Below, one piece after another: positions 1-64,000 of a stretch of 64,000 nucleotides of DNA. This stretch comes from Lasiosphaeria ovina (taxonomy: Eukaryota > Ascomycota > Sordariomycetes > Sordariales > Lasiosphaeriaceae): positions 62,001 to 126,000 of the forward strand of contig JAULSN010000014.1 of the NCBI GenBank assembly GCA_033439765.1. The letters run 5' to 3'. Below the pieces are notes generated by a model, which did not search any database, had not been told where the DNA came from, and was given only the letters and a program-made list of their open reading frames with translations. Every line of letters starts with the position of its first letter. The stretch's first letter is position 1. A program made the position numbers and the translations under genes.

Positions 1-169
1 CTGCGCTCGGTATTCCGCGGCTTAAGGAGTCTGAGGTTATCCGATTGACCAATTCCCACCTCCCATTTTGACACGGACGTAAACTGACCAATCCCCATTC
101 GAGAAACATTCGGCACCCTCACGGTAAAAGAGAAGAGACAGCCTCTCTACGGTGGCTCCGTTCAGCTGA

Positions 170-440
170 ATAAGGTAGCGGACCTGACGATTCAGCTAGC
201 CAAATTCAACATGGAAAAGAAGGCTGATGGGCATAACGGGAGCTGTTCAAGAAGGTCGCAAAAGGCTTCAGCCGGATTACTTCAATACGAAGTCGCTACA
301 TTGCGGGCGTAGTTGGAGCTGCAAGGAATAAAAAGAAGAAGGAAGGCTGTTACCGCGGACCCGAATAAACGCTTTGTTGATATTACGAAGAGTAGAGATT
401 AGGCAGGCGCAGATTGAGGCCGGGGCTACTCAGGAAGCCT
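170..440 (+). pseudogene. C-terminal remnant of a pogo/Fot1-like DDE transposase
   Basis: A translated stretch contains a leucine/alanine-rich segment followed by KRRRKAVTADPNKRFVDI and then a QAQIEAG-like tail. This resembles the basic C-terminal end (…KRKR.…DPN.RF…I..) of fungal pogo-type DDE transposases. The reading frame is broken by stops and shifts, and the catalytic domain would lie to the left of the window edge, so only the last ~90 residues are represented. It is non-functional as seen. The assignment is from memory of the family's C-terminal consensus and is moderate; a different basic coiled-coil protein is possible. Confidence 0.45.
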
Positions 441-971
441 GTCGACGAAATAAGGTCCTGTATTGTTTGCGAATAGCTTCATTGAACGGTGTTGACTGTC
501 CCTGGCTTACACGGGCGAAAAAGCGCCACCGGCATGTTCCGCTGCCAGGGTGTTCCGCTTTTGGCCTGGTTGACTTGGCGCGCATTGGGCATATAGGTGG
601 GGAAACCGCCTTCCTTTTCCAACGAAAAAAGCTACAGTGGTTCAGTCGAGCGGTCATGGCTCTGGCACCCAAAAAGTCGAAAAGCTAATTTGGTTCCAGA
701 AACTCGGAAAATTGTACAACACCACACTCGTGTTCGAGTCCCGTCGATGGCTTGGACCGCAGTTGTAACAAAATTGCCTTCGATTATCGCACTGAAATTT
801 AGCGTAGCGCCAGATACCCAGAGATACCCAGAGATACCCTTGAGATTTACAGTTCTTGGTTACAGTTCCTTGGAACCCCCAGTTGGGGAGAGAAAATCGA
901 CGCAAAAAAAACAAAAGTGAGTAAAGATTTCCGACCCTCGACCCGACCAACTGAGCTTTCTTTTTTTTGGG

Positions 972-1227
972 GTTTTTCCCTTCCTTGGACAACACATGCC
1001 CTGCTGATGAGAAGCGGGTATGTATACAGGAAACAAAACACTACAACCCAACGAGTTCTTCACCAAATTGAGCGTACTCTTTTGCATTAGGAAGCCCTGA
1101 GTTTTTCCCTTCCTTAGACAACACATGCCCTGCTGATGAGAAGCGGGTATACAGGAAACAAAACACTACAACCCAACGAGTTCTTCACCAAATTGAGCGT
1201 GCTCTTTTGCATTAGGAAGCCCTGAGT
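972..1227. repeat. Two direct copies of a ~130 bp unit
   Basis: The block beginning TTTTTCCCTTCCTT and ending AGGAAGCCCTGAG occurs at 972-1101 and again at 1102-1227, differing by a few substitutions and a 4 bp indel. Between 440 and 972 I see no credible gene, only a short microrepeat (AGATACCC x3 near 820). Confidence 0.85.
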
Positions 1228-1235
1228 GCCTAACA

Positions 1236-1574
1236 TGGGAACCCTGTCCGTTACCCCGTCAAGGCAGGGACTGAAGCATGCTGAGACAGAGTTCTTGGGC
1301 GACATGGCATCTGCCATCATAACTCAGCTGGAAATGGCCAGATGCAACGAGGGCCACGGGCGCAGCGAGAAGATGGTCAAAGGCCTATGAAGGATAGAAG
1401 GCAGGACCGACGTGGACGACTGGTGGCTCGAGCTTGGAAGCAACAAGCCACGACGAGACCATAAGCCGACTGCGAAGTTGAATTGTCAATTCTGTCGATG
1501 CGCTCAGACGTCCAAGAAAGCCCCATATCAAAAAGGCTCAAGGACATGTTTTGCCGTGCTAGCCACATGATGCA
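1236..1574 (+). pseudogene. Unrecognised coding-like segment preceding the exon-intron array
   Basis: One plus-strand frame reads about 100 residues of ordinary composition, including a Cys-containing stretch (NCQFCRCAQTSKK), interrupted by a single stop near 1388. It runs into the first of the repeated exon-like units at 1575 across a good 3' splice site (…GATGCAG). It may be the 5' part of the gene whose later exon was duplicated. I do not recognise the family. Confidence 0.3.
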
Positions 1575-3312
1575 GGAATCTACCGAGGTTGATGGGGCAA
1601 TCTTTCTAGATGCAAGCTTCAGTACCGTTGGTGGACTGAGCTGACAGGTGAGCCACCAAGAAATTTGGGGTTTTTGAACTAATCATCTAACTAAACCAAG
1701 GGTCTATTATATCCATATGATGCAGGAATCTATCGAGGTTGATGGGGCAATCTTTCTAGATGCAAGCTTCAGTACCGTTCGTTGGTGGACTGACCTGACA
1801 GGTGAGCCACCAAGAAATTTGGGGTTTTTGAACTAATCATCTAACTAAACCAAGGGTCTGTTGTATCCACACCATACAGGAATCTATCGAGGTTGATGGG
1901 GCAATCTTTCTAGATGCAAGCTTCAGTACCGTTCGTTGGTGGACTGACAGGTGAGCCACCAAGAAATTGAACCCAAAACTGATCATCTAACTAAACCAAG
2001 GGTCTGTTGTATCCACATCATACAGGAATCTATCGAGGTTGATGGGGCAATCTTTCTAGATGCAAGCTTCAGTACCCGAAAAAACAAGGAAAAAAGAAAC
2101 ACCCCCTCTCGTCGTATTTTGGTGCCGGATTGTTAGGCTCGGGCTGCCTTTCTTCTTGCCGCGGCAGCAGCTACTCCAGCTCCGGCTCATCCTCCCTCCC
2201 CTGGCGACGCCCGTCGGCCAGCTCTCTGAGCTGCTGGAGCTCGACATCGCGCTCGTCCAGCTGGTCCTGGAGCCGCGATCTGTCGGCGAGGGCATCGGCG
2301 AGGGCATCGGCCAGCCGCGCGCATAGAGCGTCGTACCGCACGGCCAGGTCCCGTCGCTCGCTCTGCGCTTGCGCCTCGTCCTGCTTGGCCCGCAACAGCT
2401 CGCCCTTGATCTCCTTGGTCATGGCCCGCTTGGTCATGTTGTTGACCTTTTCGGTCAGGTTGTTGACCTTTTTGGTCAGGGCCGCGTTATCCTTCGCCAG
2501 CTTCTTGTTGTCCGAGGCGAACTGGTCTCTGGCGCGCACCAGCTTCTCTTTCTCCGCCTTGGAAACGGCGAGCCTTCTTTCCGCCAGGCGCTGCGAGTTT
2601 CGTTGGGCCGTAGTGATGTTGGTCCTAGTCAGTGTTGCCTTCCAGGTGGCCTTGTCGTGGGCATGTTGGCGGATAGCCTTGCGTCTGCCTTCCTCGGCCT
2701 GGTATTGCTGCTCCTTGGCTTGGAGCGCTTGTTGCTCCGCCTTGCGTCTGCCTTCCTCGGCCTGGTATTGCTGCTCCTTGGCTTGGAGCGCTTGTTGCTC
2801 CGCCTTGCGTCTGCCTTCCTCGGCCTGGTATTGCTGCTCCTTGGCTTGGAGCGCTTGTTGCTCCGCCTGGTGCTTTTGCTCGGCGAGGAGCTGGTTCTCT
2901 GACCGGAGCTGCCAAATCTCTTCAATGTGTGGCATCATGGCGGCCTCGGCTTGCTGGCTCTCAGCCTGCAGGATATAGGGATGCTTTTCACCCTCGAATT
3001 GAACTTTCTGGTCCGACAGTCGACGCTCGTACTGGGCTTTCTCGGCGGCCAACTCTTGCTTGTGCTGCTCCTTTTCGTTCGTTGGTGGACTGATAGGTGA
3101 GCCACTGAGAAATTTGGGTTTTTTGAACTGATTATCTAACTAAACCAAGGGTCTATTATATCCACATTATGCAGGAATCTACCGAGGTTGATGGGGTAAT
3201 CTTTCTAGATGCAAGCTTCAGTACTGTTGGTGGACTGACCTGATAGGTGAGCCACCAAGAAATTAAACCCAAAACTGATCATCTAACTAAACCAAGGGTC
3301 TGTTGTATCCAG
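1575..3312 (+). repeat. Array of five exon-intron units (~77 bp exon + ~77 bp intron)
   Basis: An exon-like block starting GAATCTATCGAGGTTGATGG recurs at 1575, 1725, 1880, 2026 and 3175. Each complete copy is followed by an intron-like block with a consensus donor (CAG or TAG|GTGAGC), a CTAAC branch site inside ATCTAACTAAACC, and an acceptor (TACAG or TGCAG). In copy 2 the exon reads VDGAIFLDASFSTVRWW. Exon copies are about 71-77 nt because of small indels, so tandem splicing would change frame between copies. The fourth exon copy is interrupted between 2078 and 3076 by a ~1 kb insertion carrying a minus-strand ORF. Confidence 0.75.
2171..3052 (-). CDS. Glu/Gln-rich coiled-coil protein with 3 tandem 20-residue repeats
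   Basis: The minus-strand frame encodes ~290 residues of nearly uninterrupted heptad-like charged helix. Three exact copies of ALQAKEQQYQAEEGRRKAEQ (60 bp units, about 2683-2863) are followed by a second coiled-coil stretch with Lys/Glu/Gln and two short LTEKVNN-type repeats. The open frame extends upstream to 3142 without an ATG; the first ATG lies inside (AAMMPHIEEI), so an upstream exon or a shorter start is likely. No catalytic motif is visible. The whole ORF sits inside the fourth copy of an exon-like repeat and so arrived as an insertion. SMC/tropomyosin-like proteins would look similar by composition; function unknown. Confidence 0.45.
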   Translation of the reverse strand: MAAEKAQYERRLSDQKVQFEGEKHPYILQAESQQAEAAMMPHIEEIWQLRSENQLLAEQKHQAEQQALQAKEQQYQAEEGRRKAEQQALQAKEQQYQAEEGRRKAEQQALQAKEQQYQAEEGRRKAIRQHAHDKATWKATLTRTNITTAQRNSQRLAERRLAVSKAEKEKLVRARDQFASDNKKLAKDNAALTKKVNNLTEKVNNMTKRAMTKEIKGELLRAKQDEAQAQSERRDLAVRYDALCARLADALADALADRSRLQDQLDERDVELQQLRELADGRRQGREDEPELE

Positions 3313-3325
3313 GGAGAGGGAGGAG

Positions 3326-3630
3326 TGCTTGGATTTTGCGCACGAGAAAACTCTAGCCTGCATGGGGATGGAGTTCGAAATTGGCTCTACTTACCGAGGG
3401 ATTTCTCCAGGCTCTTCCCTTGAGGGTTCAAGGGCTTGGATTTTGCGCAGGAGAAAACTCTAGCCTGCATGGGGATGGAGTTCGAAATTGGCTCAATTTC
3501 TCCAGGCTCTTCCCTTGAGGGTTCAGGGGCTTGGATTTTGCGCAGGAGAAAACTCTAGCCTGCATGGGGATGGAGCTTCGAAATTGGCTCAATTTCTCCA
3601 GGCTCTTCCCTTGAGGGTTCAAGGGCACAT
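3326..3630. repeat. ~98 bp unit, three copies
   Basis: The block GGCTTGGATTTTGCGCAGGA…GGGTTCA recurs three times with spacings of about 98-100 bp. The first copy carries a short insertion. No gene is supported here. Confidence 0.8.
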
Positions 3631-3829
3631 ATTCAGCCCCGGCGAGCGCCACCGAGCCATGTTCAGCACGAAAGACGCCAAACTCGGGCCAGAAGACCAA
3701 GTAAAGGCCGAACACAGGGCTCCCAAGAAGCGAAAACGACATGCCAACGAGGGTTCCGGGCAAACAGAAGTAGATGCCCTTCTCACTAGGAATAGTGGGG
3801 GCAGTATTGCCTTCGTTCCTCTATGGGAT

Positions 3830-5232
3830 TCTCCCAGGGAAACATGGTTTACTGGAAGCTCTCCCAGGGAAACATGGTTTGCCGGCTCTCCCAGGGAAAC
3901 ATGGTTTACCAGAAGCTCTCCCAGGGAAACATGGTTTGCCGGCTCTCCCAGGGAAACATGGTTTACCAGAAGCTCTCCCAGGGAAACATGGTTTACCAGA
4001 AGCTCTCCCAGGGAAACATGGTTTACTAGCTCTCCTAGGGAAACATGCTCTCCTAGGGAAATATGGTTTACCAGAAGCTCTCCCAGGGAAATATGGTTTA
4101 CCAGAAGCTCTCCCAGGGAAACATGCTCTCCCAGGGAAATATGGTTTACCAGAAGCTCTCCCAGGGAAACATGGTTTACCAGAAGCTCTCCCAGGGAAAC
4201 ATGGTTTACCAGAAGCTCTCCCAGGGAAATATGGTTTACTAGCTCTCCCAGGGAAACATGGTTTACCAGCTCTCCCAGGGAAATATAGTTTACCAGAAGC
4301 TCTCCCAGGGAAGCTCTCCCAGGGAAATATGGTTTACCAGAAGCTCTCCCAGGGAAATATGGTTTACTAGCTCTCCCAGGGAAACATGGTTTACCAGCTC
4401 TCCCAGGGAAATATAGTTTACCAGAAGCTCTCCCAGGGAAGCTCTCCCAGGGAAATATGGTTTACCAGAAGCTCTCCCAGGGAAATATGGTTTACCAGCT
4501 CTCCCAGGGAAACATGGTTTACTAGAAGCTCTTCCAGGGAAATATGGTTTACCAGAAGCTCTCCCAGGGAAGCTCTCCCAGTGAAACATGGTTTACTAGC
4601 TCTCCCAGGGAAACATGGTTTACCAGCTCTCCCAGGGAAACATGGTTTACCAGAAGCTCTCCCAGGGAAACATGGTTTACCGGAAGCTCTTCTTCGAATG
4701 CTTTAGTGGGGGCAGTATTGCCTTCGTTCCTCTATGGGATTCTCCCAGGGAAATATGGTTTACCAGAAGCTCTCCCAGGGAAACATGGTTTACCGGAAGC
4801 TCTCCCAGGGAAACATGGTTTACCGGAAGCTCTTCTTCGAATGCTTTAGTGGGGGCAGTATTGCCTTCGTTCCTCTATGGGATTCTCCCAGGGAAATATG
4901 GTTTACCAGAAGCTCTCCCAGGGAAACATGGTTTACCGGAAGCTCTCCCAGGGAAATATGGTTTACCGGAAGCTCTCCCAGGGAACTCCCAGGGAAACAT
5001 GGTTTACTGGAAGCTCTCCCAGGGAACTCCCAGGGAAACATGGTTTACCTTCCGGCTTTCCCAGGGAACTCCCAGGGAAACATGGTTTACCTTCCGGCTT
5101 TCCCAGGGAACTCCCAGGGAAACATGGTTTACCTTCCGGCTTTCCCAGGGAACTCCCAGGGAAACATGGTTTACCTTCCGGCTTTCCCAGGGAACTCCCA
5201 GGGAAACATGGTTTACCTTCCGGCTTTCCCTG
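3830..5232. repeat. Large minisatellite of 27-30 bp and 42 bp units
   Basis: About 1.4 kb is built from the unit CTCCCAGGGAAACATGGTTT with variable linkers (ACCAGAAG, ACCAG, ACTGGAAG, ACCGGAAG). Higher-order copies of a 'GGGGGCAGTATTGCCTTC' spacer lie at 3799, 4707 and 4850. From ~4980 the array switches to five 42 bp units containing GGGAACTCCCAGGG. All three plus frames stay open over long stretches simply because the units are close to multiples of three; I see no evidence that these are genes. Confidence 0.95.
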
Positions 5233-5405
5233 GGAGAAAAAAGTGCGCGTGCTCACCCGCACCGAACATGTGCACTATCTCGCCGCCGGGAATAGCACCA
5301 TGGCAGAAGTTGCCCGGCTAGATGTGGTGAGTGCAGATGGAGCCAAATCCGACTTTATCTCGTCCATCAGTCACGAGCTTCGTTCCCCCCTACACGGTAT
5401 AGACC
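5233..5405 (+). pseudogene. Fragment of a hybrid histidine kinase (H-box/HisKA region)
   Basis: In one plus frame the sequence after the minisatellite reads …HYLAAGNSTMAEVARLDVV… and then KSDFISSISHELRSPLHGI. The latter is the phospho-accepting H-box of the fungal hybrid histidine-kinase family (motif SHELRSPLHG; the phosphorylated residue is the His of SHE). Only ~55 residues are present: no sensor domain upstream, no HATPase or receiver domain downstream, and the homology ends at 5402 before unrelated sequence. The fragment is in frame with the preceding repeat ORF, which looks accidental. A captured or leftover gene fragment is the best reading. Confidence 0.75.
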
Positions 5406-5529
5406 CACTCACTCCCGACGGCCAGGTTAAGAGGACCCCCGCCCGCTTACCAGGAGCCAACTTTTTTCTTCTTTCTTTCTACAAGATTCGTAGTGCCACG
5501 ACGACCCGTTGCCTGGTCTCAAGTCTATT

Positions 5530-6088
5530 GCATTACCACCACCACCACCGATTGGAAGACTCGGCGGCCCAGGCTTGATTCCCGTGTCCTTTGTCGAGAT
5601 CCGAGACATATCACCACCACCACCACCACCACCACCTGTTGCAAAGCCGATTGGAAGACTCGGCGGCCCAGGCTTGATTCCCGTGTCCTTTGTCGAGATC
5701 CGAGACATATCAGCACCACCACCACCTGTTGCAAAGCCGATTGGAAGACTCGGCGGCCCAGGCTTGATTCCCGTGTCCTTTGTCGAGATCCGAGACATAT
5801 CAGCACCACCACCACCTGTTGCAAAGCCGATTGGAAGACTCGGCGGCCCAGGCTTGATTCCCGTGTCCTTTGTCGAGATCCGAGACATATCACCACCACC
5901 ACCACTACCACTACCACCACCACCATCACCATCACCACCACCACCACCTGTTGCAAAGCCGATTGGAAGACTCGGCGGCCCAGGCTTGATTCCCGTGTCC
6001 TTTGTCGAGATCCGAGACATATCACCACCACCACCACTACCACCATCACCATCACCACCACCACCACTACCACCACTACTACCGAGAG
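5530..6088 (+). repeat. Five tandem copies of a Bem1-like SH3 fragment with (CCA)n linkers
   Basis: A ~90 bp unit is repeated five times (starting near 5549, 5634, 5724, 5814 and 5945), separated by CAC/CCA trinucleotide runs of variable length. In one plus frame each unit encodes VAKPIGRLGGPGLIPVSFVE followed by IRDIS. This matches the C-terminal part of the second SH3 domain of the polarity scaffold Bem1/Scd2, where IGRLGGPGLIP is nearly invariant. The first copy lacks VAK. No other part of Bem1 is present. The frame carrying this peptide is different from that of the downstream HNH gene, so the peptide is probably not expressed as part of that gene. Confidence 0.75.
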
Positions 6089-6089
6089 C

Positions 6090-6346
6090 ATGTCTTGGAG
6101 CGGTTCGCCCACGCTCAGGCCCATCGAGGTTAAGTTCGTTGGCACCAGGTCTATCGACTGGTTGCCCGTCCCCCTATCGCTGCCGGGTATTGCCGAGCTC
6201 TTGGGTGCTCCGGCTCCCGCCCTGGCTCCCGCACGAGACGTGGCATCGTTGCCCGGCATTGCCGAGCTCTTTGGTGCTTCGGCTCCCGCCCTGGCGGCAC
6301 TAGATGTGCCGAACTGCCAGGCGTATCCATATGAGTCACAGTCGCA

Positions 6347-6384
<38 letters not shown>

Positions 6385-7853
6385 AACCGCCGCGCCCTCC
6401 TCCCAAGACGGAGGAGGAGCTGAAGGAGCGGTTCACAGAGTACGTCCGCGGTGAAGTTTCGGCCATCGCATGCGAGCACGCCTCGGGCAGCGATGCCCTA
6501 GTTCAGAAGGCAAATTGCGTGAAGCTAGGCTATTGCCTGCTGGCGGTGCTACACGACCCGTCTTCAAAGCTGTTTATGTTGGACTTGGCCACTATGAAGG
6601 CCAACTTAGAAGAATCCGAGTCGTCGACGGCCTTAGTAGACTACTTTGAGTGTCTATACATTCAATATACGCCCCTGATCGAGAGCCTCTTTGACGCTTG
6701 GGCGGATACGACGGCGGCGGCGGTTGCGGTTGCGGCGGCTGACGACGAGGACGAGGAGCCACCATCCAAGCGCCAGAAACTTGGTGCGCCGGCCGCCGGT
6801 CCCGGTTCCTCCAGAGACAAGGCCGCCCAGGCCACGGTGTCGTCCAAATGGTACGACGGGCGCTGCCTCCTCTCCGGCGGCGGGCCGGCCGTGGGAGCCC
6901 ACATCGTGGACGTGACGGCTTCGGGCATGCACGCCCTGAACTTCTGGAACACGCTGCAGATATTCTGGCCCCTGGAGAAGATCACAGAGCTCGCCATCGG
7001 CGGCCAGGAGCTGCAAAACATCCTCCCCCTCCGCGTAGACGCGCGCGACTTCTGGGACCGACACAGGTTCGCGCTCCGCCCCATTGCGCACCCGACAGAC
7101 CCCGAGCACAGCATGTACCTCCAGGTGGTGTGGCTCAACGACCTGGACAAGCGGGGCGGCCTCGCCAGAGGCGCCTGGGACCACGGCCGAAGGGGCACCA
7201 TTGTGGACTTCCGGCGCAGGTCCGCCGACGACGGCACGTTCCCGAACCTGGAGCACGGCGACGTGTACCAGCTGTCCACGGCCGACCCGGACGGCCGCCC
7301 GCTGCCGCACATGCGGTTCCTGGAGATGCGCTTCGCCGTGCAGAAGCTCATGGCCGGCCCGCAGGCCGAGGGCGCGCTCGCCGTCATCTTTGGCGGCGGC
7401 GAGCCACCCGCCGAGAGCGGCCGCCCGGGCCCTGCCCTTAACCACGACGACGACGACGACGACGACTTTCTGCGCAGCGACTGGAAGGTCCTCCTCGAGG
7501 CGGCTGTCGAAGCCAAGGTCATCGACAGCGATGCGGCAGACCGCTGGGCTAGGTCGATCCGGCGCGAGGCCTACGACGGGGCTATGCGACGTGCCGAGCT
7601 GTACGTGCCCGAACAAGACTTGGCTTCGTCCGACGGCGATGATGCGGCGTCGTCCGACGGACATGATGCGCCTTCGCCCGAGGCCTATCACGGAGCCAGG
7701 CGCCGTCTCAGGATGTACGTGCCCGAAGTAGACTTGGCTTCGTCCGACGGGGAGGATGAGGATGCGGATTCCTCCGAGGGAGAGGATGCGGATGCGGCTT
7801 CGTCATCAGAGGGAGAGGCGTCATCAGAGGGAGAGGATGCGGATGCGGCCTAA
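6090..7853 (+). CDS. HNH_2-like nuclease-domain protein, acidic tail
   Basis: 587 residues from the ATG at 6090 (MSWSGSPTL); the frame is open upstream through the SH3-fragment array, but that part is repeat-derived. Order: two copies of SLPGIAELxGAxAPALA, a poly-Ser tract, a helical region (res ~110-215), an acidic/NLS-like segment (DDEDEEPPSKRQK), then the HNH_2-like core at ~res 255-345: RCLLSGGGPAVGAHIVDV, FWNTLQIFWP, NILPLRVDARDFWDRHRFAL. The fungal family usually has a His in the last motif (N..L….H..WD); here that position is Arg, so nuclease activity is doubtful. The C-terminus holds repeated AYxGAxRRxxxYVPExDLAS units and acidic Ser/Asp/Glu repeats. Single exon. Likely nuclear; substrate unknown. 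Confidence 0.75.
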
Positions 7854-7897
7854 CCGGCCAGGCCTGGCTGTTATTAAGCTCTATTAGACAAGTCTAG

Positions 7898-8250
7898 AGC
7901 TCGGGGATATGCTTCTCAATGTTGTCTGTTTTCTTTTTCTAGTTCTGTTGCAATGAGAATTTGAATGCGTGTTGGCCAAGGTTTTCTCACCCGGTGGAGT
8001 TTCTGTTTCTTCAGGACACCACCGTCGATTTGTTCCAGCACGGTATTGAGCCATGTGGGAGAAGCCTTCTCGAGCTCGGGGATATGCTTCTCAATGTTGT
8101 CTGTTGTTTTCTAGTTCTAGTTCAGTTGCAATGAGAATTTGAATGCGTGTTGGCCAAGGTTTTCTCACCCGGTGGAGTTTCTGTTTCTTCAGGACACCAC
8201 CATGGATTTGTTCCAGCACGGTATTGAGCCATGTGGGAGAAGCCTTCTCG
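7898..8250. repeat. Two copies of a 175 bp unit
   Basis: AGCTCGGGGATATGCTTCTC begins copies at 7898 and 8073. The copies are nearly identical, differing in a short TTTCTTTTT stretch and a CGTCG/CATGG change. Confidence 0.9.
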
Positions 8251-8750
8251 ATACGATGCAACATGTGCTGCATGTCAGCTTGCTCAGCGAGGACGTCGTT
8301 GATTCCGTGTTCATGGGGCATGAGGAGAGTTCTGACGAATCTCTTGGGTAATGCTCCAAAATACACGCACAGCGCATGGATCAAGGTCTCCCTCCAGGCC
8401 CTGGGAAAGACATTGAGTTAACACCATTTCCTCCCAAAGGTCTGTATCGCGAGTATACTCGGAGAATGGAGCAAGGTGGCCAACTAATCCGCCCATGCCA
8501 TGGTAGATGCCGTCCTCCTCACAAACTTGCCAAAGCTTTTGTCGGGCTTCCCTCTTATCCTTGGGAGGAACCTTGGCCTCTCCACAAGGTTTGTTTCAGA
8601 AGTCCCCGGCGCCTACCAAGAAGCGAAAACTTACATGGCCTTGACTGGTTCTGCTACCAGTCAACATTCCGCCTCTCCAGCGGCATGAACATTTTCCCAA
8701 CCAAACCCAGTCCGTTTCAGTGACTGACTTGCCCAAGATAGATTCTGAAC
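8091..8750 (-). pseudogene. Unrecognised decayed coding segment
   Basis: On the minus strand two overlapping frames read like one protein broken by a shift near 8384: first a stretch with GLVGHLAPFSEYTRDTDLWE, then IHALCVYFGALPKRFVRTLL and a helical tail ending in the 175 bp duplicated block. Composition and length suggest genuine former coding sequence of about 200 residues. No motif allows a family name; a transposon or retroelement gag-like region is possible. Confidence 0.3.
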
Positions 8751-8859
8751 GACTGGACCCCAGACAGTGCAGTGAGATGGAGGGGCGCCACATTTGAGCG
8801 GCCACGGCATCTTGTCCACACCGGGCTTTCCATAATTCTCATTCTCAAAGGGAGAGTCT

Positions 8860-9180
8860 ACTCGGACCGTAGAAAACGACTTTTCCGACCGTAGAAAACG
8901 ACTTTTCCGACCGTGAGATGGAGGGGCGCCACAAAAAAGTACATTGCAATCCCCGCCAAGCCACTAGCCCAGCCAAGCCCTAACCAAGCCCTAACCCTCC
9001 CCGCCCACCAAACTTGGCCAAATCCTTACCTGCAATTCAGGGCATCGCCAAATCCACCAAAACCTTCAACCTTCAACCACAATACCGTCAATCGAGCCAC
9101 AACAACAACAAGGCGATTTTATCGCCGCGCAAGTAGGTGCGCCGCTTCATTTCCAATCTACAAGACTAACTAGCGATAGA
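8860..9180. other. No gene seen; short repeat of CGACCGTAGAAAACGACTTTT
   Basis: A ~22 bp motif is repeated about three times at 8863-8915 (last copy partial). The remainder is C/A-rich leader-like sequence preceding the transposase remnant. Confidence 0.6.
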
Positions 9181-9182
9181 AA

Positions 9183-9880
9183 ATGGCTGCGCGCGAGCCC
9201 CCGAGCCAATTCGACCATCCCTTCGCCCTGAGCGACCCTGAGGAAGCCCTTCGCCCTGAGCGACCCTGAGGAAGAAGCCGAAGTTGAGGACCGCGCACCG
9301 CAACCCAACCCCCGCCGGTCCTTTGCGAGTCGATATTTCCTGCGTACAAGATAAAATCCGACCAACAGAGGCTCATTCGCGCAAGCCATACACCAAAAAG
9401 CGAGATTGCCTGTTCAAGGCCACTGCAACAGCTTTAGCCTTGAACAACAGACTATGGACCTTGCACATCAAACAAGCTGCTCACAACCTGCCCACAACCA
9501 CACGGCCTTGAGAAAGAAGAAAAGGACATCTATATTCCCCGCCGGGCTTGGACCAAGGAAGAGAAGGAATGGAATTCGTGCGTGGCTAGCTACAACGACG
9601 GGCCGAGCGTCAGGAACCGCCATGTCAAGATTGATGTACGCAAAAAGTTCCCGGGCATCAATAAGGGACTTGCATTCTTCCAGATTTGCAGTCTCAACAG
9701 TACCAACAAGGTTTTCAGCTGTGCCTTCGGCCTGATCAATAACGAAGGTCAAGAGGGCTTTGTTGTTCAACGACTTAACCGTGTTGCCGCCGGCCATGAG
9801 CCTCTCGGGCCTCTTCCGGATCTTGTCGAGTACTCCCGGGCCCGCGGCGCGTCACGCGTGCAGCTACATGTTTGTACCAG
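9183..9880 (+). pseudogene. Mutator-like (MULE) transposase remnant
   Basis: The ATG at 9183 opens MAAREPPSQFDHPFALSDPE. A 28 bp tandem duplication (9220-9270) then shifts the frame. Further on, one frame reads KKRDCLFKATATALALNNRL…WTLHIKQAAHN, which fits the FAR1-like zinc-binding N-terminal domain of MULE transposases (CPF…W.L.I…HNH). Another frame reads FFQICSLNSTNKVFSCAFGL, resembling the first strands of the MULE DDE core. At least two frameshifts and missing DDE residues make it inactive. The family call rests on the CxF…W…HN pattern and is moderate. Confidence 0.55.
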
Positions 9881-10208
9881 AACAGAAAACAGAAAACAGA
9901 AATGGTCCCAGAATCGCGTCAAAGGTATTGTAAGATACTATACTGAGCTTGACTATCACCAACCCCCTTCCCAAACTGAAGTCAAGAGCGAGATTGGGCC
10001 GCTGCCCCTTCACAGCCGTTGCTGCCTTGGCTCTTCAGACGCCTCATCTCAGACGGCGAGGCCGTCCCTGACCAACAACATGGAGGACGAGGATTAGTGC
10101 CGGCCCTACGCTCGCCCATACGTTGTGGCCCAGTTGCACCGGGCTGCCACCAGGGAACGGAACGCTGTAGGAGACAGCTTGATGAACCCGAGGCTCTCGA
10201 GTCTGTCA

Positions 10209-10279
10209 ACTCATATGCCTTTGTGATGGATTATCCGCACGTTAATCCGCACGTTAATCCATCACAAAGGCATATGAGT
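10209..10279. repeat. Inverted repeat with 25 bp arms and 21 bp loop
   Basis: The left arm 10209-10233 (ACTCATATGCCTTTGTGATG…) is the exact reverse complement of 10255-10279. The loop holds two copies of TCCGCACGTTAA. It could form a cruciform or an RNA hairpin. No gene is supported in 9880-10980; a (GGACTC)n hexanucleotide run lies at 10705-10737. Confidence 0.9.
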
Positions 10280-10981
10280 CAACGAGCTCCATCATGATGC
10301 CCGAGGTGCTCGATGGCTTCTGCAGCCATTTCAATGGGACCATGCCTTTGACTTTTGACTTTTGACTCTACATGCACGCTGCCAGCGAGGGGAGGGAAGG
10401 GAAAAACAACAGACCGAGACATTCTGATATCCTGCGTCAAGGAACAGGAACGAACTGAAGCAGGAAGTGCTCGACCTCGGGACGACCGAGATATCCTGAG
10501 CCACAGCAACTGCGATTCGGCCCCGACACAAACATACATGGCGCCATGTCGGCGAGCAGGAGGGGGAGGGTGTCGGGCAGCATGGCTGGGTTGCCGACGC
10601 TGCAGCCTTCACCCCCTGACCGCGTCACGAGAGCCCAGTAGCAAGGCAGAGCGACGCCGCTTCCATACCGAGCCAGAGTGCACTGTCGAGAGGCCAGCCT
10701 CTCGACTCGGACTCGGACTCGGACTCGGACTCGGACTGGCTCTTGCCAGACATGAATATGCGACTCGCTTGGCAGGAGTGAGCAGTCGTTGCTCCCTTTT
10801 GCAGCCTACCTACCCTCAGGCAGACCACAACCTTTTGCCCTCAGACCAGCACAAATATACCCTCCTCATATTTGACTTGTTTGAGTTATTCTCCAGCACT
10901 GAACCAGCGCACCCTCATCACCCCTAATTAGCGCCCTCACAACCATCACACACAAAATCATACACACATTCACACGCGGCC

Positions 10982-13090
10982 ATGGACGCCGCCGTCACCC
11001 GCGCCATGCATGGAAAAGGGCCTCGTCGCCGCCGCGCCGGCCCTGACCTACTCCTGCTGCGCAGCGTGATGCGCACCGTGGACGTCGGCGCCTTCGGCAG
11101 CGAGGCCGTGTCGTGTCGTGTGGCTGTTCGTGCAGGAGGGCACGGGCAGCGTCAGCGTCAGCATCAGCACGCTGACCGTGGCCATGCCATGTGCGGCGGG
11201 CCACTTGGACGCGGTGCGGTGCGGTGCGGTGCGGTGCGCGCCATGAGCGAGCACCTGGGCGCGTACCTGCCCGAGCTCGAGCTCGAGCTCGACGACGTAC
11301 GTGTTCGTGCGCCCCGCCCCTCCCCTCGCGAGTATCCCATCCTTTGGATATAACATGCACCAAGCAACACCATCTCACCACATAACACCATACAGCAACA
11401 CACACACACACACACACATTAAAAAATGGACGTGACATCCTTCATGTACACGCACATCCACCCCGTACTACGGCTAAACCGCGACCTGGAGCGGTTCGGC
11501 GTGTTTGTGGCACTGACGGACGCGACCGGCCTTCGAATGATGCAGCGCCGCTACCAAGAGCAGCCAGCGGCGGAGGGCCACACACACACACACACACACA
11601 TTTAAAAATGGACGTGACATCCTTCATGTACACGCACATCCACCCCGTGCTGCGGCTAAACCGCGACCTGGAGCGGTTCGGCGTGTTTGTGGCACTGACG
11701 GACGCGACCGGCCTTCGAATGATGCAGCGCCGCTACCAAGAGCAGCCAGCGGCGGAGGGCCACCAGATGGTGGTGATGCCACTGCCCGACGTCGACTTCC
11801 CGGCGCGCGTGGCGCTGTTCTACCGCAACCTGCCGACCCTGCTGGAGCCCTTGCGAGTCGTTGTCCTCCGCGCCGACGACGTGGATATCATCTTTGCCGA
11901 CATCGAGGCAGCCCTATTCGCCCTGCACCGCCGCCGCGACCTGGAGCGGTTCGGCGTGTTTGTGGCACTGACGGACGCGACCGGCCTTCGAATGATGCAG
12001 CGCCGCTACCAAGAGCAGCCAGCGGCGGAGGGCCACCAGATGGTGGTGATGCCACTGCCCGACGTCGACTTCCCGGCGCGCGTGGCGCTGTTCTGCCGCA
12101 ACCTGCCGACCCTGCTGGAGCCCTTGCGAGTCGTTGTCCTCCGCGCCGACGACGTGGATATCATCTTTGCCGACATCGAGGCAGCCCTATTCGCCCTGTA
12201 CCGCCGCCGCCCCGTCTTCATGGTCGGCTACTGGGCCCGCCGCCGACGCCAAGGGCCAGCTCAACCTCGAGGCCGGCAACATCAGCGTCTGGGTCCCGCG
12301 GCGACACGTTTTTTCGTGCTCGATATCGACTACGCCGCGGTGCGGTGCGCGCCATGAGCGAGCACCTGGGCGCGTACCTGCCCGAGCTCGACGACGTACG
12401 TGTTCGTGCGCCCCTCCCCTCGCCCGCCGACGCCAAGGGCCAGCTCAACCTCGAGGCCGGCAACATCAGCGTCTGGGTCCCGCGGCGACACGTTTTTCGT
12501 GCTCGATATCGACTACGCCGCGCCGCGCCTGCGCGCCCGCGACATCTCAAAGGCCGTCGACGACTTCGTTATGCTATCTGCCCTGCCCAGCCCCGTCCAG
12601 GTCATCACTCCGGTCACGACATCTCAAAGGCCGTCGACGACTTCGTTATGCTATCTGCCCTGCCCAGCCCAGCCCCGTCCAGGTGATCACTCGGGTCATT
12701 GCGCGCGTCCCGAGGCGCATCGGTCCTGTCCTGTCGCTGTGGGCAGCGAGTTCACTATCCGTGCCGACGAGGTATGTTGCGTCTTTCCGTCCGCTGTTTA
12801 ACTAATTAGCTGCCAGCGACTAACGCGTGTGTTGGCAATCAGGTCAGCGACGTCGGCTTCATGGACTCGTTTTGCGTCGACTCTGTCGTCGACTCTGTCG
12901 TCGACTCTGTAAGCAGCCGTCGCACTCACTACAACTATACTACCACCTTTCTCTACAACAACAGACGGAGCTGACAGCTGTGTGACTAACCGCAGAAGCC
13001 TCTCCAGCTCGACAAGGACGTGGCGACCAAGACGTTCAAGTTCCGCGCCCCGCCCCGCCCAGCGAGCGGGCGAAGAGGTAATAATCCTCT
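10982..13090 (+). pseudogene. Multi-exon gene scrambled by internal duplications, family unknown
   Basis: Coding-like blocks with introns: a first block from ATG 10982 ending at a GTACGT donor (~11296) and containing MSEHLGAYLPEL; a main block from ATG 11608 (MDVTSFMYTHIHPVLRLNRD); and downstream exons with clear introns at 12771-12842 (GTATGT…GACTAAC…CAATCAG) and 12910-12995 (GTAAGC…TGACTAAC…CGCAG). The main block contains a 273 bp (91-codon) in-frame tandem duplication (unit start RDLERFGVFVALTDATGLRM). The 5' block is repeated out of order at 12341-12425, a KGQLNLEAGNISVWVP segment occurs twice, and an ISKAVDDFVMLSALP segment twice. Frames shift between copies, so the present locus probably makes no full-length product, though the intact splice sites suggest recent activity. 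I do not recognise the protein. Confidence 0.5.
11400..11764. repeat. ~182 bp tandem duplication including an ATG and (CA)n leader
   Basis: A (CA)n run followed by ATG GACGTGACATCC occurs at 11398-11440 and again at 11582-11622, with the first ~50 codons following in both. The first copy is truncated at the second (CA)n run. Confidence 0.85.
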
Positions 13091-13384
13091 ACTTTGGTCA
13101 CACCATGACGACGCGGACCGTGTCGGCAAGGGTTGCCGTGAGAATTGTGTTGGGGGAGAGAGAAAGTGGAAGGGGGTCGATTGGCTGTGGTGTTCTCGGA
13201 GGTGACCGTCGCTATATATTATATGTAGCATAGCATTAATACAAAACCTTCCTCGTATTCAGCCCCACAACGCCCAGTGGCAGCTGCCCGTCTCTCTTTG
13301 AATGGGCATGTCGACAGCAGCCCCAATCTCGCCGGAATTGTGAAAGGGGATAGACTGACGCCGGGGCAAGGAGGCGAGAGTCAC

Positions 13385-13587
13385 CACCAGCAAACCGCCC
13401 GCCTTCCGAGCGCAGCGAGCAGCCCGCCGCAGGCGCCCCCGGAGGGCCGCCGGAGGCAAAGGAGGGCAGGAGAGAAGAACAAAAAGGCTGTTTGGTGCTG
13501 TTTTCCTTCGCGTTGCCTCCGGCGGCCCTCCGGGGGCGCCTGCCGCGGGCTGCTCGCTGCGCTCGGAAGGCGGGCGGTTTGCTGGTG
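13385..13587. mobile_element. MITE-like unit: two GC elements in inverted orientation
   Basis: The left arm (13385-13459) and right arm (13513-13587) are ~75 bp inverted repeats with about one mismatch, around a 53 bp spacer. The arms contain GAGCGCAGCGAGCAGCCCGC and CGGAGGGCCGCCGGAGGC, the same core found at nine other places in the window. There is no coding capacity. A miniature inverted-repeat element or a back-to-back pair of insertions would both give this structure; I cannot see a convincing target-site duplication. Confidence 0.6.
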
Positions 13588-13599
13588 GGTTCCCGAGCT

Positions 13600-14450
13600 T
13601 TTGCTCCATAGCTGGAGAAGAATTGTTGGTGCTTTACCACGATGGTGGTGTTGATCCCGAGTCAAAGCCTCTTGGCTATTGTGTCGGGGAGAGTCAGCAC
13701 ATTCACGGACATGGAGAGATATCATTTTGCCTAGAACTGGCATCACATGGACAACTACTTTGCCTACTGACACTGGCCACCGCCTCCTCGATATGAGTCG
13801 GTTCCACGCGTGCATGTCCTTCGGCCCGAGGCTCTACCCGAGCCCGGCGTCTCCGTATCTTGATCCACACGGCCGACTTCCCAAGTCCCGGTGTGCGCCA
13901 GCCTTCCCCACTCGTCTCCAAGGCCACACACGGGAAGCCATTACTGATCACACACACACACGGCAGGCCACAGCTCACACCGTAGGCCATGCATGGCATA
14001 TCGGCGGGCGAGACATGTGCCCTACCAGTCGAGCGGGTCTGGAGGGACAAGAGAGTCTTTCGGTAGTGTATTCTCAGGGGGGGAGGGGATAAGAAGAAAG
14101 AAAGATATACAGAAGAGGGAGAGAGATTCATACAGCCTTGGTCCGAAACCCTCCAGGCCCGGCCACGCACGCAACCCAGGAGTGCGCCGCCGGGACTTGG
14201 ACGACATTGTAGACGTCAAGGGCGTGCCGTTCTCGTTCTACGCGCCGGAGCCGAGGGGCCGGGACCGGGACCTGCTGGCAGTGTCGCTGTCGCTGTCGCT
14301 GTCGCCGTCGCTGTCGCCCCCTGGACCATGGTTCCACCTGCCTGCCTGTGGGACCGACGACGTGAACGGGTCGCGGATGCGAAGAGGCGCTGTGGTGCCG
14401 CGACTACCCCCGTGGAACTCTAGACCCCTAAAGTCCACTTGTACGTGGCA
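13600..14450. other. No confident gene; coding-like traces
   Basis: Several overlapping frames of 60-150 codons exist. One plus frame near 14180-14290 reads RRRDLDDIVDVKGVPFSFYA, which looks like a former exon, but flanking stops and a (GTCGCT)n run at 14283-14320 prevent a model. No motif was recognised. Confidence 0.4.
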
Positions 14451-14479
14451 AAGCTAACCTGACCATCTCTGGGGCCGTT

Positions 14480-15600
14480 TCTGGAGCTGGAGGTGACCAA
14501 GTTCTTTAGATACTCTACCTGGAAAGAGGGCAACTGTCGAGTACAAAGGTGCCTTCAAGCTCTCCATGACTTCAAGGGCTTCCTCCCGCTGTTGCTCCCT
14601 GGAGGCCAGCACAATGCAATGTCGTCCGTCCACGCAGAAGAAGAGCATGACCCCGTTACGGGTGAATGCACAGGGTTGGTTCATGAGGGACGGGACGGGA
14701 CGGGACCCGAGTATGGCCGAGGGCTGTGAGGGCGCTTGACGGGGCCAGGGCCCTCTGCCACAGTAGTGGTCATCTCCTGAGGCCGTACAGGGCTTTGTGC
14801 CCGGGTGGCATGCGCATGTAAACCCTCCTCATCCAGGGTGGCGCGGCGCGGCGTTCACAGAGGCGTTGACGGCGTCATACTGCAACAACTCAAGGTCGAA
14901 GCGTGCAGCTGTCGCCATAATCGTGCGGAATGGTCGGCCGGCCAGTGTTGCAGCGTGATAATTGCTCTCTGTGGGGTTCGCCGGCTGTTGATCTCCCCCT
15001 GACAACAAGCCGGGCCGGGCCGGGCCTTGCATTTGACGAGCCTTCCATGTTTATCGAAACTTGTAGACGCGACTCGGTTGTCATGTTCCGAAAGCTTTGT
15101 CATGTCCCTGACGTCCCCGTCCCCCGGGTCTTCGTGGTTTGCTACCACATGCTCAGTCTCAGTCTCAGGTTCCGTTACCGTTGCCAAGAGGCTCTCGAGG
15201 TGCCTCGTCAGGGCTTCAAGGTCCATTTCCCTGACCCCTTCTTCTAGGGTTTCCAGCCTACCGTCAGATATGGTGTCCTCATCAAACATCACATCCCTTG
15301 CGACCATGACTGCATTTCTTGAACGGCACCCACACCTTGTACATGTTGTTGGCTGCATAGCCGATGAGGTAACCTATCCACGCCTTGGGCTCAGACCGCT
15401 TCAGGCGTTGCGTTTTGTTTTGCGCCCTGTCGGTCATTGCGTATGCCCTGCACCCAAAGACGCCGAGGTGGCCTGCATGCGGGAGTGTGTGAAGCCGTTG
15501 GAGAAGGAATGAAACACGTGGTAGGGCGTCTTCCAGCCATGCTGGACCTTGGGCTGCCTGTTGAGTAGAGTAGGTAAACCGCCGTCCTCGTCCTGCAGAC
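14480..15600 (-). mobile_element. Ty1/copia retrotransposon remnant (integrase end to reverse transcriptase)
   Basis: Minus-strand frames carry, in copia order: LPTLLNRQPKVQHGWKTPYH (integrase core end), HLGVFGCRAYAMTDR and AWIGYLIGY (integrase C-terminal module), RDVMFDEDTI, then FRTIMATAARFDLELLQYDA followed by VNA (RT N-terminal), and CAFTRNGVMLFF near 14640, where the family has FFYVDD (here FFCVDG). These matches are spread over three frames. About 25 residues are missing between the RT N-terminus and the YVDD position, and no LTRs, gag, protease or RNase H are recognisable. It is an inactive internal fragment. Confidence 0.8.
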
Positions 15601-16080
15601 CTCCCTCCTGCGCCGGCTGCTCGCTCTTGCTCTTGCTCCGTGACAGGCTCGGCTTGCGGCTCCCTCCCCGGCTCCCTAGGGTCTTGGTGTAGCAGTCGCC
15701 ATGTTGCACACACACCAGTTGGTCCACCCGACCTCCCGTATAGCCGCCTCAGAGTCGTCATACCAGGTGACGGCATGTTGTGCCTCGGGGACCTTCCGGG
15801 CCATTGCAGCCTGCAAGGCTTCCTGCCAGTTGTCGATCCATGCCTTCTTGCCTTCCAGGACTTGGCCGGCCAGGGGCAGAGACAGACGGGCAAACTTGGA
15901 GCATCACCACTCTGTTATCGAGAGCTATCCTTGTGTGGACCTCGCCGCGTGCCACCCAGACTTTTCCGTGCTATAGCGCGTGCGTGCGTGCAGGTTGTTG
16001 TCGTTGGACCACTCTGCCACAGTGAAGAGGTCTAGCTCATTGCCCGCTATGGAGCACGTCCCGTAGATGGGAATGCCAAG

Positions 16081-16230
16081 AGAGAGAAAGGAGAAGTAGA
16101 GACTGGGGACGGCAAAAAGAGAAGATGCTTGACAAGAGTGGGATTCGAACCCAAGAGAGAGAAAGGAGAAGTAGAGACTGGGGACGGCAAAAAGAGAAGA
16201 TGCTTGACAAGAGTGGGATTCGAACCCACG
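16081..16230. repeat. 75 bp tandem duplication that copies the 3' end of a tRNA gene
   Basis: The block AGAGAGAAAGGAGAAGTAGA… ends in GACAAGAGTGGGATTCGAAC. It occurs at ~16079-16153 and ~16154-16228 (offset exactly 75). The first copy therefore carries an orphan 23 nt T-arm/acceptor piece of the neighbouring tRNA-Leu. Confidence 0.9.
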
Positions 16231-16316
16231 CCCTTTCAGACCACGCAGATGCCATATCGTGGATTAAGGATTGGAACTCCTTAACGTGGCGCCTTAGACC
16301 GCTCGGCCATCTTGCC
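16206..16316 (-). tRNA. tRNA-Leu(AAG) with intron
   Basis: Read on the minus strand: acceptor GGCAAGA pairs with TCTTGTC; D arm GGCCGAGCGGTCTAAGGC; anticodon stem CCACG/CGTGG with loop TTAAGG giving anticodon AAG (decodes CTT, and CTC by wobble); a ~32 nt intron after position 37 whose CCTTAA can pair with the anticodon, as in other fungal tRNA introns; short variable arm; T arm GTGGG-TTCGAAT-CCCAC. The B-box GGTTCGAATCC and A-box are intact. No CCA is encoded, as expected for a nuclear gene. Length 111 bp including intron. Confidence 0.95.
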
Positions 16317-16544
16317 TGTTGTTTGATGGAGGTCTGGTGTGGAAATGCGCGATTTGAAGGGAGACGCGGTGGAACAAGAGACGCTTTTCTCCAAGTGCAA
16401 GCGAACTCAAGTTGTGTGTGGGTAGGGCAGCGTGCTTCGAGCATCACCACTCTCTTGGAGCATCACCACTGTTGTACACATGACTCTCTTGTTCGAGCAG
16501 CGTCCCACACGGCGAGACACTTTCAGGGGCAGAGACAGACATGC

Positions 16545-16735
16545 AAACTTGGTCTCTCATCATAGTGTCCAAACTTGTTCTCTCATCATGTCCAAACTTG
16601 TTCTCTCATCATGTCCAAACTTGTTCTCTCATCATAGTGTCCAAACCTGTTCTCTCATCATGTCCAAACTTGTTCTCTCATCATAGTGTCCAAACTTGTT
16701 CTCTCATCATAGTGTCCAAACTTGTTCTCCTTGCA
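16545..16735. repeat. Minisatellite, 21-26 bp unit (TGTCCAAACTTGTTCTCTCA)
   Basis: Eight copies of TCCAAACTTGTTCTCTCATC, alternately with or without ATAGTG, form a short array. Flanking sequence to 16800 is C-rich and has no gene. Confidence 0.9.
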
Positions 16736-16800
16736 CCATCATCACTTTGTGCACACCACTCTCTCACTCGAGCATCATCACTATTACCCCCCCCCCCCAC

Positions 16801-17850
16801 TCACGGCCAGCCCTGCAAGTCACGCACCCACGCCCACCGCCCGCTGTCGTCGGCCGCCGCCCGCCCCCGACCCTGCCACTCCATCTTCCTCCACTTGGGC
16901 CCCTCGAGCTTGGCCGCCACCCACGTCCCGTGCTCGCGCCCCGCGAACACGGGCCGGTCGGGCTCGCCGCCGCCGCGCCCGCGCAGGATCAGCACCCCCG
17001 CCTCGTCCTCGGCCTCGCCGCCCGGCATGGCCCGCGCCGTGCACGGCCCGCTCAGCGGCGGCGGCCGCGGCACGTAGCACCCGCACCCGCCGCACGTCAC
17101 GTAGCCCGCCCGCGCGTGCACGCGCCGGCACAGGCACACCCACACCGGCCCCATCCGCGCGGCGCCCCCCCGCCCGCGCCCCCTGTCCGCCTGCAGCTCC
17201 ACCACGTCGCCCGGCCCGTAGAAGCCCGCCCGCACCCCGCACCCTATGCAGAACCGCCGCATCCCCCACGTCGCCGCCATGCGCAGAGACGTCGGCCCCC
17301 CCGCCGGCCCCCGCCGCGCCGCCGCCGCCTCCAGAGCCCCCGGCCGCTTGGACGTCGGCGGCAGCGGCGCCCCCGGGTCGGCGTGCGCCGGCCGCTCCGC
17401 CGGCGCTGCCACGCGGTGCAGCACCTGCTCAAAGTGCTGCGGGCCCTTGATGGTCCAGCAGTGGTGGCACGCAAAGTGCAGCGGCTTCTTGTCCCACCAG
17501 TACACGTCCGGGTCCCGGTCCGGGCCCGGGTCCGCGTCCGCGTCCGGGTCCGGGTCGTCCGGGTCCGGGTCCGGGTCCTTGTTTCTCCTGTCCTTCTTCT
17601 TCCGCCTCTCCCGCCACGCAGCGAGGTGCTCCTCGTGCATCGCGGGCCGGTACCGCCGGTACTGCCGCTCGGCCTGCGTGAGCCCCGCCGACCGCCACGC
17701 CGCCGGCGCCCAGAACGGGTCCACGTGCCGCTTGGTCCACCGGCTGGCCGCCGCCAGGTTGTGCAGGTCCAGGTACCCGAGGAAGAAGCCGACGCGCCGG
17801 AGTATGTCGAGCGGGAGCGCCGTGAGCGGGAAGAAGGGCGGTGGTGGTAG
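16801..17850 (-). CDS. F-box protein with Cys-rich (zinc-binding-like) C-terminus, 5' end uncertain
   Basis: The minus-strand frame ends at a TGA at 16801. It begins with an F-box: LTALPLDILRRVGFFLGYLD…LHNLAAASRW, fitting LP.(D/E)IL..V..FL…L..L…S. After a basic/acidic linker with DPDPDP repeats come four Cys clusters: HFACHHCW, RFCIGCGVRAGFYG, VWVCLCRRVH and YVTCGGCGCYVP, suggesting zinc binding. F-box proteins link substrates to Skp1-cullin E3 ligases; the Cys-rich part would be the substrate-binding region. No ATG is visible in this frame: upstream it runs through a (TGG)n tract encoding poly-Pro into the neighbouring YQPGLEEY repeats, so the N-terminus is probably in another frame or exon. 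Confidence 0.65.
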   Translation of the reverse strand, partial: LPPPPFFPLTALPLDILRRVGFFLGYLDLHNLAAASRWTKRHVDPFWAPAAWRSAGLTQAERQYRRYRPAMHEEHLAAWRERRKKKDRRNKDPDPDPDDPDPDADADPGPDRDPDVYWWDKKPLHFACHHCWTIKGPQHFEQVLHRVAAPAERPAHADPGAPLPPTSKRPGALEAAAARRGPAGGPTSLRMAATWGMRRFCIGCGVRAGFYGPGDVVELQADRGRGRGGAARMGPVWVCLCRRVHARAGYVTCGGCGCYVPRPPPLSGPCTARAMPGGEAEDEAGVLILRGRGGGEPDRPVFAGREHGTWVAAKLEGPKWRKMEWQGRGRAAADDSGRWAWVRDLQGWP

Positions 17851-18065
17851 TGGTGGTGGTGGTAATGGTGGTGGTGGTGGTGGTGGTAATGGTAATGGTG
17901 GTGGTAATGGTGGTGGTGGTAATGGTGGTGGTGGTGGTAATGGTGGTGGTGGTGGTGGTGGTGGTGGCTGATGCTGGTAATACTCCTCAAACCCTGGCGG
18001 TAATGGTGGTGGTGGTGGTGGTCGTAATGGTGGTGGTGGTGGTGGTGGTGGCTGATGCTGGTACT
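17842..18065. repeat. (TGG)n-rich tract
   Basis: About 220 bp of TGG/TAA-type trinucleotides with two short unique islands (CTGATGCTGGTA…). On the minus strand it reads poly-Pro in the F-box frame and poly-His in another. Confidence 0.9.
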
Positions 18066-18769
18066 CTAACCTGGCTGGTAATACTCCTCTAACCCTGGCT
18101 GGTAATACTCCTCAAGGCATGGCTGGTAGTACTCCCCGAGGCCTGGCTGGTAATACTCCTCGGGGCGTAGCCAGTCGTACTCCTCTAACCCTGGCTGGTA
18201 GTACTCCTCGGGGCGTGGCTGACAATCCTCCTCCTCCTCCTCCTCCTCCTCCTCCTCCTCCTCCTCCTCCTCAGGCCTCCAATCCCACTCCGCCCGGGGG
18301 TGCTTGCGGGGGCGGCCCCGGGGGCGTTTTGGCTTTGGCTCGCGATGCTTGCGGGGGCGGCCCCAGGGGCGTAGTCCAGGAAGTCCTGGTCCCGGTCCTG
18401 GTCCCGGTCCTGGTCCCGGTCCTGGCTGCGGTCCCGGTTCTGGCTGCGGCGCGTCCGTGGGCGGTGGCGGCGGTCGTCGTGGTGGCCGCCGATACCACTT
18501 TATTCTTCGCCTGACCGACACGCGGCCGCCGGAGCGGAGCGCCGACATGGCCGGCCACGGCGGCTCTTTGGCGTCCATGGGCCCTAGCCGGGCCGACCAC
18601 AGCGCCTGCCGCGGCAAGTCCAGGTCGAGCGTCGACGTCATGGCCGACCACGGCCCCAAGTCTTGTTCGTCGACTTCCGCTTCTCCTGGTCGCCGAAGAA
18701 TCCACCCCTGGGCGCGGAGGGCCGCGAGGGTGGGCGGCGTCTGCACCGTCGCATCTGTGGACACGGTGG

Positions 18770-18818
<49 letters not shown>

Positions 18819-19913
18819 GGGAGACGACGTGGTGGACATGGCTGGCCATGGTTGTTGTGGCAGATCCATCGCTCCTTGATTCAGCGGCGGTTGTTCTGGC
18901 AGATCCGTCCAGGACGTGTACATGGGTGCTGGCGGTTGCTGTGGCAGATCCGTCGCTCCTTGATTCAGCGGCGGCTGTTGTGGCAGATCCATCGCTCCTT
19001 GATTCAGCGGCGGCTGTTGTGGCAGATCCATCGAGGGCGTGGACATGGCTGGCGGCTGTTCTGGCACATCTGTCCAGGACGTGTACATGGGTGCTGGCGG
19101 CTGCTGTGGCAGATCCGTCGCTCCTTGATCGGCTGGCCACGGCGCTTGTAGTTGTCCTGGCAGATGCGTCCAGGACGTGGACATGGGTGCTGGCGGTTGT
19201 TGTTGTGGCAGATCCGTCGCTCCTTGATCCAGCGGCGGTTGTTCTGGCAGATGCGTCCAGGACGTGGACATGGCTAGCGGTTGTTGTAGCAGATACAGAT
19301 CCGTCCAGGACGTGGACGTGGACATGGGTGCTAGCAGTTGCTGTTGTAGCGAGTCCATCTCGAGCGTCGACATCACGGCCGGCCACGGCCCTTGTTCCAG
19401 ATCCATCTCCATCCCGAGCGGCGACATCACGGCCGGCCACGGCGCTTGTTCCAGACCCACCGCCTGCGGGAAGAGGGCGACATGGCCGCCGCCAAGGGCT
19501 TGTCCCTGAGGCACAAAGGGTGACTGGAAAGCCGGGGGAAGTGTCCGAGGCACAGAGCGTGACTGGAAAGCCGGGGCAAGTGTCCGAGGCACAGAGGGTG
19601 ACTGGAAAGCCGGGGCAAGTGTCCGAGGCACAGAGGGTGACGGGAAAGCCGGGGGAAGTGTCCGAGGCACAGAGGGTGACTGGAAAGCCGGGGGAAGTGT
19701 CCGAGGCACAGAGCGTGACTGGAAAGCCGGGGCAAGTGTCCGAGGCACAGAGCGTGACTGGAAAGCCGGGGCAGAGCGTGACTGGAAAGCCGGGGCAACT
19801 GTCCGAGGCACAGAAGGTGACTGGCGAGCCCGGGCAAGTCTCGGAGCCACAGAGGGTGGCTGGCGAGCCGGGGCAAGCGTGCCGGAAGACTCGTGTCGCG
19901 TTGGAAAGGCCAT
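18066..19913 (-). CDS. Gln/Pro-rich repetitive protein with AT-hook-like motifs
   Basis: 615 residues from ATG 19913 (MAFPTRHESSGTLAP); the frame is open to 20555, but that extension runs through a GC element and (GGCAC)n. Order: ~8 copies of a 13-residue unit FQSRSVPRTLAPA (39 bp, 19510-19830); repeats of PAMSTSWTDLP and QPPLNQGATDLPQ (18840-19330); poly-Gln (18774-18815); then two AT-hook-like motifs, WGRPRKH and RGRPRKHPR (about 18300-18370), poly-Glu, and EEYYQPGL repeats ending at a stop at 18066. AT-hooks bind the minor groove of AT-rich DNA. The EEYYQ repeat theme continues in the next frame towards the F-box segment, so the two may be one gene broken by a repeat-length change or joined by an intron. 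Confidence 0.5.
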
Positions 19914-20089
19914 GTTGGAAACCGTTTCAGACAAGAGGGGGAGCAGGAGAAGGTGTTGCAGACGTCGTGTTGGAGAGCATGGAGGGCGGCGGCTTGTATA
20001 CGACGGGAGCCTTGGCGACATTGCGGGGAAGGAGAAGAGCGTCCGAGACACTGTCCCGCACGTTAGCGTGTCGTTGACGCCTCCCTTGC

Positions 20090-21375
20090 ACCACCCCCCT
20101 GCACTGTGGAGGAGCTCCCCCAAGTGCTGTGTTGCCTGGCATGGTCGCTGTGTTGCCTCCGGCGGCCCTCCGGGGGCGCCTGCGGCGGGCTGCTCGCTGC
20201 GCTCGAAAGGGCTGGCACGGCACGGCACGGCACGGCACGGCACGGCACGGCACGGCACGCGTGGCGACGAGCTGGGGCGGGCGGCACGGCACGGGTGGCG
20301 ACAGGCTCGGACGGGCGGCGCTGCACGGCGGGCACGGGGGCCCGAGACGCGTCGTGGCCACGGCAGCACGGTTTCAGGGGCAGAGTGGCACAATGCAACG
20401 CAATCTATTATTAGTGGACCGCCAGTCCCAGTGCAAATCTGCTTCTTGTTCTCCTCGAGCACCGCATCTCCCAGCGTACCAGTCCAAAGCAAAAGCAAAA
20501 GCAAAAGCCCACACCACCGCCCAAAACCCACACCACCACCACCAGGGGAGCGCACCGTGTCGACTCAGGGGCTTTGTTGTTGTCCGTGTGTCGTAGTCCT
20601 TGTGTCGACGGCCGTGTCCTGGCGAGACGCAGCGCTGCGGCCCCCTTTCGAGCTTGCGAGCAGCCCGCCGCAGGCGCCCCCGGAGGGCCGCCGGAGGCAA
20701 CACAGCGACCATGCCAGGCAACACAGCGACCGTGCCAGGCAGCACAGCGACCATGCCCGCAGCGACCGTGCCCAGCAGCGACCATGCCCGCAGCGGCAGT
20801 GATCGGCCCCCCCCCCGGCTCCAAAACGTGCTCGCACTGTACGCAACGCGCAAATCCGCAAATCCTCCGCACTGTCCCCGACGCACACGATCGCAAGGGC
20901 GGCCAGCACCGGCTGGCCATGGGCGCCGCCGCCCCTCACACCGACCCCTCACCAGCTGAGCCCGCGACTGTGCTGCCGTCTCCCATTGGCCCGCCGTCGC
21001 CCTCGCCCTCGCCGTCCGACTCCCCCGCCGCGGCCACGCCAATGGCTGCGTCGAAGTGGCTGCTCTCGTAGCGGGCTTCCAGCCCCTCGCCCATGGCCGC
21101 GTCCAGTTGAGCTCCCAGCCCCTCCTCGTCCATGGTGGCGTCAAAGTGCTGGCTCTCTAAGCGAGCGCCCAGTCCCTCGCCCATGGTGGCGTCAGAGTGT
21201 TTGCTCGCTGAGTGAGCGCCCAGCATGGTGGCGTCAGAGTGTTGGCTCTCCAGTTGAGCTCCCAGCCCCCCCTCTCCCATGGTGGCGTCAGAGTGTTTGC
21301 TCTCTAAGCGAGCTCCCAGCCCCTCCTCTCCCATGGCTGCGTCCAGTTGAGCTCCCAGCCCCTCCTCTCCCATGG
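20090..21375. other. Intergenic repeats: GC elements, (CGGCA)n, ~57-60 bp array
   Basis: No gene is supported. It contains GC elements at 20153-20206 (minus) and 20646-20700 (plus), a CGGCA pentanucleotide run at 20213-20256, short ACACAGCGACCATGCCAGGC repeats (20699-20790), and seven or eight copies of a unit CCCATGGTGGCGTCAGAGTG…GAGCTCCCAGCCCCTCCTCT (21090-21380). The last array abuts the 3' end of the alpha-box gene, whose C-terminal sequence is related to it. Confidence 0.75.
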
Positions 21376-21380
21376 TGGCG

Positions 21381-24300
21381 TCAGACTGTTTTGTACTCCA
21401 AGCGAGGTCGCAGCCCCCCTCCCATTGTCTCTACCCACACCAGCCGTGGCGGCAGCGCGTGGGACGGTGCAGGTGCAGGAGGGGGGGGGTGGCCGGTCGT
21501 GGTCGACTTGTCGTCGCCGAAAGGGGCAACCACCGCGCGGTGGGCCGCCGGACCATCGAGTCCGCGCTCGTGCTGCTGGCTGCCAGACGCTGGAAAGTGC
21601 CCTCCACTGCGCGGGGGAGCGAGCGGGCCAGAGACATGCTTTCCGCCCTCGGTTATTAGCGTAGGGGCTGGCAGCAGAGCCACTGCTGCACGCGCCGTCT
21701 CGACCGGCGCCCAGGCATAGGCCTGAGGCGGTCGTGATGGCTGCTGCTGGGGGTCGCTCTGCGAGTCGCTCCGGCCAATGTACATGAGCCCGCACCGCGG
21801 GTCCGACAGCGCTGCCACGATGGGCGCCGGCGCCGTCACGGGCAGCCCGCCGCGCATGCACTCCTGGAAGAGCCCCAGGCCGCTCAGCGGCTGCTGCTGC
21901 GTCGCGGGCCTGCGGATGAGTGCCCCCAGCGTCGCCAGGGGGTGTGGCTGCTGCGAGGGGGGATTGTGTGGCTGCTCCGAGGGGGGATTGTGTGGCTGCT
22001 CCGAGGGGGGATTGTGTGGCTGCTCCGAGGGGGGATTGTGTGGCTGCTCCGAGGGGGGATTGTGTGGCTGCTCCGAGGGGGGATGCGCCATGGTCACTCC
22101 AGAGGCATTGTGTGGCTGCTGCTGCGAGGGGGGGTGCGCCATGGTCACTCCTGAGGCATTGTGTGGCTGCTGCTGCGAGGCGGCATTGTGTGGCGGCTGC
22201 TGCGAGGGGGGGTGCGCCATGGTCACTCCGGAGGCATTGTGTGGCTGCTGCTGCGAGGGGGGGTGCCCCATGGTCACTCCAGAGGCATTGTGTGCCTGCT
22301 GCTGCGAGGGGGGGTGCCCCATGGTCACTCCAGAGGCATTGTGTGCCTGCTGCTGCGAGGGGGGGTGCCCCATGGTCACTCCAGAGGCATCGTGTGCCTG
22401 CTGCTGCGAGGGGGGGTGCCCCATGGTCACTCCAGAGGCATCGTGTGGCTGCTGCTGCGAGGGGGGATGCGCCATGGTCACTCCGGAGGCATTGTTTCTC
22501 GGCTGGCCATCTCCTGCGGGTGCCGTCACAAGTGGTGGCCCATCATCTCCTGCGGGTGCCGTCACAAGTCGTCTCTTGCGGGCGCGCTCTTCTTGCTGCT
22601 GGTCGTGCTCCTCTTGCTGCTGGTCGTGCTTCCTCTTTCCGCGCATCGCCTCTCCCCATTGCGGTGGCGCCATGTCGCGCTGCTGTTGCTGCCGATGGTG
22701 TCCCTCGATTCTTGTCGCCAGATGCGGTATCGTCGCTGTGGAGCTGTTGCCGTAGCTGAGACGCAACATAAACCGCTGCAAGGTGAGGGACAGTGCGCGT
22801 GCCCTGGCGAATGCTTTCTCGCGGTCGCGCTCCTCTTGCTCATCGGACTTCTCTTGCTCATCGGGCTCCTCTTGCTCATCGAGCCCCCTCTCGCCTTTGC
22901 TTTCCAGTGCCATTGCCGTTGCCGACTGCGCTATCGAGTCACTGTGTCTCAGCTGCTGCAAGGGATGGGCTAGTGCGGGTGCCGTGACAAATGGTTTCTC
23001 GCGGTCGGACCCCTCTTGCTGCTGATCGCCCTCTTGCTGCTCACCGCCCTCTTGCTGCTGATCGCCCTCTTGCTGCTGATCGCCCTCTTGCTGCTCACCG
23101 CCCTCTTGCTGCTGATCGCCCTCTTGCTGCTGATCGCCCTCTTGCTGCTGATCGCCGTCTTGCTGCTGATCGCCGTCTTGCTGCTGATCGTTCTCTTGCT
23201 GCCGACCGAGCCCCTCTTGCTGCTGATCGAGCCCCCTCTCGCCTTCGCTTCCCATTGCCATTGCCATTGCCATTGCCAATTGCGCTACCGAGTTATCGTG
23301 TCTCAGCTGCGGGCGTGGACGGGCGCCTGCGGGTGCCGTCACGAATGCTTTCTCGCCGTCGTACTGCTGTTGGTGCTGATCATGCCCCCTCACTCCCACT
23401 GCCAATTGCGCCACCGTCACTGTTAGCTCGTTGTTTCTCGCCAATTGCACCACCGTCGCTGTTGACTCGCTGTTTCTCGCCAATTGCGCCACCGTCGCTG
23501 TTAGCTCGTTGTTTCTCGCCAATTGCGTCACCGTCGCTGTTAGCTCGCTGTTTCTCGCCAATTGTGCCACCGTCGCTGTTGACTCGTTGTCTCTCGCCAA
23601 TTGCGCCACCGTCGCTGTTGGCTCGTTGGCTCTCGCGCTATGCGTGGTCAGCTGTGATGGACGACCGCCTGCGGGTGCCGTCACGAACCTTTCGCTTCGG
23701 TCGCGCTTTCTCTGCTGCTGGTGGCTGCCTGCCTCTGCCTCTGCCATTGCGCTTGCCATTACCAATGGTGGCGTCGGCGCTATCGACTTGTTGGCTCCAT
23801 CGCCGTGCAGCTCCGGCTCCAGCTGACCGCCTGCGGGCGCCGTCGCAAACAGGTTTTTTTCGCGTCGATCGCGCTCCCTCTGCTGCTGATGGCTGCCTGC
23901 CACACTGCTGGCCACACCGCTGGCCACACTGTTGGCAATTGCAATTGCAATTGCGATCGCCAACGGTGGCGTCGACGCTATCGAGTCATTGTCTCTCTCG
24001 CCGTGCAGCTCCAGCTGAGAGGGCCGAGCGTCTGCGGGTGCCGTCACAATCCTTTCGCTTCGGTCGCGCTCCCTCTGTTGCTGGTCGCTGGCCACACTGT
24101 TGGCAATTGCAATTGCAATTGCGATTGCCAACGGTGGCGTCGACGCTATCGAGTCATTGTCTCTCTCGCCGTGCAGCTCCAGCTGAGAGGGCCGAGCGTC
24201 TGCGGGTGCCGTCACAATCCTTTCGCTTCGGTCGCGCTCCCTCTGTTGCTGGTCGCTGCCCCGCACCTCTGTCGCAGTTTCCATTACCAATGGTGGCGTC

Positions 24301-26060
24301 GGCGCTGTCGAGCTGTTGGCTCCCTCGCTGTGCGGCTCCACCTGCCACGGCCGAGCGGCCGCCACAGACCTTTCGCTTCGGTCGCGCTCCTCCCTCTGCT
24401 GCTGATGGCTGCCTGCCGCTGCCTCTGCCATTGCGATTGCCATTGCAATTGCCAAGGGTGGCGTCGGCGCTATCGACCGTCTGTCTCGGTCGCTCAGCTG
24501 TGGTGGCCGAGCGTCTGCGGGCCCCGTCACCAGCATCCTCTGCTGCTGATGGCTGCCTGCCTCTGCCTCTGCCATTGCGATTGCCATTACCAATGGTGGC
24601 GTCGGCGCTATCGACCGTCTGTCTCGGTCGCTCAGCTGTGGTGGCCGAGCGTCTGCGGGCCCCGTCACCAGCATCCTCTGCTGCTGATGGCTGCCTGCCT
24701 CTGCCTCTGCCATTGCGATTGCCATTACCAATGGTGGCGTCGGCGCTATCGACCGTCTGTCTCGGTCGCTCAGCTGTGGTGGCCGAGCGTCTGCGGGCCC
24801 CGTCACCAGCAACCTCGCGCCGAGGTCGCGCTCCTGTCGCTGCTGGCCGTCCGCGACCCCTGCCACTGGCCGCGTCGTCGCTATTAGGTTGCCGTCTCTG
24901 TCGCATCGCTGCTGGCCCGGTCGCCATGGGTCGCATCGCTGCTGGCCCGGTCGCCATGGGTCGAATCGCTGCTGGCCCGGTCGCCATGGGTCGTATCGCT
25001 GCTGCCCCAGTCGCTGCTGCCCCCCCAGCCGCCGCGATGGGCGAGCTCCTGCGGGTGCCGGAGATCGGTCACGCTGCCGCCCCACCCACCCCTGCTGTGA
25101 TTGGCCAGCGACGCCCTGCCGCTGCTGTGATTGGCCAGCGACCGCCTCGGCGTGCGGGGTCGCCCCCATCGCACCGAGATTGCTCTGGGGGGTCGCACTG
25201 CTCTGGGAGAGGAAAAGCTGCCCCGCCGCCCTCGCAACACTCTCGTCTGCGTGCGGGGTCGCCCCCATCACACCGAGATTGCTCTGGTGGGTCGCACTGC
25301 TCTGGGAGAGGAAAAGCTGCCCCGCCGCCCTCGCAACACTCTCGTCTGCGACCGTGCCCCGCGCGACTGCGTCCGTGCGTCGCACGAGCCCGTCCTCTGC
25401 GTGCAGGCCGTCGCCGAGGGTTAGGGTCTGCGCCGCCGCTGCCCGCGAGGTCGCCGCCGCCAGGTCGCCGAGGGTTAGGGTCTGCGCCGCCGCTGCTGCT
25501 GCCGCGCCCGCCAGAAAACTCTCGTCTGCGTCGTCCGTGCGTCGCACCCCCCCAACAACCCTAACCCCCCCATCCCCCCCCCCGTCGCACGCGCGGACGA
25601 GCGACCAGCCGTGGCCAGGGCCAAAACCAGAACCAGGCGGCGAGCCCGCCCGCACCAGCGACCACCCGTGGGCCGCCAGGTACTGGTCGCGCGCCGCCAG
25701 CCCCAGCGGCACCGCCGCCCACCCCAGCCACGCCTGCAGCGTCACGCCGTCGGCCGCCAGGAACCCGCGGATCGCAGAGTACACGGCGCACGCAAAGTCC
25801 CACTCGGCGTGGTGGCCGTCGGCCCGCCACAGCGCCGTCACGAACCGCGACCGCTCCTTTTGCGGCACCGCCGCGAATATCCCAGAGTAGTATGCTGCGT
25901 CGCGCGCGCGCGCGCGCCCGTCAGTCTTGTTTGCGCCCGACGCGAGAGAGAGAGACGGCCCGCACTTACCGCGGAACCCCATGAACCCGTTCACCTTCTT
26001 CTTGGCCGCCTGGCCGTGGCCGTGGCCGACCGCCCGCGCCGTGTCCGACGCCGCCGCCAT
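21381..26060 (-). CDS. MAT1-1-1: MAT1-1-1 alpha-box mating-type protein with giant repeat extension
   Basis: ATG at 26060. Residues ~20-115 form a complete MAT alpha domain: AKKKVNGFMGFR, YYSGIFAAVPQKERSRFVTA, LW, EWDFACAVYSAIRGFL, VTLQAWLGWAAVPLGLAARD and YLAAHGW. The alpha domain is a DNA-binding regulator that specifies one mating identity and represses or activates pheromone and receptor genes. The conserved alpha-box intron is present (25895-25969, GTAAGT…ACTGAC…CGCAG, joining FMGFR-A-YYSG). It is 75 nt with no stop. The spliced protein is ~1,534 residues, whereas family members are usually ~350-450. The excess is in-phase Gln/Arg/Pro repeats: GQQRxDPWRP x4, three ~46-residue SDRDRRSIAPTPP units, LARNNELTATVAQ x7, GDQQQEG x~13, HNASGVTMAHPPSQQQP x~9, NPPSEQPH x~5. 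A non-repetitive end follows (LGLFQECMRGGLPVTAPAP…). The alpha-box call is firm; whether the full-length product exists is not known. Confidence 0.85.
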   Translation of the reverse strand: MAAASDTARAVGHGHGQAAKKKVNGFMGFRGKCGPSLSLASGANKTDGRARARDAAYYSGIFAAVPQKERSRFVTALWRADGHHAEWDFACAVYSAIRGFLAADGVTLQAWLGWAAVPLGLAARDQYLAAHGWSLVRAGSPPGSGFGPGHGWSLVRACDGGGDGGVRVVGGVRRTDDADESFLAGAAAAAAAQTLTLGDLAAATSRAAAAQTLTLGDGLHAEDGLVRRTDAVARGTVADESVARAAGQLFLSQSSATHQSNLGVMGATPHADESVARAAGQLFLSQSSATPQSNLGAMGATPHAEAVAGQSQQRQGVAGQSQQGWVGRQRDRSPAPAGARPSRRLGGQQRLGQQRYDPWRPGQQRFDPWRPGQQRCDPWRPGQQRCDRDGNLIATTRPVAGVADGQQRQERDLGARLLVTGPADARPPQLSDRDRRSIAPTPPLVMAIAMAEAEAGSHQQQRMLVTGPADARPPQLSDRDRRSIAPTPPLVMAIAMAEAEAGSHQQQRMLVTGPADARPPQLSDRDRRSIAPTPPLAIAMAIAMAEAAAGSHQQQREERDRSERSVAAARPWQVEPHSEGANSSTAPTPPLVMETATEVRGSDQQQRERDRSERIVTAPADARPSQLELHGERDNDSIASTPPLAIAIAIAIANSVASDQQQRERDRSERIVTAPADARPSQLELHGERDNDSIASTPPLAIAIAIAIANSVASGVASSVAGSHQQQRERDRREKNLFATAPAGGQLEPELHGDGANKSIAPTPPLVMASAMAEAEAGSHQQQRKRDRSERFVTAPAGGRPSQLTTHSARANEPTATVAQLARDNESTATVAQLARNSELTATVTQLARNNELTATVAQLARNSESTATVVQLARNNELTVTVAQLAVGVRGHDQHQQQYDGEKAFVTAPAGARPRPQLRHDNSVAQLAMAMAMAMGSEGERGLDQQQEGLGRQQENDQQQDGDQQQDGDQQQEGDQQQEGDQQQEGGEQQEGDQQQEGDQQQEGGEQQEGDQQQEGSDREKPFVTAPALAHPLQQLRHSDSIAQSATAMALESKGERGLDEQEEPDEQEKSDEQEERDREKAFARARALSLTLQRFMLRLSYGNSSTATIPHLATRIEGHHRQQQQRDMAPPQWGEAMRGKRKHDQQQEEHDQQQEERARKRRLVTAPAGDDGPPLVTAPAGDGQPRNNASGVTMAHPPSQQQPHDASGVTMGHPPSQQQAHDASGVTMGHPPSQQQAHNASGVTMGHPPSQQQAHNASGVTMGHPPSQQQPHNASGVTMAHPPSQQPPHNAASQQQPHNASGVTMAHPPSQQQPHNASGVTMAHPPSEQPHNPPSEQPHNPPSEQPHNPPSEQPHNPPSEQPHNPPSQQPHPLATLGALIRRPATQQQPLSGLGLFQECMRGGLPVTAPAPIVAALSDPRCGLMYIGRSDSQSDPQQQPSRPPQAYAWAPVETARAAVALLPAPTLITEGGKHVSGPLAPPRSGGHFPASGSQQHERGLDGPAAHRAVVAPFGDDKSTTTGHPPPPAPAPSHALPPRLVWVETMGGGLRPRLEYKTV
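21960..25350. repeat. Coding minisatellites inside MAT1-1-1
   Basis: Distinct arrays in order: 24 bp x~6 (21955-22085), 51 bp x~9 (22085-22490), 18 bp x~13 (22990-23215), 39 bp x7 (23405-23640), ~138 bp x3 (24400-24815), 30 bp x4 (24900-25010), ~93 bp x2 (25140-25350). The unit lengths I measured are multiples of three, so the reading frame is kept throughout. Confidence 0.85.
25895..25969 (-). other. Alpha-box intron, 75 nt, frame-preserving
   Basis: Donor GTAAGT, branch-like ACTGAC, acceptor ACGCAG. It lies at the position where MAT1-1-1 genes carry a conserved intron. It contains a (GC)n run and no in-frame stop, so retention would add 25 residues between FMGFR and YYSG. Confidence 0.85.
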
Positions 26061-28220
26061 GGTCGCGCCCGCACAGTGAGCCGCAACTGCTGCCGTGGTT
26101 GATCAGCGAGGAGGGAGGAGCCTTGATGGCCGACGAGGAGTGGGAAGGGCCCCTCTACATGCCCTGGTGCAGGGCACTCCATCCGAAAAAGCGTGCAATC
26201 CATTGAGACAGGTGGCCAAGCCAATAACGGGTTCCTCAACGTATCCTCTCTTCCGTAGTAGACCAAACGGGACGATGAGACCTGGCACTGAATGATTATT
26301 ATATATAGACTCCCAGATGGTGAGGTTGGTGTTGGGGGTCGTGGATGGACGGGAGACGGCCGTTGGGGTTCATGGCCGTGTACTTGGGCTTTTTGACGTC
26401 GGAAAACTATTACCAGCGCATTGAAAGAAATTAATTTATGTTTGGGCAATAATTCATTTATAATTCCAATCCCTCAAATATTACCAACAAGGAAGGCAGC
26501 CCTCCTGTTAGTTGTTGGCGTGTGTGAACAGCTTCGACGGATAACTACAGGCTAAATAAGCAAGCCCAAAAAGTCTCTGAGGGTTTGGATTCGATGGAGT
26601 TTGTAGATATCTATATAGTCTCACGTTATAGGTCGCCAAATCTGACCGACGTTTAACTTATTGAAGATCCAAAATACATCAGCGGTACTAAAGTCAGTAG
26701 GTATCGATCGATTTAATTATAATAAACTTGCAGTTAACTAATATTGGTAATGTTCCATTGAATGGAAAGAAGTCAGAGCAAAAATTGAAACCACACCACA
26801 AACCACAGCGACGCTGGTAGAATGCAAATGATCGAGCCGAGTATGGTGATGGACGAGCTTGAAGACTTCAAGCAATAGAAGCCGCGAAGGATCGCACGTC
26901 ATTGAACTTATTTCCAAGGGAGCCCAAACGCACTTGTTGAGAGCCTAGAGTAAATTGTTAAGACTTTACTGAACAGTTATCACGAATTTCGTCTTAGAAT
27001 ATATCTCGAGAGTTTTTTGCTTCATTATCTCGGGGATACGCGCTGCTGGGTGAATTAAGGATTGCGGATGACGTTTCTGGCAACTTATTCCCAATCAATC
27101 CAAATATGGTGGCTCCGGGGTGTTGGTCATGGGCCCGACGTCTTATCTGAGCCGCAACCAGTTTCCGGAAGTCGAGACATCTCTCCCAACTTAAGGTCAC
27201 GACCCGCAATATTGGAGATAGGAGAATTAACTCTCTTGGATATGTGTAGTTTACGAGAAGGGATCACTCGCCTTCTACTTTCTCCGCCAACTTTCCCAAG
27301 ACTTTTAAGATATAGTGGCTGCCAGAAAGAATGCCGGTTTCATTGTGCTCGAGGTCCAAAGGAATGAGAAATGTATTGGATATTCTGATGAAGTGGCGGA
27401 CACGATTGCACAAATAACCTCCTTGGAGATACTACGGAAGGGAAAGTCTTTTTGTTGCGGCTTCAAGAATACCTCCGCCACGTTCGTGATCTGCTAGAAG
27501 CGACGCTCAAGCTCGTTATATTCTCCCTAATACCCGAAGAGCTGGGGGGGAAAAAAGACGCAGCACAGGTATTCACCAGTCTATGTCTCTTCAATGTTCA
27601 GAAGAGATGCTCGTCGTAGCTAGGCGATTCCTCGTTTACAATTGCTATATAGCCATAGCGGTTTGACGAGATCTTTCAGTTCCCGCCATAATTAAACGGG
27701 GGGAGCGAATGAATCCCAGACGCAAAAAGCATGCCTGGAAAATATTGGCATTATCCGCAGGGTACAGTTTAAACCCCCAGATTGGCCAGGTAAATTATTT
27801 CATCCCATGACTACTTCGTAAATTACGAAGTTTGCGTATTACACCCCGAGGGGAGGTTCTTTTGTTGTGGGTCTCAATAGGAACAAAGAATTAATTCCCC
27901 ACCCCGCTTTTTACTTCCCCTTCCTTCTTCTCTCTTCTACCTTCCACCTTTCTTCTTCCACTTTTCACCGCACACACATTCCAAAATTCTCTTCACCGCA
28001 CACACATTCCAAAATTCTCCTCACCTTCCTTAACCCCGTTCGCGAACGCATCCACTGCAAAAGAAATCGCGATCATCAACACTTTTGCAGCTTGGAAGTG
28101 CACCAACCGGTGTCTGCAAAAGCATTCTTCCCTCTCATCTGTTCATTTCACCCACCGTCCACCTCTTTCCACTCTGCGGAATTGAAATCTCGCGTGCACA
28201 CCAATTGCGACAAAGTCACC
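26061..28220. promoter_or_regulatory. Divergent intergenic region between the two MAT genes
   Basis: About 2.16 kb. 26061-26400 is GC-balanced. 26400-27860 is AT-rich with no convincing ORF. 27890-28040 is pyrimidine-rich (CCCCTTCCTTCTTCTCTC), with a 27 bp repeat CACACACATTCCAAAATTCT x2, as in fungal promoters and leaders just upstream of MAT1-2-1. I looked for MAT1-1-2 or MAT1-1-3 coding sequence and found none. The AT-rich part may be RIP-mutated remains of something once there. Confidence 0.6.
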
Positions 28221-29312
28221 ATGGCAAGCAATTTTCCATCCGCCTCTGTGGAGATTTGGAACAAGTCGTGCGACAAGCTTGTACCAAAGAACAAGTTCAA
28301 GACTCTCTCCTTTTCCAAGGAGCAGTACAATGAAATGACCGACGAGGTCCGCGCTGGCCTGACCCACCAGATGCAGTGAGTTGAACTATCAGATCACATT
28401 CCCAAATGCTTCTGCTGACTCGTGCTAGACTTTTTTCGCATGACAAGGCAATCTGGGCTCGCGATGGCGGAAAAGCCCAAAACTGGGTCTTGGGACCCTT
28501 CAAGAAGATGGTGAACCATCTCATCGAGTACAATGGGATCACCATCTTTGACCCCTACAAACGATTCAACGTGACCACTCTCTACGACAAGATCCCACGC
28601 CCCCCTAATGCGTTCATCTTGTACCGCAAGGATCGTCACAAGGAGTTGAAGAACGCCAACCCGGCTCTCAAAAATAATGAGATCTGTGAGTACCATCTTG
28701 AGGGGGATAATTTAGACGGCCGATTTGTTAATTTTTTAATTTCTAGCTACCATTGTTGGCGCTATGTGGCGTCGTGAGACTGAGGAGATCCGCACCGAGT
28801 ACTTTTTGAAGGCACAGGAATGCAAGAACCAGCTTCTGAAGTACTATCCTCAGTACAAGTACACTCCTCGCCGCTCAGCGGACATTCGTCGTCGTAGCCG
28901 AGATGGCAAGCACAAGACCCTTTACAACGGCGTCATGTGCAACACCGAGGATCTTCTCTACCTCGATATAATCGACCTCACAGTCGCCGACCCTGGCATC
29001 GGCCCCAATGATGGCCCAAGAATCGGCATTCGGAACGACATCCTGAATGGTCCCAACGTCACCTGGGCCAATGGCCGAGGCGGAGAGCCATGGGAGCTAC
29101 CCGAGGAACGGTTCGAACCGCTCTTCGCTCAGCTAACCCTGCCGGACTTGACTGCTCTTGCTATGCCGCCCATTCCAACGACGGATGAGATTTCCCTGGA
29201 CAACCCGCTGATCCCGTACCATGTTGACAACCCGCTGCTCCCGATGATCATGGCCGTGACCCCGGCCCCGAAGATCCTCCGGATCGATCCGAAGGATCTC
29301 CCGATTTTCTGA
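28221..29312 (+). CDS. MAT1-2-1: MAT1-2-1 HMG-box mating-type protein
   Basis: Three exons: 28221-28375, 28429-28685, 28747-29312; introns of 53 nt (GTGAGT…TGCTGAC…GCTAG) and 61 nt (GTGAGT…TTCTAG). Product 325 residues. The MATA-type HMG box spans res ~125-200: PRPPNAFILYRKDRHKELKN, NNEIS, IVGAMWRRE, YPQYKYTPRR. The second intron splits the Ser codon of NNEIS, the conserved MAT1-2-1 intron position, which separates it from MAT1-1-3. The HMG box bends DNA and specifies the other mating identity. The N-terminus (MASNFPSASVEIWNKSCDKL) and the Pro-rich C-terminus fit the family, as does the length. It is transcribed away from MAT1-1-1. All frames join cleanly, so it looks functional. Confidence 0.95.
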
Positions 29313-29439
29313 AAGGTACCTCCCCTCGTCTCTATCGTCTCAGGACGGCTGGCTAACCATGGTCTCCTGCAGACCGAGAGCGGCAATGAATGATCAGCGA
29401 GGTCAGTGGTGGACGGACGGTGCGACAATGTGGGGGGCT

Positions 29440-30100
29440 TTTGGGGCACGATTGCGTTGGGGCACGATTGCTATTGCGTTTGGGGTGGATGGTTTCTGGC
29501 ATGTGGTTTTGCGGTCTGGAGTCCGGGGGGTTTCTATCAATCCTTCGGGCGGTTCCGGGCCACGACTGCGCTGGGCATAATTGGGTGTGGCTTTGGGCCA
29601 CGGTTGCGCTGGGACACGATTGCGTTTGCTTCTGGGGCTCATGGTATTTTGGCGAAGGCGCGAACAGATCCGGGACATTGGGTCCCCTGCGGTGTTAGCT
29701 GTGTCTCGACATGGGAATACGCGGCGTGGGGACTGGCTTCTGGTGCTTCACAGTCTTTTGGCGGCGAAGGCGCGAACAGATCCGGGACATTGGGTCCCCT
29801 GCGGTGTTAGCTGTGTCTCGACACGGGAATACGCGGCGTGGGGACTGGCTTCTGGTGCTTCACAGTTTTTTGGCGGCGAAGGCGCGAACAGATCCGGGAC
29901 ATTGGGTCCCCTGCGGTGTTAGCTGTGTCTCGACACGGGAATACGCGGCGTGGGGACTGGCTTCTGGTGCTTCACAGTTTTTTGGCGGCGAAGGCGCGAA
30001 CAGATCCGGGACATTGGGTCCCCTACGGTGTTAGCTGTGTCTCGACATGGGAATACGCGACGTGGGGACTGGCTTCTGGTGCTTCATAGTCTTATTGCCG
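29440..30100. repeat. 112 bp tandem array (4 copies) and shorter GCACGATTGCG repeats
   Basis: Units start with GCGAAGGCGCGAACAGATCC at 29652, 29764, 29876 and 29988 (period 112). Each contains GGACATTGGGTCCCCTGCGG. Before it, 29450-29640 holds degenerate GGGCACGATTGCG copies. It lies immediately downstream of MAT1-2-1. Confidence 0.9.
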
Positions 30101-30249
30101 TACGAAGCCAAATAATAAGATAGATTTCCCCAAGGGTACTTGTCTGCGTGGTGACTTTAGCTTGTGAGATTCTACTCCAGGCTGGGCGGCAGGCTTACTT
30201 CACGAGATGTCGGCTCGGCGATGTGAGCAGCAACGAGCGGCAGGCGTGC

Positions 30250-30600
30250 GTTGCTGGGAGGCCACAGCACTGATATGTGGCTCTGGGGATTCTCAGAGCG
30301 GCCTTCATGGTTTCATTCTGCAGGGAGGCCACTACACTAATATCTAGGTCTGGGGATTCTCAGAGCGGCCTTCATGGTTTCATTCTGCAGGGAGGCCACA
30401 GCACTGATATGTGGCTCTGGGGATTCTCAGAGCGGCCTTCATGGTTTCATTCTGCAGGGAGGCCACTGCACTGATATCTGGGTCTGGGGATTCTCAGAGC
30501 GGCCTTCATGGTTTCATTCTGCAGGGAGGCCACTGCACTGATATCTGGGTCTGGGGATTCTCAGAGCGGCCACTCGTGGTTTCATTCTGCAGCGGTGGGC
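30250..30600. repeat. 67 bp tandem array, 5 copies
   Basis: GGGGATTCTCAGAGCGG recurs at 30285, 30352, 30419, 30486 and 30553 (period 67). Confidence 0.95.
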
Positions 30601-31770
30601 TTTTCGGTTCTAGGAGCAGGGCTGCTTATCGGCTTTTCGGTTCTAGGAGCAGCTTCTAGGAGCAGGGCTGCTTATCACCATGACCTTATCAGCTTGATCA
30701 CCACCACCTTGATCACCACCACCTTCATCACCACACCTTCATGCCCACCACCTTCATCACCACACCTTCATCACCACCACCTTCAACCACCTTCATCACC
30801 ACCACCTTCACCTCTCTCGGCCTTCATTGCTGGGAGAGAACTCGAGCCACTGCACATGTGCGATAACTTCCTGCTTTCCTTCTGCCACACGGGCCTTCTC
30901 GGCTTCTAGAGAGGCCTGGCTCGCACATGTCGGCGCGCGTTGCTGCAAGGGAAGGTGGCGCCACTGCACCCACACCTGGCTCACTGCACATGTGCCGATA
31001 ACCTTTCCTCGGCTACTCAAGCTTTCTTTCTGCCGCGCCGCTTCGTCACCTTCATCAGCCATTGCACTGACATCTGCCGATAACCTTTCGTCGGCTCTCT
31101 TTCTTTCTTTCTGCCGCGCCGCTTCGTCACCTTCATCAGCCATTGCACTGACATCTGCCGATAACCTTTCGCCGGCTACTCTTTCTTTTTTTCTGGCGCG
31201 CGGCGTCTTCACATTCATCAGCCACTGCACTGCATCTGCCGATACTTGCTCGGCTACTCTTTCTTTCTTGCTGGGGCGCTGCCGATAACCTTTTTGCTGG
31301 GCTGCTCGTGACCTGGGCTGGTCGTGCTTTATATCTGGGGCGGCGGCCGTCTCGGGTTCTGGCTTCTGCAGCCGTCCTTCTTCACCCTTGTTCATCCTTG
31401 TTCATCAGACCTCTGCAGCCGTCCTTGTTCATCAGACCTCTGCAGCCGTCCTTGTTCATCAGACCTCTGCAGCCGTCCTTGTTCATCAGACCTCGCCGTG
31501 CAAACCGATACGGACAAACATCGCAACCAGGCTCGCAACACGGACAAACATCGCAACCTGGCTCGCCGCTCAATTCGTCTCTCGCGCTCGCCTACTCTCT
31601 CGCTCAACGCCGACACCCGCACGCATTGTAAGCCTGGCTCGCTGCTTATCTGGCCATTCTCGGCGGCGCGCCCTCGTGCTTTCTCTCGCCGACGCTGACT
31701 CTTTGGGCTTCTAGGAGCCGCGTTCCTGTTCCTGTTCGTGTTCCTGTTCCTGTTCCTGTTCCTTGGGCAC
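30600..31770. repeat. Mixed short tandem arrays, no gene
   Basis: GGTTCTAGGAGCAGGGCTGC x2 (30600-30670); ATCACCACCACCTTC-type repeats (30690-30815); two to four ~85 bp units with GATAACCTTTC…GCCGCGCCGCTTCGTCACC (31000-31270); a 27 bp unit TTGTTCATCAGACCTCTGCA x4 (31385-31495); GTTCCT hexamers (31720-31765). No ORF has plausible composition. Confidence 0.8.
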
Positions 31771-32230
31771 GTCTCTGCGCCGAAACCGACGCCGCCGCAC
31801 ATTGTAAGCCTCCTCGTTCTTGTCTGGCGATTCCCAGAGGCGCTTATCTGGCGGTTCCCTCTTCCTCAATTCCTTTCTCGCCCACTCATCCTTTCCTTCT
31901 GCAACGCTGACTCTCGGGGCTCCAGGAGCCGCGTTCCTTCTGCACATCTCGGCGCCCGTTGCTTGCGCTGCCCCGACACGGCCTCACATTGTAAGCCTGC
32001 CTCTCTGCTCGTTTGCTGCTCTTCTTGGCTCGCGCGTTCCTTGTTCACTTCTCGCCGGCACCGACACCGACACCGACACACGTCCAAAGCCTGCCTCGTC
32101 GAGCACCTGCTGACATTTCGGCCGCAGCGAGCCGACTGCTTCTTTTTTGCCTCGCTGCACCCCGCCACGACCTACCTCGCTGAGCCTCTCACGTCTCCCC
32201 GCCCCAAGCTCCGTCGACGCCCACTGCATC

Positions 32231-33280
32231 ATGTCTGCCGTACGCATCATGGAGTGGCTCAACACCACCACCGACTTGGCCACCGTTGACTTCGACGCCT
32301 TCGGGCTCTGGACGCCGCCGCCCGACCCCGCGCCCGAGGACTCGTCGGCCACCATAAGCGAGCCCGAGGGCTCTGACGACGCCATGAGCAAGACAATGTC
32401 GCTCGCGCCCGAGGGTTCTGAAGACACCATGAGCAAGACAATGTCGCTCGCGCCCGAGGGTTCTGAAGACACCATGAGCAAGACAATGTCGCTCGCGCCC
32501 GAGGGTTCTGAGCATGTCTGGAGCGCGGCGGCCACGGCCACGATCTCGAGTGAGGCCTCGGACGCTACAATGACTTTTCCCGAATTTGACGACGAGGGCT
32601 CTGACTCTGAGATCCTTGTTATACGATTTTACATTGACTCGTCCGACGACGACATGGCGCAGTCAGACGCAACCATGGAAGCACCAGTGGGTACGGCCGC
32701 AGCCAAGCGGCCGACACTAAAGCGCAGCCGTTCAGAGGAGAGCGCAGAGTCAGCCCGGCCGCCGGTAAAGCGCTGGCGTGCAACAATAGTGCGTGACGAT
32801 GACTCAGAGGCCAGTATGGCAGATTCTGAGGCAGACGGAGTCCCGGCCGAGGGCCGCAAAAAAATATCGAAAGCCGCAATGACGCAGGCCCAGAAGTCGC
32901 TGCACAAACGGCAGAAGCAGCTCCGGCGCCGACGCGCCACCATGGCGTCGCTGGTGAAAAAGCGGGTGAAGTTGGACAAGAAGTCCGCTAAACTCGACAA
33001 GGCTGTGGCGAAGATTGCCAAGAAAGCAGCGAACATGAGAAAGAAGGCAGCCAAGAAGAAGCAGGCCGAGCTTGACATGGAGCAGGCCAAGCTCAACAAG
33101 GCAGTTACCAAGATCGCGAAGAAGACGGCTAACATGGCTAAGAGAGCGGCTCAGGAGAAACAGGCCGAGCTAGAGATGCAAGAGGCCATTGAGCACTTCC
33201 AGGCCGTGCTGGACCGGGACGCGATGGAGATGGACGAGGAGCTGGCGGCCTTGTTCAACCAGATGAACATGAGTTCGTAG
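32231..33280 (+). CDS. Disordered protein: acidic N-terminus, Lys-rich coiled-coil C-terminus
   Basis: 349 residues from ATG 32231 (MSAVRIMEWLNTTT). The N-terminal third is acidic and carries an 18-residue unit, SEDTMSKTMSLAPEG-like, about three times (54 bp). The middle has Ser/Asp/Glu blocks and a bipartite basic stretch (KRPTLKRSRSEE, RPPVKRWR) like a nuclear localisation signal. Residues ~220-330 form a Lys/Ala/Gln-rich coiled coil with a duplicated KLDKAVAKIAKKAANMRKKA segment. No enzymatic motif. Likely a nuclear structural or chromatin-associated protein by composition only. Single exon with no internal stop; upstream frame is open to 32147 without an ATG. Confidence 0.65.
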   Translation: MSAVRIMEWLNTTTDLATVDFDAFGLWTPPPDPAPEDSSATISEPEGSDDAMSKTMSLAPEGSEDTMSKTMSLAPEGSEDTMSKTMSLAPEGSEHVWSAAATATISSEASDATMTFPEFDDEGSDSEILVIRFYIDSSDDDMAQSDATMEAPVGTAAAKRPTLKRSRSEESAESARPPVKRWRATIVRDDDSEASMADSEADGVPAEGRKKISKAAMTQAQKSLHKRQKQLRRRRATMASLVKKRVKLDKKSAKLDKAVAKIAKKAANMRKKAAKKKQAELDMEQAKLNKAVTKIAKKTANMAKRAAQEKQAELEMQEAIEHFQAVLDRDAMEMDEELAALFNQMNMSS

Positions 33281-33296
33281 GCGATGCTTTGTTACC

Positions 33297-34030
33297 CCCC
33301 CCCCCCCCATCATCAGTTGTTCGTTGCTGAGGCGCAGACGCGCGATGATTTGTTACCCCCTAATATCACCAGTCTCCATCCATCCGTCTTTGGGCGGACA
33401 GACAGACGACTGAGGCACAGAAACGCGATGATTTATTACCCTTCCTAAACACCAGTCTCCATCCATCCGTCTTTGGGCGGACAGACAGACGACTGAGGCA
33501 CAGAAACGCGATGATTTATTACCCTTCCTAAACACCAGTCTCCATCCATCCGTCTTTGGGCGGACAGACAGACGACTGAGGCGCGGAAACGCGATGATTT
33601 ATTACCCTTCCTAAACACCAGTCTCCATCCGTCCGTCTTATTAGGCAGACAGACAGACGACTGAGGCACAGAAACGCGATGATTTATTACCCTTCCTAAA
33701 CACCAGTCTCCATCCGTCCGTCTTATTAGGCGGGACAGACAGACGACTGAGGCACAGACTCGCCATGATTTGTTACCCCCTAATATCACCAGTCTCCATC
33801 CGTCCGTCTTATCAGGCAGACAGACAGACGACTGAGGCACAGACTCGCCATGATTTATTACCCCCTAACACCTAATATCACCAGTCTCCATCCGTCCGTC
33901 TTATTAGGCAGACAGACAGACGACTGAGGCACAGACTCGCGATGATTTATTACCCCCTAGCACCTAATATCACCAGTCTCCATCCACGTCTTTGGGCGGG
34001 TAGACGGACGGCTGAGGCACAGACACGCGA
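33297..34030. repeat. 83-93 bp tandem array, 8 copies
   Basis: CCAGTCTCCATCCATCCGTC recurs at about 33369, 33452, 33535, 33618, 33701, 33789, 33879 and 33972. Each unit contains GACAGACAGACGACTGAGGC and GATGATTTATTACCC. It follows the preceding gene's stop directly. Confidence 0.95.
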
Positions 34031-34079
34031 TAGTTTAGTTTTCCAGATAGATAGAGGGATAGAGTCTAGACAGATTGAC

Positions 34080-34450
34080 AATCGACTCGTTACCCCTCTC
34101 CAAGCAGGCGGAAGCCGAAGAGAAGCGCGCTGTCTGTGCGAGCGAGAGCCAGTGATGCGTGCATTCTTTTGACAGGCTGACAATTAAGTCGTGAGCAGAG
34201 CTGAAGCAGAAGCCGTGTCTGCGCGGGCGAGAGCGCCAGTGATGGGTGCATTCTTTTAACAGACAGACAATAAGTCACGAGCAGAGCTGAAGCAGAAGCA
34301 CAGGAGGGCGGTGGCTGCGCGGGCGAGAGCGCCAATGATGGGTGCCTTCTTTTGACAGACAGACAATTAAGACAGACAGACAGACAATTAATTTACGCGC
34401 CTCTCCGAGCCAGCCAGCCAGCCAGCCAGCCAGCAAGCAGCCAGCCAGCC
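34080..34450. repeat. ~85 bp array (3 copies) and CCAG tetranucleotides
   Basis: GACAGACAATTAAGTC…GAGCAGAGCTGAAGCAGAAG…GCGAGAGCGCCAGTGATGGG is repeated three times (34095-34370), followed by CAGA and CCAG tetranucleotide runs. No gene seen. Confidence 0.85.
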
Positions 34451-34670
34451 AGCAAGCAGTCCCTGATACGCCTACTACCGGGCGTCAAGTCACGCATCTG
34501 AGCAAAGGGAGCAGCCCGAGTACGACAAGGAAGTTCCAGAAGGCCGCCCGGGCCGTTGACAAGCTTCAAATGGACCTGGCTCTCAAGCAGACTCAAATTG
34601 AAGCCCTTGAGGCCAAGGGTGGGCTATGGTAGTAAATGATGCTGAGTGGCTTCGCTCCGAGTCGAATCTC

Positions 34671-34822
34671 TTCTCTACTCCCGACCGAGACGCTACGGCT
34701 GCACACCAGGCTCCGTCATGATGCGCTCGGCCCAAGCTCCCAACTCACCAAAGTACCGTTCGGCATCCTCACCCCGCCAGTCCCAGTCCCGCAGTGAATA
34801 CCAGAGGTGTCGGGCATTCTTC
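34671..34822. repeat. Duplicate of the 3' end of the APH-family gene
   Basis: ~150 bp (CTCTACTCCCGACCGAGACG … GTCGGGCATTCTT) is copied from 34893-35042, the last ~45 codons and stop of the adjacent kinase gene. The two copies are separated by one GC element (34821-34874) and a short linker. Confidence 0.9.
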
Positions 34823-34914
34823 CGAGCGCAGCGAGCAGCCCGCCGCTTTGTGTCTGGAGGGCCGCCGGAGGCAAAGCGAAGGAAAACAGAACCTCTCTAC
34901 TCCCGACCGAGACG

Positions 34915-36296
34915 CTACGCCTGCACACCAGGCTCCGCCATGATGCGCTCGGCCCAAGCTCCCAACTCACCAAAGTACCGTTCGGCATCTTCACCCCGCC
35001 AGTCCCAGTTCCGCAGTGAATACCAGAGGTGTCGGGCATTCTTGCCTTCCCTGATGGCCACCTCGTAGCTCGGCGCGTGAACAAAAAGTCTATTGAAGTA
35101 GCGGGTGGTGGTGCCAGGCCGGGCATCTCCGTCGGAGATCCGGTCGACAGGCCGGGCATCTCCGTCGGAGATCAGGTCGACAGCCACAGCCATCAGGGGG
35201 TCCGAGAGGAGCGCCGGCACGACGCAGCCTGTCTCCCAGTCGCGGAGCGACGTGACGCGCGGCGTCCCGTCGGCGTCGGTGGCAATGGACATGTTGCGGA
35301 TGCCAAAGTCGTCGTGATCAAGCACGAGGCGGTATAGGACGGCCTCGTCTCCGTAGGGCAGTATGTGCGGGATGAGGCGCAAAAGGCTCTGCTTGGCGGC
35401 GAGGGCAACGGGCCCGACGGTGTTGCCGTCGTCTACCCCCCCGATCGTGTCGCCGATGTTCCGGATGGTGGCCTCGATCTTGGAAGTGAACAGCGAGACG
35501 CAGAAGTCGCGGGTGGGCGCCACGGCTACGGGTAAGTAGAGCCGCTCCAGCAGCCAGGTGGAACAGAAATCGGGTGGCGGGTTGTAGTTGAAGAGGGCGG
35601 CGCGCATGCAGGCTGCCTCGATGAGGAGACAATCCTGAAGCGGGAGGGTTAGGATTGACTGGAGGCACTGGCTGTATGGACATGTTCTCGGGGGTGCGAA
35701 CTTGCCTTGTGGTCCGGGCTGAGCGTTTTCCAGGCGCTGTTCTCACCCTCGGGCCTCTCAAAGACGAACAGCCGCCTGCCCAGGATATCTTCCGGAACTT
35801 GGACGCTCATAGAGGCCAACTGCACCGGCAGGCGGTAGTAGAGCAGCAGCGAAGCGACGACGTTGGGTACGAAGCGCAGAAGCTGGTACGCCTCGGCCTC
35901 GAACTTGGCTTCGGATACCTGCACACAGTCGAAATGGGGCTTATTAACGTCGCTGCGAGAAAAGCGCGCCACTAGAAGGGACCCGTCGGACAGCTTGAGA
36001 TGGAAGTCCTGTTATATTTTTCATGTTCTGCGTCAGCTTTCTGAAACCGTCGCTAGGTGCCTGGTGGAGAGAGGGAGAAGCACAAAAACATAAAAGGAAA
36101 AAAAAAGGAGGAGGATTAATCTCACATAATTGTCGGACCCCTGAGAGACGAACTGCACATCCGAGATTCTCACACCGAGTTTCTCCTCCATCTCTCTGAT
36201 GAGCAGCGTGACATCGAAGTACCGGGCGAAGGGACTGTGGCCGCTGGCGACGAGGGCAAGCAGGTCCCTGCCGGAAAAATCCGTGTCGTCTGGCAT
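34915..36296 (-). CDS. APH/choline-kinase-like phosphotransferase, three exons
   Basis: Exons on the minus strand: 36296-36126, 36008-35706, 35634-34915; 397 residues, all junctions phase 0. Intron 1 is 117 nt (GTGAGA…AACAG). Intron 2 is 71 nt with a GC donor (AAG|GCAAGT), a TCCTAAC branch and TTCAG. Fungal members of this APH clan share DFHLKLSDGSLLVARFSRSD, ERPEGENSAWKTLSPDHK, the Brenner-type catalytic loop LDHDDFGIRNMSI (Asp base, Asn metal ligand) and RDWETGCVVPALLSDP (metal-binding Asp). These are kinase-fold enzymes that phosphorylate small molecules; the substrate is unknown. The C-terminal part has a 27 bp in-frame duplication (ISDGDARP x2). It looks intact. Confidence 0.8.
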
Positions 36297-36429
36297 CTTG
36301 GGCTAGTCGTCGGCGTAGTAGTCCTCCTCGCCGTCGGCTATGCTGGAAAAAGCATACCTTAAATGTGGGCAAAAGCATACCTTAAATGTGGGCAAACAGA
36401 TGGGGGGCACGCAGGAGCATCGGAGGGGG

Positions 36430-37130
36430 GCTGTTTTGTTGGCGAAGAAATGCAGCCAGCCAGCCAGCAAGCAGCCAGCCAGCCAGCAACCAGCCAGCCA
36501 GCCAGCAAGCAGCCGGCCAGGTTGCTTAGGTTTACGCCAAGGTTAGTGCGGTCCACGCCAGTCAGCCAGCAGCCAGCCAGGTTGCTTAGGTTTATGCCAA
36601 GGTTAGTGCGGTCCACGCCAGTCAGCCAGCAGCCAGCCAGGTTGCTTAGGTTTACGCCAAGGTTAGTGCGGTCCACGCCAGTCAGCCAGCAGCCAGCCAG
36701 GTTGCTTAGGTTTACGCCAAGGTTAGTGCGGTCCACGCCAGTCAGGCAGCAGCCAGCAGCCAGCCAGGTTGCTTAGGTTTACGCCAAGGTTAGTGCGGTC
36801 CACGCCAGTCAGGCAGCAGCCAGCAGCCAGCCAGGTTGCTTAGGTTTACGCCAAGGTTAGTGCGGTCCACGCCAGTCAGCCAGCAGCCAGCAGCCAGCCA
36901 GGTTGCTTAGGTTTACGCCAAGGTTAGTGCGGTCCACGCCAGTCAGCCAGCAGCCAGCCAGCCAGCAAGCAGCCGGCCAGGTTGGTTAGGTTTACGCCAA
37001 GGTTAGTGCGGTCCACGCCAAGGTTAGTGCGGTCCAAGCCAGCCAGCCAGCAAGCAAGCAGCCAGCCAGGTGGGGTTAGGGTTACGCCAAGGTTGGTTCG
37101 GTCGCTGGGTGAGTTTGGGGCTTTCCCCCG
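36430..37130. repeat. 60-67 bp tandem array, ~9 copies
   Basis: GGTTGCTTAGGTTTACGCCA … GGTTAGTGCGGTCCACGCCA with CCAG runs between units (36430-37080). The last unit is diverged and contains GGGGTTAGGGTTACG. Confidence 0.95.
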
Positions 37131-37133
37131 CCC

Positions 37134-37352
37134 GCCGAGTCGTGTCGTCAATCGCCGAGTCGTGTCGTCAATCGCCGAGTCGTGTCGTCAATCGCCAAGT
37201 CGTGTCGTCAATCGCCGAGTCGTGTCGTCAATCACCGAGTCGTGTCGTCAATCGCCGAGTCGTGTCGTCAATCGCCAAGTCGTGTCGTCAATCACCGAGT
37301 CGTGTCGTCAATCGCCGAGTCGTGTCGTCAATCGCCGAGTCGTGTCGTCAAT
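37134..37352. repeat. 20 bp minisatellite CGTGTCGTCAATCGCCGAGT, ~11 copies
   Basis: Eleven near-exact head-to-tail copies with C/G and G/A variants (CACCGAGT, CGCCAAGT). Period is exactly 20. Confidence 0.98.
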
Positions 37353-37399
37353 CGCCGTCACCATCAAACACCAAACCTAGATTCCATCCAGCCCAGCCA

Positions 37400-38330
37400 A
37401 AGCCGAGCCGGAGAAGCGACAGGCGACAAGACACGCGAGCGCATTTGCGCGTGGAAGAGACGCTCGGCCGCTTGCTCTCTCGAACCACGAACACCCACAG
37501 GCAAAGACCGCTGCGGGGCAGGCAAATACCGCAGCGCAGAAACACCCCGCCTCCAGGCAAGCAAACCACCCGCACAGAACACCCCGCCACAGGCAAAGCA
37601 AATACACCCGCACAGAACACTCGGCCACTAACCAAGCAAATACACCCTCACAGAAACACTCAGCCCGCGAGCAAGCAAGCACCACGACAAGACACGCGCG
37701 CAGAAACACTCTGCAAGCGAGCAAGCAAGCACAGGCAAGCAAGCACAGGCAAGCAAATACACCCGCACAGAACACTCGGCCACTAACCAAGCAAATACAC
37801 CCTCACAGAAACACTCAGCCCGCGAGCAAGCAAGCACCACGACAAGACACGCGCGCAGAAACACTCTGCAAGCGAGCAAGCAAGCACCACGACAAGACAC
37901 GCGCGCAGAAACACTCTGCCAGCGAGCAAGCAAGCACACGACAAGACCCCTGCACAGAAACACGCGCCACCGAGCAAGCAAGCACACGACAAGACCCCCG
38001 GACAGAAACACCCCGCCAACGAGCAAGCAAGCACCACGACAAGACCCCCGCACAGAAACACCACGACAAGACACCCGCGCAGAGACACTCTGCCACCGAG
38101 CAAGCAAGCACACGAAAAGACACCCGCACAGAACACTCTGCCACCAAGCAAGCAAGCACACCACAAGACACCCGCACAGAACACTCTGCCACCAAGCAAG
38201 CAAGCACCACAAGACACCCGCACAGAAACACCCACCACAAGCAAGCACACAACAAGACACCCGCACAGAAACACCCACCACAAGCAAGCACACAACAAGA
38301 CACCCGAAACACCCACCACAAGCCAAGACA
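37400..38330. repeat. ~45-50 bp array (CAAGCAAGCACCACGACAAG type)
   Basis: Units contain GCAAGCAAGCACCACGACAA and ACACCCGCACAGAAACACTC and extend from about 37550 to the start of the small membrane-protein gene at 38334. They resume at 38590-38880. A ~120 bp block (ACCCGCACAGAACACTCGGC…) is duplicated at 37605 and 37760. Confidence 0.9.
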
Positions 38331-38333
38331 GGA

Positions 38334-38561
38334 ATGGATAATCGAACCAGAGACGAGCTACTGCGGAACGAGGAGAACCAGCGCGCGCGCGAGAGAAGCC
38401 AGCGCGTGCGCGAGGCCACCCTGCGCGCGCGCATGAGCCAGCGCACGCGCTTGATCCCGGACCCGGACGACGTAGAGGAGGAGCGCGAGCCCATCGTCAA
38501 ACTCATCTTCATCGTCCTCATCATCGTCTTCTACTACCTGTTCCGACCGAGAAACGTCTAG
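38334..38561 (+). CDS. Small tail-anchored membrane protein (75 aa)
   Basis: MDNRTRDELLRNEENQRARE starts a strongly charged Arg/Glu helix, followed by DPDDVEEERE and one C-terminal hydrophobic segment, IVKLIFIVLIIVFYYLF, ending RPRNV. The layout is that of a tail-anchored protein with a cytosolic coiled-coil head. It is a single exon set between two blocks of the same minisatellite. I do not recognise a family. It resembles the next three small genes in plan: charged head, one or more C-terminal hydrophobic helices, Arg-Pro after the helix. Confidence 0.6.
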   Translation: MDNRTRDELLRNEENQRARERSQRVREATLRARMSQRTRLIPDPDDVEEEREPIVKLIFIVLIIVFYYLFRPRNV

Positions 38562-38914
38562 ACGCACCACGGAGCCAGGCAGCCAGGCGGGGCCGGGCAG
38601 GACAAGACACACCCGCACAGAACACTCTGCCACCAAGCAAGCAAGCACACCACAAGACACCCGCACAGAACACTCTGCCACCAAGCAAGCAAGCACCACA
38701 AGACACGCGCACAGAACACTCTGCCACCAAGCAAGCAAGCACCACAAGACACGCGCACAGAACACTCTGCCACCAAGCAAGCAAGCACCACAAGACACGC
38801 GCACAGAAACACCCACCACAAGCAAGCACACAACAAGACACCCGAAACACCCACCACAAGCCAGGCAGCCAGGCGGGGCCGCGCAGGACAAGACAAGAAC
38901 AATACAGGACGGGA

Positions 38915-39064
38915 ATGGGCCGCCGCCGCAGGGGCAGAGACGGCAAGACGCAGGCTGCGGCGGGCGAGCGCGAGCCCGGCCGCCAGCACCCCTTCGTCGG
39001 CATCGCCCTCCTCGTCGTCATACTCGTCATCCACTGTGTCCGGCCGCGCTCGACGGCAGACTAG
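38915..39064 (+). CDS. Tiny putative membrane protein (49 aa)
   Basis: ATG 38915: a basic head (MGRRRRGRDGKTQ), then HPFVGIALLVVILVIHCV as a single hydrophobic helix, then RPRSTAD and stop at 39064. The preceding leader (ACAGGACGGGAATG) is very like that of the 75-residue gene at 38334 (GACAGGAATG), suggesting related 5' ends. Too short to name a family; the shared plan and leader are the support. Confidence 0.45.
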   Translation: MGRRRRGRDGKTQAAAGEREPGRQHPFVGIALLVVILVIHCVRPRSTAD

Positions 39065-39099
39065 CCAATTTGGAGTGCCGGTTGTCTTTCGCGTCCGCC

Positions 39100-39580
39100 T
39101 TGCGACTCGCAGAGCAGAGACTTTCTCCTTGTCTTTCCCGTCTCTCTTCGACTCTCGTTGTCTTTCCGTTCTCTCTTCGACTCTCGTTGTCTCTCTTCGA
39201 CTCGCAGAGCAGAGACTTTCTCGTTGTCTTTCCCGTCTCTCTTCGACTCTCGTTGTCTCTCTTCGACTCGCAGAGCAGAGACTTTCTCGTTGTCTTTCCC
39301 GTCTCTCTTCGACTCTCGTTGTCTCTCTTCGACTCGCAGAAGCAGAGACTTTCTCGTCCGCCTTGCGACTCGCAGAGCAGAGACTTTCTCGTTGTCTTTC
39401 CCGTCTCTCTTCGACTCTCGTTGTCTCTCTTCGACTCGCAGAAGCAGAGACTTTCTCGTCCGCCTTTCGACTCGGCAGAAGCAGAGACTTTGTCCTTGTC
39501 TTTCCCGTCTCTCTTCGACTCGCAGAAGCAGAGACTTTGTCCTTCTCTTTCTCTTCTCGTTCTCGTTCTCCTGCTCGCCC
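39100..39580. repeat. ~65 bp array (GACTTTCTCGTTGTCTTTCC type)
   Basis: About seven units of AGAGACTTTCTCGTTGTCTT…CTCTTCGACTCTCGTTG with CGCAGAGC or CGCAGAAGC linkers. All three frames are open because of low stop density; not a gene. Confidence 0.9.
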
Positions 39581-39584
39581 TCCT

Positions 39585-39740
39585 TCCGAGCGCAGCGAGC
39601 AGCCCGCCGCTTTGTGTCTGGAGGGCCGCCGGAGGCAACGCGAAGGAAAACAGAACCAAACCGCCAGACAAGCCCTTTTTTGATCGTCTCTCCTGCCCTC
39701 CTTTGCCTCGGGCCTCCGGGGGGCTGCTCGCTGCGCTCGA
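39585..39740. repeat. Two GC elements in inverted orientation
   Basis: Plus-oriented copy 39585-39638 (variant with TTTGTGTCT in place of CAGGCGCCC) and a deleted minus-oriented copy 39703-39740, 65 bp apart. The layout is like that at 13385-13587. Confidence 0.75.
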
Positions 39741-40159
39741 GGAGCCTGGCACGGGCCACAACCAACGCGCTCATGTACCTGGAAGCCAAGAACTCGGTGC
39801 CGGACCCAACATGGTCATCCCATCATGGCCATCCCACCATCCCCCCGTGTACGACCCAGCAGGCAAGCAAGCAAGCAAACAGCCACGCAAGCAAGCAAGC
39901 AAACAGCCACGCAGGCAAGCAAGCAACCACGCAACCGCGCAACCCCGCAACCAAGCAAGCCAGCAAGCAACCTCTCGGCTCCGATTCCGATTCCGATGCT
40001 CCTTCTTATACCTCTTCCTTTCCCTGCGTCTTCGTCTTCCTCTTTTCTCAAACAGCTCGAACCACAACCCACGGCACATCGCACTTTGCAGAACGTCCCA
40101 CACCACACCGCAGACGGCGGAACGGAACAGCAGACCAGCGCAGAACAGATCGCCCCGAC

Positions 40160-40411
40160 ATGGACGATCTGCCTCGCGAACACCGAATAAGTAAGTCCCA
40201 GCCCCGCCACCACCGCCACCACCACCACCCTCTTAACCATTTCCGTTGACCGCAACCAACACTAACCACGGCCCCAGGCAGGTGTCACTCCCTCTTCTTG
40301 GTCTTCTACGTCTCCTACTACGTGTTCTTCTTCGTCTACGTTGCCGTCCTCTTCCTCCTGCCCCGGCCGAACCCGTTCCTCAGCACCTACGGTGGAGCGC
40401 CACTCGACTAA
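40160..40411 (+). CDS. Small membrane protein, two exons (54 aa)
   Basis: Exon 1 40160-40190 (MDDLPREHRI), intron 40191-40277 (GTAAGT…CACTAACC…CCCCAG), exon 2 40278-40411. The second exon encodes SRCHSLFLVFYVSYYVFFFV followed by YVAVLFLLPRPNP: one or two hydrophobic helices. The stop TAA at 40409 is followed in the same frame by another hydrophobic stretch (GLVFYLVYFVFLVVL) leading to the next gene, so gene boundaries are uncertain. No family recognised. Confidence 0.5.
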
Positions 40412-40561
40412 CCAGTTATCGCGGTCCAAGGGCTCGTCTTCTACCTTGTCTACTTTGTCTTCCTCGTCGTGCTCGACCGGTCGGACCGCATCACGACGCA
40501 CATTGCAGAGCGGCAGGAGAACACGCAGGGCAGACAGCATATCAGGACAGACTGCCTCGAG

Positions 40562-41119
40562 ATGGACAACCAGCCGGTGGACAACCAGCCCGTGGACAAC
40601 CAGCCTGCCTTGGGCGGCCGCCGCGAGTTCCGCATAAGTAAGTCACAGCCGCCTCGTCGTCATGATGCGTTTCGTCGTTGGGACCGCGAACTAACTGGCT
40701 GACCACGACTCCCAGCCGTCTCTCACTTCGACTTTTACTTTTTCTTCCTTTGTTACTTTGTCTACCTCGTCCGCGAATTCCACAGCTGTAAGCACCCAGC
40801 CGTCACACCGTCACGTGACCACACCCTCCTGGTGCATTTTTTCCTTGGTTGGGACTGCGGACTGACAAGACTCCAAGGCCCCGCCCGGTTCGTCTGCCAC
40901 GTGCTCTACTTCGCCTGCCTCGTCGCCTACCTCCGGTGGCAGCGCAGCATCATGTCCTTCATCGCCGGACGCGTCACCCCACGTCGCGGATACGGAGCGG
41001 AGCCGGCGGGACGGCGGGCGGACGGCGCGCCTGCAGAGGATGTCGGATGGCCCCAATACGAGAAGGATGGCCATGTTCTGCCCGCGTGGGCGGCCGTGGA
41101 TGGCGATGCTACCAGTTGA
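40562..41119 (+). CDS. Membrane protein, three exons (129 aa)
   Basis: Exon 1 40562-40637 (MDNQPVDNQPVDNQPALGGR, a 5-residue repeat, then REFRI), intron 40638-40715, exon 2 40716-40787 (VSHFDFYFFFLCYFVYLVRE), intron 40788-40877, exon 3 40878-41119 (RFVCHVLYFACLVAYLRWQR … hydrophilic tail). There are two hydrophobic helices. The first intron starts at CGCATAA|GTAAGT, essentially the same exon end and donor as in the gene at 40160 (CGAATAA|GTAAGT), which argues for a common origin. Splice sites are good, but expression is unproven. Confidence 0.5.
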
Positions 41120-41139
41120 TAGCCATTGTTATCGTCACC

Positions 41140-41780
41140 AACACCAGCATTGCCTTTCCCCTTGGCCCATTGGTTCCTTTCCCCATTACCCCATTGGTTC
41201 CATGCTATTGATCACCCCATGGTGATGTCGATAAGCATCAGCGCTGCCTTTCCCCATTACCCCATTACCCCATTGGTTGCCATCACCATGGTCTATTGGT
41301 TCCATGCTATTGATCACCCCATGGTCATGTCAATAAGCATCCGCGTTGCCTTTCCCCATTACCCCATTGGTTCCATGCTATGGCCATCATGGTCAATAGC
41401 AGCATTGCCTTTACCCGCGTTATCTTCAGTTTAGTTCCATAGCTATTACCACCGCCATGGTCAATAAGCATCAGCATTGCCTTGCCATACCGTCATTGTC
41501 CTCACAAATATATATCCATTCGCCGTGAGTGAAGTAAAGTACCTTGGTTCCATGCTATTGCATCACCATTGGTTCCATGCTATTGCCATCACCCCATGGT
41601 CATGTCAATAAGCTTCAGCGTTGCCTTTACCCATTACCCCCTTTAACCCTAACCACCACCATGGTCAATAATAGCCCATTGGTTCCATGCTATTGCCATC
41701 ACCCCATGGTGATGTCAATAGTAGCATCAGCATTGCCTTATTACCCCCATTACCCCTGTTGGTTCCATGCTATAACCCTC
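41140..41780. repeat. CCATTGGTTCCATGCTATTG-type repeats
   Basis: Irregular units combine CCATTGGTTCCATGCTATTG, CACCCCATGGTCATGTCAAT and AAGCATCAGCATTGCC. The same units continue after 44440. Confidence 0.9.
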
Positions 41781-41782
41781 CT

Positions 41783-41837
41783 TTGCCTCCGGCGGCCCTC
41801 CGGGGGCGCCTGCGGCGGGCTGCTCGCTGCGCTCGGG
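41783..41837 (-). repeat. GC element (solo copy)
   Basis: TTTGCCTCCGGCGGCCCTCC…GGGCTGCTCGCTGCGCTCGG, followed by GGAGCCTGGCACGAC. This flank is shared with the copies at 47009 and 47347. Confidence 0.9.
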
Positions 41838-41899
41838 GAGCCTGGCACGACTACCGTCATTGTCCTCACACATGTATACAAGAGTGGGTGGCATCAAAG

Positions 41900-42915
41900 A
41901 GGGGGTTAGCAAGCCCGGCGGGCAACAATGGGGTTCAGTTTGAGCGTTTGAGAATCATGTTTCCGTGCCTGGGGCGAGCTCTGGCGTGCCTCGGAATGCC
42001 TTGGTAGCCTCTCTTCTTCTCCACGGCATACCTGGGACTCTGGAGAAACGCGGAGACGGACCCGTTCATGGGGGTGCTCGGCGTCTTGACCCGTACCGAA
42101 CCGAAACGGATACCGAACCCGGCGCGGCGCGGCGCTCCGAAAGAATCACTCACCAGCAAGGCTTCTTCGTTGGTTGTTTGTTTACGCCACGGGCAGCAAA
42201 CGGATGGATTTTCCTGTCTAGTAGCGTAAGCAGTAGGTAGGTGCTGCGTAGGAACCGCGCTTCGTGACTGTTTGGGATTTATACCAAGTGCGGAATATAC
42301 ATGTGCACACTACTATGGAACATGCTATACTATGTAGGTTCACTGTACCTACATGTTCAAGCATGTATTCGTATTCGCATTGCCTGTGTCAGCGTCGGCC
42401 GACGCTGAATCCATTGGAAGGGTGGATTCGGTTTGAACCATGTGTTGTCAACTTTTATACCTTTCATTAGGGGACGGATCCCCCGCTGAGGACGGGAGCT
42501 GGGGGGTCTGCTAACTGAGTTTCGTACATGTCAAAGACAGAGTGGCTGAGAGTTACAGATCAAGTGTACGATTTGCTGTTCTGGCCGCCGAATTTGGCAA
42601 GGTACGGGGCCGCCATTTTCGGGTGCCTTGACAGTGCGGGGCGCTTCTTTCTCACTAGGTACCTCTCCAATTAGTTCATCTGCGGAACAAACCTTTTCGG
42701 GTGCCTTGACAGTGCGGCGCGCTTCTCACTAGGTACCTCTCCAATTAGTTCATCTGCGGAACAAACCCTTTCTTAAAAAACGAAAAGCAAAGACCAGACC
42801 GAGAACCAAGAGTAAAAGACCCACAGCGCCCTGAAGCACAGCAGACTCACAATACGTCTCGAGCCATTCACCTCTCTGTAGGAATTACCGATCAATCAGG
42901 CTCATGCGGCTGCAG
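41900..42915. other. No gene seen; one 77 bp duplication
   Basis: The region is unremarkable apart from two copies of TTTTCGGGTGCCTTGACAGT…GCGGAACAAACC (about 42615-42693 and 42697-42770). Confidence 0.7.
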
Positions 42916-42916
42916 G

Positions 42917-43642
42917 GCTGTGATTGGTCGACAGGGAAAACAAGTGGGGAACCACCATTGCGCAGGGCACATACGCCCTGCACGTGACCCCAGGCACTTG
43001 CGCACGTGATCAACCCCCACCAAATGCGCTCGCATCCTGTGATTGGTCGACAGGGAAAACAAGTGGGGAACCACCATTGCGCAGGGCACCTACGCCCTGC
43101 ACGTGACCCCAAGCGAACGGGCCACGTGATCAACCCCCACCAGATGCGCCCGCATCCTGTGATTGGTCGACAGGGAAAACAAGTGGGGAGCCACCATTGC
43201 GCAGGGCACATACGCCCAGCACGTGACCCCAAGCGAACGGGCCACGTGATCAACCCCCACCAAATGCGCCCGCATCCTGTGATTGGTCGACAGGGAAAAC
43301 AAGTGGGGAACCACCATTGCGCAGGGCACATACGCCCTGCACGTGACCCCAAGCGAACGGGCCACGTGATCAACCCCCACCAGATGCGCCCGCATCCTGT
43401 GATTGGTCGACAGGGAAAACAAGTGGGGAACAACCATTGCGCAGGGCACATACGCCCTGCACGTGACCCCAAGCGAACGGGCCACGTGATCAACCCCCAC
43501 CAGATGCGCCCGCATCCTGTGATTGGTCGACAGGGAAAACAAGTGGGGAACCACCATTGCGCAGGGCACATACGCCCTGCACGTGACCCCAAGCGAACGG
43601 GCCACGTGATCAACCCCCACCAAATGCGCCCGCATCCTGTCC
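42917..43642. promoter_or_regulatory. Six 120 bp repeats, each with two CACGTGA boxes and a CCAAT box
   Basis: Units begin GTGATTGGTCGACAGGGAAA at about 42920, 43039, 43159, 43279, 43399 and 43519. Each contains an inverted CCAAT (GATTGG), GCACGTGACC and CACGTGATC, giving about 12 CACGTG E-boxes in 720 bp. CACGTG is the site of fungal bHLH factors of the Cbf1/Pho4/SREBP type. The array ends ~90 bp before the ATG of the gene at 43732, so it is positioned as an upstream regulatory region. That role is inferred. Confidence 0.6.
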
Positions 43643-43731
43643 CCGTAATTCGTGATCCTTTTAGATAGAACAGAGCAGAACACAACCACATCATTACCCC
43701 TACCTTAGGCTACTCTCTATATTTTCTCGAG

Positions 43732-44304
43732 ATGGCCGCAAACGACGCCGGTGCCCAACCGGATTTCAATATCATTACGACGTCTCTAAACACGGCCGCC
43801 GCGCAGCTGGGACATTGCGCAAACTTGCTCGCCAACGCTGGAACCCAAGAGATCCTACAAGGGCTCGGGCGTATTGAGACCAAGATGGCCGGTATTGAAG
43901 CACGCATAGTGGCCAGGTAAGCGCGCTGATTCTCCCGGTTTTCAGGTGCCCAAGAATTTGCAGCTGATTAATCTCTCGCGACAGCGATCGAAACGGCGTT
44001 GCCCGGCTCCAAAACAGCTTCCTCATCGCTACCGGCGACGCCCGACTCGAGGCGCTGTGCTCCGTCCTGACGGGCAACCCGATCCCAAACTTCCCCGCCC
44101 GGGTGGCTGACATCGAATATATGTCAGGTAGGTGTCTAGGGAGCGGTGTCCGATTTGGCATGTGGAGGCAGGCATACTAAAACGTGGAACACAGCTACGC
44201 GGGCGGGTATCATCCTGCGTGAGATAGGCGCTCCGACGCATGGCGGCATTCACGCGAAACGGGCGCGCATCAGGGCCTTCTGTGGCCTGAGACCCGCCTT
44301 CTGA
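43732..44304 (+). CDS. Fungal hypothetical protein, three exons, SAP-like C-terminus
   Basis: Exons 43732-43916, 43985-44127, 44195-44304; introns of 68 nt (GTAAGC…GACAG) and 67 nt (GTAGGT…ACTAA…CACAG). 145 residues: a short N-terminus (MAANDAGAQPDF), a helical segment with ILQGLGRIETKMAGIEARIV, RLQNSFLIATGDARLEALCS, then NFPARVADIEYMSATRAGII and a final helix-loop-helix ending AKRARIRAFCGL. The NFP…I…L…G..KR.R….GL pattern is one I associate with many uncharacterised filamentous-fungal proteins. All splice phases agree. Its promoter carries the E-box array, suggesting strong or nutrient-linked regulation. Confidence 0.75.
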
Positions 44305-44439
44305 CGTGTTTGCTACGGGTGGTGCGGCTGGCAACCTGACAGACGAAACGTACATGGCAGGAAAGGGGGTGTTGGCATGTACAGTCGATGCAATTGGTAA
44401 AGTTCACGTGGTTTGTCTTCAACGACTGGAACAGCCAAG

Positions 44440-44680
44440 AGGGGGGGGGGTGTCCTCAGTTTAGTTGCATAGCTATTACCATGGCCATGGTCAATAAGCA
44501 TCAGCATTGCCTTTACCCGCAGTGTCCTCAGTTTAGCTGCACAGCCGTGATATTACCATGGCCCCGTGGGATGTCAATAAGCATCACATCAGCATTGCCT
44601 TGCCATTACCCTCATTGTCCTCACAAATATATATCCATTTCGCCGTGAGTGAAGTAAAGTAAAGTACCTTGGTTCCATGC
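44440..44680. repeat. AAGCATCAGCATTGCC repeats
   Basis: Same family as 41140-41780 and 46590-49790: TCAGTTTAGTTGCA, ATTACCATGGCC, GTCAATAAGCATCAGC and GTGAGTGAAGTAAAG modules. Confidence 0.9.
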
Positions 44681-44689
44681 TATTGATAC

Positions 44690-44950
44690 TTGGCTTTGAT
44701 TGCATTGGGATTTTGGACAGGCCCGACACAGGCTTCGTATCGGCGGAACAATGCAGTTGTACATGGATCAACCACATAGATATATAACAATAACGCTCCC
44801 CGCCGCCTCGGCTCTGGACTTGGCTTTGATTGCATTAGGATTTTGGACAGGCCCGACACAGGCTTCGTATCGGCGGAACAATGCAGTTGTACATGGATCA
44901 ACCACATAGATATATAAAAATAACGCTCCCCGCCGCCTCGGCTCTGGACC
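44690..44950. repeat. 130 bp tandem duplication
   Basis: TTGGCTTTGATTGCATT…CCGCCTCGGCTCTGGAC at 44690-44819 and 44820-44949, nearly identical. Confidence 0.95.
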
Positions 44951-44959
44951 TCGTCTCCC

Positions 44960-45375
44960 GACCTTTGCCATTCTCTTCTTTCGCTCGCCTCCCACATCTC
45001 TTCTTTCGCTCGTCTCCCGCAAGCAAGCTTTTACCTTTGCCATTCTCTTCTTTCGCTCGCCTCCCACATCTCTTCTTTCGGTCGTCTCCCGCAAGCAAGC
45101 TTTTACCTTTGCCATTCTCTTCTTTCGCTCGTCTCCCACATCTCTTCTTTCGGTCGTCTCCCGCAAGCAAGCTTTTACCTTTGCCATTCTCTTCTTTCGC
45201 TCGCCTCCCACATCTCTTCTTTCGGTCGTCTCCCGCAAGCAAGCTTTTACCTTTGCCATTCTCTTCTTTCGCTCGTCTCCCACATCTCTTCTTTCGGTCG
45301 TCTCCCGCAAGCAAGCTTTTACCTTCGCGATTCTCTTCTTTCGCTCGTCTCCTCTCCCGCAAGCTTTACCTTCGC
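44960..45375. repeat. 72 bp tandem array, ~5.5 copies
   Basis: TTTTACCTTTGCCATTCTCT…CCCGCAAGCAAGC, period 72 (24 codons). Long ORFs on both strands follow from the period and are not evidence of genes. Confidence 0.95.
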
Positions 45376-45377
45376 CA

Positions 45378-45735
45378 TTCCATTCTCGCGTTGCTATTTC
45401 GCACGCTCAGAATAGGCGCCTTCCCCGAGCCCAATATTATCGCCGACGCACTCAATACGCCGTGCATTCAATCTCAGGGCATTACCAACGTTGGCGCTCT
45501 TCACAGCCAGCAGAACATCCCCCTCCGCTATTCTCTTCTTTCGCTCGTCTCCTCTCCCGCAAGCTTTACCTTCGCTATTCTGTCCTCGCGTTGCTATTTC
45601 GCACCCTCAGAATAGGCGCCTTCCCCGAGCCTAACATTATCGCCGACGCACTCAATACGCCGTGCATTCAATCTCAGGGCATTACCAACGTTGGCGCTCT
45701 TCACAACCAGCAGAACATCCCCGCTACCATCGAGG
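45378..45735. repeat. ~200 bp duplication at the 5' side of the coiled-coil ORF
   Basis: The block from TTCGCACGCTCAGAATAGGC to CAGCAGAACATCCCC occurs at about 45398-45522 and again at 45598-45722. Both copies have a CCCTCAG or CGCTCAG acceptor-like site before AATAGGCGCC. Confidence 0.9.
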
Positions 45736-45749
45736 CTCCGGGACAGAAA

Positions 45750-46229
45750 ATGAACCAGCAGAACACTTTCGCTGCCCTCCAGACCAAGCAGCGTCAGCAA
45801 ATGAGCCACTATTGGGCGTCAAGGAACCAGGAATTCAACTATGAACAGAAGCAACGGAACCAGGCACACGACGAGGAATGGGAGCAAAGGAACCTGGAAC
45901 GGGAGCCATGGAACCAGAAATGGGACCAGTATCGGCAGCGTAGAGAGAAATTGATGCAGAAATGGGAGAAACTGAAGGAGGAACAGAACCAGTACCTGAG
46001 CTTGGAGCAACGCAACGAGCGATGGGAGCAATTGACGCGTGGACAGCAATGGGTCCAGAAATGGAACCTGGGCTACACGCAATGGCAGGAGAAATGGACC
46101 CAGCGCGACAAGGAATGGAACCAAGCATGGGACCAGCGTAACCAGGAATTGAGACAGAAATGGGACCATCGCTTGCGTGCTCTCAATAGCCGCCAAAACC
46201 AGGAACGGAACCGGCTCCGCGGTAATTAG
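45750..46229 (+). CDS. Trp/Gln/Asn-rich coiled-coil protein
   Basis: 159 residues from ATG 45750 (MNQQNTFAALQTKQRQQMSH). The frame is open upstream to 45462 (IGAFPEPNIIADALNTPCIQ), so an upstream exon spliced at ~45610 is possible. Residues ~20-155 are a continuous helix with Trp at 4-11 residue spacing (EEWEQRN, PWNQKWDQ, QKWEKL, ERWEQL, QKWNLGYTQWQEKW, KEWNQAWDQ, QKWDHRL), alternating with Gln/Asn/Arg/Glu. No catalytic motif. Periodic Trp in a polar helix suggests a self-assembling or membrane-surface helix. No family recognised. Confidence 0.5.
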   Translation: MNQQNTFAALQTKQRQQMSHYWASRNQEFNYEQKQRNQAHDEEWEQRNLEREPWNQKWDQYRQRREKLMQKWEKLKEEQNQYLSLEQRNERWEQLTRGQQWVQKWNLGYTQWQEKWTQRDKEWNQAWDQRNQELRQKWDHRLRALNSRQNQERNRLRGN

Positions 46230-46329
46230 CTATGCCGTCAGGCTCCCTGGCGCTGGTCCTCGGGCTCGCATTCGGACTCAGATTTGGCGTCATGACGGGG
46301 CGTCCCGTTATCATGGCCGCGTTCAGGGC

Positions 46330-46570
46330 AGGGGCTTTAGGGGGATCAAGAGGGGCGGACGGGCGGGCGGGCACGTACACCCCCCCGCTGAAGGGGTGGG
46401 TAGCATATCAACATCACCTGGAAGGGCCGACCCAACAACGAAATCGCAGGGGCTTTGGGGGGATCAAGAGGGGCGGGCGGGCGGGCGGGCACGTACACCC
46501 CCCCGCTGAAGGGGTGGGTAGCATATCAACATCACATCACCTGGAAGGGCCGACCCAACAACGAAACGAA
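46330..46570. repeat. ~120 bp duplication
   Basis: GCAGGGGCTTT…GGGGGATCAAGAGGGGCGG…GGAAGGGCCGACCCAACAAC occurs at 46327-46443 and 46447-46563, with a 5 bp CATCA expansion in the second. Confidence 0.9.
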
Positions 46571-47008
46571 ATCGCCCATCAACGAAATTGACCCACACCA
46601 TGCCCTCACCCACACCCACACCCACCCCAGGCCTCGATCTCGATCTCGATCTCGATCTCGGCCTCTTGGGTCGTATCATCACATCACCATTGCCTTTACC
46701 CGCAGTGTCCCCTCAGTTTAGTTGCACAGCCGAAATATTACCATGGCCCCGTGGTGATGTCAATAAGCATCACATCAGCATTGCCTTGCCATTACCCTCA
46801 TTGTCCTCATAAATATATGTCCATGTCGCCGTGAGTGAAGTAAAGTAAAGTACCTTGGTTCCATGCTATTGATCACCATTGCCTTTACCCGCAGTGTCCT
46901 CAGTTTAGTTGCATGCTATTGCCATCACCCCATGGTGATGTCAATAGTAGCAACAGCATTGCCTTATTACCCCCATTGCCCCCGTTGGTTCCATGCCATA
47001 ACCCTCCT

Positions 47009-47060
47009 TTGCCTCCGGCGGCCCTCCAGACACAAAGCCGCGGGCTGCTCGCTGCGCTCG
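47009..47060 (-). repeat. GC element (TTTGTGTCT variant)
   Basis: Minus-oriented copy with CAGACACAAAG in place of GGGGGCGCCTG, embedded in the large array. Confidence 0.85.
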
Positions 47061-47346
47061 AGGAGCCTGGCACGACTGCCGTCATTGTCCTCACACATGT
47101 ATATGACTATGACCCTTCGGCCGTGAGCCAAGTAAAGTAAAGTAAAGTACCTCGCTTCCATGCTATTTATTTTATTGCCATCACCCCATGGTCATGTCAA
47201 TAAGCATCAGCGTTGCCTTTACCCCATTACCCCCTTTAACCCTAACCACCACCATGGTCAATAACAGCCCATTGGTTCCATGCTATTGCCATCACCCCGT
47301 GGTGATGTCAATATTGCCCCCGTTGGTTCCATGCTATAACCGTCCT

Positions 47347-47400
47347 TTGCCTCCGGCGGCCCTCCGGGGGCGCCTGCGGCGGGCTGCTCGCTGCGCTCGG
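47347..47400 (-). repeat. GC element (solo copy)
   Basis: Minus-oriented full-length copy with the same flanks as the one at 41783, so probably duplicated together with the array. Confidence 0.9.
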
Positions 47401-49949
47401 GGAGCCTGGCACGACTGCCGTCATTGTCCTCACACATGTATATGACTATGACCCTTCGGCCGTGAGCCAAGTGAAGTAAAGTAAAGTACCTCGCTTCCAT
47501 GCTATTTATTGCCATCACCCCATGGTCATGTCGATAATAGCCCCATTGCCTTTACCCGCAGTGTCCTCCGTTTAGTTACACAGCCGTAATATTACCATGG
47601 CCCCGTGGTCATGTCAATACGCATCAGCATTGCCTTTACCCGCAGTGTAGTGTCCTCAGTTTAGTTGCACAGCCGTAATATTACCATGGCCCCGTGGTGA
47701 TGTCAATAAGCATCACATCAGCATTGCCTTGCCATTACCCTCATTGTCCTCACAAATATATCCATTTCGCCGTCAAGTAAAAATAGCCCACTGGTTCCAT
47801 GCTATGACCATCACCCTGTGGTGATGTCAATAATAGCCCCATTGGTTCCACGCTATTACCATCACCCCATGGTGATGTCAATAAGCATCAGCATTGCCTT
47901 GCCATTACCCTCATTGTCCCCACAAATATATCCATTTCGCCGTGAAGTAAAGTAAAGTAAAGTACCTCGGTTCCATGCTATTGCATCACCCTATGGTGAT
48001 GCCAATAATAGCCCCATTGGTTCCACGCTATTACCATCACCATGGTTAACAAGCATCAGCATTGCCTTGCCATTACCCTCATTGTCCCCACAAATATATC
48101 CATTTCGCCGTCAGTAAAGTAAAGTAAACCCACCATGGTCTAAGGCATCAGCATTGCCTCGCCATTACCCTCATCGTCCCCACAAATATATCCATTTCGC
48201 CGTGAAGTAAAGTAAAGTAAAGTAAACCCCCAGGCACCACCATGGTCTAAAGTATCAGCATTGCCTCGCCATTACCCTCATCGTCCCCACAAATATATCC
48301 ATTTCGCCGTGAAGTAAAGTAAAGTAAAGTACCCCCCCCCCAGGCACCACCATGGTCTAAAGTATCAGCATTGCCTTTACCCGCAGTGTCCTCAGTTTAG
48401 TTCCACAGCCGTAAAATATATCCATTTCGCCGCGAGTAAAGTAAAGTAAAGTACCCCCCCCAGGCACCACCATGGTCTAAAGTATCAGCATTGCCTCGCC
48501 ATTACTCTCATTGTCCCCACAAATATATCCATTTCGCCGTCAGTAGAGTAAAGTAAAGTAAACCCCCAGGCACCACCATGGTCTAAAGCATCAGCATTGC
48601 CTTTACCCGCAGTGTCCTCAGTTTAGTTCCACAGCCGTAAAATATATCCATTTCGCCGTGAGTAAAGTAAAGTAAAGTACCCCCCCCAGGCACCACCATG
48701 GTCTAAAGTATCAGCATTGCCTTTACCCGCAGTGTCCTTAGTTTAGTTCGCCGTCAGTAAAGTAAAGTAAAGTACCCCCCCAGGCACCACCATGGTCAAT
48801 AAGCATCAGCATTGCCTTTACCCGCAGTATCCTTAGTTTAGTTCGCCGTCAGTAAAGTAAAGTAAAGTACCCCCCAGGCACCACCATGGTCTAAAGTATT
48901 AGCATTGCCTTTACCCGCAGTGTCCTCAGTTTAGTTCGCCGTGAGTAAAGTAAAGTAAAGTACCCCCCCAGGCACCACCATGGTCAATAAGCATCAGCAT
49001 TGCCTTTACCCGCAGTATCCTCAGTTTAGTTCGCCGTGAGTAAAGTAAAGTAAAGTACCCCCCCAGGCACCACCATGGTCAATAAGCATCAGCATTGCCT
49101 TTACCCGCAGTATCCTCAGTTTAGTTCGCCGTGAGTAAAGTAAAGTAAAGTACCCCTCCCAGGCACCACCATGGTCTAAAGTATTAGCATTGCCTTTACC
49201 CGCAGTGTCCTCAGTTTAGTTCGCCGTCAGGAAAGTAAAGTAAAGTACCCCCCCAGGCACCACCATGGTCAATAAGTATTAGCATTGCCTTTACCCGCAG
49301 TGTCCTTAGTTTAGTTCGCCGTCAGTAAAGTAAAGTAAAGTATCCCCCCCCAGGCACCACCATGGTCTAAAGTATCAGCATTGCCTTTACCCGCAGTGTC
49401 CTCAGTTTAGTTCGCCGTCAGTAAAGTAAAGTAAAGTATCCCCCCCAGGCACCACCATGGTCCAAAGTATCAGCATTGCCTTTACCCGCAGTGTCCTCAG
49501 TTTAGTTCGCCGTCAGTAAAGTAAAGTAAAGTATCCCCCCCAGGCACCACCATGGTCCAAAGTATCAGCATTGCCTTTACCCGCAGTGTCCTCAGTTTAG
49601 TTCGCCGTCAGTAAAGTAAAGTAAAGTACCCCCCAGGCACCACCATGGTCCAAAGTATCAGCATTGCCTTTACCCGCAGTGTCCTCAGTTTAGTTCCACA
49701 GCTGTAAAGTTACCATGACCCAACGGTAGCCTCGCCGTTGCCCTCATGGTCCCCACAAATAGATAACCCTTCGGCCGTGAGTGGAGTAAAGTAAAAGCAA
49801 AGCAACTACCACCTTGCTCAGGCGCTACTCAGGCACTGCTCTTCCTATGATCAGGAAATGATCAGGAAATGATCAGGGAGATGGCCAAACATGGTTTGGA
49901 CTGGCGGCTGTCGGGCTGGCGGGTGTTGGCTTGGCCGGGTGACGTCAGA

Positions 49950-50290
49950 CTGCAATGCGAGAGCTAACTATAAAGGCCGGAGGAAGGTTTGACGCTCGGT
50001 ACAAGGAGTCAGACTGCAATGCGAGAGCCAACTCTGAAGGCCGAAAGGTTTGACGCTCGGTATAAGGAGTCGCAATGCGAGAGCCAACTATAAAGGCCCG
50101 AAGGTTTGACGCTCGGTATATGGAGTCGCAATGCGAGAGCCAACTATGAAGGCCCGAAGGTTTGACGCTCGAGTCAGACTGCAATGCGAGAGCCAACTAT
50201 AAAGGCCCGAAGGTTTGACGCTCGGTATATGGAGTCAGACTGCAATGCGAGAGCCAACTATGAAGGCCGGAAGATCTGACGCTCGGTATA
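49950..50290. repeat. 53-64 bp array, 6 copies, each with a TATAAA-like site
   Basis: GCAATGCGAGAGCCAACTAT starts units at 49952, 50016, 50072, 50128, 50181 and 50242. Most units read ACTATAAAGGCC or ACTATGAAGGCC, then GGTTTGACGCTCGGTAT. It ends ~200 bp upstream of the small ORF at 50487. Confidence 0.9.
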
Positions 50291-50486
50291 AGAAGTCCTC
50301 GAGCGCTTTCCCACCACAGTTCTTTTCTTTTCCTTTCCCTTCACCTTTTCAAGCAACTGCAACTGCTCCCTTCGTCCTGTCAACACGCAGCAATCCTCAA
50401 TAACTCTCCAGACACTTTTGCAAAAAGTCGACATCCCTAGCCCTACCCCAATTCAACTCTACCACAGCACCGCCTATAAAGCGAGA

Positions 50487-50762
50487 ATGGACAACCAGTG
50501 GCTCAAGCTCGCTGTCTACCACGGCCCAGTATATCAAGCGAAAACGGGCACACACACCACACACACACATATACCGCACACCCCACACACACCACATACA
50601 CATACCATCTCAGCCTGGACAGCCCCAGCCAAGGACGACAAGCTGGCGATAACAACACTGTCCCACGGCGTTGAGACGCACCCGGCCGCCGCCAGGTTCG
50701 ACCAAGGAAAAGCTGCCCACGCCGACATGAACGAATCGGCTCGGTGGCTCAAGCTCGCTTGA
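50487..50762 (+). CDS. Small ORF with an internal (CA)n tract, unrecognised
   Basis: 91 residues from ATG 50487 (MDNQWLKLAVYHGPVYQAKT). A (CA)n/CACATA run then encodes a Thr/His-rich stretch, followed by SAWTAPAKDDKLAITTLSHG and a duplicated WLKLA ending. TATAAA stands 13 bp before the ATG, and the preceding leader is C/T-rich. The CA tract may instead be part of an intron. Function unknown. Confidence 0.35.
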   Translation: MDNQWLKLAVYHGPVYQAKTGTHTTHTHIPHTPHTPHTHTISAWTAPAKDDKLAITTLSHGVETHPAAARFDQGKAAHADMNESARWLKLA

Positions 50763-50849
50763 GCCTTTCGGCGTCACCCCCGGCGCGCAACGAGGTGCAG
50801 ATTCTCAAGCTAGCCGCGACGTACCTGAGCTTGACGCACGGCGCGGCGC

Positions 50850-51160
50850 GGGCAAGCGGCTGACGGGGATCGTGTTCGTGCAGCCGGCCGGGGAGCTGGC
50901 GAGAAAGTTGAAGGTACCCTGGAGGCGGCCAACGCACACACAACAAAACATTCTCAGTTTCCACGATGCACATTCGGCGCGGTTGACAGGCAGCGAGCTG
51001 CTGCACGGCGCGGCGCGGCGCGGGCAAGCGGCTGACGGGGATCGTGTTCGTGCAGCAGCCCGTGGAGGCGGCGCGGTTGACAGGCAGCGGCTGACGGGGA
51101 TCGTGTTCGTGCAGCAGCCCGTGGAGGCGGCGCGGTTGACAGGCAGCGACGAGCTGCTGC
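50850..51160. repeat. ~60 bp duplications (CTGACGGGGATCGTGTTCGT)
   Basis: Three or four copies of GGCTGACGGGGATCGTGTTC…GTGCAGC and two of GACGCACGGCGCGGCGCGGG. One frame reads LTGIVFVQQPVEAARL repeatedly, so it may derive from a coding exon, but no complete gene remains. Confidence 0.75.
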
Positions 51161-51284
51161 GCAAGGGTTATCTGCCATTCTCCATCCTCGCTAGATTCTC
51201 CATCCCATAGGCGCGTTTCCTTTTTCCTAAAAGAACAGAACAATGGAGTGGAATTTACAATAGCACGCGTTCCTGCCTTGCCTT

Positions 51285-51385
51285 GCCGACAATGTCTCCT
51301 CAGACAATGTCTCCTCAGACAATGTCTCCTCCGACAATGTCTCCTCCGACAATGTCTCCTCAGACAATGTCTCCTCAGACAAACT
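51285..51385. repeat. 15 bp minisatellite ACAATGTCTCCTCAG, ~6-7 copies
   Basis: Head-to-tail copies with A/C variation at one position (CAGAC/CCGAC). Confidence 0.95.
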
Positions 51386-51389
51386 GATG

Positions 51390-52490
51390 TCAAGGTCTGG
51401 ATGAGAAGACGCCTTGATGCTTGGGTTGTGTTGTGGAAAAGACGTCCGTTGGTGCGAGATTGCGAGACGTGGTGAGCAAAGAGAGGAGCTCGAGAAGGTG
51501 GGTTTTTTTGACGAATTTCACCTTCACCATGACCAGGACGACGGGAGGATGCCTCCCGTCGACCTGCCCGCCTCCTCCCAGCCCCAACCCTAAACATGAC
51601 CAGCGTGCAAAAGACGCTATGCGACCATATTCTATACGCATTCATTGTGGGAGGCGAATGGAACTCCAAAAAAAGGGAACCGAAGCGGACCAAGAGGAGA
51701 AGCGCAAGAACGCGATACCAGTCACCCAACTGGACGGCCAGTATAAGCACGGGCCCCGCTTCCTCCCGGGGGCATTTGCGCAGACCGCATGCCAAGGAAG
51801 CTACGATCACGTTGCCGGCCAAAGTTAAGACCCACCCGTAGGGCTATAGAAGGGGCGGTGAGCGCCAGGGCGACAGGAAACCAGTACAGCCTTCTGCACA
51901 ATCTCTTTCATCCTTAAATCCCCAAGGCCACCGTTGCGTGATCCGGGCACCCCCACTCTCAGCACGAGCGCTCGAGGAACTGAACTAGGTCGACCCCTGC
52001 GCTTGGGACCCATTGTTGTCCTGGCCGCCGGAGGGCATCTGTTGATGATTGTTCCCGGACTGGCCTGATTCGATGGTGGCATCACAGATGGAGAGCAAGC
52101 TTTCGCAGAGAGCAAAAACGAGAATGATGGAAATGTGAGAGCTTTGTGAGCAGGGACGGCTGTGAACATGCGTCAACAGTCTGCCTCTGAGCGATCCAAC
52201 ACAATACCCGGACACTCGGGCGACGAGCTCAGAGCTGCCCAGCCACCAGTTCAGAGCTGTCCAGCGACGAGTTCAGTCCTGTGCAGTTCCGCCCGGCATT
52301 CCAGATTCGAAACGAGGATAACCGATTCGGCAAACACATGCCCGAGATCAAACCGGCGTTGCGCGGCCCGGAAAACCCATCTTGCGCGGGGATCCGAGAG
52401 AGCCCCTCGCGGAGCCGGACCCGGGATCCTCGCACTCTCTCCCTCCCTCTCACACCAAATTTTCACATTTGTATCCAGCGCTCTGACGGG
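51390..52490. other. No confident gene
   Basis: Several frames of 70-135 codons on both strands overlap. None shows a motif or good splice structure. Composition is balanced and there is little repetition. Confidence 0.5.
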
Positions 52491-52496
52491 GTCGGA

Positions 52497-52680
52497 AAGA
52501 ACGCAAACCCAATCATCATACCCGCCGGGCGCACAAACCGGCGCTTTCTCCGGTGGAACAGCCACCCAGAAGGACGCCGAAATTTTGAAGAACGCAAACC
52601 CAATCATCATACCCGCCGGGCGCACAAACCGGCGTTTTCTCCGGTGGAACACCCATCCAGAAGGACGCCGATTTCGAAGA
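52497..52680. repeat. 91 bp tandem duplication
   Basis: AACGCAAACCCAATCATCAT…CAGAAGGACGCCGA at 52500-52590 and 52591-52680. Confidence 0.95.
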
Positions 52681-53003
52681 ACAAAGAGACGCACCCCACG
52701 GAGGCCAGCACCCTCACGATAATAGCTTACGCGAGAGGGTACCCAGCCTGCGCTGGAGCGCGAGTACTGGGCCACGCAGCGGCGGTTCGGGGCCCTGCTG
52801 GGCCGGCCAGGCACCAGCCGCACGGGAAGCGAGGCGGGTGCGACGGCATCACCAGCACTGTCGCAGGCGGCAAGGGCGACGACGACGACCAGCAGCGGAG
52901 GCAGTAAGATATCGGCGGGCCATAATTCCAGCACAGCACGGACGGGGAGTCGGCTGCGAGGGCTAACAGCGACGCGACACAACTCTAGGCACCGACAGCA
53001 AAC

Positions 53004-53261
53004 ATGGCGACGGCACCAGCGACAGCGGCGGCCATGAACAGAGCTGCCCATACCTCCTGGTGGGCCGAGACGGAGAAGATGCCACTGGCGCTGCGAGAGC
53101 TGTGGCGTGAGCGACTCCAAGCTTCCGAGGAGGGCAACAGCGCAACCGCCCGAGATGACTCGGCCGACAAGGAGACGGCACTTGACACCGACGACAAGGA
53201 GACAAGCGCCGAGGCTGGCGACGAGGAGACGGATGTGGAGGCCGCCGACGACAAGCTTTGA
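53004..53261 (+). CDS. Small acidic protein (85 aa), hypothetical
   Basis: ATG 53004: MATAPATAAAMNRAAHTSWW, a helical EKMPLALRELWRERLQASEE segment, then an Asp/Glu-rich tail with DKET repeats to TGA 53261. Composition and length fit small fungal hypothetical proteins with a short LxELWxxxL helix. No function is suggested by motifs. Upstream GACAGCAAACATGG gives a reasonable start context. It could be a chance frame in GC-rich sequence. Confidence 0.4.
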   Translation: MATAPATAAAMNRAAHTSWWAETEKMPLALRELWRERLQASEEGNSATARDDSADKETALDTDDKETSAEAGDEETDVEAADDKL

Positions 53262-53269
53262 ATACTCGA

Positions 53270-54680
53270 TCGACTACCTTCGGCATGGCACCTCCCAGCT
53301 GGTACCACATTCCGCAGGAAGTGTCGCGGCCGGAAATTTTGTTGCGTTGCGTTGTGGGATATCGATTACTCTGCTTTATCAGAGCGATGACGGAATCACT
53401 ACTGCCGGAAACCTATGGACGCCGCCGCTCTCTGCACGAAGAGAGATATGGTAGGATCCATGCTTTTCCATATCAGAGTTCGTCACGGAATTATTTGCTT
53501 CTCGTCGGTTTGGAAGGGCCATACTGGACACGTCTCGTCGGGATACAGACCTAAGGGTTAGGAATAGCGACTAGTCGGGTTGGACTTGCGTTGAGCTGCT
53601 TGCGTTGAGCTGGGACAGAGTTTGGTAGTAGGGAGTAGTTGGGACTTGGAGGGCTGCCAGGAGAAGACGGATGGCACCACAAGAGGCTCCGGCAGAGAAA
53701 GGCCAAGCATCAGCCCCCAGTTCACAAACAGCATATACGAGTGACCACAATGAATTTGTCAGATTTCGCCCATCAGAGTATATGACCAAGCAACCGCTCG
53801 TGCGAAAATGGTCGAGTACAGGGGTTCCTACGTAGAATAGGGGGTAATGAGAACTCCCTCGCCAGAATGGTTTGCTAGGATTGGGAATGGAGGTGAGGTC
53901 GTCAGCGATAAAACTGGTGGCTGGAGGTGTGGCGACCCGGGGGAGTAACCCAGCGGCAGCTCCCATGCCATTTCGAGAATGCCATTGCCTTCTGATGGGA
54001 TTCCCAGTCATATTCACGTTGGCAAGCACCGTTTGCGTATTCAGGCCGGGGAGGATCGCCTGGTCAAGCATTGGGGCAATACCCCTAGGTATTGCTTTGG
54101 TCCTCGAGATTTTAGACAGCCCGGCTTCAAACCACAAGGTACTATCCTCCACACAGGCTGCATCTGACAGGGCTACCATCGATAGCATCTTTACCACCCA
54201 CCTGGAGGCGCCCTTGACCTGGTCGACTACATTCGCTCATCCTTTAATCGACGGCAACCTCCTCTCTAAGACCGCGGTGCCTCTCATTCATCCCCCCCCC
54301 CCCCCCCACCCCTGGAATCGTCTACTCTTCAAAAGGCTTGCTCAATCTTTCGACTATGTTCTCCGAGGCCCGGTTTGTCATCTACTAGGGGCTCAATCGC
54401 TGCTTTTTTTCCGGTATATAATTACATCTCCAAGGTTCCTCGACTATGGTAGCCCCTTAAGGAAGGGATACCCTTTGCCCCTAATTACGACGTCCTTCTT
54501 ACTCGAGTCGACTCGCACATTAAGAGCGCACCTTCATTTGGCCTTCCTTACCGTCGCTACTAGACATGTTATTACTTGCAGTAGCAGACCACACTTCATC
54601 CCTTCTGTAAGAGAGGGCAGGCACGCCTGATCAAGGTGGTCATGATGTAGGCAAGAAGAAGGGCGAGCAATGAGCGGTAT
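53270..54680. other. AT-richer stretch, no confident gene
   Basis: A minus-strand frame (54197-53571, about 208 codons, no ATG at its start) and a plus-strand frame overlap at 53870-54200; neither has a motif I recognise. A poly-C run lies at 54294-54308. A ~58 bp segment at 54547-54605 (GTCGCTACTAGACAT) recurs at 56381-56440 with mostly C/T differences. Confidence 0.5.
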
Positions 54681-54717
54681 TGGTGGGAGACTTCAACCTG
54701 GCCCTCGCAAAGGAAGG

Positions 54718-54935
54718 TGGTCCAAGTTCCACATGGTGCTCGACTGCGCGGGCCCAGCCGACAACATACTCCAGGCGGCGTGGACCGTGGTGTGGTGCAG
54801 CCGTACGGCAAGATGATCAGCGTGGTGGCGCACCACGGGCCCGAGCACGGCGTCGAGCCCGGCGCGGCCACGGGTTACTCGCCGGTCGGCCCGGCGCCCG
54901 ACGAGCTCGAGCTCTTCAGCTCGCCGTTGAAATGA
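54718..54935 (+). pseudogene. Fragment of a zinc-type (MDR) alcohol dehydrogenase/quinone reductase
   Basis: One frame reads HMVLDCAGPADNILQAAWTV. After a 5 bp GTGGT-type duplication, the next frame reads VQPYGKMISVVAHHGPEHGV. This is the nucleotide-binding fold pattern of medium-chain dehydrogenases (D..G……..L…G.….V). Only ~70 residues are present and the frame is broken, so it is a fragment. Confidence 0.5.
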
Positions 54936-57460
54936 AAGACGTGACGTGCCGTCGAGCAACGGCAGCATCCCTCTGTACAGCCCGCCCGCAGCAACAAGTG
55001 CCAGCCATCAACATGATTCCGCCACCGCCGCGCCAGATGGCGACGCCGCTGCTAAGCCCCACGCCCGCCTCAGTCAGCGCTGCCGCCAGAAACGGCAGCA
55101 ACACCAATAACAACAATACCGACAGCAATGATAATAATAATAATAATAGCAACGCGATGGATTATGCGCCGACAAACGACACCGCGGCGGCCAGCTGAGC
55201 CCCGCAGGCAGTTCTCGCGGCGACGTGTCCAAGGTCTACTAGCAGCCGCGGACGACGGGCATCAGCTGCGCGATATCGCTCTGGCCGACTCAAGTGAGTC
55301 TCACAGCGAGCAAGGAGGGGAGGGAGAATAAAGGTGCAAAAAGAAGAAGAAAAGGAAGCGGAAGAGGAAGAAGAAGAAGAAGAAGAAGACATGAAAGATT
55401 AAAAAGAATTACAAAAAAAAAGAACACAAGCAAGGACAGAGACAAAAGACAGTACGCTATAGTATTCCGCCACCAACCAAACCTCGCCCAAGGCTATCAT
55501 TATGATATATATTAGACTGAGACTAAGACTAGGATCAAGGCTAAGACCAAGAACTAGGAAAAAGAAGGATAAACTGGCTGGCTGGCTAGGTAGCTACTGG
55601 AGCTAGAGAGAGATGGGGTGCTGGAGAGGACTTTGGGCTCTGGTATTAGACAGACAGGACTTGTGTACATAGCTACCTTGCCTTAAATACCGGAAGGGCT
55701 GGGCGGTGGGCGGTGGGCGGTGGGCACGGGGGTGGTGGGTAGGTATTCTTGTTTACACAGTTGCAATTCCATCTTTCGTTTGCCTTGTCAGTTCAACTAA
55801 TGAATGGGGTGGAAGGCCAGCAACCAACCGCGGGACTAGTGGATTGAACCCCCTTCTTTGGTCTGCGGTTCAATCTGGGGTTTCTCTTTCTGGTCCGGTC
55901 TGGTCTGGCCTGTCAATAACAGACATGATAATAAGCGTCTTTGATGCGAACGAGGTTCCCTGAAAAAATGAGAATTCGAATAGGTAATTATAAATAATTG
56001 ATCGACGAGCAGGTAGGTGCTCTTACTCCAAATGTGCTTGCTCTTGAACTCCTTCAAGTCCCAACAGAGATCATGCATGATTGTCGCACGACGACGGAAA
56101 ACACGTTCCCCATATATCAGATGGCGGCCGAAAATATCGGGGTATATAAGTAGACAACATTCGACCTGGGCCCTTCTGGCATTCCTCGCGAGGGCCACTA
56201 CTTGTATACATGCTCAGGGGCTCTGTTCTTTGTGACAGTAGTGATTGTGCCAACTGGCAGTGGTCAGGCCAGTTGGTGACAGGTGGTAGGCGCACATAAA
56301 GGTGTGCGCATGTGCTTGGGGTGCTCTTTCCTTACACCTTCATACCCCTTTTTAATCGCCTTTTACCCTCTTCTTCCTCGCCGTCGCTACTAGACATCTT
56401 ATCACTCGCAGTAGTAGACCACACTTCACCCTTTCATACCCTCTTCAATCCCCCTTTACCCCCTTCTTAGCATCCGGTGTAGGTAGGCGCTCACCGCTTC
56501 TTATCCCCTTTCGAATCTCTCCTAGACACCCCACCATCTATCTCCCTCATCATCACCTATACTATTCGTTCTAGGAGTTTACCACGGAAATTAAGCAAAA
56601 AGGATAAAAACCTGCATTACAGCCACTATTAGTACGGCCACCTGCGAGACTACTTCACAAATTACATCCCCTCTCTAGCCTCATCCAAATCTATTCCTAC
56701 AGAAACCCACTACCATAATCTATACCCATAACTTGCCAATTGGGTGCCAATTGGGTCTACTACCTACCTATTTTGCTTTCAAAGGGCCAATTAACCCTGC
56801 ATTTCGCCTTGGAGCCAATTGCTCCTACAAACCATCTAATAATAGCTACTTTATCGCCCCTACAAAAACTTTCACCTAGTACCACCTACCGGCCGACGAA
56901 AGTTTTCTACCCACAAACTCGAGGCATTTCGCCCGTTTATAGGCAGACATACCATATAATACGCAGTACGACGAGCACGGTAGGTAAGTGTAGCGCTCCT
57001 ATTATCCCCCCGGACATTTCTATTCCCTACTTATACAATCTCTATAGTATGAAAACGGTTCGGATAGGTATAAACCCTTCCCCAGACCGCGAATTTCCTA
57101 TTCGGGATTTAAAGAATAATAGGAACCGCTACGATTGGGTACTTCGATTTTGCTCGATCGTGTGAATAACCAATGAGATTTAGTAGTCGGCTCCACCTTT
57201 ACTTCGATTCAGGAGCGTGAATGCCTTCACTTATACCCTTTCGGATTAAAAAAAAAAGGGCTTTCAATAATAGAACAATAGCACAGAGTTCGAGCACTAT
57301 AGACGACCTGACTCCCTTCTAGCTCCCCCTTCCCTGGACCCCTCGGCCCTCCTCTTCCTCTCCTTTCCTTTCCTTTTCCTTACCTAGTCGAGAATTTTCG
57401 AGCCGAGTATAAGATTTCGTTTCTTATCTACGGAAATTCCTGCCTTCAAGATCTTTTTCG
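54936..57460. other. No confident gene; microsatellites and AT-rich DNA
   Basis: (AAT)n and AAC runs near 55100-55150, a (GAA)n run at 55330-55395, and a GGGCGGT repeat at 55702-55722. From 55960 the sequence is AT-richer with many stops. The 54547-type segment recurs at 56381. No splice-consistent ORF was found. Confidence 0.5.
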
Positions 57461-57589
57461 ATCCTCTCAGTACTCACACCAAATCAACCCCCCCAACGCC
57501 TTCATTCTCTGATTCGACACCTTCATTGAAACCAACAAACCACAATACAACGTGACACGATTACGCCAAAATGGTCGGGCTAAACCAGG

Positions 57590-57700
57590 CCCAGCTGTCA
57601 CTGTCGCCAAGCCTACCACCAAGAGCTTGGCCAATCCTGTCACCAAGCCTACCACCAGGAGCTTTGCTGACCCTGTCACCAAGCCAAGCACCCAGCTGAG
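57590..57700. repeat. ~36 bp unit, 2-3 copies
   Basis: CACCAAGCCTACCACCAAGA…TTGGCCAATCCTGT occurs twice with a third partial copy. Frames around it (57550-57800) lack a convincing ATG-led gene. Confidence 0.75.
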
Positions 57701-57799
57701 CGACGCTTCATCCTCTGAGTCGGGGGGCATCTTTTGGTCTGACCCTCGGTCGAATGAGAATCCGCCTTCCGCTCAGTCCATGTTCGCCCAAACGTAGGG

Positions 57800-58720
57800 C
57801 GAGGGTTAGTTTCCAGTCGTCTGGCAGCTGAACTGACGGCCGTGGCCGCATATTATCCAGCCAGCCCGAGTAAGTACTCGACTTTGCCCATCATGCCGGT
57901 GTCACGCCCGAGCGAGCGAGCGAGCGGACAGCATATGGTCCAATTGGGACGGGGGCCCGGGACCGGGACCGCAAAACGAAGTGATTCGTTGTTTTGTTTT
58001 GCAGCTTCAATCGCCTTTCTAGCTGTGTATTGTATTGTATTGGGCCCGCCGCCGCCGCCGCCGCCTGCTTCGTCACGCACGTTTATGCGGCAGTTCCGTT
58101 CCCCGTTCCCCGTTCCCCGTTCCCTTCCCGCATCTTTTGCCAAAGAGGGAGGAGGGCTTTTAACCCGAAACGAAACGACACGACACGACACGACACGACA
58201 CGACACGACACGACACGGCCGAACGACCAGTCTTGGATGAATCAGTGAGTGCTCAAGGAGGAAGAGGAAAATTCAGGCGAGCTCGTGAAGTTGAGAGAAC
58301 ATGCAAGGCCATGATGTGGGGGGGGGGGAGTGTCAGATGGCGCGCGCGGCTGGTATCGCAAGGAAATTTGGTCATTTAGGCTGGTACACTGCTGCAGCTA
58401 TCATGTTCATGTTCATCTTCGCATTGTTTGTTGACGGGGAATCTAGTGCCAACATTACACAGGCAGACGATTGCCCCTAATCTTCTGCAAGCTTTTTGCG
58501 TTTCCTTTGACAATGAAGCCCCTCGGGAAACGGAAGAAGCCTAAACGCTGAGGGATTCGGGTTTTAAACTTGCTTTGTTTGCGACTGACTGCCTATTCCG
58601 TTTACTGATCTGCTATTTTGTTTACTGATCTGCCTATTCCGTTTACTGATCTGCTATTTCGTTACTGATCTGCTATTTCGTTTACTGATCTGCTATTTCG
58701 TTTACTGATCTGCCTATTTC
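57800..58720. repeat. Microsatellites: CGACA pentamers and a 19-21 bp TTTACTGATCTGC array
   Basis: (CGACA)n at 58158-58215; CCCGTTC repeats at 58098-58125; (GCC)n at 58048-58068; TTACTGATCTGCTATTTCG in about seven copies at 58598-58722. No gene seen between 57800 and 58960. Confidence 0.9.
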
Positions 58721-58967
58721 GTGGACCTGTTAGCCTCGTACATTACATTCTCAACTCTCCTTCTCATATCTCAATTTTCCTACTCACATCTCACATCTCG
58801 CACCTCGCCGCTTCACCCGATCACCAACCCCCAAATACTTCACTCGCTAGGTCGAGTACTAACAAGCACCGCATCAGATCCACACGTACCCCTCAACTCA
58901 CAAAAAGGTCCCAGCAACCCCCAAGAGCAAGAAATTCGGCAGTACCAAACAGAAGGCCTAGCCAACA

Positions 58968-59227
58968 TGACGAGCAAGGCGATGAGAGCCGCCGCCACGG
59001 CCGCCGCAGCAGACGACAGCATGGGCGACGGCGACAGTTCACGCCCCCCCATGCCCAACCAGGCCGAGAGCTACCTGTTCTACACCATGCACCTCGCCAT
59101 GAAGAGCAAGCCAGATTTTGACTGGAATGCCGTCGCCGACATGAACGGCTTCAAAAACGCCGAGACGGCTTACCTTGGACTCTCCAAACCGTGCAACACG
59201 GCAATTCCATCCGTGCCAGCCCGCTAA
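58968..59227 (+). CDS. Small fungal protein with a Myb-like N-terminal helix region, 3' end uncertain
   Basis: ATG 58968: a low-complexity start (MTSKAMRAAATAAAADD), then PPMPNQAESYLFYTMHLAMK, SKPDFDWNAVADMNGFKNAE, TA. Many filamentous-fungal proteins begin with a similar block (Q.E.YLFY…K.KPDIDW..VA…G.KNAETA) continuing …VR.GQIKRKL. That continuation is encoded at 59260-59290 after a TCTAG acceptor, but I see no good donor right after AETA. As it stands the frame runs on into GLSKPCN and stops at 59227. Either a weak donor is used or the donor is lost. DNA-binding-like by fold; role unknown. Confidence 0.5.
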
Positions 59228-59255
59228 CCGGCATGTGATTTCCTCGCCGTCCCGT

Positions 59256-60000
59256 CTAGGTTCGCCACGGCCAGATCAAGCGTAAGCTCAAGATGGAGAG
59301 CTGGACTACATCTGCGAAGGGAAATACCCGGCGGTGATTCAGTGGCAATGCAAATAATAGTAACGGGGGAGTTTGCTCCCAGGGGCAGATCAGTAAACGA
59401 GATGGGCAGATCAGTAGCTGGTGCTCGCCGCTGCCTGCCGCCGAAGTGTCGTATACGTACGGCGGCGCCGTCAAGGTGTTGGCGGATCCGGGTCCCAGAG
59501 CAGTGGCGCCGTATGCCTGATTAGCCGCGACCTTATCCGCCGACATCATGTCCTTGAATGCTGCTGCGCCGGGGGTCTTGGATGGTGCCGCCGTCTTGGT
59601 GCGCGAGGCGGCTGGCTTGTGTTGTGGGCCTGAAACGCCGCGGCCGCCGCCGCCGCCGCCGCCGGGAACCCGCGACCGGGCAGCGAGATTGCCGGAGGCG
59701 TGGCTTTGGTTGCCCTCGCCGAAGATGCTGCTGCCGCCGCCAGCCGCCAAGCCGAAGATCCGGACAGCAAGCTCGCGGCTTGGGCTGACAATGACAACAA
59801 GCGGCTCGGCGCGGACTGGAGTAGGCGATAAGGCACTGGGTTAGGGCGAGGCGCCGCTGCAAGCTTCGAGTAGGCGATAAGGCACTGGGTTAGGGCGAGG
59901 CGCCGCCGCAAGCTTCTTGGCCTCGCCCATGAGCTTGTTCAAAATCGGAACCAAATAGGCAGCCGTCTTCCCGGATCCTGCATGTTTGTCGGTTAGTCCT
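59256..60000 (-). pseudogene. DEAD-box RNA helicase fragment with rearranged tail
   Basis: Minus strand: AGSGKTAAYLVPILNKLMGE (motif I, GSGKT), then AKKLAAAPRPNPVPYRL. A 49 bp duplication (59822-59910) intervenes, and then in another frame comes VRAEPLVVIVSPSRELAVRI (motif Ia, PSRELA). This matches Ded1-class helicases. The Q motif, DEAD box and C-terminal RecA domain are absent. After SRELAVRIF the frame continues as an unrelated Gly/Ala-rich sequence. It cannot be an active helicase. Confidence 0.65.
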
Positions 60001-60365
60001 GTGTGCCAAAGTATTGAATCCCCAAGTTTCAGCTCCAAGACATAAAAATAATACCATTCGACTCGTGAGCGTCTCAGCATCTTCAGACATGTATTTTTGT
60101 ATTAATGCGATGTGTTGATGTTGTGTAGTTGAAGCTTCAGACATGTATTTTTGTATTAATCCGATGTGTGGTGATGATGTTGTGCAGTTGAAGGAAAACA
60201 AATCACCATTTTTTTGGATTTGTATGGCAGTTGTATCCCTCCATCCGACCACCTTCCGCAACATTTTACTCTCGGACCTCTTTTTCAGGCCTTCTGAGCA
60301 ATGTGGGTCCAAATGGGTCTTCTATCTGAGTCACAGGATACGAATGCGGGCTAGAGCGCCATTTT

Positions 60366-60560
60366 TTGTTGGGGGGGTGCCGCAGGCACCTTCCTTCAAT
60401 TCTACCAGTCGCAATGCTGGTCCACGAAAAAGGCCTGGTGAGGCTGCCGTCTGGGTGCTCGATGGGGGGGTGCCGCAGGCACCTTCCTTCAATTCTACCA
60501 GTCACAATGCTGGTCCACGAAAAAGGCCTGGTGAGGCTGCCGTCTGGGTGCTCGATGATG
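60366..60560. repeat. ~95 bp tandem duplication
   Basis: GGGTGCCGCAGGCACCTTCC…GTCTGGGTGCTCGAT occurs twice. On the minus strand it encodes IEHPDGSLTRPFSWTSI twice, in frame with an upstream LYEEKYKLLKYVKDKALGPD segment, so it may be a piece of an unrecognised gene running 60800 to 60300. Confidence 0.85.
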
Positions 60561-60959
60561 TTATCGGGCCCCAGGGCCTTGTCCTTGACGTATTTGAGCA
60601 GCTTGTACTTCTCTTCGTACAGCTTGAGGGCACGGCGGGCTTGCCGGTTGCGGCAGTCGACTGAGCCAAAGGTGGCCGGCATGGTGCTTCCATCGGTTCT
60701 CCCAGGTGACATCCAAGCAGTTGAGGGCCTCCACAACTGCCTTACCAAGGGGCGTGGTATCTCCGACCAAGGTCACCCATTTGATATGTGCCAGCTGGTT
60801 TGCCATCCTGATTCTTCTTGTGTGATCGTGAGGTCAGGCTGTATGTATCGGTCAACTCTGCCCGGTTCCCGCGCACGCGCAAGCAAGGAAGAGGGTCTAA
60901 GTGCCTTTATGAACTCTCAAATCATCGGAGTCATGGACTCGGTTTTTGAGACAATCTAG

Positions 60960-62380
60960 TCCGTGAGAATTGGAGAAGACCGCGGCCATGGCACCAACGG
61001 CGTTATCTCCTGCCCGACTGGAGAAGTCTTTGTTTTTGATCTGCCCCCCTTCCGACATGGTCTGAAAACCTTTTTCATATTTTTCTCGGCGTACCTACAG
61101 CTCGGGCGACTTCAACAATTTTTTACCCGCTGGAAGCACGCCATGAAGCATCTCTGCGTCTTTTGGCACTCTGACGGGTGCGAAAGGTTCAACAGGGACT
61201 ACGTTCCGCTGTTTCTCGAGGGAGGGATGGCCATGCCCAGGCCAGACACAGCCAGGCAGCTGATGCAATGGGAATCGACCGGTCCACAATCGTGAGCCTT
61301 GAGCTACTGTGTAATGGTCGTGGACCGAGGACCAAGCCCTCCACCTTGTTTGGGGTGTTAAATTACACCCGCACACCTCAAGGCCGGCAGCGGCATGTTG
61401 CAGCTATTCCTTAATTCTTGCATGTATTATTACAGAGCATCATTAATCAGCATCAATAATCGGAATACGTACATCTATCCTTTAGATTATGTATCGGATA
61501 GTCATTAGCTAGAAAATCTAGACATTTTCTATCATCTTCGCCTTCGATTAGCATATGCGGTTCGTTGCCAATATTTGAGCACGACTTACATTTGCTCCCA
61601 TGTCAAAATATCGTTAGGTGAAACTTGTAGGTCGTGATATTTTTGTCCCATAAGTTTGAAGTTTAGAAGGTACAGCTCGGGGTTTTATAGTATTACTCTC
61701 TGGCTACGGGACTCTACAATTTTGAAGAAGCGTTCGGGACAATAGGAACGTTGCACATTGACTTTTTCTATAGACGCCTCCTCCAATGACCTGGAGAATA
61801 ATTTGCTATTGTACTCAAGTCATGCTGTGGCCGTCACTCGCCTGAAAAAGAGGTCTGGACTGTGGGAAAACTGCTGACCGCTTTTGGCATGTGCATGTGC
61901 ATGTGCATGTGCATTCGAGAGTGTGGGCTTGGGCTTGGGCTTGGGCTTCGGTGGCTGGGTGGCTGAAAGCTCTGTACTGGTTCTGCGAACCCCACCCCGC
62001 AACCCTCAGCCCAGTTTATCCGCCCCAGATTGGCAGATTCTTCGCAATTCTGCCTAAAAAAGGTTAGGGCCGTACCGTACGTAACTCGTCCGTCAGGGCT
62101 CGCTCGCGGGCCAAGTAACCGGGCAAGCCGAAAACGACGAACCTTCTCTCCTTCTCCCGACATCACTGACGAACGGGCACTCTGTAGCGGGGACTAGCCC
62201 TGGCTTAGCTGAGCAGTGCATGGGCCAGTTGCCCGCACTAGGGTTTTCGCCCACACATTTGGTAGGGAGCTTTGGTCTTAGCTAGCCAATGCACCTTTTC
62301 TACACATTGTCTACCCAACACACTCCCTGACCATTGCGACACGCCACGATACGGCACGGGACTAAGCGCCCATCTAGGCC
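60960..62380. other. No confident gene; AT-rich 61400-61800 and short repeats
   Basis: A plus frame at 60963-61295 reads well locally (DLPPFRHGLKTFFIFFSAYL) but has no supporting motif. 61400-61820 is AT-rich. GTGCAT hexamers (61885-61915) and GGGCTT hexamers (61923-61950) follow. Confidence 0.5.
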
Positions 62381-62388
62381 AATGGCCT

Positions 62389-62665
62389 GTCATCATCTGC
62401 GATGAAGGCTGCCCTTCTCCCTCCTCAAGTCTCGACCAGTCACCGCCAAACGCCCCGACGGTACCTACCGCGAGGATGTTGTCATCATCTGCGATGAAGG
62501 CTGCCCTTCTGCCTCCTCAAGTCTCGACCAGTCACCGCCAAACGCCCCGACGGCACCTACCGCGAGGATGTTGTCATCATCTGCGATGAAGGCTGCCCTT
62601 CTCCCTCCTCAAGTCTCGACCAGTCACCGCCAAACGCCCCGACGGCACCTACCGCGAGGATGTTG
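62389..62665. repeat. 92 bp tandem array, 3 copies
   Basis: GTCATCATCTGCGATGAAGG…CGCCCCGACGGCACCTACCG recurs with period ~92. One frame reads RPDGTYREDVVIICDEGC, suggesting derivation from an exon; the last copy continues as EDVADGGKKAADRTFPV. Confidence 0.9.
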
Positions 62666-63085
62666 CCGACGGTGGCAAAAAGGCCGCCGACCGCACATTC
62701 CCGGTCATGTATCTCCACACACACACCCTCGACACCGATAATCCTCTACTGGCCCAGCCCAGGCTGAGCGAGAGCCCCGGTGCGTGCCGTGGGCACTTTT
62801 GCACCCGTTTGGCCAGCAGCTTGATCGATCGTGGCGCGCTGCCCTCGGTCCGCAAATCCCTCGACAACTTCTCTTCTCCCGACACTGTACCCGACAATCC
62901 GCTCCCTAAGCTTCCTGTACCCTGGCCGCATCCCCCCCCCGGCGTATTGCCTTTGCGCACCCACCCACATAAGACGTCCCACACTCTCCAAGAACTTGTG
63001 TGGTGGACCCGGTTCTCGTCACTCTGGCCGAAGCCAAGGTTTGGTCCGATGATGGGCTGGCTGGCTCCAAGAGTCGCGGCCCCCT

Positions 63086-63140
63086 TTCGAGCGAAGCGAG
63101 CAGCCCGCCGCAGGCGCCCCCGGAGGGCCGCCGGAGGCAA
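63086..63140 (+). repeat. GC element (solo copy)
   Basis: GAGCGAAGCGAGCAGCCCGC…GGAGGGCCGCCGGAGGCAAC, followed by CACAGCGACCATGCCAGGC repeats, the same downstream flank as the copies at 20153 and 20646. Confidence 0.9.
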
Positions 63141-63437
63141 CACAGCGACCATGCCAGGCACCACAGCGACCATGCCAGCAGCGACCATGCCCAGCAGCGG
63201 CCATGCCCGCAGCGGCAGTGATGGTCCCCAGTGCCTCGGGCGGCGACATGTCGGCTCGGATCTTGCCACCCTCCCGACCATCACGGCTGCAACCATTGGG
63301 AGAACGGGGTACCCGTCCGTATCCTCCTTGAGCAGTAGTAGTGACGATGAGGATGATGGCGACCGTCGTCGAACACAGTGGATCCGTCGAGTCGCGGCAT
63401 GCCGGGATGGGATGGCGGGTCGGTACAAGGCTGAATC

Positions 63438-63902
63438 ATGCATGGTGCGCCAAGTCCTTCGAAGACGGCTCGGGTGATGGTCCACCGCTGCCGCCAACAC
63501 GGTGTTGCTAGGACGACGGTGCTCGCCAGGGCCGGCTTCCACGTCCTCTTGGTCCGCGCCGCCACGCCTTCCATGTCTGTCTTCATGCGCTCCGACACCC
63601 GCGTGCCCCGTCAGCATGGCCGTCTCGACGAGGACTCGGCCGCACAAGCGCTGCTAGCTAGCTATCCACCTTTTCACTTCTACTGCAAGGCCTGCTTCTA
63701 CGCGCAACTCCTGACCCCCGGTGAAGGGGCTGGAGGCAGAGAGCCCGTGGGCAGGAAACATTCTCAGGACCAGCCCCGACGGCGAATCGCCAATCTCGTT
63801 TCCCGACAAGACCCCATCCGCACCAAGTGTGGAAGAAGACGTGGAAGGGCTTGGAGCATCGGCATCGTGGTCTCCAACCCGACGCACGCACGATATATCT
63901 GA
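63438..63902 (+). CDS. Unrecognised ORF (154 aa)
   Basis: ATG 63438 (MHGAPSPSKTARVMVHRCRQ) to a stop at 63902. Arg/Ser-rich with no motif, membrane segment or repeat. Antisense frames are similarly open, so it could be chance in GC-rich DNA. The remaining sequence to the window edge is non-coding. Confidence 0.2.
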   Translation: MHGAPSPSKTARVMVHRCRQHGVARTTVLARAGFHVLLVRAATPSMSVFMRSDTRVPRQHGRLDEDSAAQALLASYPPFHFYCKACFYAQLLTPGEGAGGREPVGRKHSQDQPRRRIANLVSRQDPIRTKCGRRRGRAWSIGIVVSNPTHARYI

Positions 63903-63944
63903 GTGCCAACACGGAGCAAATTTTCACGATAGCTAGCCAGGCCA

Positions 63945-64000
63945 GCCTTCGTGTCATCCGCCAGCCTTCGTGTCATCCGCCAGCCTTCGTGTCATCCGCC
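63945..64000. repeat. 19 bp tandem repeat at the window edge
   Basis: AGCCTTCGTGTCATCCGCC x3, continuing to the last base, so the array extends beyond the window. Confidence 0.9.

Follow-up and report, generated by a model that had tools for sequence, protein, structure and literature searches.

Lasiosphaeria ovina is a wood-dwelling fungus of the Sordariales. Mating-type (MAT) genes rank with the most thoroughly studied regulators in fungi; MAT1-1-1 and MAT1-2-1 normally mark the two opposite mating types. Linked MAT pairs are recorded for 17 of 26 Naviculisporaceae strains in the portion of PMC12734299 consulted here (section 3.3). The Sordaria macrospora-type linked homothallic locus, as outlined in the same portion, likewise has MAT1-1-1 close to MAT1-2-1 in one genome. 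It includes MAT1-1-2, MAT1-1-3 and APN2/SLA2 flanks, whereas the L. ovina searches turned up neither MAT1-1-2 nor MAT1-1-3 and placed SLA2 and a probable APN2 on other contigs. According to that portion, three Naviculisporaceae strains, together with Chaetomiaceae as cited there, also depart from a single APN2-MAT-SLA2 locus; their idiomorphs stand apart with one of them bordered by APN2/SLA2, whereas those of L. ovina stand together without either. The sections of PMC10298223 used here describe Chrysoporthe zambiensis and C. syzygiicola as likewise carrying both genes in one locus from which MAT1-1-3 is absent, and the flanking genes reported as unlinked in C. zambiensis give at least partial precedent for loosened flanks. 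The Chrysoporthe loci of these sections differ in having MAT1-1-2, for which L. ovina gave no match, and a MAT1-1-1 of ordinary size (387 amino acids in C. zambiensis), and C. zambiensis is reported to have APN2 on the contig of its MAT pair. MAT1-1-1 proteins from Podospora, Cercophora, Neurospora and their relatives (P0134-P0144) share with L. ovina the alpha box, an intron in it and the C-terminal motif. In them, however, only a short segment separates the motif from the box, and the whole protein measures 291-350 amino acids, against a 1,246-residue repeat linker in a predicted protein of 1,534 residues.

A divergent MAT pair inside a minisatellite island

The window, the whole stretch of 64,000 nucleotides analyzed, contains a divergent MAT pair on L. 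ovina contig C6, with MAT1-1-1 (alpha box) on the minus strand and MAT1-2-1 (HMG box) on the plus strand. The start codons lie at 26060 (-) and 28221 (+), a spacing of 2.16 kb, and both boxes hold GT-AG introns. The window has no N, and the pair sits on one gapless stretch. The features are as follows.

21381..26060, minus strand: MAT1-1-1 gene, with exon 1 at 26060-25970, intron at 25969-25895 and exon 2 at 25894-21381 including the stop (PF04769, relatives)
25650..26012, minus strand: intron-split alpha box (tblastn of relatives, e.g. P0134 at 26012-25650, E 2.9e-32)
21894..25631, minus strand: MAT1-1-1 repeat linker, 1,246 amino acids, residues 119-1364 (stop counts, composition, array periods)
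21771..21893, minus strand: MAT1-1-1 C-terminal motif QPxNGLGLF..C..GLPV..P..I..LSDP (tblastn, 11 of 11 relatives)
26061..28220, no strand: shared divergent intergenic region (200-base GC profile, genome self-comparison)
26308..26409, no strand: 102-bp copied stretch, 100% identical to C32:360085-360186, with unrelated flanks
28221..29312, plus strand: MAT1-2-1 gene, 325 amino acids, with exons at 28221-28375, 28429-28685 and 28747-29312
1..58000, no strand: minisatellite island enclosing the MAT pair (34% tandem repeats, period 9 or more)

Pfam, tblastn and the exon coordinates bear out the central claim of the sequence-only reading, namely divergent alpha-box and HMG-box genes 2.16 kb apart. 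That reading had also given each gene the family's conserved intron; the GT-AG introns are there, and we take their positions in the boxes to be the conserved ones of the alpha-box and HMG-box families. MAT1-2-1 has two GT-AG introns, of 53 and 61 nt, and is matched in tblastn by all 12 relatives from the MAT1-2-1 search. The hits of that search include annotated mating-type proteins, with Cercophora scortea as the best at 41% across 46% of the query. Its HMG box is split by an intron after NNEI, a position presumably typical of the MAT1-2-1 family. In a tree of 16 HMG boxes (P0010, L007, L008 and L011 left out), where 1 of 12 inner branches is well supported, the gene joins C. scortea P0002 at weak support (81/77).

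Tandem repeats make up 33.8% of the ~58-kb island, against 0.6-8.6% in six other sets, and the island is sharply bounded. The minisatellite neighbors described by the sequence-only reading are confirmed, with repeats on both sides of the pair, as is its statement that SLA2 and APN2 flanks are missing from the window (genome-wide Pfam searches). Short dispersed repeats in both orientations also flank the pair, for example at 13.4, 20.1, 34.8, 41.8 and 63.1 kb. Comparing the intergenic region with each of its flanks inside the window gave 0 and 0 repeat matches at E 1e-4, so nothing brackets MAT1-2-1 alone. Ten long ORFs in the window gave no Pfam family, and neither did the three within the window among 10 further ORFs scanned; the MKT1_N, PHD and transposase domains and a sub-cut-off DEAD match found in these further ORFs are all outside it. 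A promoter and terminator scan returned counts near the shuffled mean and, its patterns being bacterial, was disregarded. Telomere repeat arrays were absent from the 1.5-kb ends of C6 and of C9, the contig with a second MAT1-1-1 copy (below).

On the MAT1-1-1 side of the intergenic region, GC drops over roughly 600 bases, from 0.69 to 0.34. Positions 26100-28200 are single-copy in the genome apart from the one 102-bp stretch. The candidacy of this stretch as the unique scar of a gene-joining event is weakened, because numerous segments of the DNA on the far side of MAT1-2-1, to its right, likewise recur on other contigs (of 116 candidates, 40 were scored, giving at least 59 genome matches including itself). 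To the eye, the C32 site resembles a glutathione-S-transferase gene with a frameshift; two short pieces of it scanned with Pfam gave no match.

A giant MAT1-1-1 with a repeat-built linker

The alpha box in the ORF at 21381-26060 (-) matches PF04769 with an E of 2.4e-33 (115.5 bits, cut-off 28.1). All 11 MAT1-1-1 relatives match it in tblastn (E 4.8e-29 to 1.2e-32). Identity to the Podospora Fertilization Minus Regulator reaches 60%. Once the 75-nt intron in the alpha box is removed, the gene forms a single open frame of 1,534 amino acids. This lies outside the 291-350 amino acids of the relatives (P0134-P0144, n = 11, from a search with a length filter of about 273-868); as length is a size trait, the gene is a variant that is still a member of the family. 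Every one of the 11 relatives recovers the C-terminal motif in frame, with E values of 1.1e-5 to 2.7e-10 and each match covering 21798-21893; the motif starts near residue 1366. This corrects the sequence-only reading: the motif near 21.80-21.89 kb makes the gene one 1,534-residue frame, well beyond the ordinary size of an alpha-box gene. Box and motif are ~1,250 residues apart, compared with ~20-30 normally.

The linker has no stops in the ORF frame, against 5, 13, 14, 18 and 47 in the five remaining ones and a mononucleotide-shuffle mean of 29.5. It is built of minisatellites and rich in A, Q, P, R, G and S. Repeat arrays with a period divisible by three account for 11 of 12 inside the ORF versus 47 of 92 outside (Fisher p 0.011), and in-frame repeats seem to have enlarged MAT1-1-1 about five-fold. 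Codon changes between repeat copies are 53 nonsynonymous versus 7 synonymous (excluding successive copies with differences at over a quarter of their bases), so the amino acids of the linker are not conserved, and purifying selection on it was not seen in the 10 of 12 arrays compared. The alpha box keeps 41 of the 46 family-invariant columns, and the branch of the gene in the tree is long (0.51 versus a median of 0.07).

MAT copies, flanks and receptors across the genome

The 32 contigs of the assembly contain one intact MAT1-1-1 and a single MAT1-2-1, both on C6. The genome search for other MAT copies proposed by the sequence-only reading yielded no further intact one and a second, broken MAT1-1-1 on C9. 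This copy is without the long linker and keeps 40 of 46 invariant alpha-box columns; with 41 in the C6 gene, conservation does not separate the intact gene from the broken copy, and the idea of strong constraint on the intact alpha box was dropped. Over 30 kb of C9, the surroundings of the two copies share the gene and scattered short matches with no collinear block. A possible retroelement beside the C9 copy was read by eye only, and Pfam found nothing in the 294-residue frame scanned. The broken copy, the giant repeat-filled MAT1-1-1 and the bounded island had all been overlooked by the sequence-only reading.

SLA2 occurs at a single place, on C30, and by this gene L. miniovina and Podospora didyma are the nearest species. 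The probable APN2, drawn from the 4 of 19 nuclease matches that were read (L017-L020), belongs to the exonuclease III family, where its top-scoring model reaches 96.6 bits against a cut-off of 99.05; it has a partial, below-cut-off GRF zinc finger and likely marks the APN2 position on C28. No MAT gene or relic appears beside the probable APN2 (C28:189-229 kb) or SLA2 (C30:383-433 kb) at E 1e-3. The proposed check for these genes elsewhere placed SLA2, and probably APN2, on other contigs, and the C6 locus lacks the canonical APN2-MAT-SLA2 flanking. The term "structurally unusual" is too strong: linked pairs are usual in homothallic relatives, and loosened flanks have the at least partial precedent of C. 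zambiensis. MAT1-1-2 (PF17043) had no match anywhere in the genome in a search run without a positive control, and none of the seven other HMG loci resembles MAT1-1-3 when judged by eye. The pheromone receptors STE2 and STE3 are both present.

A homothallic arrangement and its alternatives

Both genes side by side in one genome point to self-fertility, and the locus is best read as genetically homothallic. The homothallic claim of the sequence-only reading stands as far as both genes in one genome go, since they share a gapless stretch and the 32 contigs gave no further intact MAT gene; selfing is what we infer from it. The best explanation, which we hold to be probable with all of its steps taken jointly, is that the L. 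ovina mating-type locus is in a homothallic arrangement. Both master regulators would be transcribed outward from the shared 2.16-kb region, every nucleus would be able to specify both mating identities, and with both regulators in one genome a single spore could pass through the whole sexual cycle unaided. The locus would have departed from the ancestral APN2-SLA2 neighborhood, with MAT1-1-2 and MAT1-1-3 seemingly lost. Replication slippage or unequal exchange in the minisatellite island may also have acted within MAT1-1-1, and retention of frame-keeping repeats would have shifted the C-terminal motif ~1,250 residues from the alpha box. More tentatively, with somewhat less than even confidence, we propose that frame-keeping growth of minisatellites in the MAT-centred island rebuilt MAT1-1-1 into a functional ~1,500-residue protein with a long low-complexity linker separating the DNA-binding box from the C-terminal motif, after an older duplication whose C9 copy, lacking the long linker, was broken by insertions.

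A MAT1-1-1 that is vestigial in a heterothallic MAT1-2 strain, no longer conferring MAT1-1 identity and leaving the fungus in need of a partner, seems unlikely to us. The drifting linker (53 of 60 changed codons nonsynonymous), the long C6 branch and the 41 versus 40 of 46 invariant columns would agree with such decay, as would the truncated MAT1-1-1 in the Chrysoporthe austroafricana MAT1-2 idiomorph in the sections of PMC10298223 used here. However, 1,534 open codons with a GT-AG intron, a C-terminal motif kept in frame and 11 of 12 array periods divisible by three are unlike a long-dead gene. Assembly errors arise readily in sequence rich in repeats and GC, and genes from two nuclei or haplotypes could have been joined here by the assembly or the culture. 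The sharp GC step and the C32-identical 102-bp stretch between the genes would fit such a join, as would the dense surrounding repeats, and the consulted portion of PMC12734299 (section 3.3) describes such problems with heterokaryotic strains. Yet the window is without N, the intergenic region is single-copy save for the 102 bp, and SLA2 and MAT1-2-1 each occur at one place only, which makes an artefact improbable. Least probable is a switching locus, in which flanking repeats delete or invert one gene and leave some spores self-sterile, as reported for Sclerotinia trifoliorum, where the part of PMC4891775 consulted describes MAT1-2 deletion by direct repeats; short dispersed repeats in both orientations do lie on both sides of the pair, but none is common to the intergenic region and its flanks within the window at E 1e-4.

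We found no mating-type account of L. ovina in the literature searched; Hensen et al. 2023, cited in the consulted part of PMC12258605, may describe the locus. Nor did we find culture or selfing data for the species (single-ascospore work only on Schizothecium), a report linking MAT1-1-1, the mating-type locus and minisatellites, or a description of a mating regulator shaped like the giant MAT1-1-1. None of the 12 matches of the MAT1-2-1 search (five without an organism name) was near-identical or named Lasiosphaeria, and the same is true of the 11 of the MAT1-1-1 search, where the filter on length would by itself be enough to remove a long protein; the expanded MAT1-1-1 in its repeat island may have escaped annotation.

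An open MAT1-1-1 expanded five-fold within a repeat island allows two questions to be put to a single organism: by what route a MAT locus departs from APN2/SLA2 and gains self-fertility, and whether an alpha box must sit close to its C-terminal motif. If MAT1-1-1 has been rebuilt into a functional regulator, minisatellites at MAT would provide rapid tuning, through changes in length, of a factor that determines sex.

The MAT pair and its place in the genome

Lasiosphaeria ovina, a wood-inhabiting member of the order Sordariales, has a genome of 51.7 Mb in 32 contigs, with the window at positions 62,001-126,000 of contig C6 (C6:62001-126000). The sequence-only reading had placed complete alpha-box and HMG-box genes together here, and the PF04769 match, the relatives, and the exon structures all agree; the MAT pair is real. 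The mating-type features are as follows:

Window 26060-21381, minus strand: MAT1-1-1, 1,534 aa after splicing (exon 1, 91 nt; intron, 75 nt, GTAAGT...CAG; exon 2, continuing to the stop)
Window 28221-29312, plus strand: MAT1-2-1, three exons, 325 aa
C9:196.4-197.2 kb (6445-7172 of the fetched stretch L012), minus strand: second, broken MAT1-1-1

The alpha box of the window gene matches PF04769 with 115.5 bits, and a protein search with it returned 11 proteins, each bearing a mating-type name and the PF04769 domain. A Podospora Fertilization Minus Regulator ranks first, with 60% identity, and the search also gave a Cercophora scortea mat-A1 protein. For MAT1-2-1, 12 proteins were matched, including Colletotrichum proteins named mating-type a-1 and MAT+ fertilization-promoting factor; the top match, with 41% over 46% of the query, is an HMG protein of Cercophora scortea, whose contig is equal in length to the one that carries the mat-A1 protein.

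Genome-wide, a profile search finds the alpha domain only in MAT1-1-1 of the window and in pieces on C9. There are nine HMG matches, two of which are exons of MAT1-2-1 and seven of which are, by eye, different HMG proteins; the MAT1-2-1 protein itself finds elsewhere only two distant matches (41% and 31%). Translated searches (E 1e-3) with the 11 MAT1-1-1 and 12 HMG relatives as queries, run over 114 kb of C6, 30 kb of C9, and the surroundings of APN2 (40 kb) and SLA2 (50 kb), match the window's two MAT genes and the C9 copy, and no others. The wider search and the phylogeny that the sequence-only reading proposed yield one extra, broken MAT1-1-1, no second MAT1-2-1, and trees in which the alpha copies group firmly (99/98) but MAT1-2-1 sits only weakly (81/77) beside the Cercophora protein among 16 HMG boxes. 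PF17043, for MAT1-1-2, has no match in the genome and none in control genomes either; MAT1-1-2 is likely absent from the genome. STE2 and STE3 receptor genes were found, a second STE3 piece being read through one TGA that is presumably an intron.

In Sordariales idiomorphs, APN2 and SLA2 are described as the typical flanks (PMC9949647). Both had been noted as unrecognizable in the window, and SLA2, and probably APN2, are indeed found away from it. SLA2 lies on C30, near 408-411 kb; its frame best matches an L. ovina ANTH-domain protein (98% identity to the unspliced frame), followed among named matches by L. miniovina (96%) and Podospora didyma (91%). A nuclease frame on C28 near 208 kb, chosen from the four of 19 nuclease matches that were read, is the probable APN2: it matches exonuclease III models, the best falling just below the cut-off, and has a partial GRF zinc finger, also below the cut-off, and by eye a PIP-box-like motif.

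An enlarged MAT1-1-1 in a minisatellite island

The 11 MAT1-1-1 relatives are 291-350 aa long and carry a C-terminal motif (QPMNGLGLF..CL..GLPV..P.PII.KLSDP) ~20-30 residues after the alpha box. All 11 detect this motif in the window near 21.80-21.89 kb, in the same frame as the alpha box but >3.7 kb downstream of it. The intervening linker comprises 1,246 residues, with A, Q, P, R, G, and S abundant. Its DNA is free of stops in the ORF frame, whereas the five remaining frames contain 5, 13, 14, 18, and 47, compared to a mean of 29.5 in base-shuffled DNA, a contrast that is overstated because shuffling loses the repeat structure. When non-overlapping tandem arrays with periods of at least 9 are counted, the ORF holds 12, and in 11 of these the period is a multiple of three (p 4.7e-5 in a binomial test against one third); the rest of the window has 47 such arrays among 92, a difference with Fisher p 0.011. 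Where one repeat copy and the next disagree at a codon, the change is nonsynonymous in 53 cases and synonymous in 7. The reading frame of the linker is preserved; its residues are not.

Beside MAT1-1-1, at 16.5-21.4 kb, 9 of 11 arrays also have periods divisible by three. This stretch includes an 832-aa open frame (window 18066-20564, minus strand) that adjoins MAT1-1-1; a Pfam scan assigned it to no family, and it is perhaps a second repeat-built protein.

Measured as the share of sequence in tandem repeats with periods of at least 9, repeats make up 33.8% of window 1-58000, an island enclosing the MAT pair, against 0.6-8.6% elsewhere: 3.9% and 8.6% on C6 either side, 3.5% around APN2, 1.3% around SLA2, 5.2% on C9, and 0.6% in twelve ~3-kb loci, a gene-chosen set biased towards coding sequence. 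The minisatellite neighbors described from sequence are thereby confirmed. Since C6 bears at least one conserved gene, with an MKT1_N domain (C6:132982-133908; L014 6982-7908, in a locus outside the window), it is not merely repeats.

Between MAT1-1-1 and MAT1-2-1, GC drops from 0.69 to 0.34 over about 600 bases, and at this step a 102-bp stretch (window 26308-26409) has an identical counterpart on C32, at a site that resembles, by eye and without Pfam support, a frameshifted GST gene. The stretch and the GC step may be a repair scar where two halves were joined; alternatively, such sharing may be ordinary for the region, as other island stretches share DNA with other contigs.

Several further elements were observed. 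To the right of MAT1-2-1, a stretch of about 1.6 kb (window 34894-36455) is 88% alike to C27:2864401-2866000, a segment common to both contigs. A dispersed, MITE-like repeat of ~55-75 bp occurs at window 13.4, 20.1, 20.6, 34.8, 39.6, 41.8, 47.3, and 63.1 kb; its copies often form inverted pairs with roughly 100 bp between them. C6 has many copies, and some are present on C9 and C32. Transposase-like frames flank the island on both sides, some kilobases off: one in another fetched locus (L033 839-2570) with HTH_psq and DDE_1 domains, and a copy at C6:54429-54902 identified by sequence likeness.

The broken MAT1-1-1 on C9

No exon 1 was found for this copy in the 30 kb of C9 searched, and the sequence just upstream is retroelement-like by eye, without Pfam support. 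Its alpha box carries a ~250-bp insertion inside a short duplication, and the gene is further damaged by a single in-frame stop and by a change of frame within the C-terminal motif. The insertion is probably a dispersed element, as 156 bp of it resembles a stretch near SLA2 (87%). Alpha box and C-terminal motif lie close together, an ordinary spacing like that of the relatives.

The C6 and C9 genes are sisters on long tips (0.51 and 0.49, versus a median of 0.07) and have 75 of 122 aligned columns in common; of the 46 columns that do not vary among the 11 relatives, C6 keeps 41 and C9 keeps 40. These values are best explained by an older duplication and fast evolution in this lineage, with the C9 copy having died rather recently. 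With 41 against 40 columns kept, conservation on this alignment does not identify the C6 gene as the functional copy.

A probable homothallic locus of unusual build

Both regulators in one genome allow both identities to be expressed in one nucleus lineage, described as the usual genetic basis of homothallism (PMC10298223), and the MAT pair is most likely a homothallic locus. We infer the expression and function of MAT1-1-1 and MAT1-2-1, self-fertility, and the process of linker growth as follows: both mating identities would be expressed in one nucleus lineage, with MAT1-1-1 bearing its extended linker; the linker would grow by slippage or unequal exchange within the island, and changes would persist only when multiples of three.

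A homothallic MAT pair alone is a known kind of locus. In Naviculisporaceae, a linked pair flanked by APN2 and SLA2 is described in 17 of 26 strains; in three strains the two idiomorphs lie on different contigs (PMC12734299). The homothallic locus of Chrysoporthe zambiensis lacks MAT1-1-3, and its flanking genes are reported as not linked, although the same account names APN2 on the contig of the MAT locus (PMC10298223). A repeat-enlarged MAT1-1-1 was not met in the literature searched. What is distinctive in L. ovina is an enlarged MAT1-1-1 within a minisatellite island, separated from SLA2 and probably from APN2.
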